The position numbers and the translations under genes are program-made. Positions 1 through 64,000 of a stretch of DNA of 64,000 bases are shown in pieces (the stretch's first letter is position 1; every line of letters begins with the position of its first letter). This DNA comes from Salinispora fenicalii (GTDB lineage Bacteria > Actinomycetota > Actinomycetes > Mycobacteriales > Micromonosporaceae). The stretch lies in assembly GCF_000514815.1 (NCBI RefSeq), contig NZ_KI911471.1, positions 497,062-561,061 on the forward strand. The letters run 5' to 3'. The notes under the pieces are model-generated. The model had not been told where the DNA came from and did no database searches. It saw only the letters and a list, made by a program, of their open reading frames with translations.

Positions 1-2
1 TG

Positions 3-125
3 CCCGCTGGTGGCCTGAATGTGGACAAGGCGCAGGCGACGGTGGACTCGAAGAGCGTCATCGTGAAGAACGAGCCGACCAACTGCCTGGGCAGCACCAG
101 TCCGGTACCGAACTGCTTCCGGTAG
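3..125 (+). CDS. C-terminal end of a probable secreted beta-helix repeat protein (partial)
   Basis: A frame open from the left edge encodes 40 residues before a TAG stop. The peptide contains TVDSKSVIVKN and ends in NCLGSTSPVPNCFR. Short hydrophobic strands followed by a terminal pair of cysteines resemble the last turn and cap of secreted parallel beta-helix proteins of actinomycetes, where the tail often reads N-x-P-x-N-C...C. Only the tail is visible, so the family is a guess. The 134 bases before the next gene hold nothing recognisable. Confidence 0.4.
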   Translation, partial: PAGGLNVDKAQATVDSKSVIVKNEPTNCLGSTSPVPNCFR

Positions 126-259
126 TACCACTCACGGCCGGTTGGGTGAACGACCGTACCGGGAACGGCTTCGCCGCTCCCGGTGCGGTCGTGTATCTGT
201 CTGCCCGCGCCGCCGGCGGGCGCTCTCCGGGGCGTCCGCGCCACCGAAGGGTGGCACCC

Positions 260-979
260 TCAGGCCCCCGCGCTGCCCCCGGTGGCCGGCGCCCCCGCTG
301 GCTCGACCGTCGCGGCCAGCACCTTCGCCTGCTGTGGCCAGGTTGGCAGACTCGCCGCGCCACGCAGGCCGGCGCCGCGAATCAGGTCCCGCAGCGCCGG
401 TTCGTCCAGCTCGGCGAGTTGCTGGTAGGTACGGATGCCGGCGGCCTGCAGCGCCGCGGCCATCTTCGGTCCGATTCCCTGGATCCGGCGGAAGTCGTCG
501 GCGGCGTCAGGCTCCAGCTCGGGCGCCGCGGAGCCCGGTTCGTGCCCAGGCTCGGTGGCAACCGGCGCTACCTCCGCCAGCTCGGTTTCGGAGGCCGCCG
601 GCGGTGGCGCGACCACCGGGGGTGCCACCGTGTCGGCGGCGCCTGGCGCGGGCTGGCTACTGTCGGCCACCGGAGCGTGCTCCGGGTCCGCGGCCGGGTC
701 GGTCTGCGCCGACGCGGGTGCGGTTTGCTCCGGTGCGGCAGCGGTCTGCTCCGGTGCTGACTCGGTCGCGCTGGAACGATCGGTGCTGGTGCTGGTGCTG
801 GTGCTGGTGTCAGCGGAAGTGGACGCGGGTTCGCCTACGGCTGTTGTTGTCGTCGACACCGGCGTAGCCTCCGCAGTGTTGCCAGCCCGCGCGGCGTTTC
901 GCCGGCCGCGGACCACCCAGCCGGCAGCGGCGCCCACCAGCAGGGCCACGACAATTAACGGCCAGTCCGACCAGGCCAC
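260..979 (-). CDS. Membrane-anchored helix-hairpin-helix protein
   Basis: This 239-residue protein has one N-terminal membrane helix (about residues 7-24) followed by an Arg-rich stop-transfer segment. A long low-complexity Ala/Pro/Thr/Glu linker follows (about 30-160). The C-terminal helix-hairpin-helix module (about 163-222) contains IQGIGPKMAAALQAAG and a second hairpin, as in the C-termini of DUF4332 or L21-like actinobacterial proteins. HhH modules of this kind usually bind nucleic acid or act as protein contacts; the role here is unknown. The GTG start at 979 is preceded by AAGGGGAGG. A hexamer GCTGGT-type repeat (about 782-812) encodes the Ser-Thr run at residues 58-66, a likely length-variable site. 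Confidence 0.75.
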   Translation of the reverse strand: MAWSDWPLIVVALLVGAAAGWVVRGRRNAARAGNTAEATPVSTTTTAVGEPASTSADTSTSTSTSTDRSSATESAPEQTAAAPEQTAPASAQTDPAADPEHAPVADSSQPAPGAADTVAPPVVAPPPAASETELAEVAPVATEPGHEPGSAAPELEPDAADDFRRIQGIGPKMAAALQAAGIRTYQQLAELDEPALRDLIRGAGLRGAASLPTWPQQAKVLAATVEPAGAPATGGSAGA

Positions 980-1191
980 GGCAGACCTCCCCTTTTCGTT
1001 GGTGAGTTAGTCGAGAAAGCTCGCCGCAGCTTGCCACATCTTCGATGCGGTACGACAGCATGGCCTGGTAGCCCAGCACGTAGCTGAACCGGATCCCACC
1101 CCTGGTGGCTGCAGCGTGACACAACGTCGACTAGTCGGTCCGTAGTGACCGGACGGCCCGGACCTCAGCGCCCTGGAGCCCGGCCGTGGCG

Positions 1192-2544
1192 TCAATCCTC
1201 CTCCTCGCCCCGGTAGCTGTAGAAGTCATCGACAAACCGCCGGGCGAGCCGCGGTACCCGGCTGGTGATGCCGAAGTAGCCGCGGGCACCGAGTAGAGCG
1301 AGTCGCCCGACGACCGGCTTGTACATGGGGTCGTCGCCGCTGGTGCCGCTGCGGTTCAACGAGTCGGCCACCCGCGCGAAGCCGTATGGCAGCATGGCTG
1401 CCTCGTAGTCGGCTACCGCCTGCAACAGCGTCTTCTCTCCGGCGGCGGTGCGGCGTAGCTGCCGGTTCAGCAGGGCGGCGTCCCGTAGGGCGGTGTTCGC
1501 ACCCACCCCGCGCCCCGGTGTCATCGTGTGGATGGCGTCGCCGAGCAGAGTGACGGTGCTGCTCTTCCACGGTGGAACCGGTTCGCTGGTGGAGACCTTG
1601 ACCGGCAGGGCACTGGCCGGATCGGCGAGGACCAACAGCCGGCGCAGGTGCGGGTGCCAATTTTGGGTGAGACTGAGCGCGGTCTGGATCAACTCCTCGC
1701 CGCGGAGCCGCATGATGTCGGGCGGGAACCGGCGAGCGGTACTCCAGACAACCAGGTTCACGTTGTCGCGGGTGCTGTCGTGTGCCCGGCCCGGCCAGCT
1801 GTTCAGCAGGGCCGCCTCGGCTGGGTCGAGGCCGCTCTTGAGCGCGCCGGAGCGGTCCCATGGAAACTCCATGACATGCAGGACACCCATCACGCCGCCG
1901 CTGCCGAAGATGAGCGAGATGCCTTTCTCGATCCGCTCCGGCAGCAGGGTCCGTACCTCCTCGGTGAACGGAATTCGGGTAGCGATGTTGATGGTGCCCG
2001 CGCTCCGGGTCACGGCGTGCGGCAGGTATTGGCGCCGGACCGCCGAGTGGGTGCCGTCGGCCCCCACCAGCAGGTCGCCGGTGGCGCGGTCCCCGTCGGC
2101 GAGGTAGGCGGTGACGCTGCCGTCATCCCGTTGCTCGAAGTGGGTGAGGGCCTTGCCGAAGTGGACCACGTCCTCCAGCCCGGTGAGCAGGACCTGACGT
2201 AGGGTCATCCGGGCGACGGAGCGCTCGGTGTTCACCTCCTCGGTCTCTGGTCGCAGCGGAAACGACGCGGTCTGCCGGAGCCGCTGGGTGACGACATTGA
2301 AATAGCGGGGAGACTTGGCGCAGGTGGCCCGGTAGATGCCGAACAGGTCGGACGGCAGGCATTCGCGCAGCGCCCGGCTACCGGTTGGTCCGATGCCGAC
2401 CCGGTAGCCGAGGAGTCCATCGCCTCGGGTGTGGTATCGCTCGTAGACGGTCACGGCGATCCCGGCCTGGCGCAGTCCCTGCGCCAGGCAGAGTCCACCG
2501 GTCCCCGCCCCGATGATGAGAACGTGCGGTCGGTTGCGGGACAC
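1192..2544 (-). CDS. FAD-dependent aromatic hydroxylase (PHBH-type monooxygenase)
   Basis: A 450-residue class A flavoprotein monooxygenase. It shows the Rossmann GAGTGG at 12-17, the GADGTHSAVR motif binding FAD/NADPH at 161-170, and GDAIHTMTPGRG at 335-346 for the FAD ribityl chain. Family members hydroxylate phenolic polyketide rings with NAD(P)H and O2. The gene is third in a minus-strand operon after the SARP regulator and a TcmI-like cyclase, 7 bases from the cyclase. In whiE-type pigment loci a hydroxylase of this class acts as a late tailoring enzyme (whiE ORFVIII). The regiochemistry cannot be read from sequence. Confidence 0.88.
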   Translation of the reverse strand: MSRNRPHVLIIGAGTGGLCLAQGLRQAGIAVTVYERYHTRGDGLLGYRVGIGPTGSRALRECLPSDLFGIYRATCAKSPRYFNVVTQRLRQTASFPLRPETEEVNTERSVARMTLRQVLLTGLEDVVHFGKALTHFEQRDDGSVTAYLADGDRATGDLLVGADGTHSAVRRQYLPHAVTRSAGTINIATRIPFTEEVRTLLPERIEKGISLIFGSGGVMGVLHVMEFPWDRSGALKSGLDPAEAALLNSWPGRAHDSTRDNVNLVVWSTARRFPPDIMRLRGEELIQTALSLTQNWHPHLRRLLVLADPASALPVKVSTSEPVPPWKSSTVTLLGDAIHTMTPGRGVGANTALRDAALLNRQLRRTAAGEKTLLQAVADYEAAMLPYGFARVADSLNRSGTSGDDPMYKPVVGRLALLGARGYFGITSRVPRLARRFVDDFYSYRGEEED

Positions 2545-2551
2545 GTGGCGT

Positions 2552-2899
2552 TCAGCCGGCCACGTGGGGCGCGGCCGCAGCCGTGGAGTCCCAGCGGTAG
2601 AAGCAGCCGGCGATGGCGTCGCGCGGTGAGCGCCAGGTCGGCAGGTAGGGGGAGGTGTGCGCGGAGAGTCGCTCGTTGACCTGCCGGTAGAGCGGATGGT
2701 TGCGGGCGCCGGCCAGGGTGTCCGGGTCCACGTCGGCGGTCTCCATCAGGTGGATACAGACGTCGTGCAGGCAGTACAGGGAGCGGTGTCGGACACCGGT
2801 GAGGCTCGGCAACTCGGTGGCGTCGGACTCGGCGAAGATCTGGGCTACCCGTCCCTCCGCCCCGGGGACGATCCTGCTGACGATCAGTAGTCGGCTCAT
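2552..2899 (-). CDS. TcmI-like polyketide cyclase (copy 1)
   Basis: A 115-residue one-domain protein of the TcmI cyclase family, a ferredoxin-like alpha+beta dimer that closes late rings of aromatic polyketides. It reads MSRLLIVSRIVPGAEGRVAQ then IFAESDATELPSLTGVRHRS, with the C-terminal block SPYLPTWRSPRDAI. It is a clear paralog of the cyclase at 4198-4530 across the divergent regulatory region, sharing nearly the same IFAESDATELP and SPYLPTWR blocks. ATG start at 2899 follows GGAAGGAG. Two different cyclases of this family are common in pentangular polyphenol and spore pigment loci. Confidence 0.88.
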   Translation of the reverse strand: MSRLLIVSRIVPGAEGRVAQIFAESDATELPSLTGVRHRSLYCLHDVCIHLMETADVDPDTLAGARNHPLYRQVNERLSAHTSPYLPTWRSPRDAIAGCFYRWDSTAAAAPHVAG

Positions 2900-2977
2900 T
2901 TGGGGACTCCTTCCGCCGTGGCGCCCCGTGCGGCCGAGCCGGGGCGGGTACCGCTCTCCACGCTGCCGAGGCCACTG

Positions 2978-3805
2978 TCACCTGCCCGTCACATCAATGT
3001 CCGTCCTGGTGACGCGGGGCGTGGGGGGAGCCGGCCGACGCCCGTGCGGGGCGCGGCTGGCCTGTCGGATCGGCCGCAGCGTCTCGTCGAGCAGGGCGGT
3101 CATCGCGGCCGACGGTTCCAGTCGTAGCTCCCGGCGCAGCAGGTCGCGGTAGACGTAGAACGCGTGCACCGCCTCGAAGGCGTTGCCCTCGGCGAGGTGG
3201 ATGCGGACCACTAGGCGGTGCGGTGTCTCGCGGAGCGGTTCGGCGGCCATCGCCTCCAGCGCCGCCTCCAGCGCCTCACCGTGCCGGCCCGCCGTCAGGT
3301 AGTGGTCGGCCAACTCCTCGAGCATGTGCAGCCGCAGCTGGCGCAGCCGCTCCCGTTCGGCCAACACCCAGTCGTCGTACCAGCCGGGTAGCAGATCGTG
3401 GCGGCCCTTCGTGAGTACGGTCGCGGCGGTGTTCGGGTCATCGCCGTCACGGACCTGGGTAGCCATGCCAACCAGGGCGTCCACGTCAACCTGGACGGCG
3501 GGTCCGAGCCGGAGGGTGTCGCCACTGGTATGCAACGGACAGTAGGGGTCCTGCCGTAGTCGCCATAGGGCGGTGCGGAGCGAGGAGAGGGCGCGCTCCT
3601 CCGGGTTGTCCGGCCAGAGCAGCCCGGCGAGGTGGCTGCGGGTGGTGCCGGGGCGGAGGCCAACCAGCGCGAGGACGCGTTGCAGCCCGCGTGGTACGAC
3701 CACCGGGGCGTTGCCATGTAACAGCCGGAACCCGCCCAGCAGGTGCAGCCGGATCGGGGTACCCGGACGGTCCCCTGCGGTCGGCATGGACGGACCAGCG
3801 GCCAT
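2978..3805 (-). CDS. SARP-family transcriptional activator
   Basis: A SARP (Streptomyces antibiotic regulatory protein) of 275 residues from the chosen ATG at 3805. An N-terminal OmpR-like winged helix contains LHLLGGFRLLHGNAPVVVPR and SLRTALWRLRQ. The bacterial transcriptional activation domain follows, with LLPGWYDDWVLAERERLRQL and TPHRLVVRIHLAEGNAFEAV. There is no ATPase or TPR extension, so it is a small ActII-ORF4-type activator. A start at 3946 would add a 47-residue Arg-rich leader without homology. The 3805 ATG has AGGGGG at the right distance. It is transcribed away from the carboxylase/KS operon, and the shared intergenic region carries heptamer repeats of the type SARPs bind. Confidence 0.87.
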   Translation of the reverse strand: MAAGPSMPTAGDRPGTPIRLHLLGGFRLLHGNAPVVVPRGLQRVLALVGLRPGTTRSHLAGLLWPDNPEERALSSLRTALWRLRQDPYCPLHTSGDTLRLGPAVQVDVDALVGMATQVRDGDDPNTAATVLTKGRHDLLPGWYDDWVLAERERLRQLRLHMLEELADHYLTAGRHGEALEAALEAMAAEPLRETPHRLVVRIHLAEGNAFEAVHAFYVYRDLLRRELRLEPSAAMTALLDETLRPIRQASRAPHGRRPAPPTPRVTRTDIDVTGR

Positions 3806-4197
3806 GGCGGACCCCCTGCGGAATGCTCCTCGGCTGTGCCCCCGGCGCGGCTGCCCGTGACCCACAGGTCGGGTAGCTGTTCCCGCGGCACGGCGTCGGG
3901 TCACGGCCACCGGGTTAACCGTGACGGAGATTATCAATCTGGTCACGCACCGTCAACATGCTGTCGTGCGTGTAACTGCTATGAAACCCGCTCTGAACTG
4001 CGGATAGGCCACTATGTGCAGGTTGCATGTCACAGCTCCTACACAGCCAGCGTCAACGCACCGTCACCAAACTCTGGGCCGGAGACGGCTCCGGTGACGC
4101 GCCGGTGACGGTGGCGCCGCCAAGGTGCGGATAGTCGTCCGGCTTGTCGGCGTACGGCGCCACCCGGGCGTCCGAAGCCGTTGGGGGAGGTTCATCG
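3806..4197. promoter_or_regulatory. Divergent regulatory region of cluster A with SARP-type repeats
   Basis: This 392-base region separates the SARP operon (minus) from the cyclase-carboxylase-KS operon (plus). It carries paired heptamers at an 11-base period on both strands. CGTCAAC (4051-4057) and CGTCACC (4062-4068) lie on the plus strand. CCGGTGACG (4091-4099) and CCGGTGACG (4102-4110) read as CGTCACCGG twice on the minus strand. Further CGTCA-like elements lie at 3919-3925, 3942-3948 and 3951-3957, and a GGTTAACC palindrome is at 3913-3920. SARPs bind direct heptamers spaced one helical turn apart, so this is the probable operator for self-regulation and activation of cluster A. Exact -10 elements are not obvious. 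Confidence 0.6.
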
Positions 4198-4530
4198 ATG
4201 GAGCGTTCGTTGATCGTCGCGAAGGTCGACCCGAGCGCGGAGGAGCGGATCGCCGAGATCTTCGCCGAGTCCGACGCGACCGAGTTGCCTCGCCTGGCCG
4301 GGGTCCAGCACCGGTCGCTGTACCGGCTGCAAGACCTGTATCTACACCTCCTGGAAACGGAGCTGCCGGGGGAGAACGCGGTTGCCCAGGCCCGGTGCCA
4401 CCCGGAGTTCATTCGAGTCAGCGAGCGGCTACGCCCGTACGTCTCGCCGTACCTGCCGACCTGGCGGGAGCCGCGAGACGCGATGGCCCGGTGCGTGTAC
4501 CGGTTTGACGCTCCTGGAGACCGGCGATGA
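4198..4530 (+). CDS. TcmI-like polyketide cyclase (copy 2)
   Basis: A 110-residue TcmI-family cyclase starting MERSLIVAKVDPSAEERIAE with the family blocks IFAESDATELPRLAGVQHRS and SPYLPTWREPRDAM. The ATG at 4198 is preceded by GGGGGAGG, which decides the start over an in-frame upstream codon. It is first in the long plus-strand operon and its stop overlaps the start of the carboxyltransferase gene by four bases (ATGA). It differs from copy 1 mainly in the central loop after the HLLET/HLMET segment. The two probably close different rings. Confidence 0.88.
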   Translation: MERSLIVAKVDPSAEERIAEIFAESDATELPRLAGVQHRSLYRLQDLYLHLLETELPGENAVAQARCHPEFIRVSERLRPYVSPYLPTWREPRDAMARCVYRFDAPGDRR

Positions 4531-6227
4531 ACCCGACCACGCCCCGGGGCGGGCAGCTCTGGTCGCGCTGCGGCGGCTGCGCCAGCCTGCTGTATCGCAA
4601 GCGACTGCGGCGAAACCTGGACGTGTGCCCGGAGTGCGGCGCGCACTCTCGGCTCGACGCGCCGGCCCGCCTGGCTCAGCTGGTGGACCCCGAGTCGTTT
4701 ACCGCCCTCGCCGACCCGGCGCCGGAGGTGGATCCGATCGGCTTCGTTGACGTGCTTCCCTACCCTCACCGGCTCACCGCCGCGCGTAGCGGCACCGGGC
4801 TGGCCGAGGCGGTTGTCTGCGGCACCGCCACAGTGGCCGGGAGTCGTTGCGTGATCGCCGTGATGGATTTCCGCTTCCTCGGTGGCAGCCTCGGCTGCGC
4901 GGTCGGGGAGCTGATCACCCGGGCCGCCGAGCGAGCCCTCGCCGACCGGGTTCCGCTGGTGGTGGTGACCGCCTCCGGCGGAGCGCGGATGCAGGAAGGG
5001 GTGCTGTCGCTGATGCAGATGGCGACGGTCAGCCAGGCGGTCGCCGCGTTGCGCGAGTCCGGGGTGCCCAGCGTCAGCGTGCTCACCGACCCGACGTACG
5101 GCGGGGTGGCTGCCTCGTTCGCCACCAACACCGACGTGGTGGTCGCCGAGAGCGGTGCCCGGATGGGCTTCGCCGGTCCCCGGGTGATCCGCCAGGTCAC
5201 CGGCCGGGAACTGCCCGACGGGTTCCAGACCGCCGAGTTTCTGCTGCGGCACGGCCAGGTCGACCTGGTGGTGCCCCGGCACGCTCTGCGTGGTTGCCTC
5301 GCCACGCTGCTCGCTGCCGCATCCGGCGGGCGCGAACCGGTGGGTGCCGGGCCCGGGTCGGAGTGCCCAACCGTGGACAGCCCGCCGGCACCGGGGAGTG
5401 GTGCGGACAAGCGGGACGCCTGGGAGACGGTCCGGCTGGCTCGGCACCCGGGCCGCCCGACCACCCTGGACTATCTGGAGACGGCCTTCGACAGCTTCGT
5501 TGAGCTGCACGGTGACCGGCTGGGCGCGGACTGCCCGGCGGTCGTCGGCGGGCTGGCCGAACTGGCGGGCCGGCCCGTCCTGGTGGTCGGCCACCAGAAG
5601 GGCCACACCACCGCCGACCTGATGTCCCGCAACTTCGGAATGGCGAGCCCGGCCGGGCACCGGAAGGCACTCCGGCTGGCCCGGCTGGCCGCGCGGTGGG
5701 GGCTGCCCGTCGTCACTCTCGTTGATACCCCGGGTGCCGATCCGGGAGTGGGCGCGGAGGAACAGGGCCAGGCTGCGGCGATCGCGGAGAACATCCTGAC
5801 CCTGACGATGCTGCCCACCCCGGTCGTCGCGGTGATCACCGGCGAGGGCGGCAGCGGCGGTGCGCTGGCGCTCGCGGTCGCCGACCGGGTGCTGATGCTG
5901 GAACACGCCGTCTACTCGGTGATTAGCCCGGAGGGGTGTGCGGCGATTCTTTGGCCGGACCGGTCCGCGGCCCCGCAGGCGGCCCGCGCGTTGCGGCTGA
6001 CCAGCGCCGACCTCTGTCGGCTCGGGGTGGTAGACGCGGTGGTACCCGAACCGGCGCCGGCCGCGCACCACGATCCGCCGGCCGCCATGCAGGCGCTGCG
6101 GGAGGCGGTGCTGGCGCACCTGGTGCCGTTGCTCGACGTGCCCACCGCGACCCTGGTTCGCCGCCGAAGGCGGCGGTTCCGCCGGTTCGGTGCCGCCGGC
6201 CTCGGAGCCCGGGCGGGTGCCCGATGA
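4527..6227 (+). CDS. Acetyl-CoA carboxylase carboxyltransferase, fused beta-alpha subunits
   Basis: A 566-residue fusion of the AccD (beta) and AccA (alpha) halves of bacterial acetyl-CoA carboxylase. The N-terminus has the beta-subunit zinc ribbon with Cys15, Cys18, Cys34 and Cys37 (CGGC...CPEC). The crotonase-like beta core follows, with VVTASGGARMQEGVLSLMQM. The alpha half starts near residue 300 with LDYLETAFDSFVELHGDR and contains VTLVDTPGADPG and ITGEGGSGGALAL. It transfers CO2 from carboxybiotin to acetyl-CoA to form malonyl-CoA. Together with the next two genes it forms a complete carboxylase inside the polyketide operon, so its job is likely extender supply for the KS at 9448. Confidence 0.92.
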   Translation: MNPTTPRGGQLWSRCGGCASLLYRKRLRRNLDVCPECGAHSRLDAPARLAQLVDPESFTALADPAPEVDPIGFVDVLPYPHRLTAARSGTGLAEAVVCGTATVAGSRCVIAVMDFRFLGGSLGCAVGELITRAAERALADRVPLVVVTASGGARMQEGVLSLMQMATVSQAVAALRESGVPSVSVLTDPTYGGVAASFATNTDVVVAESGARMGFAGPRVIRQVTGRELPDGFQTAEFLLRHGQVDLVVPRHALRGCLATLLAAASGGREPVGAGPGSECPTVDSPPAPGSGADKRDAWETVRLARHPGRPTTLDYLETAFDSFVELHGDRLGADCPAVVGGLAELAGRPVLVVGHQKGHTTADLMSRNFGMASPAGHRKALRLARLAARWGLPVVTLVDTPGADPGVGAEEQGQAAAIAENILTLTMLPTPVVAVITGEGGSGGALALAVADRVLMLEHAVYSVISPEGCAAILWPDRSAAPQAARALRLTSADLCRLGVVDAVVPEPAPAAHHDPPAAMQALREAVLAHLVPLLDVPTATLVRRRRRRFRRFGAAGLGARAGAR

Positions 6228-6862
6228 GCGCCGAACTGGCGCCGACCGGCGTGACGGAGCTCAACGGTGAGGCGGCGGTGAACGCGGCACCCCAGTCCGG
6301 CGGGGCATTCGACGACTCTGCGACCCCGATTTCCGACGTGGCGGCGGAGGTCGGGCTGGCCGGGCTGCGTAGTCAAGCCCGGGAACTCCTCGCCGACCTG
6401 GCCGGGCCGGTACGGCGGATTCGGTTGGGCAGCGGGGACGCGGTCCTGGAGGTGGAGTGGCACTCGGCGGGCGCCGCCGAACAACTGCTTCCGCCACCGA
6501 CGGCATCGGTCCTCGCCCCGCAGTCGGTCCTAGCCCCACAATCGGTCGTCGTCCCGCAACAGTCGGTCGTTGCGCTGCAGTCCCCGGTCGTCCCCCCACC
6601 GCCGGTCGCCGCACCGGCCGCTCGGCACGCGGTGCGGTCACCGATCGTCGGCACCTTCTACCGGGCGCCGGAGCCGGGCGCGGCGCCATTCGTCGCCGTC
6701 GGCGATCGGGTCCACCCCGGCCAGGTCGTCGGCATCGTCGAGGCGATGAAGCTGATGAACGAGGTGACCGCCGATCGGGCCGGGCGAGTCGCCGAGGTCC
6801 TCGTCGACGACGGCCAACCGGTGGAGTACGACCAGCCGCTACTCGCGGTGGATTCGGCCTGA
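6224..6862 (+). CDS. accB: Biotin carboxyl carrier protein of acetyl-CoA carboxylase
   Basis: A 212-residue BCCP. The start at 6224 overlaps the upstream stop as ATGA. The N-terminal 75 residues are a helical interaction region. A Pro/Gln/Val linker follows with a near-repeated VLAPQS/VVVPQQS unit. The biotinyl domain (about 133-212) contains VRSPIVGTFYRAPEPGAAPF and EAMKLMNE, where Lys176 is the biotinylation site. It shuttles carboxybiotin between the biotin carboxylase encoded downstream and the fused carboxyltransferase upstream. Confidence 0.93.
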   Translation: MSAELAPTGVTELNGEAAVNAAPQSGGAFDDSATPISDVAAEVGLAGLRSQARELLADLAGPVRRIRLGSGDAVLEVEWHSAGAAEQLLPPPTASVLAPQSVLAPQSVVVPQQSVVALQSPVVPPPPVAAPAARHAVRSPIVGTFYRAPEPGAAPFVAVGDRVHPGQVVGIVEAMKLMNEVTADRAGRVAEVLVDDGQPVEYDQPLLAVDSA

Positions 6863-6871
6863 GGCGGGTGA

Positions 6872-9364
<2,493 letters not shown>

Positions 9365-9368
<4 letters not shown>

Positions 9369-9447
9369 GCGCGAGGAGTGAGCCGGGTTTGCGAGCCCCG
9401 CAGTCGCGAGTGGAGGGTACCGTGAGCGCGAAGATCGGAGTGGCGCC
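9365..9447. repeat. Short repeated spacer between cupin and KS-alpha
   Basis: The 79-base spacer contains GTGAGCGCGA at 9365-9374 and again at 9422-9431, each followed by a G/A-rich stretch. Between the two copies lie G/C-rich partly complementary blocks (GGGTTTGCGAGCCCC). The spacer breaks an otherwise overlapping operon and looks like an inserted REP-like element rather than a promoter. A related GTGAGTGAGCGACC string follows the P450 gene at 33004. Confidence 0.35.
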
Positions 9448-10719
9448 GTGACCGGGCGCCGCTCGGTGGTGACCGGCGTCGGGGTGGTCGCGCCGGGTGG
9501 CGCCACTCGGGACCGGTTCTGGAAGGCGATCACCGAGGGGCGTACGGCGACCCGGCGGATCTCCTTCTTCGACCCGTCGCCGTTCCGGTCGCGAATCGCC
9601 GCCGAGTGTGACTTCGAGCCGGTTGCCGCCGGCCTCAGCATCGCCGAGCAGCGTCGTGCCGACCGGTACGTGCAGTTCGCGCTCGCCTGCGCGGCCGAGG
9701 CGGTCGTTGACGCCGGCCTGGAGTTCACCGACGCGCTGCGGGATCGCACCGGTGTGGTCCTCGGCACCGCCGTCGGCGGGACGATGGCGTTGGAACAGGA
9801 GTACGTCACGGTCAGCGACGGTGGCCGGAACTGGCTGGTTGACGCCGCCCGGGGCGGCCCGTACCTGTACCAGGCGTTGGTGCCGAGCAGCCTCGCTGGC
9901 GACGTGGCCTGCCGGTACGGGCTGCACGGCCCGGCCCAGGTGGTCTCCACCGGCTGCACGTCCGGCATCGACGCGATCGGCTACGCCCACCAGCTCATCG
10001 TTGACGGCGAGGCGGACGTGGTGCTCACCGGTGCCGCCGACTCGCCGATCTCCCCGGTCACCGTCGCCTCGTTCGACGCCATCCAGGCGACCAGCCCCGA
10101 CAACGACGACCCGGAGCACGCCTCCCGCCCGTTCGACGCCGACCGGCACGGCTTCGTCCTCGCCGAGGGCGCCGCGGTGCTGGTGCTGGAGGAGGAGGAG
10201 CGGGCCCGGCGGCGGGGGGCGCACATCTACTGCGAGGTTGCCGGGTACGCCAGCCGCAGCAACGGCTACCACATGACCGGGCTCCGTCCGGATGGGCTGG
10301 AGATGGGGCTCGCCATCACCGACGCGCTCGGCCAGGGGCGGATCCGGGCCGATCAGGTCTCCTACATCAGCGCACACGGCTCCGGAACCCGACAGAACGA
10401 CCGGCATGAGACCGCCGCGTTCAAACGGGCGCTCGGCGAGGTCGCGTACCGGGTGCCGATCAGTTCGATCAAGTCGATGGTGGGGCATTCGCTCGGCGCG
10501 ATCGGTTCGATCGAGATGGCCGCCTGCGCGCTGGCTATCGAGTTCGGCGTGGTGCCGCCGACGGCAAACTGGGCGACCCGCGACCCGGAGTGTGACCTGG
10601 ACTACGTGCCGAACGAGGCGCGGGAGTTGCCGGTGGATGTGGCGTTGTCGGTCGGCAGCGGATTCGGCGGCTTCCAGTCGGCGATGGTGTTCCAGCGGTT
10701 GTCGGCGGTGACGTCGTGA
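9448..10719 (+). CDS. Type II polyketide ketosynthase, KS-alpha
   Basis: A 423-residue thiolase-fold KS, the normal KS-alpha length. The active-site block is [14 protein letters not shown] with Cys170. The catalytic histidines are His310 (ISAHGSGT) and His347 ([10 protein letters not shown]). It performs decarboxylative Claisen condensation of malonyl-ACP as a heterodimer with the KS-beta encoded immediately downstream (ATGA overlap). GTG start after CGGAG. Neighbours (cupin, ACP-aromatase, two TcmI cyclases, FAD hydroxylase, ABM protein) match a spore-pigment-type aromatic polyketide set. Confidence 0.94.
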
Positions 10720-11963
10720 CCGCGCGGGCGGTGGTGACCGGGATCGGGGTGGTCGCACCGAGCGGTATCGGCGTGGACGCGCACTGGCAGACGGTGCTCG
10801 CCGGAGCGCGGCGTACCGGGCCGATCACCCTCTTCGATCCCTCCAGCTATCCGACCCGCTTCGGCGGCGAGGTGTCGGGATTCGACGCCGCTGCCTACGC
10901 CGACAACCGCCGGCTGGTGCAGACCGACCGGTGGACGCACCTCGGGTTCGCCGCCACCCGGCTGGCCCTGGCCGACGCGGGGCTGCCCCTGCGGGCCCCG
11001 GACCCGTACGGCTACGCGGTCGCCCTGGCCAGTTCGTCCGGGGGGAACCTGTTCGGGCAGCGGGAGCTGCAACGGCTGTGGGGCGGGTCCACTCGGACGG
11101 TCGGGGCGTACCAGTCGATCGCCTGGTTCTACGCCGCCAGCGTCGGTCAGCTCTCGATCCACCATCAGTTCAAGGGGCCGTGTGGGGTGCTGGTCGCCGA
11201 GACCGCCGGCGGGCTGGACAGCCTGGCGCACGCGGCCCGGGCGGTCCGCCGGGGCACTCCGGTGGTGATCGCCGGGGCCACCGAGTGCCCATTGAGCCCG
11301 TACGCCCTGGCGTGTCAGCTCGCCTCCGGGATGCTCAGCGAGGGGGCGGACCCGGAGCGGGCGTACCGACCGTTTGATGTGGCGGCGAGTGGCTACCTGC
11401 CGGCGGAGGGGGGTGCGGTCTTCGTCGTGGAGGAGTTGAGCCACGCGTTGGCCCGCGGGGCCCGGGTGTACGGTGAGCTGATGGGGTGGGGTGCCACCCA
11501 CGACGGCGCACACACCACTGTAGACACAGCGGGCGATCCCGGGCAGTACGCCCGGGCGATGCGGCTGGCGCTGGACCGGGCCGGGGTCGGCGCGGATGCG
11601 GTCGACGTGGTGGTGCCCGACGCGTTGGGGGTGCCGCGCTACGACCGCAGCGAGGCGATCGCGTTGCGCGCTGTCTTCGGGGATCGGCAGCCCCCGGTCA
11701 CCACGCAGAAGTCGCTGACCGGGCGGGCCCATCAGGGGGGAGCCGCCTTGGACGTGGCGACCGCGTTGCTCGCTTTCGCGCATGACACGCTACCTGCCTC
11801 CGCCGGACCGGATGAGGTCGCGCCGGGGTGCGAGCTGGATTTCCTGCGGGAGCAGCGGCAGCCGGTGAACCGGTTGTCGCTGGTCTGCGCCCGCGGCTTC
11901 GACGGGTTCAACAGTGCGCTGGTCTTGCTTGGGGCGGCGCCGAGGGACGGCGGTGAGCAGTGA
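10716..11963 (+). CDS. Type II polyketide chain length factor, KS-beta
   Basis: A 415-residue KS-beta. It aligns throughout with the upstream KS-alpha but lacks the nucleophilic Cys: the block reads [13 protein letters not shown], with Thr163 where KS-alpha has Cys170. Most KS-beta proteins have Gln at this site (AEQAGGLD), so Thr is unusual. The HGTGT-type His is also absent ([10 protein letters not shown]). The subunit sets chain length in the KS heterodimer. Its start overlaps the KS-alpha stop and its stop overlaps the next start. Confidence 0.92.
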
Positions 11964-12322
11964 CCGAGCTGGACGAACGGAAGGCGGCGACCCGGTCTGA
12001 CGGCGCCGGTGCGGCACAGGCGCGGGTGGTGTTCCTGGTGCGGGTGCCAGCCGAGCGGACGGCGGCGTTCCTGGCCGCGTACGAGGCGGTGCGCCACCTC
12101 GTCGCGGATGGGGTGCCGGGACACCGGGTGGACCAGGTGTGCCGGTCGGCGGCGGACCCGGAGCAGTGGTTGATCACCAGCGAGTGGGCGAGTTTGGCGG
12201 ACTTCGAGGCGTGGGAACGGAGCCCGGAGCACCGCGACCTGGTCCGCCCGATGCGGGAGTGCTTCACCGATGCCCGCTCCCTGCGTTTCCACATTCTTGC
12301 CCAGACTCCCACTCTGCCCTGA
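11960..12322 (+). CDS. Antibiotic biosynthesis monooxygenase (ABM) domain protein
   Basis: A 120-residue protein with a ferredoxin-like ABM fold. After a 20-residue charged lead it has VVFLVRVPAERTAAFLAAYE, WLITSEWASLADFEAWERSP and EHRDLVRPM. Cofactor-free ABM oxygenases such as ActVA-Orf6 oxidise anthrones to quinones; related proteins occur in whiE loci. It is the last gene of the cluster A operon, overlapping KS-beta by four bases, and is followed by a strong hairpin. Confidence 0.82.
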   Translation: MTELDERKAATRSDGAGAAQARVVFLVRVPAERTAAFLAAYEAVRHLVADGVPGHRVDQVCRSAADPEQWLITSEWASLADFEAWERSPEHRDLVRPMRECFTDARSLRFHILAQTPTLP

Positions 12323-12351
12323 CCGGACTTCCACGACATACCGGTGCAGTA

Positions 12352-12389
12352 CCCACGGCCATGCCGACCCGCCCGGGCATGGCCGTGGG
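12352..12389 (+). terminator. Hairpin ending the cluster A operon
   Basis: CCCACGGCCATGCC (12352-12365) pairs perfectly with GGCATGGCCGTGGG (12376-12389) across a 10-base loop, 29 bases after the ABM gene. No T-run follows, as is usual in high-GC actinomycetes. It marks a clear transcriptional end between clusters A and B. Confidence 0.75.
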
Positions 12390-12439
12390 GTGTGCCGTGA
12401 CCGTGCAGTCCACTGTTGGCAGTCTGCTACGACCGTTTC

Positions 12440-12793
12440 ACACTGCGTCGGCCAGGTCGGCAATCCAGAGGAGGCCGGATCATGGTTCGGCTTCCGGGTG
12501 GACGTCGAGCCGGTCGAGGGTGGGAAGGTCACGGTGATGTTCTCCCCGGACACGGTGGTGCGGGCCCGGGTCGTCGAGGTCGACGAGCCGCGCCGGTTCG
12601 GGTACGCGGGTGAGGGTGACACCTACCGCTGGCTGCTCAGCCCGCAGGGGGACGGCTGCCGGCTGGCGCTGGAAAATGAGGTCGGCGACCCGGGCCACCT
12701 GCCGCAGAGCGCCGCCGGCTTCCACCGGGCCCTGGACAGGGCGCAGGAACACCCCGCGCCCGCCCGTCGGGCAGCCCGCTGTTGCCTGGCCTA
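12440..12793 (+). pseudogene. Remnant of a START/AHSA1-domain protein
   Basis: One frame reads through a recognisable C-terminal part of an AHSA1/SRPBCC protein. It shows WFGFRVDVEPVEGGKVTVMF, then VVEVDEPRRFGYAGEG, WLLSPQGDGCRLALENEV and a closing helix AAGFHRALDRA. The N-terminal strand and first helix are missing and no start with a ribosome binding site precedes it. The end runs into a dispersed repeat. It looks like a decayed or truncated gene between clusters A and B. Confidence 0.6.
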
Positions 12794-13003
12794 GCGCCCC
12801 TGGTCACCGCCGAAAGACCGCGCCGACCGTGTTTGTGCCGGCGGAGCCGGTGCGTCCATGTTGGTCGACTCGTGGCGGCGCATCCGCCTCGACCGACACC
12901 TCAGTCTATTCCCGCCGAAGACACCTGCTCGCGGCAGCCCGGGTCGAGCCCTGCCGCGCCCCGCCAGTGGGGCAGCTCGACAGCAAACGTAACGCAGGTG
13001 CCC
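12740..13003 (+). repeat. Dispersed repeat, copy 1
   Basis: This segment is similar to 45609-45880 in the same orientation. Shared stretches include GCGCAGGAA-ACCCCGCGCCC, CCCCTGGTCACCGCCGAAAG, GGTGCGTCCATGTTGGTC, GAAGACACCTGCTCGCGGCA and GCAGCCCGGGTCGAGCC, with scattered substitutions and small indels. No convincing protein or transposase is encoded. It is probably a non-autonomous or decayed element. The two copies lie about 33 kb apart, on either side of cluster B and the following housekeeping genes. Confidence 0.8.
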
Positions 13004-13035
13004 AGGTGCCCAGGTGCCCAGGTGCCCAGGTGCAC
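12996..13035 (+). repeat. 8-bp tandem repeat AGGTGCCC
   Basis: Four perfect tandem AGGTGCCC units (12996-13027) are followed by a fifth imperfect unit AGGTGCAC (13028-13035). It sits directly at the end of the dispersed repeat and is absent at the end of copy 2, where GGCACCC occurs once. A slippage-prone microsatellite is likely. Confidence 0.9.
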
Positions 13036-13355
13036 TACGAACCCGCAGGATGCGGCCTCCCGTGTATGGACGCCGATCGGCGGGGGAGACGGTCGTGGGG
13101 GCAGGCGCATCATGCGTTCGGGGTATCGAAGATCCTCCTAACGCATGCAGGGTCACCCGTTGGTGTCGGTGTGGGATCACGCGCGCGATCTTGCATGGCG
13201 AAGTGGTTGCCGGCAATCAGGCCAGCCGCCCTTTTTGATCTATCCTTTCGCACCTGTTAGCGGATCCGAAGTCTGCCGTAGGGTCGGCCGCAGCACCTCA
13301 GTGGACCTTCCTAAAGGGCAGAAATGCCCTTATTTGTGCTGGGCGGTGAACGGCA
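13036..13355. other. Intergenic leader of cluster B
   Basis: These 320 bases contain no convincing gene. The last part is more A/T-rich than its surroundings and contains a hairpin at 13314-13331: AAGGGCA, loop GAAA, TGCCCTT. It ends 24 bases before the ligase GTG start. GTGAACGG occurs at 13346-13353 and again at 13356-13363, the second copy overlapping the start codon. The promoter of the first cluster B gene probably lies here, but -10/-35 boxes cannot be assigned with confidence. Confidence 0.45.
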
Positions 13356-14756
13356 GTGAACGGGAACCCCTCGTCCCGCGATTCCAATGCGACCGATCCC
13401 GACTGGGTAGACGGTTTCCTGTTTACCGGCAAGCCGGCCGACGTCTGTCTCCGGCTCCCCGACCCGGTTGACCGGGGCACGCTGCACCGGCTGGTCACCG
13501 AGGCACAGACCCGCCTCAGCGCCGCCGGACTGCGCCGCGGGGGCGCAGTCGCGCTACGGCTGCCGCCGTCCCTGGCGTACGTGGTGAACCTGCTCGCCAC
13601 CTGGCGCAGCGGCGCGCAGGCCATCCTGCTGGACCACCGCCTCACTGACCACGAGGCCGACCGCGCGCTGCGGCGGCTTACCCCTCAGGTGGTCGTGGCG
13701 CCGGTCCGCACCGGTGGCGCCGCGCTACGCGTCTTCGTCGATGTCACCGAGGGGTTCACCCCGTACGGCGACCACCCGGCCACCAGCGACCACGCAGTGA
13801 TCCAACTCAGCTCCGGCTCCACCGGGCCCTCCAAAATAATTGGGCGGACCGCCGCCGACCTGATCGCTGAGGTGCGTCGCTACACCCAGCTCGACGGTGT
13901 GCCCCTACCCGGCGAACGACTCATCCTGCTTCCGTCCATGGTGCACGTGCTCGGCCTCGTCGGCGGCCTGCTCTACGGGCTGCACGCTGGCGTCGAACTG
14001 GTTCCACCGCAACGACTCAGCGGCGCGGCGGTGCTCGACGCGATCGGCGCCGCCGGCAGCCCGGCCACGGTCCTCGGCGTGCCATTCCACATCGGACTTC
14101 TGGCTGCCACCCAGCCCGACCGGCCCCTGCCCATGTTCCGCCGGATGATCACCGGCGGGGAACTTGTTTCCGCCGCCACGGCTCGCTCCTTCACGGACCG
14201 GTTCGGCGTACCGCTGGGCAACATGTATGGAATGACCGAGGTGGGGGTCATCGGCACCGACCTATATGGAGAACACCGGCCGAGGATTGTCCCCGCCCCC
14301 GGGGTCGACGTTCGTGAGGTCGCCGGTGAGCTGCGCGTGAGCTGCCCCGCCTCCCCGTACCTCGGCCACACAGATCCGTCCCGCTGGTCCGCCGGTTGGC
14401 TACACACCCGGGACGCGGGCACCGTGGACCCGGACAGCGGCCTGGTGACCATCCGCGGCCGGCTCGACTCCCAGGTCTCGGTCGGTGGGATGAAGGTCGA
14501 CCTCACCGAGGTGGAGAATACGGTCGCGGAGCTACCGGGGGTCGCCGCCGCAGTGGTGGTCTGGGATGACGGCATCACCGCGTACGTGCAAACGGTGGGC
14601 ACGCTCGCCGAGGAGACCCTGGACCAACAGCTCGCCGAGCGGCTGGCCGGCTACAAGCGTCCCCGCACCCTGCGGCTGCTCGATCAGCTGCCTCGCACGA
14701 CCACCGGCAAGCTGGTCCGATCGGTGGATATGCTGCGTACGGCAGGGACATCGTGA
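13356..14756 (+). CDS. AMP-dependent acyl/aryl ligase 1
   Basis: A 466-residue ANL-superfamily enzyme. The phosphate-binding loop reads VIQLSSGSTGPSK. The A5-type block is NMYGMTEVGVIG. The hinge region reads IRGRLDSQVSVGGMKVDLTE. The C-terminal catalytic lysine is in LPRTTTGKLV. It activates a carboxylate as acyl-AMP and passes it to CoA or to an ACP. It is the first gene of cluster B, close to two ACP genes and a phosphopantetheinyl transferase, so loading of a starter on one of those ACPs is a reasonable inference. GTG start chosen because the conserved fold begins soon after; the ribosome binding site is weak. Its 3' end overlaps the antisense PPTase gene by 73 bases. Confidence 0.85.
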   Translation: MNGNPSSRDSNATDPDWVDGFLFTGKPADVCLRLPDPVDRGTLHRLVTEAQTRLSAAGLRRGGAVALRLPPSLAYVVNLLATWRSGAQAILLDHRLTDHEADRALRRLTPQVVVAPVRTGGAALRVFVDVTEGFTPYGDHPATSDHAVIQLSSGSTGPSKIIGRTAADLIAEVRRYTQLDGVPLPGERLILLPSMVHVLGLVGGLLYGLHAGVELVPPQRLSGAAVLDAIGAAGSPATVLGVPFHIGLLAATQPDRPLPMFRRMITGGELVSAATARSFTDRFGVPLGNMYGMTEVGVIGTDLYGEHRPRIVPAPGVDVREVAGELRVSCPASPYLGHTDPSRWSAGWLHTRDAGTVDPDSGLVTIRGRLDSQVSVGGMKVDLTEVENTVAELPGVAAAVVVWDDGITAYVQTVGTLAEETLDQQLAERLAGYKRPRTLRLLDQLPRTTTGKLVRSVDMLRTAGTS

Positions 14757-15379
14757 TCGGGCGGCTCCGTCTCCCCGACGATGACCGTCTCAGCTTCGCC
14801 GCCAACCACCGCTACCGCCAGGAGCAGCGTCCCGGGGCAGTGGGGATGGCCGACCCAGACATCGGCGATAGCTGGCACCGGGCGCATCCGTCCGGGGCCG
14901 GGGACCGGCATCCGCCGGCCTGGACCTCCGGCGCGCAGCCCGAGGCCGAGCGCCTTGCCGACGGCCTCCTTCGCGGTCCACAACCGCAGGAAGTCCCGGC
15001 TCCGTCCGGCTTCGGGACGGGCCGCGAGCCAGGCCACTTCGGCCGGGTCGTACCAGCGGCGGGCCAAGCCCAGCGCGGGCAGCTGACGGCACTGCTCGAC
15101 GTCCACCCCCACCGGCCCGCCGGTCCGGACGGCGATCACCGTCACTCCGCCGCCACGGCTCACACTCGCCGGCACAGCGATCTGGCTCCGGCCGGTGTCC
15201 CTTGTGACCAGCGCAGCCGCGCCGGGCCGGTGGGTCACCACGAGGTCCGCCTCCGGACAGCCCAGCACTTTAGCGGCGGCCTGTCGCAGCAGCCGTTCGG
15301 CTGAGGCCGGCTGACCACCAGTACCCCGACCGATCCATACATACACGGTGTCCCGATTCGACACCAGTGACAGGTTCAC
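14684..15379 (-). CDS. 4'-phosphopantetheinyl transferase, Sfp type
   Basis: A 231-residue PPTase with the two signature motifs GVDVE (91-95) and FLRLWTAKEAVGKALGLGL, the latter containing W134-x2-K-E-A-x2-K. It attaches phosphopantetheine from CoA to carrier protein serines. The usual FSLSH block before GVDVE is degenerate here (VPASVSRGGG). The gene is antisense inside the plus-strand cluster. Its 3' end overlaps the ligase gene and its GTG start is only 15 bases from the ACP start, so the ACP ribosome binding site fills the whole gap. It most likely activates the two ACPs encoded next to it. Confidence 0.88.
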   Translation of the reverse strand: MNLSLVSNRDTVYVWIGRGTGGQPASAERLLRQAAAKVLGCPEADLVVTHRPGAAALVTRDTGRSQIAVPASVSRGGGVTVIAVRTGGPVGVDVEQCRQLPALGLARRWYDPAEVAWLAARPEAGRSRDFLRLWTAKEAVGKALGLGLRAGGPGRRMPVPGPGRMRPVPAIADVWVGHPHCPGTLLLAVAVVGGEAETVIVGETEPPDHDVPAVRSISTDRTSLPVVVRGS

Positions 15380-15394
15380 GGAGAGAGGTTAACC

Positions 15395-15661
15395 ATGAGA
15401 GCCGAGGTCCGCGCCTTCGTCATCGAGCAACTCACCGACATGAACTACGACGTGGAGGGGGTTGACGACGACGCCACTCTCGGGCCTGCCGGGGTGGACC
15501 TGGAGTCCCTGGCCCTCGCCGACCTGGCTGTCCGGGTCGAGGACCAGTACGGACTGACGTTCGCCGAGGAGGAGTCGGAGCAGCTGGCTCTGATGACGGT
15601 GGGTGAGTTCACCACGATGGTCGCCAACCGGGTTGCCGGGGCGCCGAGCGACCAATCCTGA
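15395..15661 (+). CDS. Stand-alone acyl carrier protein 1
   Basis: An 88-residue acidic four-helix ACP, the usual size. The phosphopantetheine site is GVDLESLALADLAVRVE, with Ser38 after DLE. GGAGAGAGG precedes the ATG at 15395. The DLESL motif, rather than DSL, is common in carrier proteins of type II polyene and aryl polyene systems and some other free-standing ACPs. It starts a tightly coupled gene string (TGATG overlap with the next gene) with KS-like genes, so it is the likely chain carrier. Confidence 0.9.
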   Translation: MRAEVRAFVIEQLTDMNYDVEGVDDDATLGPAGVDLESLALADLAVRVEDQYGLTFAEEESEQLALMTVGEFTTMVANRVAGAPSDQS

Positions 15662-15903
15662 TGGCCGGTCAGCCCGACCTGAGGCGAGTGGACCTGGTGG
15701 CCATGCTCGCCCAGCTCACCGACCGATCCACCAACCAGCCCGAGCGGATTGGCTCGATGGAGCTGGCCTGGCTCGTGCACCTGGTCGAGCAGCGCTATGA
15801 CCGGCAACTCGACCTCACCGACGACCAACTCGCCGAAATTCGCACCGTTGATGACGCACTGGTGGTCTTCGAGACCGCCCTGGCAGCTGCCGCCGATGGT
15901 TGA
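15661..15903 (+). CDS. Stand-alone acyl carrier protein 2 (atypical)
   Basis: An 80-residue protein with the length and helix pattern of an ACP. The prosthetic site reads RIGSMELAWLVHLVEQRY, with Ser32 in place and the preceding Asp of the DSL motif replaced by Gly. A short helix 1 and acidic C-terminal helices (DLTDDQLAEI, VFETALAAA) fit the fold. It begins on the last base of the ACP1 stop codon (TGATG). Two ACPs in series suggest separate starter and elongation carriers. The Gly could weaken modification, so whether it carries phosphopantetheine needs a test. Confidence 0.78.
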   Translation: MAGQPDLRRVDLVAMLAQLTDRSTNQPERIGSMELAWLVHLVEQRYDRQLDLTDDQLAEIRTVDDALVVFETALAAAADG

Positions 15904-16975
15904 GCCGGCCGACATTCTCCTCACTGGCGTCCACGCGACCAGTGCACTCGGTCGCGGTGCCGAGGCGCAGTTGGCCGGGGTACTTGCCGGAATCCCCGCG
16001 TTCCGACCGGTCCGCCGCTTCAACACCGGCCCCCGGCGGGTCAACGCGGCGGCCACCCTGTCGGATGCCGGCCCCCTCGCCGACGAACTGACCGAGGCAG
16101 TGACCGCGGCGTGTACGTCGGCGGGGCTCACCGCATCGCAGCGGGCTGAGGCGGCACTGCTGCTCGCGGTGCACGGCGGGAGGTCCGTACCGGCGTTGGG
16201 CGCTGGCCTCGCCGCGGCCACTGGCTTCCCAGCCGTGCGCACGTACACCACGGCGTGTGTCTCGGGCACCAACGCGATCGCTGACGCGGCGGTGTTGCTG
16301 CGGCGCGGCGAGGTCGATCGGGCCGTGGTCGCCGCCGGCTACCTGGTCGAGCCCGACCAGTACGCCCTCTTCGACGTCGGCCGGGCACTCGCCACCGATG
16401 CGCAGGTGCGTCCGTTTAGCGCCGGGCGTACCGGTCTGCTGCTCGGCGACGGAGTGGCGGCGGTGGTGTTGGAACGCGCCGACATCGCCCGGCAACCGAT
16501 CGCCGGCCTGCTCGGCTGGGGGCGGGCGGGTGACGCCTTCCACCCCTGCCAGCCCGAGCCGACCGGCCGCGGCCTGGCCCGGGCGATCAGCGCCGCACTG
16601 GTCCGCGCCGGTCGTGACCCAGCGGAGATCGGCTACGTCAACGCAAATGCCACGGGGGCCGGGCCAGGCGACGCGGCCGAGGCAGCGGCGTTGCGGACCG
16701 CACTGGGCCCGACGGCCCGGCGGGTGCCGGTGAGCTCCACCAAAGCTCTGCACGGGCACGCCCTGGAGGCGTCCGGCCTGTTGGAACTGGTGGTGACGGT
16801 GCTCGCGCTGCAGCGCGGCAAGCTGCCGGCGAACGCCGGTTGGCTCGGGCCGGACCCGGAGTGTCCGCTCGATGTCATCCGGGACGCGCCCCGACCGGCG
16901 GACACCGGCTACGCGCTCACCCTCAACGCCGCCTTCGGCGGCGCTAGTACCGCCCTGCTGCTGGGTGCGACGTGA
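15896..16975 (+). CDS. Ketosynthase-like protein with altered catalytic triad
   Basis: A 359-residue KS-fold protein, shorter than the usual 410. The nucleophile block TYTTACVSGTNAIAD keeps Cys121. The HGTGT block reads VNANATGAG, so the first catalytic His is Asn251. The second His is kept in STKALHGHALEASG (His288). The natural N-terminal strand is shortened. Such a Cys-Asn-His set might still transfer acyl groups but decarboxylate malonyl-ACP poorly, suggesting a priming or acyl-transfer role or a partner role to the complete KS at 19100. The start overlaps the ACP2 stop by eight bases. Confidence 0.82.
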   Translation: MVEPADILLTGVHATSALGRGAEAQLAGVLAGIPAFRPVRRFNTGPRRVNAAATLSDAGPLADELTEAVTAACTSAGLTASQRAEAALLLAVHGGRSVPALGAGLAAATGFPAVRTYTTACVSGTNAIADAAVLLRRGEVDRAVVAAGYLVEPDQYALFDVGRALATDAQVRPFSAGRTGLLLGDGVAAVVLERADIARQPIAGLLGWGRAGDAFHPCQPEPTGRGLARAISAALVRAGRDPAEIGYVNANATGAGPGDAAEAAALRTALGPTARRVPVSSTKALHGHALEASGLLELVVTVLALQRGKLPANAGWLGPDPECPLDVIRDAPRPADTGYALTLNAAFGGASTALLLGAT

Positions 16976-17490
16976 CCGGGCCGGGTGGACTGACCGTCCG
17001 CGCCCAGGCGGCCTGGCCGGAGCCGGGCGACGGCGCCGTGCCACCGCTACCAGGATTCGTCCACTCAGCCTTCAACCCGCTGGTGGTGGCGGTAGCAGAT
17101 CGGTGCCTGCGCCGGGCGTACCGAGCCGCGCCGACTGTCGACGGAGAGCGCACCGCGATCGTGCTGGTCAGCCCGACCGGCGATACGGCCAGCGCGGCGT
17201 ACGTGCGGGCCGCGGTGGCCGCTGACCGTCGGCCGGGACCGCTGTTCTTCTTCCAATCGGTGCCGAACAGCGTGGCCGGCCATCTGGCCGCCCGCTGGGG
17301 GCTGGGCGGGCCGGTGGTCTGCCTCGCGCCGACCGGCGACCCGCAGGCGGCCGGGTTCGCCGAGGCCGACCTGTTGCTGTACGACGGCGACGCCGACGCG
17401 GTGTTGCTGATCCTGATCGACACGGCACCGGACGACGGTGATGCGGAGTCAGCCGTCGCCGTGCTGCTGGGGGGAGGAGACCGAACATGA
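16972..17490 (+). CDS. Half-size ketosynthase-like protein (Ketoacyl-synt_2 type)
   Basis: A 172-residue protein resembling only the N-terminal half of a KS. RTAIVLVSPTGDTASAAYVR, then FFFQSVPNSVAGHLAARWGL and GGPVVCLAPTGDPQAAG line up with the dimer-interface and nucleophile region, ending with DADAVLLILID. The nucleophile position is not Cys in this alignment. Short KS-like proteins of this family accompany KS enzymes in aryl polyene and related type II gene sets. It probably pairs with one of the two larger KS proteins as a chain-length-factor analogue. Coupled by ATGA overlaps on both sides. Confidence 0.65.
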   Translation: MTGPGGLTVRAQAAWPEPGDGAVPPLPGFVHSAFNPLVVAVADRCLRRAYRAAPTVDGERTAIVLVSPTGDTASAAYVRAAVAADRRPGPLFFFQSVPNSVAGHLAARWGLGGPVVCLAPTGDPQAAGFAEADLLLYDGDADAVLLILIDTAPDDGDAESAVAVLLGGGDRT

Positions 17491-19103
17491 GACCCAGGGG
17501 AATCCGTGGGCTGCTCGCCGCCGATAGCCACATTGGTGCCGGGAATGTGCTCGAGCGGGTGCTTGCGCACGGCACCGACCCGGACACGCCCTGCCTGACG
17601 TTCGACACACCGCTGGACGGGCACCCCGCCGAGACACCGCTCACGCTGGGACAGCTCGACCGCCGGGTAGCGGCCCGGGCCGCCTGGCTGCACGAACGGG
17701 GAATCGGCCCCCGTGACCCGGTGGCGGTCTGGGCCACCGCGGTCGCGGACATGGTGTTGAGCTACCTTGCGCTGACCCGGCTGGGCGCGATCCCGGCGCT
17801 GATGAACGGACAGCTGCAGCCGACCATCGCCGCCGAGTACATCCGGCGGCTGCGTGGCGTCGCGGTGCTCGCCGATGAGACGCACCGCGCGTTGCTCGCC
17901 GAACACGACCTTGGGGTCCCGGTGCTCGGCACGCCGGCCGAGGCCGGCAGCGGTGACCCGGCCGCGGCGCCCGCTCACTACCGGCACCACCCGGACGACC
18001 CGATCGTGATCACCCACACGTCCGGCACCACCGGAGTGCCGAAGGCGGTGTTGCACTCGCACGCCAGCCTCTTCGTGGCGACCCGGCACCTGCTGAGCAT
18101 GCCGCAGGCGCAGGGCACCAGCCGGATCCTGAGTGCCTTGCCCGCCCCACACACCGCCACCGTGCTCATGGTCAACCAGGTGCTCGGCAACGGGGCGGAG
18201 ATGCTTCTCCTCTCCGAACAGGGTGGAGAGCGGGTTCTCGACGCCATCCAGCGCTGGCGCCCGGACGGGGTGTTCGGATTCTCGGTTACCTGGGCCGAGC
18301 TGGCCCGGTGCGATCTGGCCGGGTACGACCTGGACTCGGTTGGGCTGTGGTTCAACACCGGCGACTCGTCGCACGAGCCACACATCCGGCACCTGGTGGC
18401 GGTCGGCTCCCGGGACGTGATGACCCGCACGGGCGTCACCCGGGTGCCGGGCTCGGTATTCATCGATGGTCTCGGCTCCTCCGAGATGGGACACTCCATG
18501 TTCCACATCACCCACACCCGGGAGACCGACCGGTATGGACGGTGCATCGGCCGGCCGTACCGGTTCGCGAACGTCGCCGTGCTGGATGCGGCGGGTGAGC
18601 CGGTGCCCACGGGCGAGGCCGGCTGGCTGGGCATCGATTCGCTCTCGCTGTTCCGCGGCTACTGGAACGACTCGGTCACCACGCACCGCTACCGTCAGCG
18701 CGGCTGGTATCTGACCGGAGACCTGGTCTACGCCGACGCCGACGGCTGGTACTACCACCTGGACCGGGCGGTTGACTCGGTCGACTCAGTCGATGGGAAG
18801 CGCTTCTACACCGCGCTCTCCGAGGAGCGGATCCTCGCCGCCTGTCCCGATGTCACCGACTGCACGGTGGTCATGGCGCGCCAACCGGCCGGAGTCGTCA
18901 CCGACGTGCTGCTGGAACTGGCCGCCGACGCGGACGAGACCACGGACCGTACCGCGGTGGTTCGGGAGGCGTTGGGCGGGGAGGTCGGGGCGACCCTACG
19001 GCGGGTTGTTCCGGTCCGTTCCGCCGACATCCCCGTCACCGTTACCGGCAAGGTCCGCAAGGTGGCGTTGCGGGAACGCTACCTGAGCGGGGCGTCCCGA
19101 TGA
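17487..19103 (+). CDS. AMP-dependent acyl-CoA ligase 2
   Basis: A 538-residue ANL enzyme. VITHTSGTTGVPKAVLHSHA is the P-loop. GLGSSEMGHSMFH is the adenine-binding block. GWYLTGDLVYADADGWYYHL carries the ribose-binding Asp. TVTGKVRKVALRERYL has the C-terminal Lys. A short duplication, AVDSVDSVDGKRF, replaces the usual hinge sequence. GGGAGGAG precedes the ATG at 17487. Lying between KS genes, it probably activates the carboxylic starter or releases and recaptures product. The substrate cannot be read from sequence. Confidence 0.87.
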   Translation: MRPRGIRGLLAADSHIGAGNVLERVLAHGTDPDTPCLTFDTPLDGHPAETPLTLGQLDRRVAARAAWLHERGIGPRDPVAVWATAVADMVLSYLALTRLGAIPALMNGQLQPTIAAEYIRRLRGVAVLADETHRALLAEHDLGVPVLGTPAEAGSGDPAAAPAHYRHHPDDPIVITHTSGTTGVPKAVLHSHASLFVATRHLLSMPQAQGTSRILSALPAPHTATVLMVNQVLGNGAEMLLLSEQGGERVLDAIQRWRPDGVFGFSVTWAELARCDLAGYDLDSVGLWFNTGDSSHEPHIRHLVAVGSRDVMTRTGVTRVPGSVFIDGLGSSEMGHSMFHITHTRETDRYGRCIGRPYRFANVAVLDAAGEPVPTGEAGWLGIDSLSLFRGYWNDSVTTHRYRQRGWYLTGDLVYADADGWYYHLDRAVDSVDSVDGKRFYTALSEERILAACPDVTDCTVVMARQPAGVVTDVLLELAADADETTDRTAVVREALGGEVGATLRRVVPVRSADIPVTVTGKVRKVALRERYLSGASR

Positions 19104-20344
19104 CCGCGGTCATCACCGGGATGGGTTTGTACACCCCGGTGGGCCGGGGCGTCGAGGCCACCTTCGAGGCGTTGTGCACCGGCCGCTCCGGGCTGGCTCG
19201 CCCGCCGGCCGACCACCCCGCCGCCGAAGCCCTGGAGGTCGCCGGGGTGCTGCCGGCGATCGACCCGCGGTCGGTGTCGTCCGGTCCGGACTCCAAGGTG
19301 CTGGACCGGATCGTGCTGCTCGCCCTGCTCACCGCCGCGGATGCGTTGGCTGACGCCGGCATCGAGGTGGGGCGGGACGTTGCTCCGGAGCGGACGGCGG
19401 TCATCGTCGGCGGGGTCGGCGGGCTGGCCACCCTGGAGACGCAGGTGCTCACTCGGGCGGCCCGGGGTCGAGCGGGAGTCAGCCCGTACCTGCTCACCGG
19501 GGTGCTACCGAACATGCCGTCGGCCCGGATCGCGATCCGACACGGTATTCGGGGGTACAGCTCCTCGGTCGGCACCGCCTGCGCCTCCGGGGTTCAGGCG
19601 ATCGCCGACGCCGTTCGGCTGATTCGGGCCGGCGAGGCCGACGTGGTGCTCTGCGGGGCCAGCGAGGCGCCGCTCTTCCCGACCTTCGCGGACACCTTCG
19701 GCAACGCCCGAGCTCTCGCCCGCGGGTGGGCCGACCCGACGGAGGCCAGCCGACCGTTCGACCTTCGCCGCAACGGGTTCGTGTTGGCCGAAGGTGCGGC
19801 GCTGTTGGTGCTGGAGAGCGCCGCACACGCCGCTGCCCGGGGCGCTACCGGCTACGCGGAGATCGCCGGGTATGGCGTGACGACCGACGCATACCATCCG
19901 ACCGCACCCCGGCCGGACGGCACCGGCGCGGCGGCGACGATCCGACGGGCGCTCACCGGCCGCCGCGTGCCGGTGCCGGCCGCCGAAGTCGGCTACGTCA
20001 ACGCGCACGGCACCGGGACCAAGCTCGGCGACATCGCCGAGACCACGGCACTCACCGAGGTCTTCGGTGCGAACGGGGTACCGGTCAGCTCCACCAAGGC
20101 GCTCACCGGCCACCTGCTCGGGGCCTCCGGAGTGCTGGAGACGGCGGCGACCGCACTGGCACTCGGGCGGGGTCTGTTGCCGCCGACCTGGAACCTCGAC
20201 GACCCGGATCCGGAGTGCCCGGCTGATCACATCCGGAAGGAGCCCCGGGCAACCGAGACCGGCTATGCGCTGACCAACTCCTTCGGCTTCGGGGGGCAGA
20301 ACGTGAGCCTGCTGCTCGCGCGGGCCGCCCGGCCCCGGACTTGA
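19100..20344 (+). CDS. Complete beta-ketoacyl synthase of cluster B (FabF-like)
   Basis: A 414-residue KS with the full Cys-His-His triad: SSVGTACASGVQAIAD (Cys161), VNAHGTGTKLGD (His303) and STKALTGHLLGASG (His338). It is closer in pattern to FabF and type II polyene KS enzymes than to the KS-alpha at 9448. It should elongate chains on ACP1 or ACP2. No ketoreductase, dehydratase or enoyl reductase lies nearby, so chains would stay as beta-keto esters or use fatty-acid enzymes encoded elsewhere. It overlaps ligase 2 by four bases. A small hairpin (CGGGCG/CGCCCG, 20360-20374) lies in the 67-base gap that follows. Confidence 0.9.
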   Translation: MTAVITGMGLYTPVGRGVEATFEALCTGRSGLARPPADHPAAEALEVAGVLPAIDPRSVSSGPDSKVLDRIVLLALLTAADALADAGIEVGRDVAPERTAVIVGGVGGLATLETQVLTRAARGRAGVSPYLLTGVLPNMPSARIAIRHGIRGYSSSVGTACASGVQAIADAVRLIRAGEADVVLCGASEAPLFPTFADTFGNARALARGWADPTEASRPFDLRRNGFVLAEGAALLVLESAAHAAARGATGYAEIAGYGVTTDAYHPTAPRPDGTGAAATIRRALTGRRVPVPAAEVGYVNAHGTGTKLGDIAETTALTEVFGANGVPVSSTKALTGHLLGASGVLETAATALALGRGLLPPTWNLDDPDPECPADHIRKEPRATETGYALTNSFGFGGQNVSLLLARAARPRT

Positions 20345-20411
20345 CGGTGCAACCTTTCGCGGGCGGAGCGCCCGTACGACCAGTGCGGGGAACTGTGGGA
20401 AAGGCTAGGAC

Positions 20412-21515
20412 ATGGACATCCGTGGAATAGACCACATTGAACTCTACGTAGACGATACCCGCCAGTCCGCCGCGTACTTCGGTAACGCGGTGGGGCTGCG
20501 GCCTCGTGGCCAGGGTGGCCCGGAGACCGGGTTGACCGGGCAGCGGTCGCTGCTGCTACGGCACGCCGACATCCGGTTGCTGCTCACCTCCGGGCTGACC
20601 GCCGATCATCCGGCGGCGGCCTATGTGCGGCAGCATGGCGATGGCATCGCCGTGGTCGCCCTGGCGGTTGACAACGCCGCCGAGGCGTACGCCGAACTGC
20701 TGGCCCGGGGCGCGGTCGGAGAACTGCCGCCGACCACCACCACCAGTGCGGACGCCGAGATCGTCATCGCCGAGGTGGCGGGCTTTGCCGATGTGCGGCA
20801 CCGCTTGGTCGAGCGCCGTCGAGGTGGGCGCGACTTCTTGCCGGGCCTGGCGGAATTGCCGCCGGTAGGGGAGGCCACCGACCACTTGCTCGCCGAGATC
20901 GACCACCTGGCGGTCTGCGTGCCGCCAGGGCAACTCGCCGAGACGGTTCGCGGCTACCGAGAGATCTTCGGTTTCAACGAGATCTTCCACGAGTACGTGG
21001 AGGTCGACGGCCAGGCGATGAACTCCACCGTGGTGCAGAGCCGGTCCGGGCGGGTGACCTTGGTGCTGCTCGAACCGGACACCAGCCGGCGGGCTGGGCA
21101 GATCGACGCGTTCCTTGCCCAGCACTCCGGCGCGGGCGTGCAGCACCTCGGGTTGCGGACCGACGACATCATCGCGGCGGTCGGTGCGTTGCGCCAGCGC
21201 GGGGTGCGATTCGCGCGTACCCCGGCGGCCTACTACGACGACCTGGAGACCCGGGTCGGCCGGATCGACGGGTCCGTGGACCAGTTGCGGGAATTCGGGG
21301 TGCTGGTTGACCGGGACCACGACGGCCAACTGCTGCAGATCTTCACGGAGTCGATGCACGTGCGTCGCACGCTCTTCCTGGAGCTGATCGAGCGGCGCGG
21401 GGCGCGGACCTTCGGCAGCGGCAACATCAAAGCACTCTATGAGGCCAAGGAACGGGAATTGGCGGTGTCGGCCTCCGTCGGAGGTCTAGCCGCTACCCAG
21501 GAGGTGACGGGATGA
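20412..21515 (+). CDS. hmaS: 4-hydroxymandelate synthase (HmaS-type 2-oxo acid dioxygenase)
   Basis: A 367-residue vicinal-oxygen-chelate dioxygenase related to 4-hydroxyphenylpyruvate dioxygenase. Iron ligands are His165 (AEIDHLAVCV), His245 (GAGVQHLGLRT) and Glu324 (LFLELIER). The C-terminal helix motif reads FGSGNIKALYEA. Ile339 stands where ring-migrating HPPD enzymes have Phe, and Ile or Val at this site is a known HmaS hallmark. It converts 4-hydroxyphenylpyruvate to 4-hydroxymandelate, step one of 4-hydroxyphenylglycine synthesis. The partner enzymes are encoded at 33973 and 35076. HPPD activity (homogentisate) is the alternative. Confidence 0.88.
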   Translation: MDIRGIDHIELYVDDTRQSAAYFGNAVGLRPRGQGGPETGLTGQRSLLLRHADIRLLLTSGLTADHPAAAYVRQHGDGIAVVALAVDNAAEAYAELLARGAVGELPPTTTTSADAEIVIAEVAGFADVRHRLVERRRGGRDFLPGLAELPPVGEATDHLLAEIDHLAVCVPPGQLAETVRGYREIFGFNEIFHEYVEVDGQAMNSTVVQSRSGRVTLVLLEPDTSRRAGQIDAFLAQHSGAGVQHLGLRTDDIIAAVGALRQRGVRFARTPAAYYDDLETRVGRIDGSVDQLREFGVLVDRDHDGQLLQIFTESMHVRRTLFLELIERRGARTFGSGNIKALYEAKERELAVSASVGGLAATQEVTG

Positions 21516-22441
21516 CCATTACTGATTTCGATCCACATCTGACCGATGAGGAGAGGTCGCTACTCCCCTCTGATGAGGACGTGGCGTTCTATGCCGAGCA
21601 CGGCTGGTATATGTCCAAGAAGTTGCTCACCGACGACGAGGTGGACACGCTCGCCGCGGCTACCGACCGCTACTACGCCGGTGAACGGCACCGCCGGCTA
21701 CCGGTGCAGCCCCCGAAGCTCGCGTACTGGGAACCAGCCAAGGGTGCGGTGCAGCGGCACAACGACTACGTCCACCATGAACACGACGGGCTCGGGGCGA
21801 TCCTGCGTAAGCCCCTGATCGGGGCGGTTGCCGCCCGGCTGGCACAGGCTGACGAGATCCGGATCTTCCAGTCCACACTGATTCTCAAGCCGCCGATCGA
21901 CGGGGAACCGTCGAATATCGTGCCCTGGCACTTCGACAAGCACTACTGGGCCTCCTCGTCGTCGGAGCGAATGCTGACCGCCTTTATTCCGTTCCACGAC
22001 TGCGATGAGGAGCTGGGCACCATTGTCATGGTCGACGGCTCGCACCAGTGGGCCGAAGTCGGTGCCGACGACACCGTGGTGCGGCACTTCGCCGACCGCG
22101 ACCGCGACCAACTCGACGACATGCTGGCCCGCAACGCCGGACACAACGGCGCCGAAATCCGGAAGATCCCGATGGTGATCCCGAAGGGGCACATGAGCTT
22201 CCACCACTGCCGGACCTACCACGGCAGCGGTGCGAACGTCAGCGGACGACCCCGCCAGGCGATCTCACTGCACCTGCAGGACGGCGACAACAGGTGGCGG
22301 GAATTCCCGCTCTCCACCGGCGAAAACGCCGCGTACAACCACGACGTGCTGGTTCGCCGTACCGACGACGGACGGCCGGACTACGCGGACCCCGAATACT
22401 GCCCGGTTATCTGGCGTCACCACGCCAAGCAGGGAGGCTGA
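21512..22441 (+). CDS. PhyH-family Fe(II)/2-oxoglutarate-type dioxygenase
   Basis: A 309-residue phytanoyl-CoA dioxygenase-like enzyme. The iron facial triad is visible as His140 and Asp142 in IVPWHFDKHYW and His237 in CRTYHGSGANVS. Arg246 or Arg248 is placed to bind 2-oxoglutarate. A conserved CDEELGTIVMVDGSHQW block supports the family. It should hydroxylate, desaturate or cyclise a small or carrier-bound substrate. The start overlaps the hmaS stop (ATGA), so it is co-translated with hydroxymandelate formation and may act on that or a later intermediate. Confidence 0.85.
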   Translation: MTITDFDPHLTDEERSLLPSDEDVAFYAEHGWYMSKKLLTDDEVDTLAAATDRYYAGERHRRLPVQPPKLAYWEPAKGAVQRHNDYVHHEHDGLGAILRKPLIGAVAARLAQADEIRIFQSTLILKPPIDGEPSNIVPWHFDKHYWASSSSERMLTAFIPFHDCDEELGTIVMVDGSHQWAEVGADDTVVRHFADRDRDQLDDMLARNAGHNGAEIRKIPMVIPKGHMSFHHCRTYHGSGANVSGRPRQAISLHLQDGDNRWREFPLSTGENAAYNHDVLVRRTDDGRPDYADPEYCPVIWRHHAKQGG

Positions 22442-22444
22442 GCT

Positions 22445-23257
22445 ATGTCACGGTACGACTGGGGAAAGACGCACCCCGGAATCGAGCGGCTGGAAAAGGC
22501 GGTGACCGACAGTCGGGACCGGGTGGTCAAGCACCCGCTCTACGCCAGCCTGGACAACCATGCGGCGCTGGTCACCTTCATGGAGCACCACGTCTTCGCG
22601 GTCTGGGACTTCATGTCCCTGCTCAAGTCGCTGCAGCGGCAGCTCACCTGTGTGACGGTCCCCTGGATCCCGACCGGGCCGACCGGCAGCCGTCGCCTGA
22701 TCAACGACATCGTGATGGTGGAGGAGAGCGACGAGCTGGGCGCGGGCTACCTCAGCCACTTCGAGCTCTACGTGCAGGGCATGACCGAGGCCGGCGCCGA
22801 CACCAAGCCGGTGGAGAAGTTGATCGAGTTGTTGCGCGCCGGCGGCTCGGTAACCGAGTCGTTGGCTGCGGCCGGGGCACCCGCCCCGTCCGCGGCGTTC
22901 GCGAGCACCACCTGGCGGATCATCGAAACCACCCCGGTGCACTGCCAGGCCGCGGCGTTCGCGTTCGGTCGGGAGGATCTGATCCCGGAGATGTTCACCC
23001 AGGTTGTCGCGGTCAACCACCAGTCGGGACGGCTGACCCAGTTCGTTGACTACCTGGAACGACACATCGAGGTCGATGGCGAGCAGCACACGCCCATGGC
23101 CATGCAGATGCTCGCCGACCTCTGCGGCGACGACGACACCAAGTGGCAGGAGTGCGCGGATACGGTCAACGCCGCGCTCGTCGCCCGCACCCAGTTGTGG
23201 GACGACATCCTCGCCGCGGTCAAGGGGGCTCCGGCAGCGGCAGCGGGGCGCGGGTGA
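22445..23257 (+). CDS. DUF3050 protein, heme-oxygenase-like fold, probable diiron enzyme
   Basis: A 270-residue all-helical protein of the DUF3050 family. The diagnostic block is [20 protein letters not shown] (from about residue 45), followed by VEESDELG and [10 protein letters not shown]. Glu47, Glu93/Glu94 and His105 or Glu107 are placed as in heme-oxygenase-like diiron oxidases (UndA, SznF, BesC type). Those enzymes perform decarboxylation, N-oxygenation or C-C cleavage. DUF3050 members have little functional description, so the reaction is open. The gene lies between the PhyH and E1-alpha genes, nearly overlapping both. Confidence 0.75.
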
Positions 23258-24225
23258 GTGGAGCCGACCCGATCCGGCTCTACCGTACGGTGCGGCTGAT
23301 CCGTCGGTTCGAGGAGCGGGCGATCGAACTCGTCCGCTCCGGCCACATCGTCGGCGGAATTCATCCGTACCTGGGCCAGGAGGGGATCGCTGCCGGGGTG
23401 TGTGCGGCGCTACGCCCCGACGACGTGGTCGCCGGCACCCATCGGGGGCACGGGCACGTGCTCGCGAAGGGTGCCGACCCGGCCCGGATGATGGCGGAGC
23501 TGTGTGGTCGGGTGACGGGCCTGAACCGAGGCCGGGGCGGGTCGATGCACGCCGCTGACTTCGCCGCCGGCGTCCTCGGCGCCAACGCCATCGTCGGTGC
23601 GGGCGGCGCGATCGTGACCGGCGCCGTCTGGGCTCGGCGTCGGCGCGGTGAGGACCTGGTGGGGGTCAGCTTCCTCGGCGACGGCGCGGTCAACGAGGGG
23701 ATGCTGCTGGAGGCGTTCAACCTGGCCGCCCTCTGGCGGGTGCCGGTGCTGTTCGTCTGCGAGAACAACGGCTACGCCACCACCATGCCGGTGGCCGACG
23801 CGGTGGCCGGCAGCATCTCGGCGCGAGCGGAGGCGTTCGGCATCCGGGCGAGTACGGTGGACGGTCAGGACCCGGCCGCCGTACACGCCAGCACCGCTGC
23901 CGCCCTCGCCCGGATGCGCGCCGACGGTGGTCCCGAGTTCCTGGAGGCCCGGACGTACCGGTTCGACGCCCACCACACCTTCGAACACGCGGTCCGCCTC
24001 GACTATCGCTCGCCGGCGGAGGTTGCTCAGGGCCGCTCCCGGGACCCGGTGCAGATCGCCGGTTCCCGGCTGCCGGCCGCCGAGCGGGCGGCCATTGACG
24101 CCGACGTGGAGGCGGTACTCGAGGCGGCGGTGGCGGATGCCCTCGCCGCCGCCGAGCCCGACCCCGCCACCGCACTGGAGTATCTGTATGCCAGCGGGCT
24201 GACCGCCCGTACCGGAGGTGGGTAG
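23254..24225 (+). CDS. Thiamine-dependent dehydrogenase E1 alpha subunit
   Basis: A 323-residue E1-alpha of the pyruvate/branched-chain 2-oxo acid dehydrogenase type. It shows [15 protein letters not shown] and the thiamine diphosphate motif running from [16 protein letters not shown] (142 onward) to ENN (170-172). It forms an alpha2beta2 enzyme with the next gene and decarboxylates a 2-oxo acid to an enzyme-bound acyl or hydroxyalkyl unit. No E2 or E3 gene is present, so the acyl acceptor may be an ACP, CoA, or a carbonyl as in acyloin formation. PglB/PglC of phenylglycine pathways and AviB1/AviB2-like proteins are precedents for E1 pairs in such clusters. GTG start overlaps the DUF3050 stop. 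Confidence 0.87.
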
Positions 24226-25191
24226 ATGCCGCGGTTGTCCTACCGCAAGGCGCTCAACCGGGCGCTCGCCGACGAGTTGGCCCGCGACGAGGAGGTGTTC
24301 CTGCTCGGGGAGGACATCCAAGTCGCCGCGTCGGCGGTCACCGCCGGTCTACTGAAGCGCTTCGGCCCCGAGCGGGTCCGCGACACCCCGCTCTCGGAGC
24401 AGGCGTTCACCAGCTTCGCCACCGGTGCGGCGCTGGTCGGCGCCCGGCCGGTGGTGGAGTTCCAGATCCCCGCACTGCTGTTTCTGGTCTTCGAACAGAT
24501 CGTCAATCACGCGCACAAGTTCCCGTTGATGACCGGCGGCCAGTGCGCGGTGCCGGTCACCTACCTGGTGCCGGGGTCCGGCTCGCGTACCGGGTGGGCG
24601 GGGCAGCACTCCGACCACCCGTACAGCCTCTTTGCGCATGCGGGGGTGACCACTGTGGTACCAGCCACCCCGGCGGACGCGTACGGCCTGCTGGTGTCGG
24701 CGATCCGCTGCGACGACCCGGTGGTGGTCTTCGCTCCGGCCGCGGCGACGGAGCTCCGCGCTGACGTCAGTGACCCGGTGCCGGTGCCGTTGGGCCGGGG
24801 GCGGGTGCATCGAAGCGGAGATGATGTGACGGTGGTCGCCGTCGGGCATCTGGTGCACGACGCGCTCGCCGTCGCCGACGAGCTGGCCGGTGAGGTTTCG
24901 GTGGAGGTATTCGACCCACGCACCCTGTATCCGTTCGACTGGGACGGGTTGCTCGGCTCGGTCGCCCGGACCGGGCGGTTGGTGGTGGTCGATGACTCAA
25001 ACCGTTCCTGTGGCATCGCCGGCGAGATCATTGCCACTGTGGTCGAACAGGTACGACTGCACGCGCCACCGCGTCGGGTGACCCGTCCGGACGGTGCGGT
25101 GTTGCCGTTCGCCCCGGCCCTGGATCGAGCCGTACAACCGGGTCGTGAGCTGCTGCGGCACGCCATTGCCCACGTCAGCAAGGATGGATGA
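24226..25191 (+). CDS. Thiamine-dependent dehydrogenase E1 beta subunit
   Basis: A 321-residue E1-beta transketolase-like protein. RDTPLSEQAFTSFATGAALV holds the Glu that activates thiamine. GSGSRTGWAGQHSDHPYSLF stands for the usual GGHHSQ block, and FDPRTLYPFDWDGLL precedes the C-terminal domain. Its ATG begins directly after the E1-alpha stop codon, so the subunits are made together. Role and open questions are those of the alpha subunit; a 4-hydroxybenzoylformate or 4-hydroxyphenylpyruvate substrate is suggested only by its neighbours. Confidence 0.87.
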   Translation: MPRLSYRKALNRALADELARDEEVFLLGEDIQVAASAVTAGLLKRFGPERVRDTPLSEQAFTSFATGAALVGARPVVEFQIPALLFLVFEQIVNHAHKFPLMTGGQCAVPVTYLVPGSGSRTGWAGQHSDHPYSLFAHAGVTTVVPATPADAYGLLVSAIRCDDPVVVFAPAAATELRADVSDPVPVPLGRGRVHRSGDDVTVVAVGHLVHDALAVADELAGEVSVEVFDPRTLYPFDWDGLLGSVARTGRLVVVDDSNRSCGIAGEIIATVVEQVRLHAPPRRVTRPDGAVLPFAPALDRAVQPGRELLRHAIAHVSKDG

Positions 25192-25195
25192 CCAC

Positions 25196-26563
25196 ATGAC
25201 CGACGTTGACTACCGCTGGCCGTCGGCCGCGCAGGCCTGGCTGGATCTACCCGCTGACGTCCGTTCCGACCTGGTCTCCGCCGGGGTGGAGTCCTGGCGC
25301 GAGATCTTCGACGGCCGGGCTTCGTACAACCAGAAGTGGCGGCTGGCCCGACCGCCGGTGATGGACCGGATCTCGCTGCGGGTGCTCAACTCCGTCTGTG
25401 ACCGGCTCGCGCAGCTCATCTTCGAGTCGTGTCGGCGGCGGGCCAGAACGGCGGGGGAGCTACGCCACCTGCTTGGGATGCCGGCGGGGCAGAACCGGCT
25501 GCTCGACGAGGCCGAGCCGCTCACGGAGGCGTTGCTCGCCGGGTTCCGTCCGGACGTGCTGCTGAGCGACGGAGTACCGCGGGTGGTGGAGTACAACATC
25601 GACAGCAGCCTCGGCGGGGCACTCGACGCGGACACGACGGTACGGCGGTTCGTCGATCTCTATCGGCGGCGCGGCATCGACCGGGTCCGAATGGAGCCGG
25701 CGCCATCCGCAGTGGACATGCGGTTCGCGGCGATTCGGGACGGTCTTGGCTTGGCGGCCGGGGCGCGACTCGCGCTTTTGATCGACTTCGACGCCGAATA
25801 TCCGGGGCTGGAAGACCCGACGCGTTTCTACCGGAAGCTGGCGCCGGTGGTTGACCGCGCCGCCGTCGCCGGTCTGGACTTGATCGTTGCACCGGTTACG
25901 GAGGCCAGCCAGGACGCCGAGGGGCGGCTGGTGGTCCGGGGCGCCCCGGTTGACGGGCTGTTTCGGCTCTTCGTGCCGAATCGGGTCACACCGAGCGCCG
26001 GGGTGGATGCCTTGGAAGCGGCGGTGCGGGCGAAATCCGTGCCGATGTGGGTGTCGGCGGCAGCGTGGCTGCTCGGGAACAAGCAGGTGTTCGCCTGGCT
26101 CTGGGCGGACGCTGATGCGTTGCCGGCGGCCGACCGGGAGCTGATTCACCGCTATGTTCCGCAGACCTGGCTGTTCACTCCAGACCTGGTCGAGCAGGCG
26201 GTGGCGGACCGGCACGACCTGGTGGTCAAGCCGTCCGGTGGATCCGCCGGGGTGGACGTGCTGATCGGCCGGGAGACCGACCCGGAGGCCTGGCGGGAGG
26301 CGGTGGGCCGGTTCGCTCAGCAGGGCGGCTTCATTCTGCAACGCTTCGTGCGCGCCGACGAGGTACCAGTGGAGTTCGTGCATATGGAGACCGGGGAACT
26401 GGTCACCGCGGAGGTGCCGTACAGCATCGCTCCGTATCTCTTCGGCCGTCAGCCGGCCGGTGCGTGCGTTCGTATCGGCTTCCCCGGCAGCGCGGGAGTG
26501 CTCAACCTGGCTCGTGGCGTGCTCATTTCCGGCCTGCTGGTGACGGACCCACCGCCGTCCTGA
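25196..26563 (+). CDS. ATP-grasp-like ligase, probably circularly permuted
   Basis: A 455-residue protein without a close match that I recognise. The C-terminal third resembles an ATP-grasp fold: DLVVKPSGGSAGVDVLIGRE (Lys and Gly-rich loop), GGFILQRFVRADEVPVEF, and the tail SAGVLNLARGVLISGLLV, which is typical of circularly permuted ATP-grasp proteins. The middle has RVVEYNIDSSLGG, a possible metal/ATP segment. Such enzymes make amide or peptide bonds through acyl phosphates. In a cluster that supplies an unusual amino acid but has no NRPS module, it is a good candidate for the coupling enzyme. A start at 25184 is also possible. Confidence 0.6.
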   Translation: MTDVDYRWPSAAQAWLDLPADVRSDLVSAGVESWREIFDGRASYNQKWRLARPPVMDRISLRVLNSVCDRLAQLIFESCRRRARTAGELRHLLGMPAGQNRLLDEAEPLTEALLAGFRPDVLLSDGVPRVVEYNIDSSLGGALDADTTVRRFVDLYRRRGIDRVRMEPAPSAVDMRFAAIRDGLGLAAGARLALLIDFDAEYPGLEDPTRFYRKLAPVVDRAAVAGLDLIVAPVTEASQDAEGRLVVRGAPVDGLFRLFVPNRVTPSAGVDALEAAVRAKSVPMWVSAAAWLLGNKQVFAWLWADADALPAADRELIHRYVPQTWLFTPDLVEQAVADRHDLVVKPSGGSAGVDVLIGRETDPEAWREAVGRFAQQGGFILQRFVRADEVPVEFVHMETGELVTAEVPYSIAPYLFGRQPAGACVRIGFPGSAGVLNLARGVLISGLLVTDPPPS

Positions 26564-26614
26564 CCGGTCGGGCGGTGTCGTTCGCCGCGGGCCCCTTCGG
26601 TGCCGGTCGGCCCG

Positions 26615-27319
26615 TCAGGGCAGACCGCTGCGGTCAGCGTTCGCCGAACCGAGATGGTGCGCGAGGCAACGGAGCGTCTCCGCAGCGGCGATGGCGTCGC
26701 TGCGGGCGCTTCCGTGCCGGCCGTCGCTGCTGTAGATGGAGGGGTCAGCGGTCAGCGGATGATCGGTCAGGTGCACGTGGACCGTGCCCAGCCGACTGGC
26801 CACCACGCGGGTGTGTTCGGCCAGCCGGCGCAGGCGCACACCGAGGCCGGCGCGACGCGCCTCGGGCACGGCGGGGCTGTGCGACACGTCGAATATCCCC
26901 ACCGTGATGACCGTCGCCCCGGCGTGCTGTAGCGCCTCGACCATCCCGGTGATCTCGGCGTCCACCGCCTCGGCGTCGAAACTGGGCCGGAACGCGTCGT
27001 TGCCACCGCAGATGACCAGGGCGAGATCCGGTTTGAACTCCAGTGCCGGGCCGAGCTGGCTGGCCCGGACCTGGTATGCCCGCAGCCCGCGCAACCCAAG
27101 ATTGAGGTAGGCGAGTTCCGGCGCCCGAGCTCGTAGCTCGGCGGCTATCCGATCGGCCAACTGCACATCCGGGTAGCCGTCAACCGGCTCGCAGAGCCCC
27201 TCCGCGACGCTGTCGCCCAGCACCACGAAACGGCGCCACGGATGCCCCTGCAGCAGAGTCTGGCTCTCCTGCTCCTGCAGGCAGTAGGGATCGGTGGCTT
27301 CGCTTCGCGTCGCTGTCAT
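26615..27319 (-). CDS. Cytoplasmic SGNH/GDSL hydrolase or acyltransferase
   Basis: A 234-residue SGNH protein without a signal peptide. Block I is VVLGDSVAEGL (Ser nucleophile). Block II has LNLGLRG. Block III is ICGGNDAF. The C-terminal Asp-His pair may be SSDGRHGSARSD. Family members cleave or transfer esters. It is the last gene of a minus-strand group after the MFS gene, with a 32-base gap that includes TAACGT six bases before the ATG, so it may have its own leaderless transcript. Inside a biosynthetic cluster an intracellular SGNH enzyme could act as product esterase or as acyltransferase. Confidence 0.78.
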   Translation of the reverse strand: MTATRSEATDPYCLQEQESQTLLQGHPWRRFVVLGDSVAEGLCEPVDGYPDVQLADRIAAELRARAPELAYLNLGLRGLRAYQVRASQLGPALEFKPDLALVICGGNDAFRPSFDAEAVDAEITGMVEALQHAGATVITVGIFDVSHSPAVPEARRAGLGVRLRRLAEHTRVVASRLGTVHVHLTDHPLTADPSIYSSDGRHGSARSDAIAAAETLRCLAHHLGSANADRSGLP

Positions 27320-27351
27320 GATCGGACGTTAGCGCAGCCGGCGCCGGGGTG

Positions 27352-28590
27352 CTAAGCGGAAATCTGCTCTTGATTCGCGGGGTTGGCCAACGGCGTCTCC
27401 GTCCGCATCCGGCGCAGGACGGCGGCGAGGGGAACAGTGGTAACGGTGAAGATGAACAGGGCCGCGGTCAGCAGCGCAGGCTCCAGGCCGAGCGTGGTGA
27501 CTGACGCGCCACCGAGCAGGGCGCCCAGGGGTAGGCCGGCGAAGGCAAGCGCACCGGCCAGCCCGATCACCCGGGACTGGAGCTCGGCCGGGGGACGCTC
27601 GTAGAGCGCGACCCCGAGCAGTGGGTTGACCACGGCGATGCCGATTCCAGAAATGAAGGTCACCACGACCACCACCGTGAGGTTGTCGCTGAGGGCCAGG
27701 ACCAGCAGCCGGGGCGGGCCACTCGCCGCGGCGCCGATCGCGAAGGTCAGGTCCCGGCGCAGCCGCGAGCCAAAGCTGGTGAACAGCACGTTGCCCAGCA
27801 GGGATCCGGTGGTGAAAGCACCAAGCACCAGCCCCAGCCCGGCCGGGCTACCCAACACGTCTGCTACCCAGAGTGGGATGTAGACCGCGATACTCGCGTT
27901 TACCACCATGTTCAGTGCGGAGATCACCAGCAGCATGGTGAGCACCATCCGGTCCTGCCGGAGATACCGCAGGCCGCCGGCGAGTGCCTGCGAATAGCGT
28001 TCCGGCACCGAATTGGCCGGCCTACCGGTGCTGCGGCGCACCAAGGTGGAAATCAGCAGCGCGCAGACCGCGAAGGTCGCCGCGTCAACGAGAATCGCCA
28101 GGGTGGCGCCGAGCCACCAGATGAGCAGGCCACCAATGCTCGCCCCGAGTAGGGTCATCAGCCGGGACAGCCCGTCGTAGGTCGAGGTTAACCGGATCAA
28201 CCGGACGCCGGCAGCTTCCGCGGCTGGGCGGAACATCACGTGCTTGACTCGGTCGCCGACTCCGCGCAGCGTGCCCACCAGGGCCACCAGGATCAGCAGT
28301 GCGCCGAAGCCGAGCCACGGAGTAAGTGCCACTGCCACCATGAGCGCGGCGCTACCCAGGTCGGCGAGGATCGAGGTGCGGCGTAGGCCGATCCGGTCGG
28401 CCAACGGGGGGCCGAGGCCGCTGGAGAGGAGGTAGGGCAGCGTCTCGGCGGCAGCGACTATCCCCATCTTCGCCGGGCTACCGGTTGTCTCCAGCACCAG
28501 CCAGGGAATGGCGACAATCGAGATTCGGCTGCCGAGGTTGGACAGCAGGTCAGCACCGACGAGCGCGACCAGTTCTCGCCGTGCGGTCAC
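27352..28590 (-). CDS. MFS transporter, probable product exporter
   Basis: A 412-residue major facilitator protein with about 12 hydrophobic helices. The loop 2-3 motif A is recognisable as LGPPLADRIGLRRTSILADL. A Gly/Pro-rich motif C-like segment is not obvious, but the size and N-terminal ISIVAIPWLVLETTGS fit drug-exporter-type MFS (EntS/MdfA-like). It overlaps the ligase 3 stop by four bases and so is co-translated with a biosynthetic gene, which supports export of the cluster product or self-protection. Confidence 0.87.
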   Translation of the reverse strand: MTARRELVALVGADLLSNLGSRISIVAIPWLVLETTGSPAKMGIVAAAETLPYLLSSGLGPPLADRIGLRRTSILADLGSAALMVAVALTPWLGFGALLILVALVGTLRGVGDRVKHVMFRPAAEAAGVRLIRLTSTYDGLSRLMTLLGASIGGLLIWWLGATLAILVDAATFAVCALLISTLVRRSTGRPANSVPERYSQALAGGLRYLRQDRMVLTMLLVISALNMVVNASIAVYIPLWVADVLGSPAGLGLVLGAFTTGSLLGNVLFTSFGSRLRRDLTFAIGAAASGPPRLLVLALSDNLTVVVVVTFISGIGIAVVNPLLGVALYERPPAELQSRVIGLAGALAFAGLPLGALLGGASVTTLGLEPALLTAALFIFTVTTVPLAAVLRRMRTETPLANPANQEQISA

Positions 28591-30170
28591 GTGTGACGAC
28601 CGATCGATGCCTCCGGGTGCTCGACGGTCGACGGGTGGCTGGCCGCGTACCGCGCCCGCAGGGCGCGTTTGTCAATCTTGTTGGAGCGGTTCAGGGGCAG
28701 CGCGGCTACGAACTCCACCCCGCCAGGTGCCCAGGTGTCGCTCAACGCGGCGGTCACGACGTCGATCAGCTCCGCGCCGGAAACCGTCGCACCGGGCCTC
28801 GGCACCACGTAGGCGTACGGCAGCTCACCGGCGACCGCGTCGGGCACGCCGATCACCGCCGCCGCCCGGACGTCGGGATGCCCGGCGAGCGCGTCCTCGA
28901 TCGGCCGGGAGTAGATCGGCCAGCTACGTCGGCGAGTGAGGATCCGGTCCTGCAGTCGGTCGACCAGGTACAGGTAGCCGTCCGCGTCGAGATGGCCGAC
29001 ATCGCGGGTGCGGACCCAGCCGTCTACCAGGGTGTCCGCGGTCAACTCCGGGTTGCCGTGATAGCCGGCGAAGCGAAGCGCCGTCTGCACCCAGACCTCG
29101 CCGTCTACATCCGGAGGCAGTACCGTCCCATCTGCCGCGCGGATTTCGATTCGCACGTCGCCGTACGGCTTGCCGCAGGAGCGCAGTCGTTCCGGATGCG
29201 CCGGATCCTCGGTCAAGCCCGGTTGCGCGGTGACCACCACCGCTTCGCTGAGCCCGTACACGATCCGCAGGACTGGACCGAACCGAGTGATTGCCTGACG
29301 CAGCCGGGTCGGCGCGGCGGGTCCGGCGCCCACATTGAACATGAACATTGAAGAGAAGTCGACCCCGGGTAGGGCGGGGTGATCGAGCACTTCGTAGAGC
29401 ATCGGCGGGGTCAGGAAGGTGGAGGTGATCCGCTCGGCCGGCACGGTTCGGATGAACTCCGCCGTGTCCCAGCCCTCCCGGGGAAAGAGCACGCCGCCGG
29501 TGAAGAGATTGAACAGGGTGGTGATCTGGCCGCTGGCCAGCCACATCGGGGAGTAGGACAGGTGCCGCAGCAGCGGCAACCCGGCGGTACGGAAGCCAGC
29601 GGCCAGGGTGAGGGCCTGGACGTAGAAGCTCTCCTGGTGTCGCACCAGCTTCGGGGTGCCGGTGGTGCCGGAGGTTTGCAGAAGCGATTCCGCCGCCGGT
29701 ACCTGGGTGGGCAGGTCAGCGGCGGCGGGTGCGGGGATCAGGTCGACGCCGAGGCGGAGCACCGGCCGGTCACTCAGCTCCGCGGCCAGCTCCGCACCGA
29801 TGTTGGCCGGGTCACGGGCGTCGTAGAGCAGGGCGTCGGGCCGGGCGAGTTCGACGAATTCCTTGATCTCACGGCGGGATGTTACCGGAGCGATCCACAT
29901 CGTACGGCAGCCAAGCAGGTGCAGCGCGAGCTGTAGCAGCGGTCCTTCCACCGGATTGCCGAGCGACAACAACACCGCGGCGCCGGGTCGAATTCCCTGG
30001 CGGAGCAGGGTTGTGGCGAATCCGCGGACCTGAGCATACACGTCGGCGTAGGTGAGCCTTCGTGCACCGTCGATGATTGCGTCGCGTTCGCCGAACTCGG
30101 CGAATAGTGCCAATGCCTGGTGCACGTAGCCCGGCTGCGGTCGGTCGCCCATCCGGACGCCCCCATCCAT
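28587..30170 (-). CDS. AMP-dependent acyl/aryl ligase 3
   Basis: A 527-residue ANL enzyme from the chosen ATG at 30170. ESLLQTSGTTGTPKLVRH is the P-loop. VYGLSEAVVVT is the A5 block. VRTRDVGHLDADGYLYLVDR holds the ribose-binding Asp. LPLNRSNKIDKRALRARY has the catalytic Lys. The hinge region after DRLQDRIL is RRRSWPIYSRPIED, where the usual Gly-rich turn is replaced by Arg. An internal ATG at 30152 has a better GGGGG spacing and may be the true start. A further upstream extension to 30794 has no homology. Activation of an aryl or amino acid for the ATP-grasp or ACP partners is possible. Confidence 0.85.
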   Translation of the reverse strand: MDGGVRMGDRPQPGYVHQALALFAEFGERDAIIDGARRLTYADVYAQVRGFATTLLRQGIRPGAAVLLSLGNPVEGPLLQLALHLLGCRTMWIAPVTSRREIKEFVELARPDALLYDARDPANIGAELAAELSDRPVLRLGVDLIPAPAAADLPTQVPAAESLLQTSGTTGTPKLVRHQESFYVQALTLAAGFRTAGLPLLRHLSYSPMWLASGQITTLFNLFTGGVLFPREGWDTAEFIRTVPAERITSTFLTPPMLYEVLDHPALPGVDFSSMFMFNVGAGPAAPTRLRQAITRFGPVLRIVYGLSEAVVVTAQPGLTEDPAHPERLRSCGKPYGDVRIEIRAADGTVLPPDVDGEVWVQTALRFAGYHGNPELTADTLVDGWVRTRDVGHLDADGYLYLVDRLQDRILTRRRSWPIYSRPIEDALAGHPDVRAAAVIGVPDAVAGELPYAYVVPRPGATVSGAELIDVVTAALSDTWAPGGVEFVAALPLNRSNKIDKRALRARYAASHPSTVEHPEASIGRHT

Positions 30171-30328
30171 GACAGCGATGTGCCCAGGGTGGGTTCCCGG
30201 GGCACGGTGCGGGCCGCGGGCGACCGCGCCACCACCTGTGAGCCTAGGGCAGCCAACGGAAATGAACACGAGCCGAAGGGGGCCTTCGACCAGGCCAGCA
30301 GGACACGTGATCACGTCGATCAGGTTGA

Positions 30329-30358
30329 TTGACGCCTCCGCGCGGTGGCGGATACGTT
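30329..30358 (+). promoter_or_regulatory. Probable vegetative promoter of the secreted SGNH gene
   Basis: TTGACG (30329-30334) and TACGTT (30353-30358) are 18 bases apart, a good fit to a housekeeping sigma factor promoter. The start codon lies about 69 bases downstream. The region is the 256-base gap between the divergent ligase 3 and SGNH genes; no other coding potential is seen in it. Confidence 0.5.
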
Positions 30359-30426
30359 CCGCAGCACGCCCAGTTGAGCCCGGCAGTGGCCGGGCCAGAC
30401 GCTGGGCTGCCAACAATGGAGGTTCA

Positions 30427-31722
30427 ATGTCGACCCCGAAGAAATGGCATTTCGTGGCGGCTGCCGCGGCGCTACTTATGGTGGGTACGCCCAGCGTGGT
30501 AGCGAACGCGGAATCGCCCGAAGTAGCAAGGCACGGCAAGAAAACCTGGTCCGCGAGTTGGGCGACCGCGGTGGCCGGGGGAAATTCGGGCGGCCCGACC
30601 AACACGGGCTTTGAGAACCAGACGATCCGGAACATCGTGCACACCACCGTGGGTGGGTCGGCGGTCCGGGTCCGACTCAGCAACATGTACGGCGAGAAGG
30701 ACATCCAGATCGGTCGGGCGACAATCGCTCGGCCGGACGAGACGACCCCCGATGATCTGTCCGACATCGACCCGAGTACGCTGCGGGAGCTCACGTTCGG
30801 TGGGTCAACCTCGGCGACGATGAACCAGGGCGCCGAGCTGATCAGCGACCCGATCGACTTCCCGATCGGTGACCAGCAGGACCTGGTGGTTTCGGTCTAC
30901 TACCCGGTCCTGACCGGCCTGGTGACCTTCCACGGCACGTCTCGCCAGACGAGCTTCATCGGCGACGAGGATCTCACCTCGGATACCGGTGCCGGTCTGA
31001 GGAGGCTCTCGGACTGCTGCTGGTTGTTCCTGTCCGGTGTCGATGTAGAACGCCGCAAGAGCCCCGGCTCGGTGGTGGTCTTCGGTGACTCGATCGCCGA
31101 CGGCAACGGCAGCACGCTGAACGCCAACAAGCGTTGGCCGGATCTGCTGGCCGACCGGTTTATCGACGCCCGCCCGGATTCCCGGACCCCGGCCGTGCTC
31201 AACATGAGTCTCGCCGGGAACCGGCTCAACCACGAGGGTACGGAGTCGGGAGCAGGCGGCTTCCCCGGCTACAACGAGTTGGGGCCGAACGCGCTCGCCC
31301 GGCTCGATGAGGACATCTTCGCCCAGAACGATGCCCAGGCCGTGATCACACACCTGGGTATCAACGACATCTGGATGTCCGACGACTCCGCCGAGGCGAT
31401 CATTGCTTCGCTCCGGCAGATCAATCAGCAGGTCAAGGCACGTGGCCTGCGCAGCCTGGTGGGCACGTTGACGCCTTACGAGGGTCACGGTGAGCCGGGT
31501 GTGTGGACGCCGGAGAAGGAAGAGACCCGGCAGACGGTGAACGAGTACCTGCGTACCAGCAAGGAGTTCGACGGGGTCGTCGACTTCGATCGGGTGCTGC
31601 GTGACCCGGAGCAGCCCAGCCGGTTGCTGCCGGCGTACGACTCGGGCGATCATATTCACCCGAACGACGCCGGCAACGAGGCAATGGCCGGCGCGGTGTC
31701 GTTGCGCTTGCTCGGTCTGTGA
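30427..31722 (+). CDS. Secreted SGNH/GDSL hydrolase
   Basis: A 431-residue protein with a Sec signal peptide (KKWHFVAAAAALLMVGTPSV, cleavage near ANA-ES at about 27-28). An N-terminal beta-rich domain (about 35-205) contains QTIRNIVHTTVGGSAVRVRL. The SGNH domain follows with VVVFGDSIADGNGS (Ser), LNMSLAGNRLN (Gly), HLGINDIW (Asn) and DHIHPNDAGNEAM (Asp/His). Family members act outside the cell on polysaccharide or lipid esters. GGAGG precedes the ATG at 30427. An inverted repeat terminates it before the P450 gene. Whether it belongs to the biosynthetic pathway is uncertain. Confidence 0.85.
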   Translation: MSTPKKWHFVAAAAALLMVGTPSVVANAESPEVARHGKKTWSASWATAVAGGNSGGPTNTGFENQTIRNIVHTTVGGSAVRVRLSNMYGEKDIQIGRATIARPDETTPDDLSDIDPSTLRELTFGGSTSATMNQGAELISDPIDFPIGDQQDLVVSVYYPVLTGLVTFHGTSRQTSFIGDEDLTSDTGAGLRRLSDCCWLFLSGVDVERRKSPGSVVVFGDSIADGNGSTLNANKRWPDLLADRFIDARPDSRTPAVLNMSLAGNRLNHEGTESGAGGFPGYNELGPNALARLDEDIFAQNDAQAVITHLGINDIWMSDDSAEAIIASLRQINQQVKARGLRSLVGTLTPYEGHGEPGVWTPEKEETRQTVNEYLRTSKEFDGVVDFDRVLRDPEQPSRLLPAYDSGDHIHPNDAGNEAMAGAVSLRLLGL

Positions 31723-31726
31723 CATC

Positions 31727-31760
31727 GGTTCGGGCGGCGGAGAAATCCGTCGCCCGAACC
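31727..31760 (+). terminator. Hairpin after the secreted SGNH gene
   Basis: GGTTCGGGCGGCGG (31727-31740) pairs with CCGTCGCCCGAACC (31747-31760) with one mismatch around a six-base loop. It starts five bases after the stop codon and ends 20 bases before the P450 start. It likely separates the two transcripts, or attenuates the P450 operon. Confidence 0.6.
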
Positions 31761-31780
31761 ACCCTATCGTGGGAGGTGCC

Positions 31781-33007
31781 GTGCTGGACGTCGAAGACCT
31801 GCTAGCCCGTCTCTACAGCGCGCAGGGCCGGCAGGATCCCTATCCCGTCTACGCCAACCTCCATGCGCAGGGAGCGATCGCCGCCCTGGCGCCGCGACCG
31901 GAGCGTCAGCGGGTCGCCGCGGTGGCCGTCGGCTATGACCTGGTCGCCGCGGTGCTGCGGGACCCGGAGTGGTTCAAGCAACCGCCACCGGACTGGACGG
32001 AACAGGAGATACTCCGGACCCTCCAGTCGTCGATGATGTTCATCAACCCTCCCGATCATGGCCGGATGCGGCACGTGTTCGCCGGCACCTTCACACCGCG
32101 TCGGCTCGGTGCCCTGGAACCGGTGATCAACCGCGTGACCGACGAACTGCTGGACCGGATGGCCGATGTTGGGCCGGGTGAGGTGGACTTCGTCGCCGAG
32201 TTCGCGTACCCGCTGCCAGCTCGGGTGATGGCCGAGTTCATCGGGATTCCCGCGACCGAGTTGGCCTGGTACCGGGAGCGGGTCGACCGGATCGACGAGT
32301 TTCTGGACGTGGCCGGCAAGACACCGGAGCGGCTGGCAGCGGCGAACGCCGCCGGGGCCGATCTGCGGGCTTTCTATCGGGAACTGCTCGCGCGTCGTCG
32401 TCGAACGCCGGGCGATGATCTGATCAGCGGGCTGGTGGAGGCGGTCGACGCGGGCGGTGTCGAGTTGACCGAGGATGAGTTGATCAGCAACCTGGTCGTG
32501 CTCTTCAACGCCAGCTTCGTCACCACCGTCTACCTACTCAGCAACGGCCTACCGGTGCTGCTGGCGCATCCGGAGGTGGCGGCTGCGCTGGCCAACGACC
32601 CGGAGCTGGCCGCTGGTGCCGTGGACGAGATTCTGCGGCTGCAGACGCCGGTGCACCTGCTGGCCCGCACCGCGCCCCGGGACACGGTGCTCGGCGGAGT
32701 GTCGATCCCGCAGGGCCAGAACGTTCTGCTGCTGATCGCCGCCGCCAACCGGGACCCGGCCCATTTCCCAGAACCGGACCGGTTCGATCCCCGGCGGCCG
32801 GGACCGCCTTCGCTGGCCTTCGGCCTCGGCCTGCACTACTGCCTCGGCGCCGCCGTCTCCCGGCTGGAGGGCCGGCTGGCGCTGCCTCGGCTGCTGTCCC
32901 GGTTCCCCCGGCTGCGAATCCTGGAGCAGCCGGTGTACAGCGGCAGCCTCTTCCTGCGTGGAATCGACAAACTCTCGGTCAGCCCGGGGGGAAGGGAGCA
33001 TCCGTGA
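31781..33007 (+). CDS. Cytochrome P450
   Basis: A 408-residue bacterial class I P450. The heme loop is FGLGLHYCLGA with Cys354 as thiolate ligand. ExxR is EILR in the K helix. The I helix reads FNASFVTTVYLLSNG; the acid of the usual AGHETT or AGxDT motif is Val here and Gly is Ser, while Thr is kept. Loss of the acid affects normal proton delivery and is seen in some P450s with altered chemistry such as phenolic coupling or carrier-protein-bound substrates. GTG start follows GGGAGGT. The gene begins the group with the esterase, Hmo and aminotransferase genes. Confidence 0.9.
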   Translation: MLDVEDLLARLYSAQGRQDPYPVYANLHAQGAIAALAPRPERQRVAAVAVGYDLVAAVLRDPEWFKQPPPDWTEQEILRTLQSSMMFINPPDHGRMRHVFAGTFTPRRLGALEPVINRVTDELLDRMADVGPGEVDFVAEFAYPLPARVMAEFIGIPATELAWYRERVDRIDEFLDVAGKTPERLAAANAAGADLRAFYRELLARRRRTPGDDLISGLVEAVDAGGVELTEDELISNLVVLFNASFVTTVYLLSNGLPVLLAHPEVAAALANDPELAAGAVDEILRLQTPVHLLARTAPRDTVLGGVSIPQGQNVLLLIAAANRDPAHFPEPDRFDPRRPGPPSLAFGLGLHYCLGAAVSRLEGRLALPRLLSRFPRLRILEQPVYSGSLFLRGIDKLSVSPGGREHP

Positions 33008-33038
33008 GTGAGCGACCAATCGGCACAAGGGTGCACCG

Positions 33039-33980
33039 ATGAGCCTGCATCCGGAGGCTGAGGCGTACCGGGCGAGCCGCGCAGCGGCCGGTACCCCACC
33101 GCTATACACACAGACCCTCGCTGAGGCCCGCGCGGCCGACCTCGCCGCAATCCGGGCCGGCTCCGGCCCGGTCGAGCCGGTTCACGAGGTACGGGATACG
33201 CGCGTACCCGGACCGGCCGGTGATATTCCGGTCCGGGTGTATCGTCCCGCCGGGACCGGGCCGCTGCCGACACTGCTCTACTTCTTCGGCGGAGGGTGGA
33301 CGCTGGGCAGCATCGATACCGCGGACGGGGTTTGCCGGCGACTAGCCAATACGGTGCCCTGCCAGGTGATCACTGTCGGCTATCGGCTGGCTCCGGAGTA
33401 TCCGTTTCCGGCGGCCGTGCACGACTGTCACGCCGCCCTGCGCCACATCGCGGCACATCCAGTGGAGTTCGACGCGGACCCGGAGCGGCTCGCGGTGGGC
33501 GGGGACAGCGCGGGCGGCAACCTGGCCGCCGCGGTCACGCTGCTGGCCCAGAAGGAGGGTCCCCGGCTGGTCGCGCAGTTGTTGGTCTACCCGAACACCG
33601 ACCAGACGATCGAGCCGCCCGGCGGCGAGGATCCGCTGCTGTTCAACCGCCGCTCGGTCGCCTGGTACCGATCCCACTACCTGGCCGACCCGACCGACGC
33701 CCAACATCCCCTTGCGTCGCCGCTGCTCGCCGAGGACCTGACCGGTCTGCCGCCGGCGTTCGTGATCACCGCCGAGCACGATCCGCTCTGCGACGAGGGC
33801 GAACGGTACGCCGACCGGCTTCGCCTCGCCGGCGTGCAGACCGTCCTCACCCAGTACGCGGGCATGGTTCATGGCTTCTTCACCATGCCCGGCGTCTTCG
33901 AAGCGGGCCGGCAGGCTCAGGCAGCGGCCGCGACCTTCCTGCGTCGCCGCCTTCGGCGAACGGCGGCCGACAATGGCTGA
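33039..33980 (+). CDS. Alpha/beta hydrolase, hormone-sensitive-lipase family
   Basis: A 313-residue HSL-type esterase. The nucleophile elbow is AVGGDSAGGNLAAA. The catalytic Asp is in TAEHDPLCDEGERYADRL and the His in MVHGFFTMPG. The oxyanion motif normally reading HGGGW is FGGGW (TLLYFFGGGWTLGS), so its His is lost. It may release or hydrolyse a pathway ester, or act as a tailoring acyltransferase. It overlaps the Hmo gene by eight bases and follows the P450 by 31 bases that contain a GTGAGTGAGC-type repeat. Confidence 0.84.
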   Translation: MSLHPEAEAYRASRAAAGTPPLYTQTLAEARAADLAAIRAGSGPVEPVHEVRDTRVPGPAGDIPVRVYRPAGTGPLPTLLYFFGGGWTLGSIDTADGVCRRLANTVPCQVITVGYRLAPEYPFPAAVHDCHAALRHIAAHPVEFDADPERLAVGGDSAGGNLAAAVTLLAQKEGPRLVAQLLVYPNTDQTIEPPGGEDPLLFNRRSVAWYRSHYLADPTDAQHPLASPLLAEDLTGLPPAFVITAEHDPLCDEGERYADRLRLAGVQTVLTQYAGMVHGFFTMPGVFEAGRQAQAAAATFLRRRLRRTAADNG

Positions 33981-35079
33981 GCGGTTGTCGCTGCCCGGTG
34001 AGCCGCCGGTCGCCCTGGCCGACTTCGCCGACCTCGCCCGCGCGGTGCTACCGCCGGAGGTGTGGGATTTCGTGGCCGGTGGCAGCGGCGCCGAGACGAC
34101 GCTGGCCGCGAATCGACGGGCCCTGGACCGGACTGGCGTGCTGCCCCGCGTGCTGTGCGGTTCGCCAACGCCGCTGACCGACGCCCGGCTGCTCGGTGCC
34201 GGCCAGGCGCTGCCGGTGGCGGTCGCGCCGATGGCGTATCAGCGGCTGTTGCACCCCGACGGGGAGGTAGCCCTCGCCGCTGCGGCCGGCGCGGCGGACA
34301 TCCCGTATGTGGCCAGCACGCTCGGCAGCGTTCCGATCGAACAGGTCGCGCAAGCCGGCGGCGACGTGTGGTTCCAGCTCTACTGGCTGCGGGACCGGGG
34401 GCTCGTCGCCGACCTGCTGGACCGGGCCGAGGCGGCGGGTTGCACCGCGCTGATGCTCACGGTGGACGTGCCAATTCTCGGCCGTCGGCTGCGGGACGTA
34501 CGCAACTCGTTCGCCATTCCTGCGGATGTGGTCGCCGCGAACCTACCCACCGGCCGTGACAGTCTCGCCCACACGGTGACCCCGGGGGTGTCCGCGGTGG
34601 CCGCACACACCGGTGCGGTCTTCGCGCCGGCCGTGAGCTGGGACGACCTGGAGTGGCTGCGGGAGCGGACCACGGTCCCGCTGATCGTCAAGGGGGTGCT
34701 CGATCCGCGCGATGCCGGCCGCGCGGTGGCGGCCGGAGCGGACGCGGTAGTGGTTTCCAACCACGGGGGACGCCAGCTTGACGGCGCACCGGCCACCGTG
34801 GACGCGTTGCCCGCGATCGTTGAGGCGGTGGGCGACCGGTGCGAGGTGCTGCTGGACAGCGGTGTCCAGAGCGGAGTGGACGTGTTGCGGGCCCTGGCCC
34901 TCGGCGCGCACGGTGTCCTGGTGGGTCGCCCGCTGCTCTGGGCGCTGGCGGCCGGTGGCCGGGCCGGTGCTGAGCTGGCCCTGTCGCTGCTGGCTGACGA
35001 GTTCCGGGATGCGCTCACGTTGGCGGGGTGTGCCGACGTGGCGGCGGCACGGCAACTGCGGACGACGGCGGTGCAGTGA
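33973..35079 (+). CDS. hmo: 4-hydroxymandelate oxidase (FMN alpha-hydroxy acid oxidase)
   Basis: A 368-residue FMN-dependent (S)-2-hydroxy-acid oxidase. VAVAPMAYQRLLHPDGE and DVWFQLYWLRDRG bind FMN. TVDVPILGRRLRDVRNSF holds the substrate-binding Arg. SNHGGRQLDGAPATVDALP holds the catalytic His and Arg. In 4-hydroxyphenylglycine pathways Hmo oxidises 4-hydroxymandelate to 4-hydroxybenzoylformate. HmaS upstream and the aminotransferase immediately downstream complete that route, which is the main reason for this name. ATG start inside the esterase 3' end. Confidence 0.88.
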   Translation: MAERLSLPGEPPVALADFADLARAVLPPEVWDFVAGGSGAETTLAANRRALDRTGVLPRVLCGSPTPLTDARLLGAGQALPVAVAPMAYQRLLHPDGEVALAAAAGAADIPYVASTLGSVPIEQVAQAGGDVWFQLYWLRDRGLVADLLDRAEAAGCTALMLTVDVPILGRRLRDVRNSFAIPADVVAANLPTGRDSLAHTVTPGVSAVAAHTGAVFAPAVSWDDLEWLRERTTVPLIVKGVLDPRDAGRAVAAGADAVVVSNHGGRQLDGAPATVDALPAIVEAVGDRCEVLLDSGVQSGVDVLRALALGAHGVLVGRPLLWALAAGGRAGAELALSLLADEFRDALTLAGCADVAAARQLRTTAVQ

Positions 35080-36395
35080 TCGTGGACTTACACCTGGCCG
35101 ACCTGCACCCGGCGCTCGGGGATCCGGCCCTGAACTCGATGAACTTCCTCAACGAGGTGGCGCAGGACTACCCGGACGCGGTGTCGCTCGCCGCTGGCCG
35201 GCCGTACGAGGAGTTCTTTGAGTTCTCGGCGCTGCACCGGTATCTGGACATCTTTCGGCAGCACCTGGTCGATGACCTCGGGCAGGACTCGAGGCAGGTG
35301 CATCGCACCCTGTTCCAGTACGGGCGGACCAAGGGGATCGTGCACCACCTAGTCGCCCGGAACCTCGCTGTGGACGAGGGGATGACGGTCGATCCGGAGG
35401 CGATCGTGGTGACCGTCGGGTGTCAGGAGGCGATGTTCCTGGTGCTGCGGGCGTTGCGTGCCGATCCCCGGGACGTGCTGCTTGCGGCGGCGCCGACCTA
35501 TGTGGGGCTCACCGGCGCAGCGCGGCTGCTGGACTTTCCGGTCCGCCCGGTGGCGACGACGGACTCCGGGGTGGACCTGGCGGACCTGCGCGATCAGGTG
35601 CATCGGGCCCGGGCCGAGGGGCTGCGCCCGCGCGCCTGCTATCTGATGCCGGACTTCGCCAATCCGTCGGGTACCAGCATCTCGTTGTCCGACCGGCGGG
35701 CGCTGCTGGACCTGGCCACCGAGGAGGAGCTGCTGCTGATCGAGGACAACCCGTACGGACTGTTTCCGGCCACGGAGGGTCGGCGGCTACCCACGTTGAA
35801 GGCCTTAGACACCAATCGTCGGGTGGTCTACCTGGGATCATTTGCGAAAACGGTGCTACCCGGCGCACGGGTTGGCTACGTGGTGGCCGACCAGTCGGTG
35901 GCGGATGTCGATGGCGGGGGAGGGCTCCTCGCCGATCAGCTGGCCAAGGTCAAGAGCATGGTCTCGGTGAACACCTCACCGTTGGCCCAGGCGGTGGTTG
36001 GTGGGGTGCTACTCGCCCACGATTGCAGCCTGTTGGCGGCCACGGTACGACAGCGCACCGTTTACGCCGATAATCTGCGCCATCTGGTGCACGGCTTGGG
36101 CCGCCGGTTCCCGGCCGGTTCGTCGGTGCGTTGGACGGTTCCCGCCGGCGGGTTCTTCGTGGTGGTCACCGTGCCGTTTGCCGTGGACGACGCGTTGCTG
36201 CACCGCTCTGCCCGCGAGTACGGGGTGCTCTGGACCCCGATGGCGCACTTCTACGGCGACGGTGTGCCGGTGCACGCGCTGCGGTTGTCGGTCAGTGCCG
36301 TCACCCGGGATGACATCGACCGTGGGCTGGACCGGCTCGCGGCCCTCGTCGCGGGCGAGGTGACGCGGCAGGGAGATGGGATCAAGACGCACTGA
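35076..36395 (+). CDS. hpgT: 4-hydroxyphenylglycine-type aminotransferase
   Basis: A 439-residue fold-type I PLP aminotransferase of the MocR/HpgT-like class without a DNA-binding domain. PDFANPSGTSISL, IEDNPYGLF (Asp224, pyridine nitrogen) and LGSFAKTVLPGARVGYVV (Lys258, PLP Schiff base) are visible. HpgT enzymes convert 4-hydroxybenzoylformate to L-4-hydroxyphenylglycine with tyrosine as donor, regenerating 4-hydroxyphenylpyruvate for HmaS. GTG at 35076 overlaps the Hmo stop (GTGA). It is the last gene of cluster B. Confidence 0.87.
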   Translation: MIVDLHLADLHPALGDPALNSMNFLNEVAQDYPDAVSLAAGRPYEEFFEFSALHRYLDIFRQHLVDDLGQDSRQVHRTLFQYGRTKGIVHHLVARNLAVDEGMTVDPEAIVVTVGCQEAMFLVLRALRADPRDVLLAAAPTYVGLTGAARLLDFPVRPVATTDSGVDLADLRDQVHRARAEGLRPRACYLMPDFANPSGTSISLSDRRALLDLATEEELLLIEDNPYGLFPATEGRRLPTLKALDTNRRVVYLGSFAKTVLPGARVGYVVADQSVADVDGGGGLLADQLAKVKSMVSVNTSPLAQAVVGGVLLAHDCSLLAATVRQRTVYADNLRHLVHGLGRRFPAGSSVRWTVPAGGFFVVVTVPFAVDDALLHRSAREYGVLWTPMAHFYGDGVPVHALRLSVSAVTRDDIDRGLDRLAALVAGEVTRQGDGIKTH

Positions 36396-36463
36396 CTCTT
36401 CGCGTTCATAGAATGGCAACGAGTGACCACCCCCTCATGTGCGGTCCTCGATGGACACCCATA

Positions 36464-36724
36464 ATGGAGCGCATGGTCGCTTGGGAATACGCACTGCTGG
36501 TCCGCCGCTACCAAGGGCAGGGCCGCAACTTTCATGTCAGCTTCGTCTGGTACGGCCCGGACGGATCTCGCCGAGATGTCACCACCTACGGTGACACCGC
36601 GATTGCCCACCTCAACCGGGTTGGGCGCGATGGGTGGGAGCTGGTCGCCGCGGCCGAGGACGTGAACAACGTCCAGGGCAGCACCGAGGTGCACCGCTAT
36701 CACCTCAAGCGGCCGTTGACCTGA
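36464..36724 (+). CDS. Small DUF4177-like protein
   Basis: An 86-residue protein from the ATG at 36464; 36413 and 36473 are other possible starts and no site is clearly better. It has the pattern of DUF4177-like proteins: WEYALLVRRYQG, then a charged strand, and LNRVGRDGWELVAAAEDVN, where an LNxxGxxGWELV block is diagnostic. The function of the family is unknown. It lies between cluster B and the carboxypeptidase. A 7-bp hairpin (CACGGGC/GCCCGTG, 36732-36772) follows. Confidence 0.7.
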   Translation: MERMVAWEYALLVRRYQGQGRNFHVSFVWYGPDGSRRDVTTYGDTAIAHLNRVGRDGWELVAAAEDVNNVQGSTEVHRYHLKRPLT

Positions 36725-36796
36725 GGTCGGACACGGGCGGCGCGCCACCCGATGGCGGTCGTGCTGCCCGTGCCCGGTTTGCTGATCTTTATTCGT

Positions 36797-36809
36797 TAGG
36801 ATCCCGGAC
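36797..36809 (+). promoter_or_regulatory. -10 element giving a probable leaderless carboxypeptidase mRNA
   Basis: TAGGAT (36797-36802) lies seven bases before the GTG start at 36810, the distance expected if transcription begins at the start codon. No ribosome binding site precedes that codon. A clear -35 element at the right spacing is not seen. Confidence 0.5.
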
Positions 36810-38081
36810 GTGAGTAATCGGCTATTGGCCGCTGCCTCAAGCGTCCTGTTGCTCCCCGTCGTGGTGCCCACGTCGGCCGCGGTCGCCGCACCCGCGCCGA
36901 CGGTGGTGCCGTGCCCGCAGGCCAGCGCGCCGGCGTCGACACCGTCCCGGCCGCCCCGGCCCTCCCCGCCGCCGGCCGTGGCGCAGGACCAGGTGGTCGG
37001 CGGGGCGGCACTGGCCACCTCCGGCCTGGTGGTCCCGGCCGGTGAAGCCCAACCGCCCGAGGTGACCGCGACCTCGTGGCTGGTCGCGGACCTCGACACC
37101 GGTCAGGTGCTGGGTTCGTGTGGCCCGCACGAGTACGCCACCCCGGCGAGTGTGCAGAAGTTGCTGCTGACCGCCGCCCTACTGCCGGACCTTGACCCGC
37201 AGCAGGTGGTCACGGTGACGAAGGAGGATCTGGACATTGAGCCCGGCTCGTCGGCGGTCGGTCTGCTCACCGGCGGGCAGTACCCGGTAGAGACGCTCTG
37301 GCTTGGCCTGCTGCTGCAATCCGGCAATGACGCGGCGAATGTCCTCGCCCGCCTCGGCGGCGGCGCCGAGGGCCGGGCCGGGGGCATCCGCGCGATGAAC
37401 GAGTTCGCCGAGCATCTGGGCGCCCGGCAGACGCACGCGATCACACCATCCGGATTGGACGGTTCAGGTCAGTTCACGAGTGCCTACGATCTCGCGCTGA
37501 TCGCCCGGGCCTGCTTCGCTGAGCCGACCTTCCAGCGGTACGCGCTGACCGAGACTCACCAGATCCCCGACCAGGAAGCGCTCGGCAGGAAGGGTTTCCA
37601 GATCCAGAATGGGAACTCTCTCATCGACCGCTATCCGGGGGCACTCGGTGGCAAGACCGGCTTCACTCAGCTGGCCCGGCACACGTACGTCGGCGCAGCC
37701 GAGCGTGATGGCCGACGCCTGGTGGTGACGTTGCTGGGCGCCGAGGCTCGGCCGTTGCGTGGCTGGGAGCAGGGCGCCGCTCTGCTCGACTGGGGCTTCG
37801 CGTTGCCGCCGGCCGCCTCGGTCGGCCGCCTCGTCGAGCCGGGTGAACTGACCGCCACGCCGACCGCCACGCCAGCCGCCACGCCGGCCGCCGTGCCCTC
37901 GGCCGCCGATGCCCGGCCCGCCGCCGACGATTCCCCGGACGGGCTGACCGGCTTCGGACCGCTGCTGGTCGCGGCCGTCGTCGGGGTGGGTGGGCTGGTG
38001 GTGCTGATCGTGCGCCTGGTCCGTCGTCCCCGTCGTGAGCCGGGGCGGCGTCGTCATGGGCGGGGACGGCGTCGGGTCTGA
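36810..38081 (+). CDS. D-alanyl-D-alanine carboxypeptidase (penicillin-binding protein), paralog 1
   Basis: A 423-residue serine D,D-peptidase of the DacA/PBP5 family. The signal peptide ends near residue 27. A Pro-rich segment follows. The catalytic domain has TPASVQKLLL (Ser114-x-x-Lys117), SGNDAANVL (171-173) and GGKTGFTQLA (Lys282-Thr-Gly). The C-terminus has a TATPTATPAATPAA linker, one membrane helix (about 377-400) and an Arg-rich cytoplasmic tail, so the domain is tethered outside the membrane. It trims the terminal D-Ala of peptidoglycan stem peptides. A close paralog is encoded at 48300-49517. Confidence 0.9.
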   Translation: MSNRLLAAASSVLLLPVVVPTSAAVAAPAPTVVPCPQASAPASTPSRPPRPSPPPAVAQDQVVGGAALATSGLVVPAGEAQPPEVTATSWLVADLDTGQVLGSCGPHEYATPASVQKLLLTAALLPDLDPQQVVTVTKEDLDIEPGSSAVGLLTGGQYPVETLWLGLLLQSGNDAANVLARLGGGAEGRAGGIRAMNEFAEHLGARQTHAITPSGLDGSGQFTSAYDLALIARACFAEPTFQRYALTETHQIPDQEALGRKGFQIQNGNSLIDRYPGALGGKTGFTQLARHTYVGAAERDGRRLVVTLLGAEARPLRGWEQGAALLDWGFALPPAASVGRLVEPGELTATPTATPAATPAAVPSAADARPAADDSPDGLTGFGPLLVAAVVGVGGLVVLIVRLVRRPRREPGRRRHGRGRRRV

Positions 38082-38207
38082 TCCGGCCCGCCGCACGGGG
38101 CGTCGCCGCCCCGGCCCGTACGAGGTGCTCGTATCCTTTCGGGCGACACGTCGTCGGGGGCGTTGCCGTCCGCCGACGATCCGGACATGCGGACGAAAGG
38201 ACACGGC

Positions 38208-40118
38208 GTGAGTAGCGAGACGTTGGAGTTCCAGGCTGAGGCGCGCCAGCTGCTTCAGCTGATGGTTCACTCGATCTACTCGAACAAGGATGTCTTCCTA
38301 CGCGAGTTGATCTCGAACGCCTCCGACGCGTTGGACAAGCTGCGCTTGGCGTCGCTGCGGGACAAGGACCTCGACGTCGACACCGCCGACCTGCACATCG
38401 CGATCGAGGTCGACCCGGATGCCCGGACGCTGACCGTGCGGGACAACGGGATTGGAATGTCCCGGGACGAGGTCGTCCAGGTGATCGGCACGATCGCCAA
38501 GTCCGGTACTGCCGAGCTGCTGCGTAAGCTGCGCGAGTCGGCCGACGCGGAGGCGTCGCAGGAGCTGATCGGCCAGTTCGGCGTCGGCTTCTACGCGGCG
38601 TTCATGGTCGCCGACCGGGTTGTTCTGGTCACCCGCGAGGCGGGGGCGACCGACGGCACCCGCTGGGAGTCGAGCGGGGAGGGCACGTACACGATCGCCT
38701 CGGCCACGGACGTTCCGCAGGGAACGGCGGTCACGCTGCACCTCAAGCCGGCCGACTCCGAGGACAACCTGCACGACTACGCCGCCGAGTGGACAATTCG
38801 GCAGATCGTCAAGCGGTACTCCGACTTCATCGCCCACCCGATCCGGATGGCGGTTGAGCAGCCCGGCACCGACGGGGGTGAGCCGACCACCGAGGTGCAG
38901 ACGCTCAACTCGATGAAGGCGCTCTGGGCGCGGTCCCGCGACGAGGTGGAGCCGGCGGAGTACCACGAGTTCTACAAGCACGTCAGCCATGACTGGGCCG
39001 ACCCGCTTGAGGTCGTGCACATGCGGGGAGAGGGCACCTTCGAGTACGAGGCGCTGCTCTTCCTACCCACCCACGCACCGCTGGACCTCTTCTCCCCGCA
39101 GGGACGACGTGGTGTGCAGCTCTACGTCAAGCGCGTCTTCATCATGGATGACTGCGAGGCGCTGATGCCGGGCTATCTGCGCTTCGTCAAGGGCGTGGTT
39201 GACGCGCACGACCTGTCGCTCAATATCTCCCGCGAGCTACTTCAGCAGGACCGGCAGATTCAGGTGGTCCGCCGGCGCCTGGTCAAGAAGATCCTCGCCA
39301 CTGTCAAGGACCTTAAGGCGAACCAGCCGGAGAAGTACCGCACCTTCTGGACGGAGTTCGGCGCTGTCGTCAAGGAAGGGCTGATCGACGACACGGAGAA
39401 CCGGGACTCGCTCCTGGAGATTCTTTCCGTCGCCTCCACCCACGATTCGGCCGAGCCGACCGACCTCGCCGGCTACGTCACGCGGATGAAGGACGGCCAG
39501 ACCGACATCTACTACGCCACCGGCGAGAACCGCACCACCATCGAGAACTCGCCGCACATGGAGGCGTTCCGGGCCAAGGGCTTCGAGGTGCTGCTGCTCA
39601 CTGACCCGGTTGACGAGGTGTGGGTGGAGCGGGTCGGCGAGTACGAGGGCAAGACGCTGCGTTCGGTCGCCAAGGGCCAGGTTGACCTGGACACCGAGGA
39701 GGAGCGTTCAGCGGCCGAGGCCGAACGGGAACGTCAGCGCACCGAGTACGCCGACCTGCTCACCTGGCTGGGTGGTGCGCTCGCTGACCAGGTCCGGGAG
39801 GTTCGCCTCTCCGCCCGGCTGACCACCTCACCGGCCTGCGTGGTCGGTGACGCGCAGGACATCACGCCGACGCTGGAGAAGATGTATCGCGCCATGGGGC
39901 ACGAGGTGCCGCAGGTCAAGCGGATCCTCGAGCTGAACCCGACGCACCCGCTGGTCACTGGGTTGCGCAAGGCTCGGGAGCAAGGTGTCACCGAGGAATC
40001 ACTGAAAGAGACGGCCGAGCTGCTGTACGGAATGGCGTTGCTCGCCGAGGGGGGCGAACTGGCCGACCCGTCCCGCTTCACTCGGATCCTTGCCGAGCGT
40101 CTCGCTCGTACCCTCTGA
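38208..40118 (+). CDS. htpG: Hsp90-family chaperone HtpG
   Basis: A 636-residue HtpG of normal length. The N-terminal GHKL ATPase has QLLQLMVHSIYSNKDVFLRE, LISNASDALDKLR and VRDNGIGMSRDEV. IGQFGVGFYAAFMVADRVVL is the lid/ATP block. The middle domain has LNISRELLQQDRQIQ. It is an ATP-dependent cytosolic chaperone. GTG at 38208 is chosen because GAAAGGA lies upstream and the conserved SSETLEFQAEARQLL begins there. A perfect 16-bp hairpin terminates it. Confidence 0.95.
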   Translation: MSSETLEFQAEARQLLQLMVHSIYSNKDVFLRELISNASDALDKLRLASLRDKDLDVDTADLHIAIEVDPDARTLTVRDNGIGMSRDEVVQVIGTIAKSGTAELLRKLRESADAEASQELIGQFGVGFYAAFMVADRVVLVTREAGATDGTRWESSGEGTYTIASATDVPQGTAVTLHLKPADSEDNLHDYAAEWTIRQIVKRYSDFIAHPIRMAVEQPGTDGGEPTTEVQTLNSMKALWARSRDEVEPAEYHEFYKHVSHDWADPLEVVHMRGEGTFEYEALLFLPTHAPLDLFSPQGRRGVQLYVKRVFIMDDCEALMPGYLRFVKGVVDAHDLSLNISRELLQQDRQIQVVRRRLVKKILATVKDLKANQPEKYRTFWTEFGAVVKEGLIDDTENRDSLLEILSVASTHDSAEPTDLAGYVTRMKDGQTDIYYATGENRTTIENSPHMEAFRAKGFEVLLLTDPVDEVWVERVGEYEGKTLRSVAKGQVDLDTEEERSAAEAERERQRTEYADLLTWLGGALADQVREVRLSARLTTSPACVVGDAQDITPTLEKMYRAMGHEVPQVKRILELNPTHPLVTGLRKAREQGVTEESLKETAELLYGMALLAEGGELADPSRFTRILAERLARTL

Positions 40119-40127
40119 TCCGCATCG

Positions 40128-40160
40128 CCGGGAGGCGCCGGCAGTGCCGGCGCCTCCCGG
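40128..40160 (+). terminator. Perfect hairpin downstream of htpG
   Basis: CCGGGAGGCGCCGGCA (40128-40143) and TGCCGGCGCCTCCCGG (40145-40160) are perfect complements around a single base, a 16-bp stem about 10 bases after the htpG stop. It probably ends transcription of htpG and of the opposing small gene at 40222-40557. Confidence 0.8.
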
Positions 40161-40221
40161 TAGCGGTGCCGCAGGTAGCGGTGCGCCACACCAGCACCGG
40201 TCGCCGCGGGGCGACCGGTGC

Positions 40222-40557
40222 TCAGGCGGCGATGTCGCGGTGGTGCTGCTGCTCCGGCGCGGCGGGAAGCGGCGGGCGGGTGTGGGGTGTGCTCCACTCG
40301 TCCGTTCGCCCTCCCGATGGGACGCCGGTCCGCTGCCCGGCTGGGGTCTGGGCCACCCGGAGCGCGCGTTGGGCGGACTGCCAGGCGGTGCAGGGCCAGA
40401 CCTGACCGGCGCAGAGCAGGTTCACACATGCGGTGCCCGCAGCCTCCGGTTGGTGCGCGTCGGCCACGTTGAGGGCCAGCCCCCACAGCAGTGGGTCGCC
40501 TACGTTGTCCGGACGGCCGACGCCGTGTGCGGGCCGATGGTGGGTAGAGTCGGACAT
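40222..40557 (-). CDS. Small Cys-containing protein with WPC motif
   Basis: A 111-residue protein starting MSDSTHHRPAHGVGRPDNVG, with CVNLLCAGQVWPCTAWQSAQ near residue 44. The Cys-x4-Cys-x5-Trp-Pro-Cys pattern occurs in many small actinobacterial proteins of unknown function and could bind zinc. The C-terminus is Pro/Gln/His-rich and probably disordered. An A/G-rich AGAAGGGGGG ribosome binding site precedes the ATG at 40557. A second WPC-type protein is at 58587-58811. Confidence 0.65.
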   Translation of the reverse strand: MSDSTHHRPAHGVGRPDNVGDPLLWGLALNVADAHQPEAAGTACVNLLCAGQVWPCTAWQSAQRALRVAQTPAGQRTGVPSGGRTDEWSTPHTRPPLPAAPEQQHHRDIAA

Positions 40558-40677
40558 GTCGGGCCCCCCTTCTGAGCTGCTGTGATACTACCTCCACCCC
40601 GCAGCTCTCCCGCTGAACGGGCACGTCAGGGCGGGGGTAGTGGAAACTGGCGCAACCACAACCACGATGATGGTCGG

Positions 40678-41529
40678 GTGCGAATCCTGTCTATCCAGTC
40701 ATCGGTCGCCTACGGCCACGTCGGAAACTCAGCCGCCGTCTTTCCGCTGCAACGCCTCGGGCACGAGGTGTGGCCGGTACTGACGGTCCACTTCTCCAAC
40801 CACACCGGCTACGGTGCGTGGCGCGGGCCGCTGCTGGCACCTGCGGATGTCGCCGAGGTCATCGCGGGCATCGCCGATCGCGGAGTTCTCGCCGAAGCCG
40901 ACGCGGTGCTCTCCGGATACCAGGGCGACCCGGCGATGGGTGAGGTGATCATCGACGCGGTCCGTCGGGTGAAAGCCGTCAACCCTGCCGCCGTCTACTG
41001 CTGCGATCCGGTGATGGGGGATGTGGGTCGGGGGATGTTCGCTCGCCCCGGCATCCCCGAGTACCTGCGGGACGCGGTCGTCCCGAACGCGGACATCATC
41101 ACCCCCAACCAGTTCGAGCTGGAATATCTCGCCGGCGGTCGGACCGAGACGTTGGCGGAGCTACTCGCGGCGGTCGACAAGGTGCGGGCGACCGGGCCAC
41201 GGCACGTACTGGTCACCAGCGTGCTCCACCGGGACCTGCCGGAGGAGCAGCTTGAGCTGGTGGCCGTCTCCGAGGAGGGCGCCTGGGCGGTGACCACCCC
41301 GATGCTGCCGATCAGCCCGAACGGTGGCGGTGATGTCACGGCCGCGCTCTACCTCGCGCACCTGTGGAGCACTGACTCGCCCGCGACCGCGCTGGAGCGC
41401 ACCAGCGCCAGCATCTTCCGGATCTTCGAGGCGACGTTGGCGGCGGGTACCCGGGAGCTGCAGCTGATCGCGGCCCAGGAGTCGATCGCTAGCCCGCCGC
41501 CGGGCTTCACTGCCCGCCGACTGCGCTGA
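40678..41529 (+). CDS. pdxY: Pyridoxal kinase
   Basis: A 283-residue ribokinase-fold kinase. MRILSIQSSVAYGHVGNSAA is the substrate-binding N-terminus. VYCCDPVMGDVGRG binds the metal/ATP. ITPNQFELEYLAGG and ISPNGGGDVTAALYLAHL carry the anion hole and catalytic Asp region. It phosphorylates pyridoxal to PLP in vitamin B6 salvage. GTG at 40678 fits the family N-terminus, though the ribosome binding site is poor. PLP is needed by the HpgT-like enzyme, but the neighbourhood is housekeeping and no link is implied. A 10-bp hairpin follows. Confidence 0.92.
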   Translation: MRILSIQSSVAYGHVGNSAAVFPLQRLGHEVWPVLTVHFSNHTGYGAWRGPLLAPADVAEVIAGIADRGVLAEADAVLSGYQGDPAMGEVIIDAVRRVKAVNPAAVYCCDPVMGDVGRGMFARPGIPEYLRDAVVPNADIITPNQFELEYLAGGRTETLAELLAAVDKVRATGPRHVLVTSVLHRDLPEEQLELVAVSEEGAWAVTTPMLPISPNGGGDVTAALYLAHLWSTDSPATALERTSASIFRIFEATLAAGTRELQLIAAQESIASPPPGFTARRLR

Positions 41530-41557
41530 TTCGGAGCTGCTCGACACGTCTGGCGAT

Positions 41558-41581
41558 GCATGTGCCGTTCCCGGCACATGC
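41558..41581 (+). terminator. Hairpin downstream of pdxY
   Basis: GCATGTGCCG (41558-41567) pairs with CGGCACATGC (41572-41581) around TTCC, 29 bases after the pdxY stop. A second, different inverted repeat follows at 41608. Confidence 0.65.
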
Positions 41582-41607
41582 CGACTCGGCTTCGATCAGA
41601 GTTGGTG

Positions 41608-41643
41608 GTGTCCGGACCGCCCAGTGTCGGACGGTCCGGACAC
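41608..41643 (+). promoter_or_regulatory. Inverted repeat just upstream of the nicotinate phosphoribosyltransferase gene
   Basis: GTGTCCGGACCG (41608-41619) and CGGTCCGGACAC (41632-41643) form a perfect 12-bp inverted repeat with a 12-base centre. It ends 18 bases before the ATG and directly abuts the GGAGGAGG ribosome binding site. The position suits an operator or a leader structure controlling NAD salvage; a terminator role is less likely because another hairpin lies just upstream. Confidence 0.5.
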
Positions 41644-41661
41644 ACCCGTGGAGGAGGCGAG

Positions 41662-43014
41662 ATGACCGGGCTCCGTACCGACCTCTACGAGCTTCGGATG
41701 GCCGTCAGCTATCTGCGCCACGACCTGACGGCATCGGCCACCTTCAGCCTCTTCTCCCGCCGGCTGCCGGACCGCCGGGGCTTCCTGGTGGCCGCCGGAC
41801 TCGACGAGGCGTTGACGTTCCTGGAGACCTTCTCGTTCGCGCACGACGAGCTGGCGTACCTGCGGGATATTCATGGATTCGACGAGTCGGCCCTGGCGGC
41901 GCTGGCCCCGCTCCGGTTCACCGGAGACGTGCGGGCAGTGCCCGAGGGGCGGATCGTCTTCGCCGACGAGCCGCTGCTTGAGGTCACGGCGCCGCTCGCC
42001 GAGGCACAGCTGGTCGAGACCGGTCTGCTGAACCTGATCACCTTTCAGACCACGATCGCCAGTAAGGCGGCGCGGTGTCGGCTCGCCGCCGATGGCGCGG
42101 AGCTGATCGACTTCTCGTTCCGCCGTACCCATGGGCTGGCGGCGGGTGCCGGCGTGGCCCGGGCTTCCGCGATCGTCGGGTTCGCCGCGACCAGTCACGT
42201 GGAGGCTGCCCGCCAGTACGGGCTGCGACCGTCCGGCACGATGGCCCACTCGTACGTGGAGGCGTTCCCGGACGAGCGGGCAGCCTTCCGCGCCTTCGCG
42301 AGTGACTTCCCGGACAATCCGATCTTCCTGGTCGACACCTATGACACACCCGCCGGCGTACGGGCCGCCGTTGATGTCCTCACCGAGCTGGGCCGGGGCG
42401 GTCCGGCGGGGGTCCGGCTGGACTCCGGGGACCTGGCCGCGCTGGCCCGGCAGGCCCGCGAGATCCTCGACACGGCGGGCCTGACCGATGTCAAGATCAT
42501 GGCCAGCGGGGGCCTTGATGAGGAGGTCATCGCGGGGCTGGTCGCGGCCGGCACCCCGATCGATGGGTACGGCGTCGGCACCAGGATGGGGGTCTCCGCG
42601 GACGTGCCGTCCCTGGACAGCGCGTACAAGTTGGTCAGCTACGGCGACCGGCCGGTGGTGAAGCTGTCGTCGGGCAAGGTCACCCTGCCGGGCGCGAAAC
42701 AGGTCTTCCGGGACCCCACCGGCACCGACGGCGACCTCCTCGGGCTGCACGCCGAAGCGTTGCCACCAGGTCGGGAGCCGCTGCTCGTACCGGTCATGCG
42801 TGCCGGACGGCGGCTCGACACCGCTGCCGCGGCCGAGGCGGTCCGCGCCGCACGGGACCGGTTCGAGGCTGACCTGGCGTGGCTGCCCGAGCCAGCCCGA
42901 CGGCTGAACAAACCGGTCCCGCCCACCGTCACGGTCAGCCCCGAGCTGGCCGACCTGCGCGAGCGGGTGGCAGCGGCGGCCCGCTCGGGTCGTCCGGGGC
43001 GGCGGTCGAGATAG
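41662..43014 (+). CDS. pncB: Nicotinate phosphoribosyltransferase
   Basis: A 450-residue type II phosphoribosyltransferase. TDLYELRMAVSYL opens the N-terminus. The active-site blocks are IDFSFRRTHGLAAGAGVARA, SGTMAHSYVEAFPDE and VRLDSGDLAALARQAREILD. IMASGGLDEEVIAGL and YGVGTRMGVSADVPSLD close the barrel. It makes nicotinate mononucleotide from nicotinate and PRPP in NAD salvage. GGAGGAGG precedes the ATG at 41662. Confidence 0.93.
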   Translation: MTGLRTDLYELRMAVSYLRHDLTASATFSLFSRRLPDRRGFLVAAGLDEALTFLETFSFAHDELAYLRDIHGFDESALAALAPLRFTGDVRAVPEGRIVFADEPLLEVTAPLAEAQLVETGLLNLITFQTTIASKAARCRLAADGAELIDFSFRRTHGLAAGAGVARASAIVGFAATSHVEAARQYGLRPSGTMAHSYVEAFPDERAAFRAFASDFPDNPIFLVDTYDTPAGVRAAVDVLTELGRGGPAGVRLDSGDLAALARQAREILDTAGLTDVKIMASGGLDEEVIAGLVAAGTPIDGYGVGTRMGVSADVPSLDSAYKLVSYGDRPVVKLSSGKVTLPGAKQVFRDPTGTDGDLLGLHAEALPPGREPLLVPVMRAGRRLDTAAAAEAVRAARDRFEADLAWLPEPARRLNKPVPPTVTVSPELADLRERVAAAARSGRPGRRSR

Positions 43015-43081
43015 TGTTCGGCGTCGATCTCCTCGCCCGGTTGCTGGCGGATCGCGGGTAGTGCTGTGGTCCACAGTGAGC

Positions 43082-43852
43082 TCAGCTACGACAGTAGACA
43101 TCACCGGAGTTGGCGGAGTGCGGCAGGGCGTCCAGGAGGGTGGCCAGCGCCGGGGCGCCGAGCCAGACCGGCTCGGCCAGCGCCATGGCGTCACCGAGGG
43201 CCAGGTTGAAGCGGGTGAAGCCGAGCGCGACGGTGCGGTCGAGGGCCCGGCGGGCCACCGCCCGCTCGATCGTGGTGAACTCGAACGACAACGCCGGCAG
43301 CGGGTGGCTCAATCCGGCGAGGACGCGATCCTCGAAGCCCTCCACATCGACTTTGACGAAGGCAGGGAGGCCGTGCTCGGCGATGAGGAGGTCGAGGGTG
43401 GTGGCCGGAACGGTCACCCGTGCGTCCCAGACCTGCCCCTGCCAGTTCTCGGCACCGTCGGCGGCCCGGACAAAGTGCGGTGATGCGGTGGAGACGGTGG
43501 GGTTGGCCGAGTTGATGTGGAGCTCAAGGTGGCCGCTCGCCGCCCCGCACGCCGTTTTCACCACGGTCACCTGATCGTCGTCGCCGTAAAGGGCTCGGAT
43601 ACTCCGGGCACAGAGTGGTTGCGGCTCGACGGCGACCACCCGGGCGCCCAGCCGGCGGAAGCTGGCGGTGCGGTCGCCGACGTGGGCCCCGATGTCGAAG
43701 ACGAGGTCGTCGGAGCGGACAAACTGGGTGTGGAAGCGGTCCATGGCGGCGGCGCGACCGGGGTCACCGTACGAGAGGTCGAGCGAGGGGCGCAGGGAGA
43801 TGGCGGTGGGGTCGTCCCGGAGAGCATCGACCACCGCGGGGTTGACGGGCAC
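43082..43852 (-). CDS. FkbM-family methyltransferase
   Basis: A 256-residue SAM-dependent methyltransferase. Motif I is LVFDIGAHVGDRTASFRRLG, followed by VVAVEPQPLCAR. The FkbM-specific block VKVDVEGFEDRVLAGLSHPL lies near residue 170. FkbM proteins O-methylate sugars and small molecules, but many stand-alone members have unknown substrates. It is a single gene facing pncB convergently; no biosynthetic neighbours suggest a substrate. Confidence 0.85.
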   Translation of the reverse strand: MPVNPAVVDALRDDPTAISLRPSLDLSYGDPGRAAAMDRFHTQFVRSDDLVFDIGAHVGDRTASFRRLGARVVAVEPQPLCARSIRALYGDDDQVTVVKTACGAASGHLELHINSANPTVSTASPHFVRAADGAENWQGQVWDARVTVPATTLDLLIAEHGLPAFVKVDVEGFEDRVLAGLSHPLPALSFEFTTIERAVARRALDRTVALGFTRFNLALGDAMALAEPVWLGAPALATLLDALPHSANSGDVYCRS

Positions 43853-43912
43853 GACCGGACCCTAAACGCTGGGCCAGCACCGGGCTACCTCGGCGGCACA
43901 CTTTTGGGCTAC

Positions 43913-43924
43913 TAGGCTCAGCGC
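43913..43924 (+). promoter_or_regulatory. -10 element of a probable leaderless YciO transcript
   Basis: TAGGCT (43913-43918) lies six bases before the ATG at 43925, so transcription probably starts at the first codon. No ribosome binding site is present. Confidence 0.5.
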
Positions 43925-44545
43925 ATGGCGAGGTACTACGACGTGCACCCGGACAACCCTCAGCCCCGGACCCTGCGGCAGGTCGTCGGGCTGGTCCGCA
44001 ACGGTGGCCTGGTCGCCTATCCCACGGATTCCTGCTTCGCGCTCGGCTGTCAGCTGGGCGATCGTCACGGGCTGGACCGGATCCGTGATATTCGCCGGCT
44101 CAACGAGCGACACCACTTCACGTTGGTCTGTCGGGACTTCGCGCAGCTGGGTCAGTTCGTGCAGATCAGCAACGCGGTGTTCCGGTTGGTCAAGTCCTGT
44201 ATCCCGGGCAGCTACACCTTCATTCTGCCGGCTACCCGCGAGGTGCCGCGCCGGATGCTGCATCCGCGGAAGCGCACCGTTGGAGTGCGGGTGCCCGACC
44301 ACGCCGTCGCCCAGGCGTTGCTGGCCGAGCTCGGTGAGCCGTTGGTCTCCAGCACCCTGATCCTGCCCGGGGAGGAGGAGCCGTTGACCCAGGGGTGGGA
44401 GATTAAGGAACGGCTGGACCACGTGCTCGACGGCGTGGTGGACGCAGGGGACTGCGGCAAGGACCCGACGACCGTGGTTGACCTGTCGGGCGACGAGCCG
44501 GAGGTGCTACGTCGTGGCGCGGGGGACCCGTCCCGCTTTGAGTAG
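43925..44545 (+). CDS. Sua5/YciO/YrdC-type L-threonylcarbamoyladenylate synthase-like protein
   Basis: A 206-residue YrdC-fold protein. GGLVAYPTDSCFALGCQLGD and IRRLNERHHFTLVCRDFAQL form the nucleotide site. KSCIPGSYTFILPATREVP and RTVGVRVPDHAVAQALLAEL are the other family blocks. The overall pattern (ARYYDVHPDNPQPRTLRQVV at the start) is that of YciO, a close relative of TsaC, which forms threonylcarbamoyl-AMP for tRNA t6A. Whether YciO does so in vivo is debated. Confidence 0.88.
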   Translation: MARYYDVHPDNPQPRTLRQVVGLVRNGGLVAYPTDSCFALGCQLGDRHGLDRIRDIRRLNERHHFTLVCRDFAQLGQFVQISNAVFRLVKSCIPGSYTFILPATREVPRRMLHPRKRTVGVRVPDHAVAQALLAELGEPLVSSTLILPGEEEPLTQGWEIKERLDHVLDGVVDAGDCGKDPTTVVDLSGDEPEVLRRGAGDPSRFE

Positions 44546-44670
44546 CTGGGTCGCCGCAGGTGGCATGGTCTGTTCGACCGGTTAGCGCATTTCCGGTGTG
44601 GTCTGCGTGGGTAGGTCGATGTAGGGTCCCGAACGCGAGCCATGAGAACTTCAGAGAACGGACTTCCGTC

Positions 44671-45270
44671 ATGCGTGCGCATCGTCGTTGGGTGCCGGTG
44701 ATCACCACGCTGGTTGTCGCTTCGGTCGTCGCGGTGGCTGGATGGGTGGGTGCTTGGTCCGCCATTGACGTTCGAATGGAGGGTGCCTATTCAGCTCGTG
44801 TGCTGAACGCTGACCAGGCGCAGCAGGCGTGGGCTGAGCTGTCCCCGTACCCGTCTGGGGGAATTCCGCCAGGAGAGAACGTGCTGGTGGTGGCCGAATG
44901 GACCGACGAGCAGCGGACTCGATGGCCAGCCACCGACTGTAGCTTCATTGTCTATGTGACTCACTCTGGGTTCATGCGGGTGAGGGCGTATCAAGGTGAC
45001 GGTTTTTCCTTCGGGTCATCAGGGTTGGCGGATAGGGCGGCACGTCACTATGGGGATATTCCAGTAATGGACGACCGTCAGAGTGGCGGGTCGGCGTTCC
45101 AAGGGTCCACGTTCTTCATCCCTGCCACACATCCCGACGCGGGAGAGCTGTCGGTCCTGCTCACCGAAGAGCACGTGGATGTGGATCTAATCCGAGTCGG
45201 AATCCTTTTCACCTGTAACGGTCGATTGATTAAGTTCATCTGGCTTGAAGATGACAAGCTGTTGAAGTGA
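44671..45270 (+). CDS. Hypothetical membrane-anchored protein
   Basis: A 199-residue protein of no family I recognise. It has one N-terminal membrane helix (VPVITTLVVASVVAVAGWVG, about 8-27), then an extracytoplasmic domain with VLVVAEWTDEQRTRWPATDC and ILFTCNGRLIKFIWLEDDKL at the end; two cysteines may pair. The base composition is less GC-rich than neighbouring genes, consistent with recent acquisition or relaxed selection. ATG start at 44671; an earlier in-frame extension lacks support. Confidence 0.6.
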   Translation: MRAHRRWVPVITTLVVASVVAVAGWVGAWSAIDVRMEGAYSARVLNADQAQQAWAELSPYPSGGIPPGENVLVVAEWTDEQRTRWPATDCSFIVYVTHSGFMRVRAYQGDGFSFGSSGLADRAARHYGDIPVMDDRQSGGSAFQGSTFFIPATHPDAGELSVLLTEEHVDVDLIRVGILFTCNGRLIKFIWLEDDKLLK

Positions 45271-46049
45271 CTTCAGTGAGCCATTCCGCGCAACGAGGCC
45301 AGTGCGGTAGGTAACGGTCCGGCTTGTCCGGATCGGCTGGGACGTCGCGGCAGCGAAATGCCGCAGGACCTTTGATGTGAGGGTGGTCCTACCGGAGATC
45401 AACTTCATCGAGGTCCTGCGTCACCATGAGTTCCACAAACACTTCGGTGCCGTCGGTGCCGTCGGTGCGCGAGGGAGACCGCGCGGTGCCTGGCCGATCT
45501 GCTCAGCCGTGAACGGGCACGCCGGGGCAACCGGGCGGGCGACCGAGCGTTGTCCTGCCGCGATCAGGCGGTTCGATGCCGCTCGCCGTCGAGTTGCCCT
45601 CATGGATGGGCGCAGGAATACCCCGCGCCCGCCCAGCAGCCTGCCGGTGCCTGGCCTACCGCCGAAGGGACTGCGCCGGCAGCCCCTGGTCACCGCCGAA
45701 AGACTGCGCCGACTGTGTTCGGACCGGCGGAGCTGGTGCGTCCATGTTGGTCAATTCATGACGGCGCACCCGCCTCGATCTATTCCGGTCGAAGACACCT
45801 GCTCGCGGCAGCCCGGGTCGAGCCTTGGCGTCGGTCTCGCCCGTGGGGTAGCTCGACAGCGGAACTTACGCTGGCACCCTAGCGGCCAGCAGCATTGGCA
45901 CCGAAGAAGCATTCATCCATTTGCCCTCCGATCGTGGTGCAACATGGGTGGGGCCGGTAAGACCGGGCCGTGCCCAAGGGCGTGGGCCATACAGCCCTGT
46001 TGCGATCTCGCCTGAGCATCGCACTTGTGACTCGGAGGGGGAGAGCGCC
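45271..46049. other. Gene-poor segment containing the second dispersed repeat
   Basis: No convincing gene lies in these 779 bases. A 10-bp inverted repeat (CGCAGGACCT at 45362-45371 and AGGTCCTGCG at 45411-45420) flanks 39 bases. A GGTGCCGTC tandem follows near 45446-45468. The dispersed repeat copy 2 occupies 45609-45880. The mix of repeats and absence of genes suggests a site of past insertions. Confidence 0.6.
45609..45880 (+). repeat. Dispersed repeat, copy 2
   Basis: Same orientation and partner of 12740-13003. Conserved stretches include CCCCTGGTCACCGCCGAAAG, TGGTGCGTCCATGTTGGTCA, CGAAGACACCTGCTCGCGGC and AGCCCGGGTCGAGCC, ending with GTGGGGTAGCTCGACAGC. An extra block of about 30 bases (around 45650-45680) is absent from copy 1. 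The 8-bp tandem repeat next to copy 1 is not present here. Confidence 0.8.
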
Positions 46050-46772
46050 GTGGACCTGGCCCTGATCGGATCGCTCGTCGTCCTGGCCCTGATAGACAGC
46101 ACCAGCTTCGGAACGCTGCTCATCCCGATCTGGATGATGCTGGCGCCGGGTCGGCTGCGCCCGAGCCGGCTGCTGGTCTTCCTTGCCACGGTCGCCGCCT
46201 GCTATCTCGTGCTGGGCGTGCTGTTGCTCGTCGGAGCGGCGGCGCTGCTCGACGAGGTGCGTCCCGCGCTGGAAGCTACGCCGTTCCGGGTGGCGCAACT
46301 CGTCGTGGGGATCGGGCTGCTCGGTCTCGGCCTGTTCATCGGCCGGAAGCGCGGGTCGGGTGATCCCCAGCCGGGTCGCCTGCTGCGCTGGCGCGAACGG
46401 GCGATGAGCGGGCGCGAGTCCGCCTCGGCGTTGGTCGGCCTGGCCCTGGCTGCCGTGACGTTGGAGGCCACCACGATGCTTCCCTACCTCGCGGCTATCG
46501 GGCTGCTCGGCGCGTCCGCGCTGACGCTACCCGCGAGCGTTGCCGTGCTCGCTGGCTACTGCGTCGTCATGGTGCTGCCCGCACTCGTGTTGCTGGCGGC
46601 ACGCCTGGTCGCGGCCGGACGTGTGCAGCCGGTACTTGCGGCGGTCAACCGGTGGATGGTTCGCAACGCGGCCGAGACCACCGGCTGGATCGTGGGCATC
46701 ATCGGTTTCCTCTGCGCGCGCGACGCCGCCATCCACCTGGAGCTCTTCGAAGCGCTGTCGAGGGCGACCTGA
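46050..46772 (+). CDS. GAP-family multispanning membrane protein
   Basis: A 240-residue protein with about six membrane helices: LALIGSLVVLALIDSTSFGT, LLVFLATVAACYLVLGVLLL, VAQLVVGIGLLGLGLFIG and three more in the C-terminal half. The spacing and the basic central loop (GRKRGSGDPQPGRLLRWRER) match the actinobacterial GAP (Sap, sulfolipid-addressing-like) family, whose members help export glycolipids in mycobacteria. Function here is not known. GTG start after GGAGGGGGAGAG. Confidence 0.78.
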   Translation: MDLALIGSLVVLALIDSTSFGTLLIPIWMMLAPGRLRPSRLLVFLATVAACYLVLGVLLLVGAAALLDEVRPALEATPFRVAQLVVGIGLLGLGLFIGRKRGSGDPQPGRLLRWRERAMSGRESASALVGLALAAVTLEATTMLPYLAAIGLLGASALTLPASVAVLAGYCVVMVLPALVLLAARLVAAGRVQPVLAAVNRWMVRNAAETTGWIVGIIGFLCARDAAIHLELFEALSRAT

Positions 46773-46827
46773 GCCCTCGCTCAGCTCGCGGCTGCTCCGT
46801 TGGCGGGGCAGCGGTAGCTCGCCGCGG

Positions 46828-47805
46828 CTACCGTGCGAGCGTGGACTTGGACTCGACCCGGCCGATCGGGTTGGGCCCGCTGGTCAGTTCGTCCTGTGCC
46901 TCCTTCCAGGCGAGTGCCTCGGGGTAGAGGGTAGTGCGGAGGTAGGCCCAGGTGAGTCGCTGGACGGCGGCGACCCGCTCGGGGCTCTCGTCCGTGGTCT
47001 CGGCCACGTCGTATCCAGAAACACCACCGAGCCCGTGCTCTGCACCGAAGAGGGTGAGTAGGGACTTGGGGCCAGGGGAGAGGAAGTAGGGGTCGGTGTG
47101 CCAGCGCGGACCCCGGACCGTCAGGTGGGCGGAGGTGTCCCGGTCGCCGGCGACCACGAGGGCGGGTGTGGTCATTGTGGAGAAGTCGGTGGTCGAGAAG
47201 AAGGGGTAATTGTCGTGCACGAAGTCGGTGAGGGCCTCGCCTCCTCTGCCGGGCGCGGCGAGCAGCACACCTGCCTTGATCCGGGGCTCGGAGAGGTCCA
47301 CCTCCGTTCCGTCGCGCGGGTCGGTCAGCCGTGCGCCCAGCAGCAGGCTCGCGGTGTGTCCACCCATCGAATGCCCGGCCACGGCGACCCGGTCTCGGTC
47401 TAGGCGCCCGTGCAGCTGTCCGCTGGCGGCTTCGATCTGGTCGAGCTGGTCGAGGATGCGCTTCATATCTTCACCCCGTGACCGCCAGTACAGGGGGGCC
47501 TCGGGATCACTGGGGTCCAGGTTCAGCGTTCTCGAGTTCAGGTGGGTCGGCTGGAGTACGACGAAGCCATGTGCTGCCCAGTAGTTCGCGAGCGGGGCGT
47601 AGCCGTTTAGTGAGGACAGGTGGTGTGAGGGGCCGTGCCCGTGTGAGAGGAGAATGATCGGAAGCTCACCTCCGGTTGTGGGGGCGGAGACCCGCACCTG
47701 CAGGTCAACGGCGCGTCCGGGAGCTGGCAGCACCACCGGACTGACGGACAGGACAGGTGTGGGGAACCCGCCGAACGTGTCGGCTGGCTGGGTCGGCTTA
47801 CTCAT
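46828..47805 (-). CDS. Alpha/beta hydrolase (PAF-acetylhydrolase/dienelactone-hydrolase-like)
   Basis: A 325-residue hydrolase. The oxyanion strand is ELPIILLSHGHGPSHHLSSL. The nucleophile elbow is VAVAGHSMGGHTASLLLGAR. The Asp is in LVVAGDRDTSAH and the His in FGAEHGLGGVSGYD. There is no signal peptide. ATG at 47805 is chosen, since the upstream frame is A/T-rich and lacks homology. It faces the GAP-family gene convergently. The substrate is unknown. Confidence 0.85.
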   Translation of the reverse strand: MSKPTQPADTFGGFPTPVLSVSPVVLPAPGRAVDLQVRVSAPTTGGELPIILLSHGHGPSHHLSSLNGYAPLANYWAAHGFVVLQPTHLNSRTLNLDPSDPEAPLYWRSRGEDMKRILDQLDQIEAASGQLHGRLDRDRVAVAGHSMGGHTASLLLGARLTDPRDGTEVDLSEPRIKAGVLLAAPGRGGEALTDFVHDNYPFFSTTDFSTMTTPALVVAGDRDTSAHLTVRGPRWHTDPYFLSPGPKSLLTLFGAEHGLGGVSGYDVAETTDESPERVAAVQRLTWAYLRTTLYPEALAWKEAQDELTSGPNPIGRVESKSTLAR

Positions 47806-48299
47806 GTCATCTGGTCCTTCCGTTTGGATAGCTGCCCTGGCTTGTTCGCGCCGGGCCGGACCCGGACAGCAGAAGCGGAGCGGCGTTCCGGAACTATACG
47901 GATCACCGTTCCGCTTTGTCAACGTCAGGGCGACTGCCGCAGGAGCAGGGGGCGGGTGGAGCCTCGGCGATACCGGCCCTAGCTTGATCTATAGCTAGCC
48001 GAGGCGAGCCGCGCTCTTGCTATCGATCCTTGGGTGCGCCTGCTGGCCGCCCGCCGGGACGATTCGCGGCCTCGCGTTCGTGGCGATTCGGCCACCAGCG
48101 GCGCGACATGGCGGGCTCGGTCTCCGGCGGAGCACCCACTCCACCACGGCAATGTTGATCAGCCAGCCGGCGAGCATCAGCAAGGCCCGGGTACGCCGTA
48201 CGCTGTCGAGCGGGGTGGGTTGGTCGCAGTCCCGGCCGGTAGCCCGCCGGATGCGTGCTCCCGACGCGGAGGTCGGGGGATGCGCGCGTACGGCGTCGT
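47806..48299. other. Intergenic region between divergently decayed sequence and the carboxypeptidase
   Basis: No supported gene lies in these 494 bases. The part before 47960 is A/T-richer and should hold the promoter of the hydrolase gene. On the minus strand near 48130-48210 a frame encodes TRALLMLAGWLINIAVVEWV followed by Arg residues, which resembles a single membrane helix. It lacks a ribosome binding site and runs into the carboxypeptidase gene, so it is at best a remnant of a small membrane protein. Confidence 0.4.
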
Positions 48300-49517
48300 T
48301 CAGCCGGCCATGCGTCGACTGGCCCGCCGCCATCCGGCGAACACGCCAACCAGGACGGTCCCCAGGGCGGCCACGGCGCCGACCGCGACCGACACCATCG
48401 ATCCGGGCCCTGCGCCAGCTCCGCCCTCATCGCCGGTAGCGGCGACCAGCTTGTCCTTGTTCTCGTCCTTCTTCCCCTGATCCGGGGTGACCAGGTGTCC
48501 GACCGCTTCGTCGGGGGCGAGAGCGAAGCCCCAGTTCAGCAACGCCGTCGCCTCACCCAGGCTGCCCAGCGGCGCGTTCTCCGCACCGAGCAGCGTCACC
48601 GCGAGCGTACGACCGTCGCGTTCGGCCACACCGACGTAGGTCTGCCGAGCCAGGTCGGTGAAGCCCGTCTTGCCGCCGAGCATTCCCGGATAGCTGCCCA
48701 GCAGGGTGTTGTCGCCGGTGAGGGCGAGCGCGGAGCGGCCCGGTGCGGAGGGCAGACTCGCCGTACGGGTGGCGATGTACCGGCGGAAGTCCTCCCGTTC
48801 GAACGCGGCCCGTGCGATCAGCGCCAGGTCATAGGCGCTGGTGTACTGACCGGCGCCATCCAGACCGGACGGTGTCACCGCGTGGGTTTGATTGGCCCGG
48901 AGCCGCGTTGCCTCCTCGTTCATCACCTGCACCCCGCCCGGCCGGCCGGCAGCACCACCACCGAGCCGGGCCAGTACGTTGGCCGCGTCGTTGCCGGACT
49001 CCAGGAGCAGCCCCAGCCACAGCTCCTCAACCGTGTACCGACCGCCCGCGACTACCCCCATCAGCGAGCTCGCCGGGTCGAGGTCGTGCAGGTCGTCGCG
49101 GGTCACCTCGACGACCGTCGTCGGGTCGAGCCGGGGCAGCAGGGCCGCGGCGAGCAGGAGCTTCTGCACACTCGCGGGGGTGCGGTGCTGGTGCGGCCCA
49201 CAGCCCCCCAGGACCTGGCCGCTGCCGAGATCGGCGACGATCCAGGAGGTCGCGGTGACCGCCGGCGCCGCCGGGGTTCCGGCCGGCACGACCAGCCCGG
49301 TGGTGGCCAACGCGGATCCGCCGACGGCCGCTTCGGTGGGGCCGACCGGAGGCGGCGAGGGTGTGCCAGCCGGCCGGGTCGGCACCTCCACAGTGGGGCA
49401 TGGTGGTGCTCCGGTGCCGGTTGTCCGGTTGTGGGCCGTGACCGGTGCAGCGGGCGAAGCGACGATGGCGCTTACCGCCACGACGACGGCTGGCGCGGCG
49501 ATCCGACGGATAGTCAC
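48300..49517 (-). CDS. D-alanyl-D-alanine carboxypeptidase, paralog 2
   Basis: A 405-residue DacA/PBP5-type serine D,D-peptidase, similar over its length to the protein at 36810. It has a signal peptide (APAVVVAVSAIVASPAAPVT), a Pro-rich lead, TPASVQKLLLAAALLPRL (Ser-x-x-Lys), SGNDAANVLARLGGG and GGKTGFTDLARQT. The C-terminal helix (SVAVGAVAALGTVLVGVFAG) anchors it. GTG at 49517 or 49526 are both possible; no ribosome binding site is seen, so the message may be leaderless. Role as for paralog 1, in cell wall trimming. Confidence 0.9.
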   Translation of the reverse strand: MTIRRIAAPAVVVAVSAIVASPAAPVTAHNRTTGTGAPPCPTVEVPTRPAGTPSPPPVGPTEAAVGGSALATTGLVVPAGTPAAPAVTATSWIVADLGSGQVLGGCGPHQHRTPASVQKLLLAAALLPRLDPTTVVEVTRDDLHDLDPASSLMGVVAGGRYTVEELWLGLLLESGNDAANVLARLGGGAAGRPGGVQVMNEEATRLRANQTHAVTPSGLDGAGQYTSAYDLALIARAAFEREDFRRYIATRTASLPSAPGRSALALTGDNTLLGSYPGMLGGKTGFTDLARQTYVGVAERDGRTLAVTLLGAENAPLGSLGEATALLNWGFALAPDEAVGHLVTPDQGKKDENKDKLVAATGDEGGAGAGPGSMVSVAVGAVAALGTVLVGVFAGWRRASRRMAG

Positions 49518-49783
49518 ATGACGCACGGTAGTGGGGATGCGGCCGGGCCGCGGTGGTTGGGAGAAGCGCGGCGTATCGGCGTCGGGGAGAACGGTGTGCG
49601 CCGGGCATCCGCCTGTTCGGCATTCACGTCGGGCGTGCCATTCATCCGCTCTGCGGGCGTTGGGCCAACGTTTCGACCAGAACTGGGCCTGTTGCCCACC
49701 CGATTTATGGTCCGATTTGCGGTACCCCATCCGGTCCACGTCTGATCGACTTATCCGGACGACCTGTGAAGGAGAGCTCCCGA

Positions 49784-51301
<1,518 letters not shown>

Positions 51302-52288
51302 TCAACCCAATTTGGTCTTGTTGGGTTGTTCTAGGGAGGTTGAGTGGGAGCCCGGGTGGCCGGTTGCTCCCGCCTCCCGTTCTTCCCGTTCCCCCACAAC
51401 ATCTGGCAAACCCGAGGCGGACCGTGGCGGATACACCCACGCCACCAACACCACCGAGATGATCATTAGCAGGAACCACGACCCCAGTTTGCTGGCGGAC
51501 ACCGGATGCCAGCCCTCGGCCTGGTTGGGGTAGGTCCACGCGTGCGACCAGGTCGAGATGTTCTCGGCAAGCCAGATGAAGACTGCGACGAGCCCGAACG
51601 CGCAGAGCACCGGCATCCGCAGGCGGCGCCGGAAGACCCGGAAGTGAATGACGCATCGGCCGAAGACCACCACCACCCCGATCATGATCGGCCAGCGGAG
51701 GTCAGCGAGGTAGTGGTGGGTGTAGAAGTTGACGTAGACCGCCGCCGCCACCCCGGCGGTCAACCACTGCCGTGGATAGCGGTCGAACCGTAGGTCGAAC
51801 AGGCGATACACGCGCACCAGATAGGAGCCGACCGCGGCGTACATGAAGCCGGAGAAGAGTGGCACCTGCCCGAGCCGGAGGACGCCATCGTCGGCATAGG
51901 CCCACGAGCCGACCTCGGTCTTGAATATCTCCATGGCGGTACCCGCGAGGTGGAACAGGATCACCACCCGAAGCTCCCGCAGCGTTTCCAGACGCGTGGT
52001 GACCATGACGATCTGGATCGCGAGCGCCGCGAGCGTCAGGGCGTCGTTGCGCGCCAGCGCCACGTCGTCGGGCCACCACAGTCGGGCCGCGACCACCACC
52101 GCAAGCATCGCGGCGCCGAACACGCAGGCCCACGCCTGTTTGGCGGTGAAGGCGACGAGTTCCACCGCCCAGGCTCTGTAGCCGGTACGTGGAGTGTGCT
52201 CAAGCCACGCGTGCACCCGACGGTCCAGGGCGCGTTCGGGACTGGTGAATGTCGCATCGTCGTCGGACAAGGTGGGGTTCCTGTGCAA
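51302..52288 (-). CDS. DUF817-family integral membrane protein
   Basis: A 328-residue protein with about eight membrane helices and the DUF817 hallmark blocks FHLAGTAMEIFKTEVGSWAY, PLFSGFMYAAVGSYLVRVYR and LAENISTWSHAWTYPNQAEG. The tail (VVGEREEREAGATGHPGSHS) is hydrophilic. DUF817 has no assigned function. The gene ends exactly where glpK ends, with no space for a terminator between the convergent pair. Confidence 0.85.
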   Translation of the reverse strand: MHRNPTLSDDDATFTSPERALDRRVHAWLEHTPRTGYRAWAVELVAFTAKQAWACVFGAAMLAVVVAARLWWPDDVALARNDALTLAALAIQIVMVTTRLETLRELRVVILFHLAGTAMEIFKTEVGSWAYADDGVLRLGQVPLFSGFMYAAVGSYLVRVYRLFDLRFDRYPRQWLTAGVAAAVYVNFYTHHYLADLRWPIMIGVVVVFGRCVIHFRVFRRRLRMPVLCAFGLVAVFIWLAENISTWSHAWTYPNQAEGWHPVSASKLGSWFLLMIISVVLVAWVYPPRSASGLPDVVGEREEREAGATGHPGSHSTSLEQPNKTKLG

Positions 52289-52300
52289 TCGCTACCGCTA

Positions 52301-52335
52301 CGGCCCTGGTCGGTGAAGTTCACCGACCAGGGCCG
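52301..52335 (-). terminator. Terminator 1 below the solute-binding protein gene
   Basis: CGGCCCTGGTCGGTGAA (52301-52317) and TTCACCGACCAGGGCCG (52319-52335) are perfect 17-bp complements around one base. The hairpin lies between the 3' end of the binding-protein gene and the DUF817 start, so it should end the binding-protein transcript and insulate DUF817. Confidence 0.8.
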
Positions 52336-52361
52336 CCTCGTCGTTGTCGCCTCCCTGGGCC

Positions 52362-52428
52362 GGGGTGGCAGCAGCCGTTGGGTCTCGGCCCGGAGATCAT
52401 ACGTACGATCCGTGGCTGCTGCCCACCC
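52362..52428 (-). terminator. Hairpin at the 3' end of solute-binding protein gene 1
   Basis: GGGGTGGCAGCAGCC (52362-52376) pairs with GGCTGCTGCCCACCC (52414-52428) with one bulge and a long centre. An equivalent hairpin (GGGGTGGCAGC/GCTGCCACCCC) follows the paralogous gene at 54290-54347, so the terminator was duplicated with the gene. Confidence 0.6.
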
Positions 52429-52458
52429 GTCCCACAGGTTGGATCAGGTTGCTGAAGC

Positions 52459-54096
52459 TCAGTTCTGCTTCAGCGAGGTCTCCCCGTAGGCCGCGCCAGA
52501 TACCTGGTTCCAGACGAAGGTGTCCACGTTTTCGCTGTAGAGCGCTGCCTCTTTACGCCAGAACATCGGGATGACCGGCAGTTCCTCGGCCACGATGTCC
52601 TCGGCCTGCTGGTAGAGGGAGATGGCCTCCTCCAGGCTCGAGGCGGAGTCACCCTTCTTCATCAGGCTGTCGAACTCGGCGTTGCTGAAGGTGCTGTTGT
52701 TGCTGTCGTTGCCGCTGGCGTAGAGCGGAGTCAGATAGGTCTCCAGGAACGGGTAGTCCGGGCCCCAACCGAGCCGGAACGGTCCGGTGAACTCTCGATT
52801 GTCGGCCTTGTTCAGGTACTCGGGGAACTGCAGGTTGACCCTCAGCTCGTAGTCGATGCCCAGCGCCGCCTTGATCTGGTCGCCGACCGCCTGCAGCCAG
52901 TCCTCGTGGCCAGAACCCGCGTTGGCCCACAGGGTCAGCTTCTTGCCCTCCGGCCAGCCGCCGGCCGCCGCGAGCAGTTCCTTGGCCTTCTCGACGTCCT
53001 GCTCGCAGTAGGTGCAGACACCCGGGCGAGCGCCATCGAAGATCGGCGCCACGAAGCCGGTGGCGGGGGTGTATCGGCCGTCGAAGACCGCGTTCACGAT
53101 CGACTGTCGGTCGATCGCCAACGAGAACGCCTGACGGATCCGCTTATCGGTGAAGGCGTCGTTGTACAGCGGCATGCCGACGTAGTTGAGGCTGTCGCCC
53201 TCCTGCTCGTGCAGGCGGTCGCCGTAGTTGGCCTTGGCATCCTTGAAGCGCGCCGGTGGGATCGTGTACATCACGTCCAGTTCGCCGGCCTGGAAAGCGG
53301 CGTAGCCACTGTCCACGTCGGCGAAGATCCGATAGTAGATCTCGTCGGGCTTGCCCGGCTCACCCTTCCAGGTGTCGCTGCGGACCAGGTTGATCTCGAC
53401 CTCGTGTTCCCACTGACCGTCGATCTTGTAGGGGCCGTTACCGATCGGCGTCTCGTTGCAGGCATCGATGTCGTCAACGCAGGCCTGGGCCATCGGGAAG
53501 AACCCCGAATACCCAACAATCGTCGGAAAGCCGCTGAACGGCGCCTTGAGCTCGACGGTGAAGGTCAGGTCGTCGATCTTCTTCAGGCCGGACATCGTCT
53601 CGGCTGTCGGTGCCGGCGCCTCCGCCGGGCCCTCGCCGTCCGGGTCCTTGGGCAGGACCGCGTCGATGCCGGCGATCCGCTTCATGAAGTAGCCGTTGTT
53701 CTGGGCGTTCGGCCCGTAGGCGGCGTAGTTCCAGGAGCGGATGAAGGAGTCGGCGTTGACCGGCTCACCGTTGTCGAAGGTGTAGCCGTCCTTCAGTTTG
53801 ATTGTCCAGAGTGTTTGGTCCTCCGAGTCGATCGACTCGGCGAGATCCATCTCCGGTTCACCGGTCTTGGCGTTGTACTTGACCAGACCACGGTAGAGCT
53901 GACGGATCACGTAGATCGCCGGCTCGTCATCGGCATTCGACGGCAGCAGGAACGCCGGCTCCGAGGCGTAGACCCGCAGCTGACCGCCGGACTGGTCGGC
54001 AGCATCCTCCGAGTCGTCGCTGCCACCACCACAGGCGGTGGCCAACATGGCGGTGGCGGTCGCTGCGACCGCCACCTTCAAGAACTTCCCGCGCAT
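52459..54096 (-). CDS. ABC transporter solute-binding lipoprotein, peptide type, copy 1
   Basis: A 545-residue family 5 extracellular solute-binding protein (OppA/DppA-like). The lipoprotein signal peptide ends in MLATACGGGSDD, with Cys as lipid anchor. The mature part has QLRVYASEPAFLLPSNADDE, the SBP_bac_5 signature region AVYVIRQLYRGLVKYN-like, and KRIRQAFSLAIDRQSIVNAV in lobe II. It should bind oligopeptides outside the cell. No permease or ATPase gene is adjacent, so it must use components encoded elsewhere. ATG follows GAGGCACTCCT. It is a tandem duplicate of the next gene. Confidence 0.9.
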   Translation of the reverse strand: MRGKFLKVAVAATATAMLATACGGGSDDSEDAADQSGGQLRVYASEPAFLLPSNADDEPAIYVIRQLYRGLVKYNAKTGEPEMDLAESIDSEDQTLWTIKLKDGYTFDNGEPVNADSFIRSWNYAAYGPNAQNNGYFMKRIAGIDAVLPKDPDGEGPAEAPAPTAETMSGLKKIDDLTFTVELKAPFSGFPTIVGYSGFFPMAQACVDDIDACNETPIGNGPYKIDGQWEHEVEINLVRSDTWKGEPGKPDEIYYRIFADVDSGYAAFQAGELDVMYTIPPARFKDAKANYGDRLHEQEGDSLNYVGMPLYNDAFTDKRIRQAFSLAIDRQSIVNAVFDGRYTPATGFVAPIFDGARPGVCTYCEQDVEKAKELLAAAGGWPEGKKLTLWANAGSGHEDWLQAVGDQIKAALGIDYELRVNLQFPEYLNKADNREFTGPFRLGWGPDYPFLETYLTPLYASGNDSNNSTFSNAEFDSLMKKGDSASSLEEAISLYQQAEDIVAEELPVIPMFWRKEAALYSENVDTFVWNQVSGAAYGETSLKQN

Positions 54097-54289
54097 AGGA
54101 GTGCCTCCTCAGGGCGCTCGACTCACGAGGGGGTGTGAGGTGTCTATCACTGTGACATCAGACACGTGAGGGCGAGAAGGCGTGTTATCAACCCGATACC
54201 CGGCCGGGACGGTGCGTATATCAGCCGAGATCAATTTGACCGAATCTACGTCCGGGGATTCGGTGTCGACGCGGTGGCCGGGGTGGCAG

Positions 54290-54347
54290 CAGCTGTTGGT
54301 GTTGGCCCCAGAGGGTATCCGGGACGATCCACGGCCGCTGCCACCCC
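54290..54347 (-). terminator. Hairpin at the 3' end of solute-binding protein gene 2
   Basis: GGGGTGGCAGC (54290-54300) and GCTGCCACCCC (54337-54347) pair perfectly, 29 bases below the stop of the upstream copy. It separates the tandem binding-protein genes. Between it and copy 1 lies an A/T-richer segment with GGCGTGTTATCAACCCG, which is also found above copy 2 and is the likely promoter. Confidence 0.6.
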
Positions 54348-54375
54348 TTCCATATTGGTGGGATTAGGTGAAAGT

Positions 54376-56013
54376 TCAGTTCTGCTTCAGCGAGATCTCA
54401 CCGTAGGCCGCACCGGATACCGGGTTCCAGACGAAGGTGTCGACGTTCTCGCTGTAGAGCGCCGTCTCCTTGCGCCAGTAGATCGGGAGGGCCGGCATTT
54501 CTTCGGCCACGATGTCCTCGGCCTGCTGGTAGAGGGAGATGGCCTCGTCGAGGCTCGGGGCGGAGTCACCCTGCGCCAGCAGCTTGTCGAATTCAGCGTT
54601 GCTGAAGGTGGTGTTGTTGCCGTCGGAGTTGCTGCCGTACAGCGGAGTCAGAAATGTCTCCAGGAACGGGTAGTCCGGACCCCAGCCGAGCCGGAACGGT
54701 CCGGTGAAATCATGCTTGTCCGCAACCTCCAGGTATTCAGCGAACTGTAGGTTGACCTTCAGCTCGTAGTCGATGCCCAGCGCGTTCCGGATCTGGTCGC
54801 CGACGGCCTGTAGCCAGTCCTCGTGGTTGTTACCCGCGTTGGCCCACAGGATCAGCTTCTTGCCCTCCGGCCAGCCCCCCGCTTCGGCCAGCAGCTCCTT
54901 AGCCTTCTCGACGTCCTGTTTGCAGTAGGTGCAGACTCCTTCGCGCGCACCGTCGAAGATTGGCGCGATGAACCCGGTGGCGGCAACGTTCCGACCGTCG
55001 AAGACGGCGTCGATGATGGACTGGCGATCGATCGCCAACGAAAGCGCCTGGCGGATTCGCTTATCCTTGAAGCTGTCATCCCACAATGGCATGCCGACGT
55101 AGTTGAGGCTGTCGCCCTCCTGCTCGTACAGGCGGTCACCGTAGCTGGCCTTGGCATCATTGAAGCGCGCCGATGGAATCGTGTACATCACGTCCAGCTC
55201 GCCGGCCTGGAAGGCGGCGTAGCCACTGTCCACGTCGGCGAAGATCCGGTAGTGGATCGCGTCGGGCTTGCCCGGCTCACCCTTCCAGGTGTCGCTGCGG
55301 ACCAGGTTGATCTCGATTTCGTGTTCCCACTGACCGTCGAGCTTGTAGGGGCCGTTGCCGATCGGCGTCTCGCTGCAGGCATCCACGTCGTCGAGGCAGG
55401 CCTGGGCCATCGGGAAGAACCCCGAATACCCGACAATCGTCGGAAAGCCGCTGAACGGCGCGTTGAGCTCGACGGTGAAGGTCAGGTCGTCGACCTTCTT
55501 CAGGCCGGACAGAGTCTCGGCTGTCGGTGCCGGTGCCTGCGCCGGGCCCTCGCCGTCCGGGTCCTTGGGCTGGACCGCGTCGATGCCGGCGATCCGGCTC
55601 ATGAAGTAGCCGTTTTTCTCGGCGTTCGGCCCGTAGGCGGTGTAGTTCCATGACCGGACGAAGGAGTCGGCGTCGACCGGCTCGCCGTTTTCGAAGGTGT
55701 AGCCGTCCTTCAGTTTGATTGTCCAGAGCTTCTGGTCGTCCGAGGTGATCGACTCGGCCAGGTCGTTCTCTGGTTCACCGGTCTCGGTGTTGTACTTGAC
55801 CAGACCACGGTAGAGCTGACGAATCACGTAGATCGCCGGCTCGTCATCTGTAGCGGACGGCCGTAGAGAGGCCGGCTCTGCGGCGTAGACCCGCAGTGTG
55901 CCGCCGGATTGCTTGTTGCCTTCCTCCGGGTCGTCGCTGCTACCGGTGCAAGCGGTCATCAACATGGCGGCAGCGGTTGTCGCTACTGCCGCTTTCAGAA
56001 GCTTTCCTTGCAT
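54376..56013 (-). CDS. ABC transporter solute-binding lipoprotein, peptide type, copy 2
   Basis: A 545-residue OppA/DppA-like lipoprotein with lipobox MLMTACTGSSDD. It is the same length as copy 1 and largely identical, with long shared runs such as AIYVIRQLYRGLVKYN and FSGFPTIVGYSGFFPMAQAC. Differences cluster in lobe II and near the C-terminus (for example DNREFTG versus DKHDFTG), which may shift specificity. ATG at 56013 has the same GAGGCACTCCT lead as copy 1. The start at 56043 would put extra residues before the signal peptide and is rejected. Confidence 0.9.
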   Translation of the reverse strand: MQGKLLKAAVATTAAAMLMTACTGSSDDPEEGNKQSGGTLRVYAAEPASLRPSATDDEPAIYVIRQLYRGLVKYNTETGEPENDLAESITSDDQKLWTIKLKDGYTFENGEPVDADSFVRSWNYTAYGPNAEKNGYFMSRIAGIDAVQPKDPDGEGPAQAPAPTAETLSGLKKVDDLTFTVELNAPFSGFPTIVGYSGFFPMAQACLDDVDACSETPIGNGPYKLDGQWEHEIEINLVRSDTWKGEPGKPDAIHYRIFADVDSGYAAFQAGELDVMYTIPSARFNDAKASYGDRLYEQEGDSLNYVGMPLWDDSFKDKRIRQALSLAIDRQSIIDAVFDGRNVAATGFIAPIFDGAREGVCTYCKQDVEKAKELLAEAGGWPEGKKLILWANAGNNHEDWLQAVGDQIRNALGIDYELKVNLQFAEYLEVADKHDFTGPFRLGWGPDYPFLETFLTPLYGSNSDGNNTTFSNAEFDKLLAQGDSAPSLDEAISLYQQAEDIVAEEMPALPIYWRKETALYSENVDTFVWNPVSGAAYGEISLKQN

Positions 56014-56546
56014 AGGAGTGCCTCCCCAGGGCGCTCGGTTCACGAGATGTGAAGTGGTGTCACTTTGACACCAAGAGCACGACGGCGAACAGGCGTGTTA
56101 TCAACCCGGTACCTGGCCGGAACAGGACGTACACCGTCTCAGAGCGTGCCCACTACGCATAGCAGGCAGCTTTAAGGAATATGGGGCTACTCATTGGACA
56201 ATTGGGTGCTCACCGTGCGACGAACAGGTGGTAGCCCTCGCTGATCGGCTTGAGTGCCAGGGCGACGCGGCCCAGCATGCATAGACTTCATCAATACTCA
56301 TTGATTGGGTCATGGGGCTTGGCGAGGCGGGTGAGGCTGCCTAATGAGGACCAAGTGGGGTCGCGCTCGTCGCCGGACCCACCACTTCGGTGGGCAGCGA
56401 GCAGGTTCCAAGATGTGGACCACTGGATTCAATGTGGTCGCACGGCGGGCGGGCGCTGCTACAACACCTGCCGGCCGATCGGCTCGACGCGGCGACCGCC
56501 GACGCGGCGCGGGTGCTGGAATCCGTCCGGGATTGTTCTGCCCCGT
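56014..56546. other. Gene-poor segment upstream of solute-binding protein copy 2
   Basis: The first 150 bases hold the promoter segment shared with copy 1 (GGCGTGTTATCAACCCGGTA near 56092). The rest is A/T-richer in 56160-56340. A plus-strand frame at about 56430-56560 encodes WSHGGRALLQHLPADRLDAA then TADAARVLESVRD, which looks like a coding fragment, perhaps the tail of a methyltransferase-like gene. It has no start, so at most it is a remnant. Confidence 0.4.
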
Positions 56547-57341
56547 TCAGCGTCGACTGTCCAGGTCCAGACGGTCGGCCAGCCCGGCGGCGGTGAAAGC
56601 GGTGACAAGTTCGTGGCGGCCCTCGGTGAAGTGGGCCCAACTGTCGTAGTGGGCGGGAACCACCCGGCGAGCGTCGAGGATTCTGGCTGCCTCAGCGGCC
56701 TGAGCGCTGGTAAGGACGATGGGCGCTCCGTCGAAGAGTAGGCCAGGGAAGCACGGGGCACCGGCGAAGAGGATGGCTGTGTCTATTGGTCCGAAGTGCT
56801 CCGCGATCTCCCTAACGGAGCCGAGCGAGGCGTTGTCGCCGCTGACGTAGTAGGTCGGCAGGTCCTCGCCGGTCAAGACGAAACCCACGACCTGGCCGGT
56901 GACCCGTTCAACGTCCTCGCGCGCGCCAGGTCCGTGGATGGCGGGTACACCGGTCACAGTGATCGTGCCGCCGCCGGGGCGATGCAGCTCGATCGGTTGC
57001 CAGTCGGCCAGCCCTCTGGCCCTGTCGCCCAGGCGCCGTGCGCCGCCAGGCGTGGTGAGGGTGCGGGGGACATGGGTGAGCAGGGCCCGGCCGGAGTCGT
57101 CGAGGTTGTCCGGATGCTCGTCGTGTGAGAGCAGGACCACGTCGACGTGGCCGAGGTCGACGACACCGCCGGAAGGGGGAGCGGTCTTGGTCAGGATCTT
57201 TTGGCCCGCCGCGTAGTAGTCACCCGGAGCGTCGAAGGTCGGATCGGTGAGGAACCTCAACCCGCCGTACTCGAAGAGGGCGGTCGGGCCGCCAAGGACA
57301 CGGACGGGGAACTGCCCGGCGGTTGTGTGAGCTGTAGCCAC
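56547..57341 (-). CDS. UlaG-like MBL-fold metallohydrolase
   Basis: A 264-residue metallo-beta-lactamase-fold protein. FPVRVLGGPTALFEYGGLRF, LTDPTFDAPGDY and HVDVVLLSHDEHPDNLDDSG match the first metal-binding region, which reads SHDEHPDN rather than the usual SHxHxDH. GVPAIHGPG, YYVSGDNASL and VVPAHYDSWAHF provide further ligands. Related proteins hydrolyse phosphoesters or lactones, often without known substrate. GTG at 57341 follows GAGGAG at good spacing. Confidence 0.85.
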   Translation of the reverse strand: MATAHTTAGQFPVRVLGGPTALFEYGGLRFLTDPTFDAPGDYYAAGQKILTKTAPPSGGVVDLGHVDVVLLSHDEHPDNLDDSGRALLTHVPRTLTTPGGARRLGDRARGLADWQPIELHRPGGGTITVTGVPAIHGPGAREDVERVTGQVVGFVLTGEDLPTYYVSGDNASLGSVREIAEHFGPIDTAILFAGAPCFPGLLFDGAPIVLTSAQAAEAARILDARRVVPAHYDSWAHFTEGRHELVTAFTAAGLADRLDLDSRR

Positions 57342-57477
57342 GACCAACTCCTCACGGGGAAATGCCTGTCTGTCCGTGGGCTGACGGTAGTTCGACTTTG
57401 TCAACAGCACTATGGCACTACCCGGTGGACAGTTCATCGAGTTTCCTCGGCGCACCCGAGGCGGCGGGTCACTGGCT

Positions 57478-57590
57478 CACGAGGCGGGTGGAGGTTCGCG
57501 TCGCCGAGGGGGCGGCGACGCCTTCCCGTGTAATCGCTGCCTGCGCAACATCTTGGAGCGTCGCGACGCGGACCCTTCCGGACCCGAGCC
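57478..57590 (-). pseudogene. Fragment of a GH3 glycosidase C-terminus
   Basis: On the minus strand this segment encodes VATLQDVAQAAITREGVAAP followed by SATRTST and a stop. It matches the C-terminal region of the GH3 protein at 60500-64000, which reads VSTLRDVTQAAIVREGVTAP then SAARTST. The DNA is recognisably similar over about 80 bases to 60592-60670. No upstream part of the gene remains. It is a leftover of a second copy or of a rearrangement. Confidence 0.75.
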
Positions 57591-57604
57591 ATGAATCCCC
57601 ACGA

Positions 57605-58003
57605 CTAGCGCAGCTGGGCCATCTCGTGTAGATGATCGAAAATGATCTGATCGACTGGGGAGACCCGGTGACGGTCAGCGTGGGTGAGCCAGACGATCTC
57701 CTCGATTTCGCTGCTGGGCCGTAGGAGGCCGTGGTAGTTGGCGGTGTAGCAGGTCATCCGGACCATGATTCCGTCTGGGTGTCCGTGGGCCTGGGCGCGG
57801 AAGGTTCCGACATGCGTGGCGGTGTCGGGGGCTATGGTCACGCTGAGTTCTTCCTGAATCTCGCGGACGAGTGTGTCAATATCGCCTTCGCCGAGCTCGC
57901 GTTTGCCGCCCGGGATGTAGTACACGTCCTTCCTGCGTGATCGGGAGCTGAGGATTCTGCCGTTTTCGAGGTGGATCCAGGCGATCTTGTCAATGGTGGT
58001 CAT
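57605..58003 (-). CDS. Nudix hydrolase 1
   Basis: A 132-residue Nudix protein. The Nudix box is GGKRELGEGDIDTLVREIQE followed by ELSV, which fits G-x5-E-x7-REUxEE. The N-terminus MTTIDKIAWIHLENGRILSS is typical of small MutT-like enzymes that cleave nucleoside diphosphate derivatives. ATG at 58003 is chosen; a longer upstream frame lacks homology. It is divergent from a second Nudix gene, with 83 bases between the starts. Confidence 0.88.
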   Translation of the reverse strand: MTTIDKIAWIHLENGRILSSRSRRKDVYYIPGGKRELGEGDIDTLVREIQEELSVTIAPDTATHVGTFRAQAHGHPDGIMVRMTCYTANYHGLLRPSSEIEEIVWLTHADRHRVSPVDQIIFDHLHEMAQLR

Positions 58004-58086
58004 GTGACACTCCGGAGTGGCCAGCTGTGTTTGTCCCGGGCCGTCGTGATCTGCAGCCCGGGCAAGGCGAGCTAGGGTCGGCGGTG

Positions 58087-58563
58087 ATGAAGGCAATCTA
58101 TCGGCCGGCCGTGCGGGTGATCTGTCTGGACGCTGCAAGCCGCATCCTTCTCCTGCGTTGGCATGATCCAGTTGACCGGGTGCGGCTGTGGGAACCGCCC
58201 GGTGGCGGCATCGAGCCGGGTGAGACGCCGTTGGTGGCAGCACGACGGGAGTTGCTGGAGGAGACCGGGCTGGACCCCGGGGCGGTCCTTGACCGGTCGG
58301 TGCCGGTCGAGCGGGACGTGCGGTGGAAGGGCAAACGGTATGTCGGTCCGGAGGACTTCTTCGTGGCGTACTTCGCTGCGGACCGGCCCTTACTGACCCG
58401 GACCGGCCTTCTCCCGAACGAGCAGGTCGAGTTGCATTCGTACGTGTGGGTGTCGTGGTCGGAGCTGACCTCGCTTCCGGATCGGGTCGAACCACCGCAG
58501 CTGCTGACCGTGCTTCGCGCGCTGCAGCCGGACGGACCCTGGTGCGAGGCAGGTAGCGGATAG
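58087..58563 (+). CDS. Nudix hydrolase 2
   Basis: A 158-residue MutT-like protein. The Nudix box reads GGGIEPGETPLVAARRELLE then ETGL. A core strand, RILLLRWHDP, and the tail WVSWSELTSLPDRVEPPQL fit the family. Substrate unknown. TAGGGT (58073-58078) lies five bases before a GTG and eight bases before this ATG, so the message is probably leaderless. Confidence 0.88.
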   Translation: MKAIYRPAVRVICLDAASRILLLRWHDPVDRVRLWEPPGGGIEPGETPLVAARRELLEETGLDPGAVLDRSVPVERDVRWKGKRYVGPEDFFVAYFAADRPLLTRTGLLPNEQVELHSYVWVSWSELTSLPDRVEPPQLLTVLRALQPDGPWCEAGSG

Positions 58564-58586
58564 CGGCGGCAGCCGTGCCATTGTGC

Positions 58587-58811
58587 CTAGGTCCACGACA
58601 GAAAGCGGTGATAGAGGCCGGACTCCTTGTGGACCTGTGTGAGTTGGATGTCCGCCTCGGCCAAGAGTGCCGCCAGGTAGAGACGGAGCGCGACACGGTT
58701 GTCGCGATACTCGGTCAGGAGGGCGACTCGGGCCGACGGGCAGGGCCACTCGGTCCGACAGGTCTCGCAGCCCCACAGAGGGCGCATCGGCAGAAGCGGC
58801 CGATCGGTCAC
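58587..58811 (-). CDS. Small protein with CxxC and WPC motif
   Basis: A 74-residue protein, MTDRPLLPMRPLWGCETCRT then EWPCPSARVALL. Cys15, Cys18 and Cys24 suggest metal binding. The C-terminal half is a helix rich in Leu and Ala. It is the third gene of a small operon; its start overlaps the stop of the previous gene by four bases. Such proteins accompany XRE-DUF5753 regulators in actinomycetes; function unknown. Confidence 0.7.
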   Translation of the reverse strand: MTDRPLLPMRPLWGCETCRTEWPCPSARVALLTEYRDNRVALRLYLAALLAEADIQLTQVHKESGLYHRFLSWT

Positions 58812-59002
58812 CGGAATGCCCCGATCACGATGGCGGTGACGACGACTACCACGATCAGCGCGGTGACCAGCTTCTGCCGGGCGGTGGGTGGGTTGATGTC
58901 CGGCGGATACTCCGGGTGCACCCGGTCACCGTCCGGCAATCGGGGTGGGCCGGACGGGTCACGGCGGGGACGTAACTCTTCGGGTCTGTTGTGGTCGGCC
59001 AT
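58808..59002 (-). CDS. Small single-helix membrane protein
   Basis: A 64-residue protein with a hydrophilic Arg/Pro-rich N-terminus (RPEELRPRRDPSGPPRLPDG) and one C-terminal membrane helix, KLVTALIVVVVVTAIVIGAF. It is probably tail-anchored. It is coupled to both neighbours (one-base overlap upstream, four-base overlap downstream). No family is recognised. Confidence 0.65.
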   Translation of the reverse strand: MADHNRPEELRPRRDPSGPPRLPDGDRVHPEYPPDINPPTARQKLVTALIVVVVVTAIVIGAFR

Positions 59003-59232
59003 CAGAGCATCCGCAGCCCGGTGAGCACAGCTTCAAGGACATCGTTTGCGGGGTGCTGGGTGTAGCCGACGCGGGCCCGACCGACCGCGCGAAGGCCGGA
59101 CAGCAGCAGCTTGAGATCCTCCTCAGACGCGATGGGTGGACGCTGGGAATCGATCACGTCGGCGAGTGCGATCCAGCGCTTTCGTAGGGGAAGTTGCGTG
59201 GGTCGTAGTGAATCGGTGACACGTGTCGACAC
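59002..59232 (-). CDS. Small hypothetical protein, first gene of a minus-strand operon
   Basis: A 76-residue protein with charged helices (PLRKRWIALADVIDSQRPPI, EEDLKLLLSGLRAVGRARVG). No family is recognised. Its stop codon shares a base with the next start, which supports a real operon. It is transcribed away from the XRE regulator gene at 59442. A perfect 9-bp hairpin lies 27 bases before its start. Confidence 0.55.
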   Translation of the reverse strand: MSTRVTDSLRPTQLPLRKRWIALADVIDSQRPPIASEEDLKLLLSGLRAVGRARVGYTQHPANDVLEAVLTGLRML

Positions 59233-59258
59233 GGCAGACTCCAGGGTGCGTGGGTTTG

Positions 59259-59281
59259 GGTAGGGGCTGGATGCCCCTACC
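59259..59281. promoter_or_regulatory. Palindromic hairpin in the divergent region of the small operon and XRE gene
   Basis: GGTAGGGGC (59259-59267) and GCCCCTACC (59273-59281) form a perfect 9-bp stem with a TGGAT loop. It lies in the 209-base divergent region. GTAGCA occurs twice at a 16-base period (59376-59381 and 59392-59397) just before the XRE gene in an A/T-rich stretch that should hold promoter and operator. No other gene is seen in the gap. Confidence 0.5.
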
Positions 59282-59441
59282 AGTTCCTCGGACGAGGCCG
59301 GTTCGACAGCGCGACCGGCGGGTCTGGGCCCTCCACCGGCTCGCGCCGTCTACAAGGCACGATGCCAAGGGTTGTGTAGCAGTAACACCGCGTAGCATTA
59401 TGTAACTGAGACATCCGGGACGAACACGATGAGGTGACGGG

Positions 59442-60188
59442 ATGAACCGGGTCGTCCAGATTGCGATGGCTGAGGCTGGCGAAACCGCTGACAGCATTGC
59501 TGCTCAGGTCGGAGTCGACCCAAAGACGGTGGCGCGGTGGGTGACTCAGGGGCGGATTCCGCAGACACGGCATCGCGCGCAGGTTGCCGAAATTCTTAAG
59601 CGGGACGTATTAGATCTCTGGCCGGATGCACAAAGACGAAGGGAACCTGCCTGGTTTCGTCCGTGGACTGAGGTCGAGCGAGACGCAACCGGCTTGCGGT
59701 GGTTCGAATCAGCGGTACTGCCAGGGCTGTTGCAAACGGAGGCGTACACTCGCGCTGTCCTCAGTAGCGGTCCCCTGATCAATGATGTCGAAAACCACAT
59801 CGGCACCCGACTCCAGCGGCAGGCGGCCGTCTTCGAGCGCGCCCGACGGCCGCTGTCCGTCTTCGTGATCGACGAAGCCGCACTTCGCCGGGGAGCACCC
59901 GAGATCATGGAGCCCCAGCTTGACCACCTCGTGACGATGGCACAACAGCCCAACGTTCTGGTGCACGTGCTACCCCTCGACGCGGGACTACACCCAGGTC
60001 AGGCCGGACCGTTCATCATCGCCACCACACCTGAGGGAGATGACATCGGCTACGTGGACGACCAGGCGGCCGGGCGCATCACGAAAGACGTGGCCACGCT
60101 CTGGGCGGTCTGGGATACCGTAAGGTCGGTTGCGCTCCCGCGCAGCCAGACCATCGAATTTTTGAGAGCGCGATCATGGCTGACCTGA
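59442..60188 (+). CDS. XRE-family regulator with DUF5753 domain
   Basis: A 248-residue protein. The N-terminal helix-turn-helix reads ETADSIAAQVGVDPKTVARW then VTQGRIPQTRH. The DUF5753 domain begins near residue 75 with RPWTEVERDATGLRWFESAV and includes LPGLLQTEAYTRAVLSSGP. This pairing with a DUF397 gene directly downstream is a common actinomycete arrangement, related to the AbaA-orfA/BldB-type developmental regulators and proposed toxin-antitoxin-like systems. The DNA target is probably its own upstream region. Confidence 0.9.
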   Translation: MNRVVQIAMAEAGETADSIAAQVGVDPKTVARWVTQGRIPQTRHRAQVAEILKRDVLDLWPDAQRRREPAWFRPWTEVERDATGLRWFESAVLPGLLQTEAYTRAVLSSGPLINDVENHIGTRLQRQAAVFERARRPLSVFVIDEAALRRGAPEIMEPQLDHLVTMAQQPNVLVHVLPLDAGLHPGQAGPFIIATTPEGDDIGYVDDQAAGRITKDVATLWAVWDTVRSVALPRSQTIEFLRARSWLT

Positions 60189-60367
60189 CCAGCGCCCGCT
60201 GGCGCAAGAGCTCCCGTAGCAGCTCCAATGGTGGGGCGTGCGTCGAAGTAGCGGACAACCTTCCTGACCTCGTGGGTGTTCGGGACTCCAAGGATTCGAC
60301 CGGGCCGGTCCTGGTGTTCGGTCCGGTGGCGTGGCGGGCTTTCGTGCACCACCTCAAGCAGCACTGA
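60176..60367 (+). CDS. DUF397 protein, partner of the XRE regulator
   Basis: A 63-residue protein with all DUF397 hallmarks: WRKSSRSSSNGGACVEVADN, VGVRDSKDSTGPVLVF and the tail WRAFVHHLK. It overlaps the regulator by 13 bases and is followed by a terminator. DUF397 proteins are thought to antagonise or modulate their XRE partner; the mechanism is not established. Confidence 0.92.
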   Translation: MADLTSARWRKSSRSSSNGGACVEVADNLPDLVGVRDSKDSTGPVLVFGPVAWRAFVHHLKQH

Positions 60368-60409
60368 CCAGCCCAGCACACCCGGTTTCCGGGCTCCTGA
60401 CGGCAGCGG

Positions 60410-60439
60410 AAGGCCCGGCCCACTCGGGGGCCGGGCCTT
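60410..60439 (+). terminator. Rho-independent-like terminator after the XRE/DUF397 pair
   Basis: AAGGCCCGGCC (60410-60420) and GGCCGGGCCTT (60429-60439) pair perfectly around an eight-base loop, 43 bases after the DUF397 stop. It may also serve the opposing GH3 gene that ends at 60500. Confidence 0.8.
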
Positions 60440-60499
60440 CGTGTCGTGCTCGGCGGAGCCGGGTCCGGTTGAACGCGGACGCCGCCCACCTGGCTACGG

Positions 60500-63400
60500 T
60501 CAGCCGGCCGCGATCCGCCAGGCCGCGGCGAGCTTCCACGTCGCCGTGGTCGGCTTGCCGGTCAGGAGCGCGTGCTCCGCGTCCGCGGTCAGGGTGGAGG
60601 TTCGCGCCGCCGAGGGGGCGGTGACACCCTCTCGTACGATCGCTGCCTGCGTGACATCTCGGAGCGTCGACACCAGCAGCTTGTGCTGCGCCGCGTTGTC
60701 CCGGCTGCTGAAGGCCAGCAGGGTGGAGACCGCCGTAAGCTCGGTGACCACCCGCCGCTCGTCGCGGACCGAGCCGTCGTCATGCCAGGAGCTGTCGTTG
60801 CGCAGCGACCGGTCCAGCACCTTCACCGCGGCCCGGGTCCAGCCGTCCTGCTCGATCGCGGCCAGCTCGGCCCGCAGCTCGTGCAGTCGGTGCTGGGTCG
60901 CGTCGGTGCGCAGGCCCCAGCCGTATGGGTAGAGCGGGTCGTAGCTGGCGTCACCGACGTTGATCGGCTCCTGATCCAACGAACGCGGCCAGGAGACCGG
61001 CAGTTGACCTGTGAAGGGCTGCTCGCCGAAGAGTACGTCGGCGACGCCGGCGCCCTCGGTGCCGGGCAGCCAGGAGGCCACCACGGCGTCGGCGGGGGCG
61101 AGTGCGTCGTCGAGTACCAGCGGACGACCGGAGACCACCAGTACCACGCAGTCGTCCACCGCCGAGCAGACCGTGTTGACCGTGTCCCGCTCGGCGGCGC
61201 TCAACGTCATGGTGAAGCCGTTGTTGCCGACGTCGCCCATGCCCTCCGCGTACGGCTGCTCGCCCACGACGACGACGGCCCGATCGTGCCCGTCCAGCGG
61301 GGCGGAGGCGTCGGCGCTGAAGGTCACCTCGGCGTCCGGCGCGACCTGTTGAATGCCGTCGAGGATGCTGGTGCCAGGGGTGATGTCGCCGTTGCCGCCC
61401 TGCCAGGTGATGGTCCAGCCGCCGGCCTGCGCGCCGATGTCGTCGGCGATGCTGCCGGCGACGTAGAGCTTGCCGGTGTCGGCCAGCGGCAGCACCTGAT
61501 CGGTGTTGCGGAGCAGCACCTGGGACTTCGCGGCGGCCTCGCGGGCCACCGCCCGATTCTCCGGCGAGCCTACATCGGCCAGGTTGGTCCGGTCGGTGAA
61601 CGGCTGCTCGAAGAGTCCGAGGTGGAACTTCTGGGTCAGGATTCGACTGACCGCGTCGTCGATGCGGGACATCGGTATGTTCCCGGCCTCGATCTCGCCG
61701 AGCAGTGTCTCCTCGAAACGCTGGTACTCGTTCGGCACCATGATCATGTCTAGTCCGGCGTTGATCGAGATGCGTACGTCGCTGTCGTAGTCCCCGGGGA
61801 TCTGATCGATCGCGGCGTAGTCGCTGATCAGGAAGCCGTCGAAGCCGATCTCCTGCTTCAGGACGTCGGTGAGCAGCTCCTTGTGGGCGTGCATCTTGAC
61901 TGGGTTGCCGACCCCGTCCTCGGTGAAGTCGACGCTGGAGTACGACGGCATGATCGTTCCCGCGTTGTGCTTACGCACCGCCGGAATGTACGGCTCCACG
62001 TGAACCCGGTCGAACTCTTCCCGGCTCATGACGACGACGCCCTGGTCAATCGGGTACCCGCCGTTGCCCGGCCGGTACTCGGTCCCGCCGTCGCCGGCGT
62101 AGTGCTTCACTGAGGCGAGCACCCGGTCGGCGTCCTTCCGGTCGGCCAGCGCGCGGCCCTGGAGCCCGTCGATCACTGTCTCATTGGCGATCACCAGCGC
62201 CGGGTCCTCCCCGTACGCCTCGTAGGTGCGCCCCCACCGGTCATCGCGAGCGACGCAGGCGCAGGGCGCGAACGACCACTGCGGACCGGTCGCCCGGGTC
62301 TCCTCGGCGGTGACGTGTCCGACTCGTTCGACCAGCTCCGGGTCCCGAGCCGCGCCGAGCCCGATGTTGTGCGGGAAGATCGTGGTGCCCTGGACGTTGC
62401 TGTGGCCGTGCACCGCGTCCACGCCGTATAGGAGCGGGATCTGCAGTCGGGTCTGCAGGGTGTACGTCTGGTACCCGTCGACCATGTCCGCCCAGGACTC
62501 CGGGGTGTTCGGGGTGGGCGTCGAGCCGCCACCGGAGAGCAGCGAACCGAGTCGCCAGGTGGCCAGGTCGTTCGGCGAGTCGAGGGCGTTCCGCTCGGCC
62601 TGGGTCATCTGGCCGACCTTCTCCTCGACCGACATCCGCCCGAGCAGGTCGGCGACCCGCTCCGCAACCGGCCGGGAGGCGTCCAGGTACGGCAGTCCGT
62701 GCGCGTTGAGCACGATGTTCGGCGGGTTCTCGGGTACGCCGATGCCGTTGCCGGAGAGGACCAGCGGGATGGTTTCCGCGACCTCTGCCTGCTCGTCGGC
62801 GCGGGTCTGGACGGTGATCTGCCGGGTGGTTCCGGAGGCGGTGCCGGCGGGGAAGACGAACTCGCCCTCGACCGGCTCGTAGTCCTCGCCGGCGGTGGCG
62901 GTGCCGGCGCCCGTGGCGTACCGCAGGGTCACCTCGTCTTCCAGCGGCGCGTCATCGGTGTTGGTGAGCTGGATCGTGACGGTGGTCGACTCGCCCTCGT
63001 CGAGGAGGCTGACCGCTGGGTCGGCCGCGACCCGTACCGTCGGCCCGACCTGCGGGACGCCGTAGACCTCGACGTCGTCGATGCGGAAGGTGTCGGCGTA
63101 CCCGGAGCGGGGCTGCATCGCGTAGCCCCACATCTGGTCGAGGTCCAGCTCCTGGTTGATACCGCCGATGGGTTGATAGTCGGTGCGGTACTTGAACTGC
63201 GAGAACGGGAGCTCGACCAGGCGCCAGCCGACCCAGTCCTCGGTGAAGCTGGTATTCCAGAGCTCGCTGTGGTCGGCGTCCACCCCGCCGTCCTTGATTT
63301 CCACGTCGATGCGGCGCCCGGCGCCGGGCGCGGCCGGTGGCACGGTCAGCGGGCTGAAGTACCAGAACCGGAATCCGCCGAAGCTGCTCCAGTCCTGCGG

Positions 63401-64000
63401 TTCGGTGTTGAAGCTCAGGTTCTGCCCGAAGCCGGCCCAGCTGGTGGTGGTGTCGATGGCCACGGAGAGGGCCTGGTTGTCGGCCGGGGTGCCGTCCCGG
63501 GCGGCGTCCACGTAGCTCAGCTGCGGGATGCGAGAGTCGTCCCCGCTGAAGGTGATGATGCCGGGCTGACCACCGGGCGGGTTGAGCTGCGGCTGCGGGG
63601 CCTCGAAGTCGGCGACCGTCGCCACGTTGGTGAAGAGCTCCACCTGGTCGAAGTGCAGTTCGCCGGCGCCCTGCGGCAGGTTTACCGCGAAGCCCCACAT
63701 CTGGTCGAGCTGCAGCTCCTTGTCCTTGGGGCCGTCCGCTGGCTGGTAGCTGGTGCGCCAGACGAAGTCGGGGAAGATCGTCCGGATCTGCTTCCAGCCG
63801 GTGGAGTCGTCGATGAAGAACGACTCCCACAGCTCGGAGGCCTCACCGTGCTCGCCGCCGTCCTTGATCTCGAACTGGACCTGCCGGCCGCTGCCGTCCC
63901 CCTTCACCCAGAACGAGAAGCCGTCGTACGCCCGCCAGTCCTGGTGGCCGTCCGGCGCGATGAAGTTGTGGGTGAACCCACCCCAGCCGTTGATGTCGTA
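60500..64000 (-). CDS. Large multidomain GH3 beta-glycosidase, N-terminus beyond the window
   Basis: An open frame from the right edge encodes 1166 residues without a stop. In order: two related jelly-roll carbohydrate-binding-like domains (to about 63060) sharing GFSFWVKG/GFRFWYFS, VEIKDGG and LDQMWG(F/Y)A. A Calx-beta-like domain follows (about 62700-63060, GTATAGEDYEPVEGEFVFPA). The GH3 catalytic barrel has LLYGVDAVHGHSNVQGTTIF, SVKHYAGDGGTEYRPGNGG and FLISDYAAIDQIP, where the Asp at 61820-61822 is the nucleophile. The GH3 C-terminal domain ends in YPYGWGLR, and an all-helical tail of about 130 residues follows. It should be secreted and release glucose or xylose from beta-glycans. Confidence 0.88.
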   Translation of the reverse strand, partial: YDINGWGGFTHNFIAPDGHQDWRAYDGFSFWVKGDGSGRQVQFEIKDGGEHGEASELWESFFIDDSTGWKQIRTIFPDFVWRTSYQPADGPKDKELQLDQMWGFAVNLPQGAGELHFDQVELFTNVATVADFEAPQPQLNPPGGQPGIITFSGDDSRIPQLSYVDAARDGTPADNQALSVAIDTTTSWAGFGQNLSFNTEPQDWSSFGGFRFWYFSPLTVPPAAPGAGRRIDVEIKDGGVDADHSELWNTSFTEDWVGWRLVELPFSQFKYRTDYQPIGGINQELDLDQMWGYAMQPRSGYADTFRIDDVEVYGVPQVGPTVRVAADPAVSLLDEGESTTVTIQLTNTDDAPLEDEVTLRYATGAGTATAGEDYEPVEGEFVFPAGTASGTTRQITVQTRADEQAEVAETIPLVLSGNGIGVPENPPNIVLNAHGLPYLDASRPVAERVADLLGRMSVEEKVGQMTQAERNALDSPNDLATWRLGSLLSGGGSTPTPNTPESWADMVDGYQTYTLQTRLQIPLLYGVDAVHGHSNVQGTTIFPHNIGLGAARDPELVERVGHVTAEETRATGPQWSFAPCACVARDDRWGRTYEAYGEDPALVIANETVIDGLQGRALADRKDADRVLASVKHYAGDGGTEYRPGNGGYPIDQGVVVMSREEFDRVHVEPYIPAVRKHNAGTIMPSYSSVDFTEDGVGNPVKMHAHKELLTDVLKQEIGFDGFLISDYAAIDQIPGDYDSDVRISINAGLDMIMVPNEYQRFEETLLGEIEAGNIPMSRIDDAVSRILTQKFHLGLFEQPFTDRTNLADVGSPENRAVAREAAAKSQVLLRNTDQVLPLADTGKLYVAGSIADDIGAQAGGWTITWQGGNGDITPGTSILDGIQQVAPDAEVTFSADASAPLDGHDRAVVVVGEQPYAEGMGDVGNNGFTMTLSAAERDTVNTVCSAVDDCVVLVVSGRPLVLDDALAPADAVVASWLPGTEGAGVADVLFGEQPFTGQLPVSWPRSLDQEPINVGDASYDPLYPYGWGLRTDATQHRLHELRAELAAIEQDGWTRAAVKVLDRSLRNDSSWHDDGSVRDERRVVTELTAVSTLLAFSSRDNAAQHKLLVSTLRDVTQAAIVREGVTAPSAARTSTLTADAEHALLTGKPTTATWKLAAAWRIAAG

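Follow-up and report, generated by a model that had tools for sequence, protein, structure and literature searches.

An actinomycete operon of the ava/cma type with an altered ketosynthase triad and a second ketosynthase: a possible type II counterpart of non-elongating ketosynthases

The 64 kb stretch of Salinispora fenicalii DNA that was analyzed (the window; all coordinates are window positions) was initially annotated as containing three unusual ketosynthase (KS) genes coupled to two acyl carrier proteins (ACPs) and a ligase. Re-derivation of the coordinates returned the same open reading frames, and the operon was found to reach beyond them, upstream to the ligase-like gene at 13356 and downstream through 20412-25191. 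The genes are the following:

13356..14756, + strand, A1-like AMP-dependent ligase, counterpart of AvaA1/CmaA1, the aryl-starter acyl-ACP ligase (PF00501/PF13193)
14684..15379, - strand, phosphopantetheinyl transferase (PF01648, 7e-16)
15395..15661, + strand, ACP1, counterpart of AvaA2/CmaA2, the malonyl carrier (PF00550, 0.0012, weak and under the cut-off)
15661..15903, + strand, ACP2, counterpart of AvaA3/CmaA3, the starter carrier (without Pfam match)
15896..16975, + strand, KS1, 359 aa, counterpart of AvaA4/CmaA4 (Cys121-Asn251-His288)
16972..17490, + strand, half-size KS (hKS), 172 aa, counterpart of the chain length factor AvaA5/CmaA5 (KS N-terminal domain)
17487..19103, + strand, LIG, adenylate-forming enzyme at the position of AvaA6/CmaA6 (diazotase), 43% identical to AvaA6 of L147
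19100..20344, + strand, KS2, FabF-like ketosynthase, 414 aa (Cys-His-His)
20412..21515, + strand, 4-hydroxyphenylpyruvate dioxygenase family, probably 4-hydroxymandelate synthase (structure match 2r5v)
21512..22441, + strand, PhyH-type Fe(II)/2-oxoglutarate oxygenase (PF05721)
22445..23257, + strand, DUF3050 protein, haem-oxygenase-like (PF11251, 3e-96)
23254..24225, + strand, E1-alpha, thiamine diphosphate dehydrogenase subunit
24226..25191, + strand, E1-beta subunit
33949..35079, + strand, FMN-dependent oxidase, 4-hydroxymandelate oxidase-like (structure match 5zzp; operon membership likely, uncertain)
35028..36395, + strand, class I/II aminotransferase, plausible 4-hydroxyphenylglycine transaminase (PF00155; substrate inferred; operon membership likely, uncertain)

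The 4- to 8-base overlaps that had been reported hold for ACP2/KS1 (8 bases) and for KS1/hKS, hKS/LIG and LIG/KS2 (4 bases each), but not for ACP1/ACP2, which share a single base. The gene order is conserved at the loci of Salinispora, Micromonospora and Kribbella; Dactylosporangium has it too, except that the ligase is relocated behind E1-beta. Because it is kept across these four genera, we consider the pattern to be beyond chance. The operon type is widespread among actinomycetes, and a half-size KS partner is normal in such operons. The phosphopantetheinyl transferase gene is present at many of the relatives' loci and absent from others, and the DUF3050 gene was not found in some relatives. 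In Micromonospora and Salinispora the operon adjoins presumed spore-pigment genes.

The description of hKS as the N-terminal half of a KS without nucleophile was corroborated. Its Pfam matches are restricted to N-terminal KS domains (PF13723, 4e-8; PF00109, 0.0035, which is under its cut-off), and in an alignment to the FabF C163A chain, in which we take position 163 to be the last A of ATAA, a Gly occupies the place of the nucleophile, with a Cys five residues earlier. The possibility that hKS represents a frameshifted fragment of a full KS, which had been put forward as a refuting case, was ruled out on the basis of its confidently predicted fold (single chain, pLDDT 86) and the size of its relatives: complete relatives were present in 114 of 121 loci (some genomes appear twice, and the starts were script-chosen), and 112 of the 114 measure 151-260 aa. 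One outlier, L007 (709 aa), runs on into the ligase and may be a gene fusion. The other, L141 (399 aa), has a wrong start: between the end of KS1 (9786) and the start of the ligase (10283) there is space for ~165 aa. The dN/dS values for hKS, KS1 and KS2 in comparison with L006 and L011 ranged from 0.12 to 0.37. The best solved-structure match of hKS is 6qsp_B (ApeC, the half-size chain length factor of aryl polyene synthesis; 22% identity), followed by 7f28_A, another half-size KS N-domain chain. Like ApeC, hKS is a single thiolase-fold domain that corresponds to the N-terminal half of a KS and is encoded by a gene that overlaps a KS gene. Judged from these similarities, hKS matches the chain-length-factor-type partner of KS1, as in the ava/cma and aryl polyene systems, rather than the odd scaffold initially suggested. 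The layout of two KSs with a half-size partner is in fact already known from aryl polyenes. According to the published description, ApeO-ApeC combines a KS with a half-size, single-thiolase-fold chain length factor, and the set further includes a second, FabB-like KS (ApeR), two ACPs and an aryl-ACP ligase; unlike the operon described here, these clusters carry a ketoreductase (KR) and a dehydratase (DH).

The published gene order of the ava (avenalumic acid) and cma (p-coumaric acid) systems is A1-A2-A3-A4-A5-A6, and the window shows the same succession of ligase, ACP, ACP, KS, chain length factor and A6-like enzyme. The A1-like ligase takes the equivalent position in the ava-like loci and is 39% identical in L147, a homologous locus that exceeds the curated thresholds of both AvaA6 (1060 bits against 975) and AvaA7 (506 against 400) and contains a KS/half-KS pair. 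The aligned Ser of ACP1 lies within DLESLALADL. In ACP2, Ser32 is invariant among the 14 aligned ACP2 rows, and Trp37/His40, the counterparts of Trp38/His41 in the starter ACP CmaA3, are found in 13 of them (the exception being L144), so that the window shares the Trp/His feature of the ava/cma starter carrier; in L147 an ACP2 counterpart was not detected. Considering the A1-A6 order, the ApeC match and the KS/half-KS pair of L147, we infer that the trio consists of a KS, its chain length factor and a second, FabF-like KS. The idea that ACP1 and ACP2 are required by the neighbouring aromatic KS-alpha/CLF (9448-11963) was rejected, as an ACP-like frame is located near 8363, upstream of KS-alpha, and as no KS-alpha/CLF accompanies the operon in the Kribbella and Dactylosporangium sequence examined.

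The window also differs from ava/cma. LIG scores 480 bits, against the AvaA6 cut-off of 975, and in the 64 kb no homologue of AvaA7, AvaB, the 3,4-AHBA synthases AvaH/AvaI or KR was found at E 1e-3 (using the L004 and L147 copies as queries), in line with the earlier remark that a KR is absent. KS1 has Cys-Asn-His where the ava-like KSs of L147 and L152 have Cys-His-His, and the window has the extra KS2, the hydroxymandelate-type gene, PhyH, DUF3050 and the E1 pair. New here is that the 3-amino-4-hydroxybenzoate genes and the KR and AvaB homologues are gone from the window, with hydroxymandelate-type and other enzymes instead. The KR belongs to the ava type only and not to cma, and the lack of KR and DH in itself does not imply a lack of reduction, since cma likely borrows fatty-acid-synthase enzymes: the dehydratase is thought to help, and in the cmaG mutant the ketoreductase probably does so.

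For the 20412 protein, the top solved match is 2r5v (PCZA361.1; 278.9 bits), which we take to be a hydroxymandelate synthase; 7yvv, a dioxygenase, follows at a distance of less than 1 bit (278.3) and other matches score lower. A second, higher-scoring member of the family is encoded elsewhere in the genome, and given this paralog and the oxidase-like gene in the window, the 20412 protein is probably a 4-hydroxymandelate synthase. The top solved match of the 33949 oxidase is the 4-hydroxymandelate oxidase 5zzp (379 bits). Of 15 stretches of 16-20 kb from relatives that include the operon, only 4 contained both the oxidase and the aminotransferase gene; among 5 stretches from the DNA downstream of it, 4 had the two genes (L133 having neither). 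In some other genera such genes adjoin the operon.

Alignment confirmed Cys121, Asn251 and His288 of KS1 (model pLDDT 94), and the SSTK motif, including the Lys, is invariant among the aligned relatives. Among 93 distinct KS1 sequences, that of the window included, 68 are Cys-Asn-His (C-N-H), 14 Cys-His-Gln (C-H-Q), 10 Cys-His-His (C-H-H) and one is odd. Counting identical sequences once and dropping L036 (Leu at the place of the Cys; 6.2 kb contig piece), one catalytic His is missing in 82 of 92. As different residues changed in the C-N-H and C-H-Q forms, at least two separate losses are required. In a quick tree of 57 rows the C-N-H sequences formed a single clade (SH-aLRT 86), whereas in a careful tree of 46 rows, from which the columns around both His were removed, they did not, and three changes were counted. 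A C-H-Q KS1 need not be dead, since FabH-type Cys-His-Asn triads do decarboxylate. With the Cys kept and the His of HGTGT gone, KS1 shows the sequence feature of the KS0 of trans-AT polyketide synthases. In the hangtaimycin paper, KS3, in which Cys-Asn-His likewise replaces Cys-His-His, is predicted to be non-elongating, and KS0 is stated to have been shown to be a non-elongating transacylase. KS0s are built into multimodular type I enzymes as domains, whereas KS1 is a stand-alone protein with a half-size partner.

KS2 has the full triad, as annotated initially, and its Cys-His-His motifs were found in 9 of the 9 relatives inspected. To count the co-occurrence of KS2 we considered the 57 distinct KS1 sequences in loci of at least 9 kb. 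KS2 was present in all 35 C-N-H loci and in 13 of the 14 C-H-Q loci, the KS2 gene of the remaining genome lying ~15 kb away; E1-alpha was present in 33 and 13 of these loci, respectively. Consequently, His loss without a nearby KS2 was not observed in the 49 His-lost loci checked (the other 33 of the 82 are in pieces shorter than 9 kb and were left out of this count). For the eight C-H-H loci the number was three, with KS2 within the locus in two and ~11 kb off in one. The simple rule that the presence of KS2 makes KS1 lose a His had to be rejected: KS2 does not force the loss, as L138, L141 and L142 (genome G159), the latter with a hydroxymandelate-type gene as well, combine it with a Cys-His-His KS1.

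Taken together, the comparisons suggest that a type II polyketide operon with aryl priming, belonging to the ava/cma lineage, has been rewired, with KS1-hKS as a non-elongating, acyl-transferring pair and KS2 as the elongating enzyme, a reading that we are about as ready to accept as to doubt. By analogy to the published homologs, the A1-like ligase would load an aromatic acid on ACP2, ACP1 would carry malonyl, and KS1 and hKS would form a heterodimer. Going further, the aromatic acid may come from a tyrosine-derived hydroxymandelate/hydroxyphenylglyoxylate branch and not from 3-amino-4-hydroxybenzoate, and KS1, keeping its Cys, may accept the aryl group from ACP2 and decarboxylate malonyl poorly. 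KS1 would then be the type II counterpart of KS0, decarboxylative condensation would be performed by KS2, and reduction, if any, by fatty-acid-synthase enzymes. The division of labour proposed initially, with one KS for acyl transfer, one catalytically silent protein and one KS for extension, is thereby supported in part and stays a hypothesis. More tentatively, and with somewhat less conviction, we propose that a KS with a half-size chain length factor was turned at least twice, by loss of a different His each time, into a non-elongating type II KS0 once elongation had passed to a second KS, the operon being supplied by hydroxymandelate/hydroxyphenylglyoxylate chemistry.

It is rather unlikely that KS1-hKS still elongates, with the altered triad being tolerated and KS2 acting as an ApeR-like accessory that only raises throughput. 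This would fit the invariant Lys of the SSTK motif and the combination of Cys-His-His with KS2 in L142, but an enzyme under elongation load is expected to keep both His, as the nine KS2 relatives and the ava-like KS do, and the loss in 82 of 92 KS1s therefore counts against it, as does the decarboxylation deficiency of FabB H298Q. The aryl polyene precedent speaks for continued elongation by KS1-hKS: there, the KS-CLF pair is described as yielding the full product in vitro, and addition of ApeR boosts throughput. We give less credence still to KS1-hKS being an acyltransferase that passes the aryl group to a putative non-carbon or non-malonyl acceptor, e.g. the amine of 4-hydroxyphenylglycine produced by this very set of genes, or forming a bond with a thiamine-bound unit of the E1 pair. 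The loss of one His with retention of the Cys, the prevalence of E1-alpha, and the hydroxymandelate-oxidase-like and aminotransferase genes by the operon in other genera are in line with it, but it leaves KS2 unexplained.

A cyclization factor of the cispentacin/coronafacate type, forming a five-membered ring in one condensation, was the first lead from the NCBIfam names and was rejected as very improbable. AmcG is the best curated name for hKS (E 1.5e-6), AmcF is among the names for KS1, and when the profile of hKS was compared to two proteins above the AmcG cut-off, the probability was 95 (E 3e-8). The published descriptions of AmcF-AmcG (cispentacin) and Cfa3-Cfa4 (coronafacic acid) likewise feature a KS, a small non-catalytic partner, an ACP and an adenylating enzyme, and a single condensation. 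The scores, however, are far under the cut-offs (AmcG, 28 bits against 80; AmcF, 146 against 325), and the KSs beside two AmcG-family genes group, on long branches, with KS2, FabF and KS-alpha and not with KS1. Moreover, the best curated name for LIG is AvaA6, with no AmcH model among the 25 matches listed.

An open-access literature search returned nothing on the operon, which does not show that it is unpublished. If the proposed switch to a non-elongating KS1-hKS pair is true, a discrete, small KS pair that was switched at least twice would allow the division of labour between acyl transfer and decarboxylation to be tested directly, and the C-H-H relatives from sister clusters could serve as controls; the non-elongating KSs known otherwise are domains within trans-AT assembly lines. 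The operon points to an uncharacterized product family in many Micromonospora genomes and in Salinispora, Kribbella and Dactylosporangium.

The three ketosynthase genes of the initial annotation are present, with matching residues and gene overlaps, in a stretch organized as follows:

8961-11963, cupin, KS-alpha, CLF and ABM monooxygenase genes of an aromatic type II PKS, adjoining the operon on its upstream side
13356, A1-like ligase
15395-15661, ACP1
15661-15903, ACP2
15896-16975, ketosynthase KS1 (Cys121-Asn251-His288)
16972-17490, half-size ketosynthase (half-KS)
17487-19103, A6-like adenylating enzyme
19100-20344, KS2, a FabF-like ketosynthase

The upstream aromatic PKS is probably the Salinispora spore-pigment PKS. 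A Salinispora study describes one type II PKS, present in all strains and thought to be the source of the black spore pigment (PMC12838356). An ACP-like frame lies near 8363, upstream of KS-alpha, as was likewise reported for the ACP of a Micromonospora cluster.

In a domain model search the half-KS matched N-terminal KS models only. One genome scan recovered 61 loci with half-KS relatives (identity 48-95%), and whole-genome searches added further ones. The closest in the scan were five Salinispora loci (90-95%), which makes Salinispora the probable genus of the window. A profile search (E 1e-15) found the half-KS in 6 of 296 genomes of the class, including the 5.2 Mb genome that holds the window, and it is therefore concentrated in some families. 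The initial annotation had allowed for a frameshifted KS fragment, but 112 of the 114 complete copies (121 loci) measured 151-260 aa. The remaining two are accounted for: one has a wrong start (L141, 399 aa) and in Salinispora pacifica CNR114 (L007:10001-12127) the frame continues into the ligase (709 aa), possibly by gene fusion or sequence error. Given dN/dS values of 0.23 and 0.37 relative to the comparison loci L006 and L011, the half-KS is under selection. Its predicted structure is confident (pLDDT 86), and the top two solved-structure matches are ApeC (6qsp_B), described in the aryl polyene paper as a chain-length factor of about half its KS's size with one thiolase fold, and 7f28_A, a half-size chain named KS N-domain protein. 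The half-KS is no debris; it is a functional partner protein.

The cma cluster paper lists an acyl-ACP ligase (A1), extender and starter ACPs (A2, A3), a KS (A4), a CLF (A5) and a diazotase (A6), an order matched in the window from the ligase at 13356 to the adenylating enzyme at 17487. The Trp/His pair which that paper links to the starter ACP is present in ACP2. A related locus, L147, exceeds the curated AvaA6 and AvaA7 cut-offs and also encodes a DeoC-family aldolase; its A1-like, ACP1-like, KS and half-KS genes are related to those of the window, and no ACP2 counterpart was detected in it. The window's genome holds a second KS/half-KS pair (L004, G000:C13:188000-207900) next to FabG1-like KR, BagN/FevL-like UbiD, HadB-like, nitrosuccinate-lyase-like and AvaA6-like genes, the latter two scoring below their respective cut-offs; L004 is an ava-related cluster. 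Because of the gene order, the L147 homologues, the Trp/His pair and the L004 pair, KS1 and the half-KS can be assigned, at the level of sequence, as an ava-type KS and CLF. The anatomy and family of the operon are secure, and the trio, earlier called unusual, is as such ordinary for this kind of system.

Some variants were also encountered. A third type of cluster, composed of A1, two ACPs, a Cys-His-His KS, half-KS, ligase, KS2 and an AvaB-like gene, is seen in L138 and L141; these stretches are without hydroxymandelate genes and their genomes carry the window-type operon too. In L152 (7953-9317) a starter-type ACP and a KS share a single 455-aa open frame, possibly a natural fusion. Finally, an AmcG-family match (36.6 bits) within a 415-codon open frame of the window's genome (L151, G000:C37:55947-60052) adjoins KS genes and a FabG-like gene.

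The 93 distinct KS1 sequences comprised 68 with Cys-Asn-His, 14 with Cys-His-Gln, 10 with Cys-His-His and one other, a doubtful contig piece (L036). Among loci with genus names, Cys-Asn-His occurred in Salinispora, Micromonospora and Kribbella, and Cys-His-Gln in Dactylosporangium. Since one group retains the first histidine and the other the second, at least two losses took place; a careful tree, with the columns around both histidines removed, required three changes. Cys-His-His sequences were mostly basal on the trees, L142 being the exception. Fifty-seven of the KS1 sequences lie in loci at least 9 kb long; among these, KS2 was found within the locus in 35/35 cases with Cys-Asn-His, 13/14 with Cys-His-Gln and 2/8 with Cys-His-His. 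KS2 matches also lay about 15 kb from the remaining Cys-His-Gln locus (G017, 60%) and about 11 kb from L142 (G159, 64%), and genomes G240, G192, G216, G190 and G689 gave no match above 44%. Among the loci examined, histidine loss was thus seen solely where KS2 is near, and the presence of KS2 was not always accompanied by histidine loss.

The FabB H298Q variant is unable to decarboxylate malonyl. We propose, as a testable division of labour, that ACP2 would be loaded with an aromatic acid, that the aromatic acyl group would pass to Cys121 of KS1-half-KS, and that KS2 would perform the condensation with malonyl carried on ACP1. This scheme has about an even chance of being right, and it is favoured because of the FabB variant and the hangtaimycin KS0, reported by its authors as a non-elongating transacylase. 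That KS has the same Cys-Asn-His triad as KS1 and was predicted to be elongation-incompetent but transacylation-competent; KS0 domains elsewhere are likewise described as marked by a missing HGTGT histidine. It is less probable that KS1 still elongates with KS2 as a helper, like ApeR, and rather improbable that KS1-half-KS is an acyltransferase to another acceptor; a cispentacin-type system is very improbable.

The window also differs in its precursor genes. Using the gene copies of L147 and L004 as queries (E 1e-3), no homologues of AvaH, AvaI, AvaA7, AvaB, UbiD, HadB, nitrosuccinate lyase or KR were found in the 64 kb, in line with the missing KR noted initially. The sole match was the A6-like gene (43% identity), whose product scores 480 bits against an AvaA6 cut-off of 975. 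Its nearest solved structure is 8ztz, named only putative AMP-binding enzyme, followed by Tri17 (8tf7, 9bq0), a nitrite-using enzyme. Downstream lie genes for a 4-hydroxyphenylpyruvate-dioxygenase-family enzyme (best solved match 2r5v, leading by less than 1 bit), PhyH, DUF3050 and an E1 pair and, farther on, a 4-hydroxymandelate-oxidase-like enzyme and an aminotransferase. The DUF3050 (haem-oxygenase-like) gene, at 22445-23257, is retained in most, not all, operon copies. Oxidase and aminotransferase were both encoded in four of five stretches taken downstream of relatives' operons (L129-L132; neither in L133) and in four (L139, L140, L146 and L156) of the 15 stretches, 16-20 kb long, that carry the operon itself; the other eleven (L134-L137, L142-L145, L159-L161) had the aminotransferase only (2), the oxidase only (1) or neither (8). 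Such enzymes are used in the 4-hydroxyphenylglyoxylate/4-hydroxyphenylglycine route, which the downstream set fits, though not tightly. As far as our searches went, what is new here is that a catalytic histidine was lost repeatedly and that the precursor genes were exchanged.
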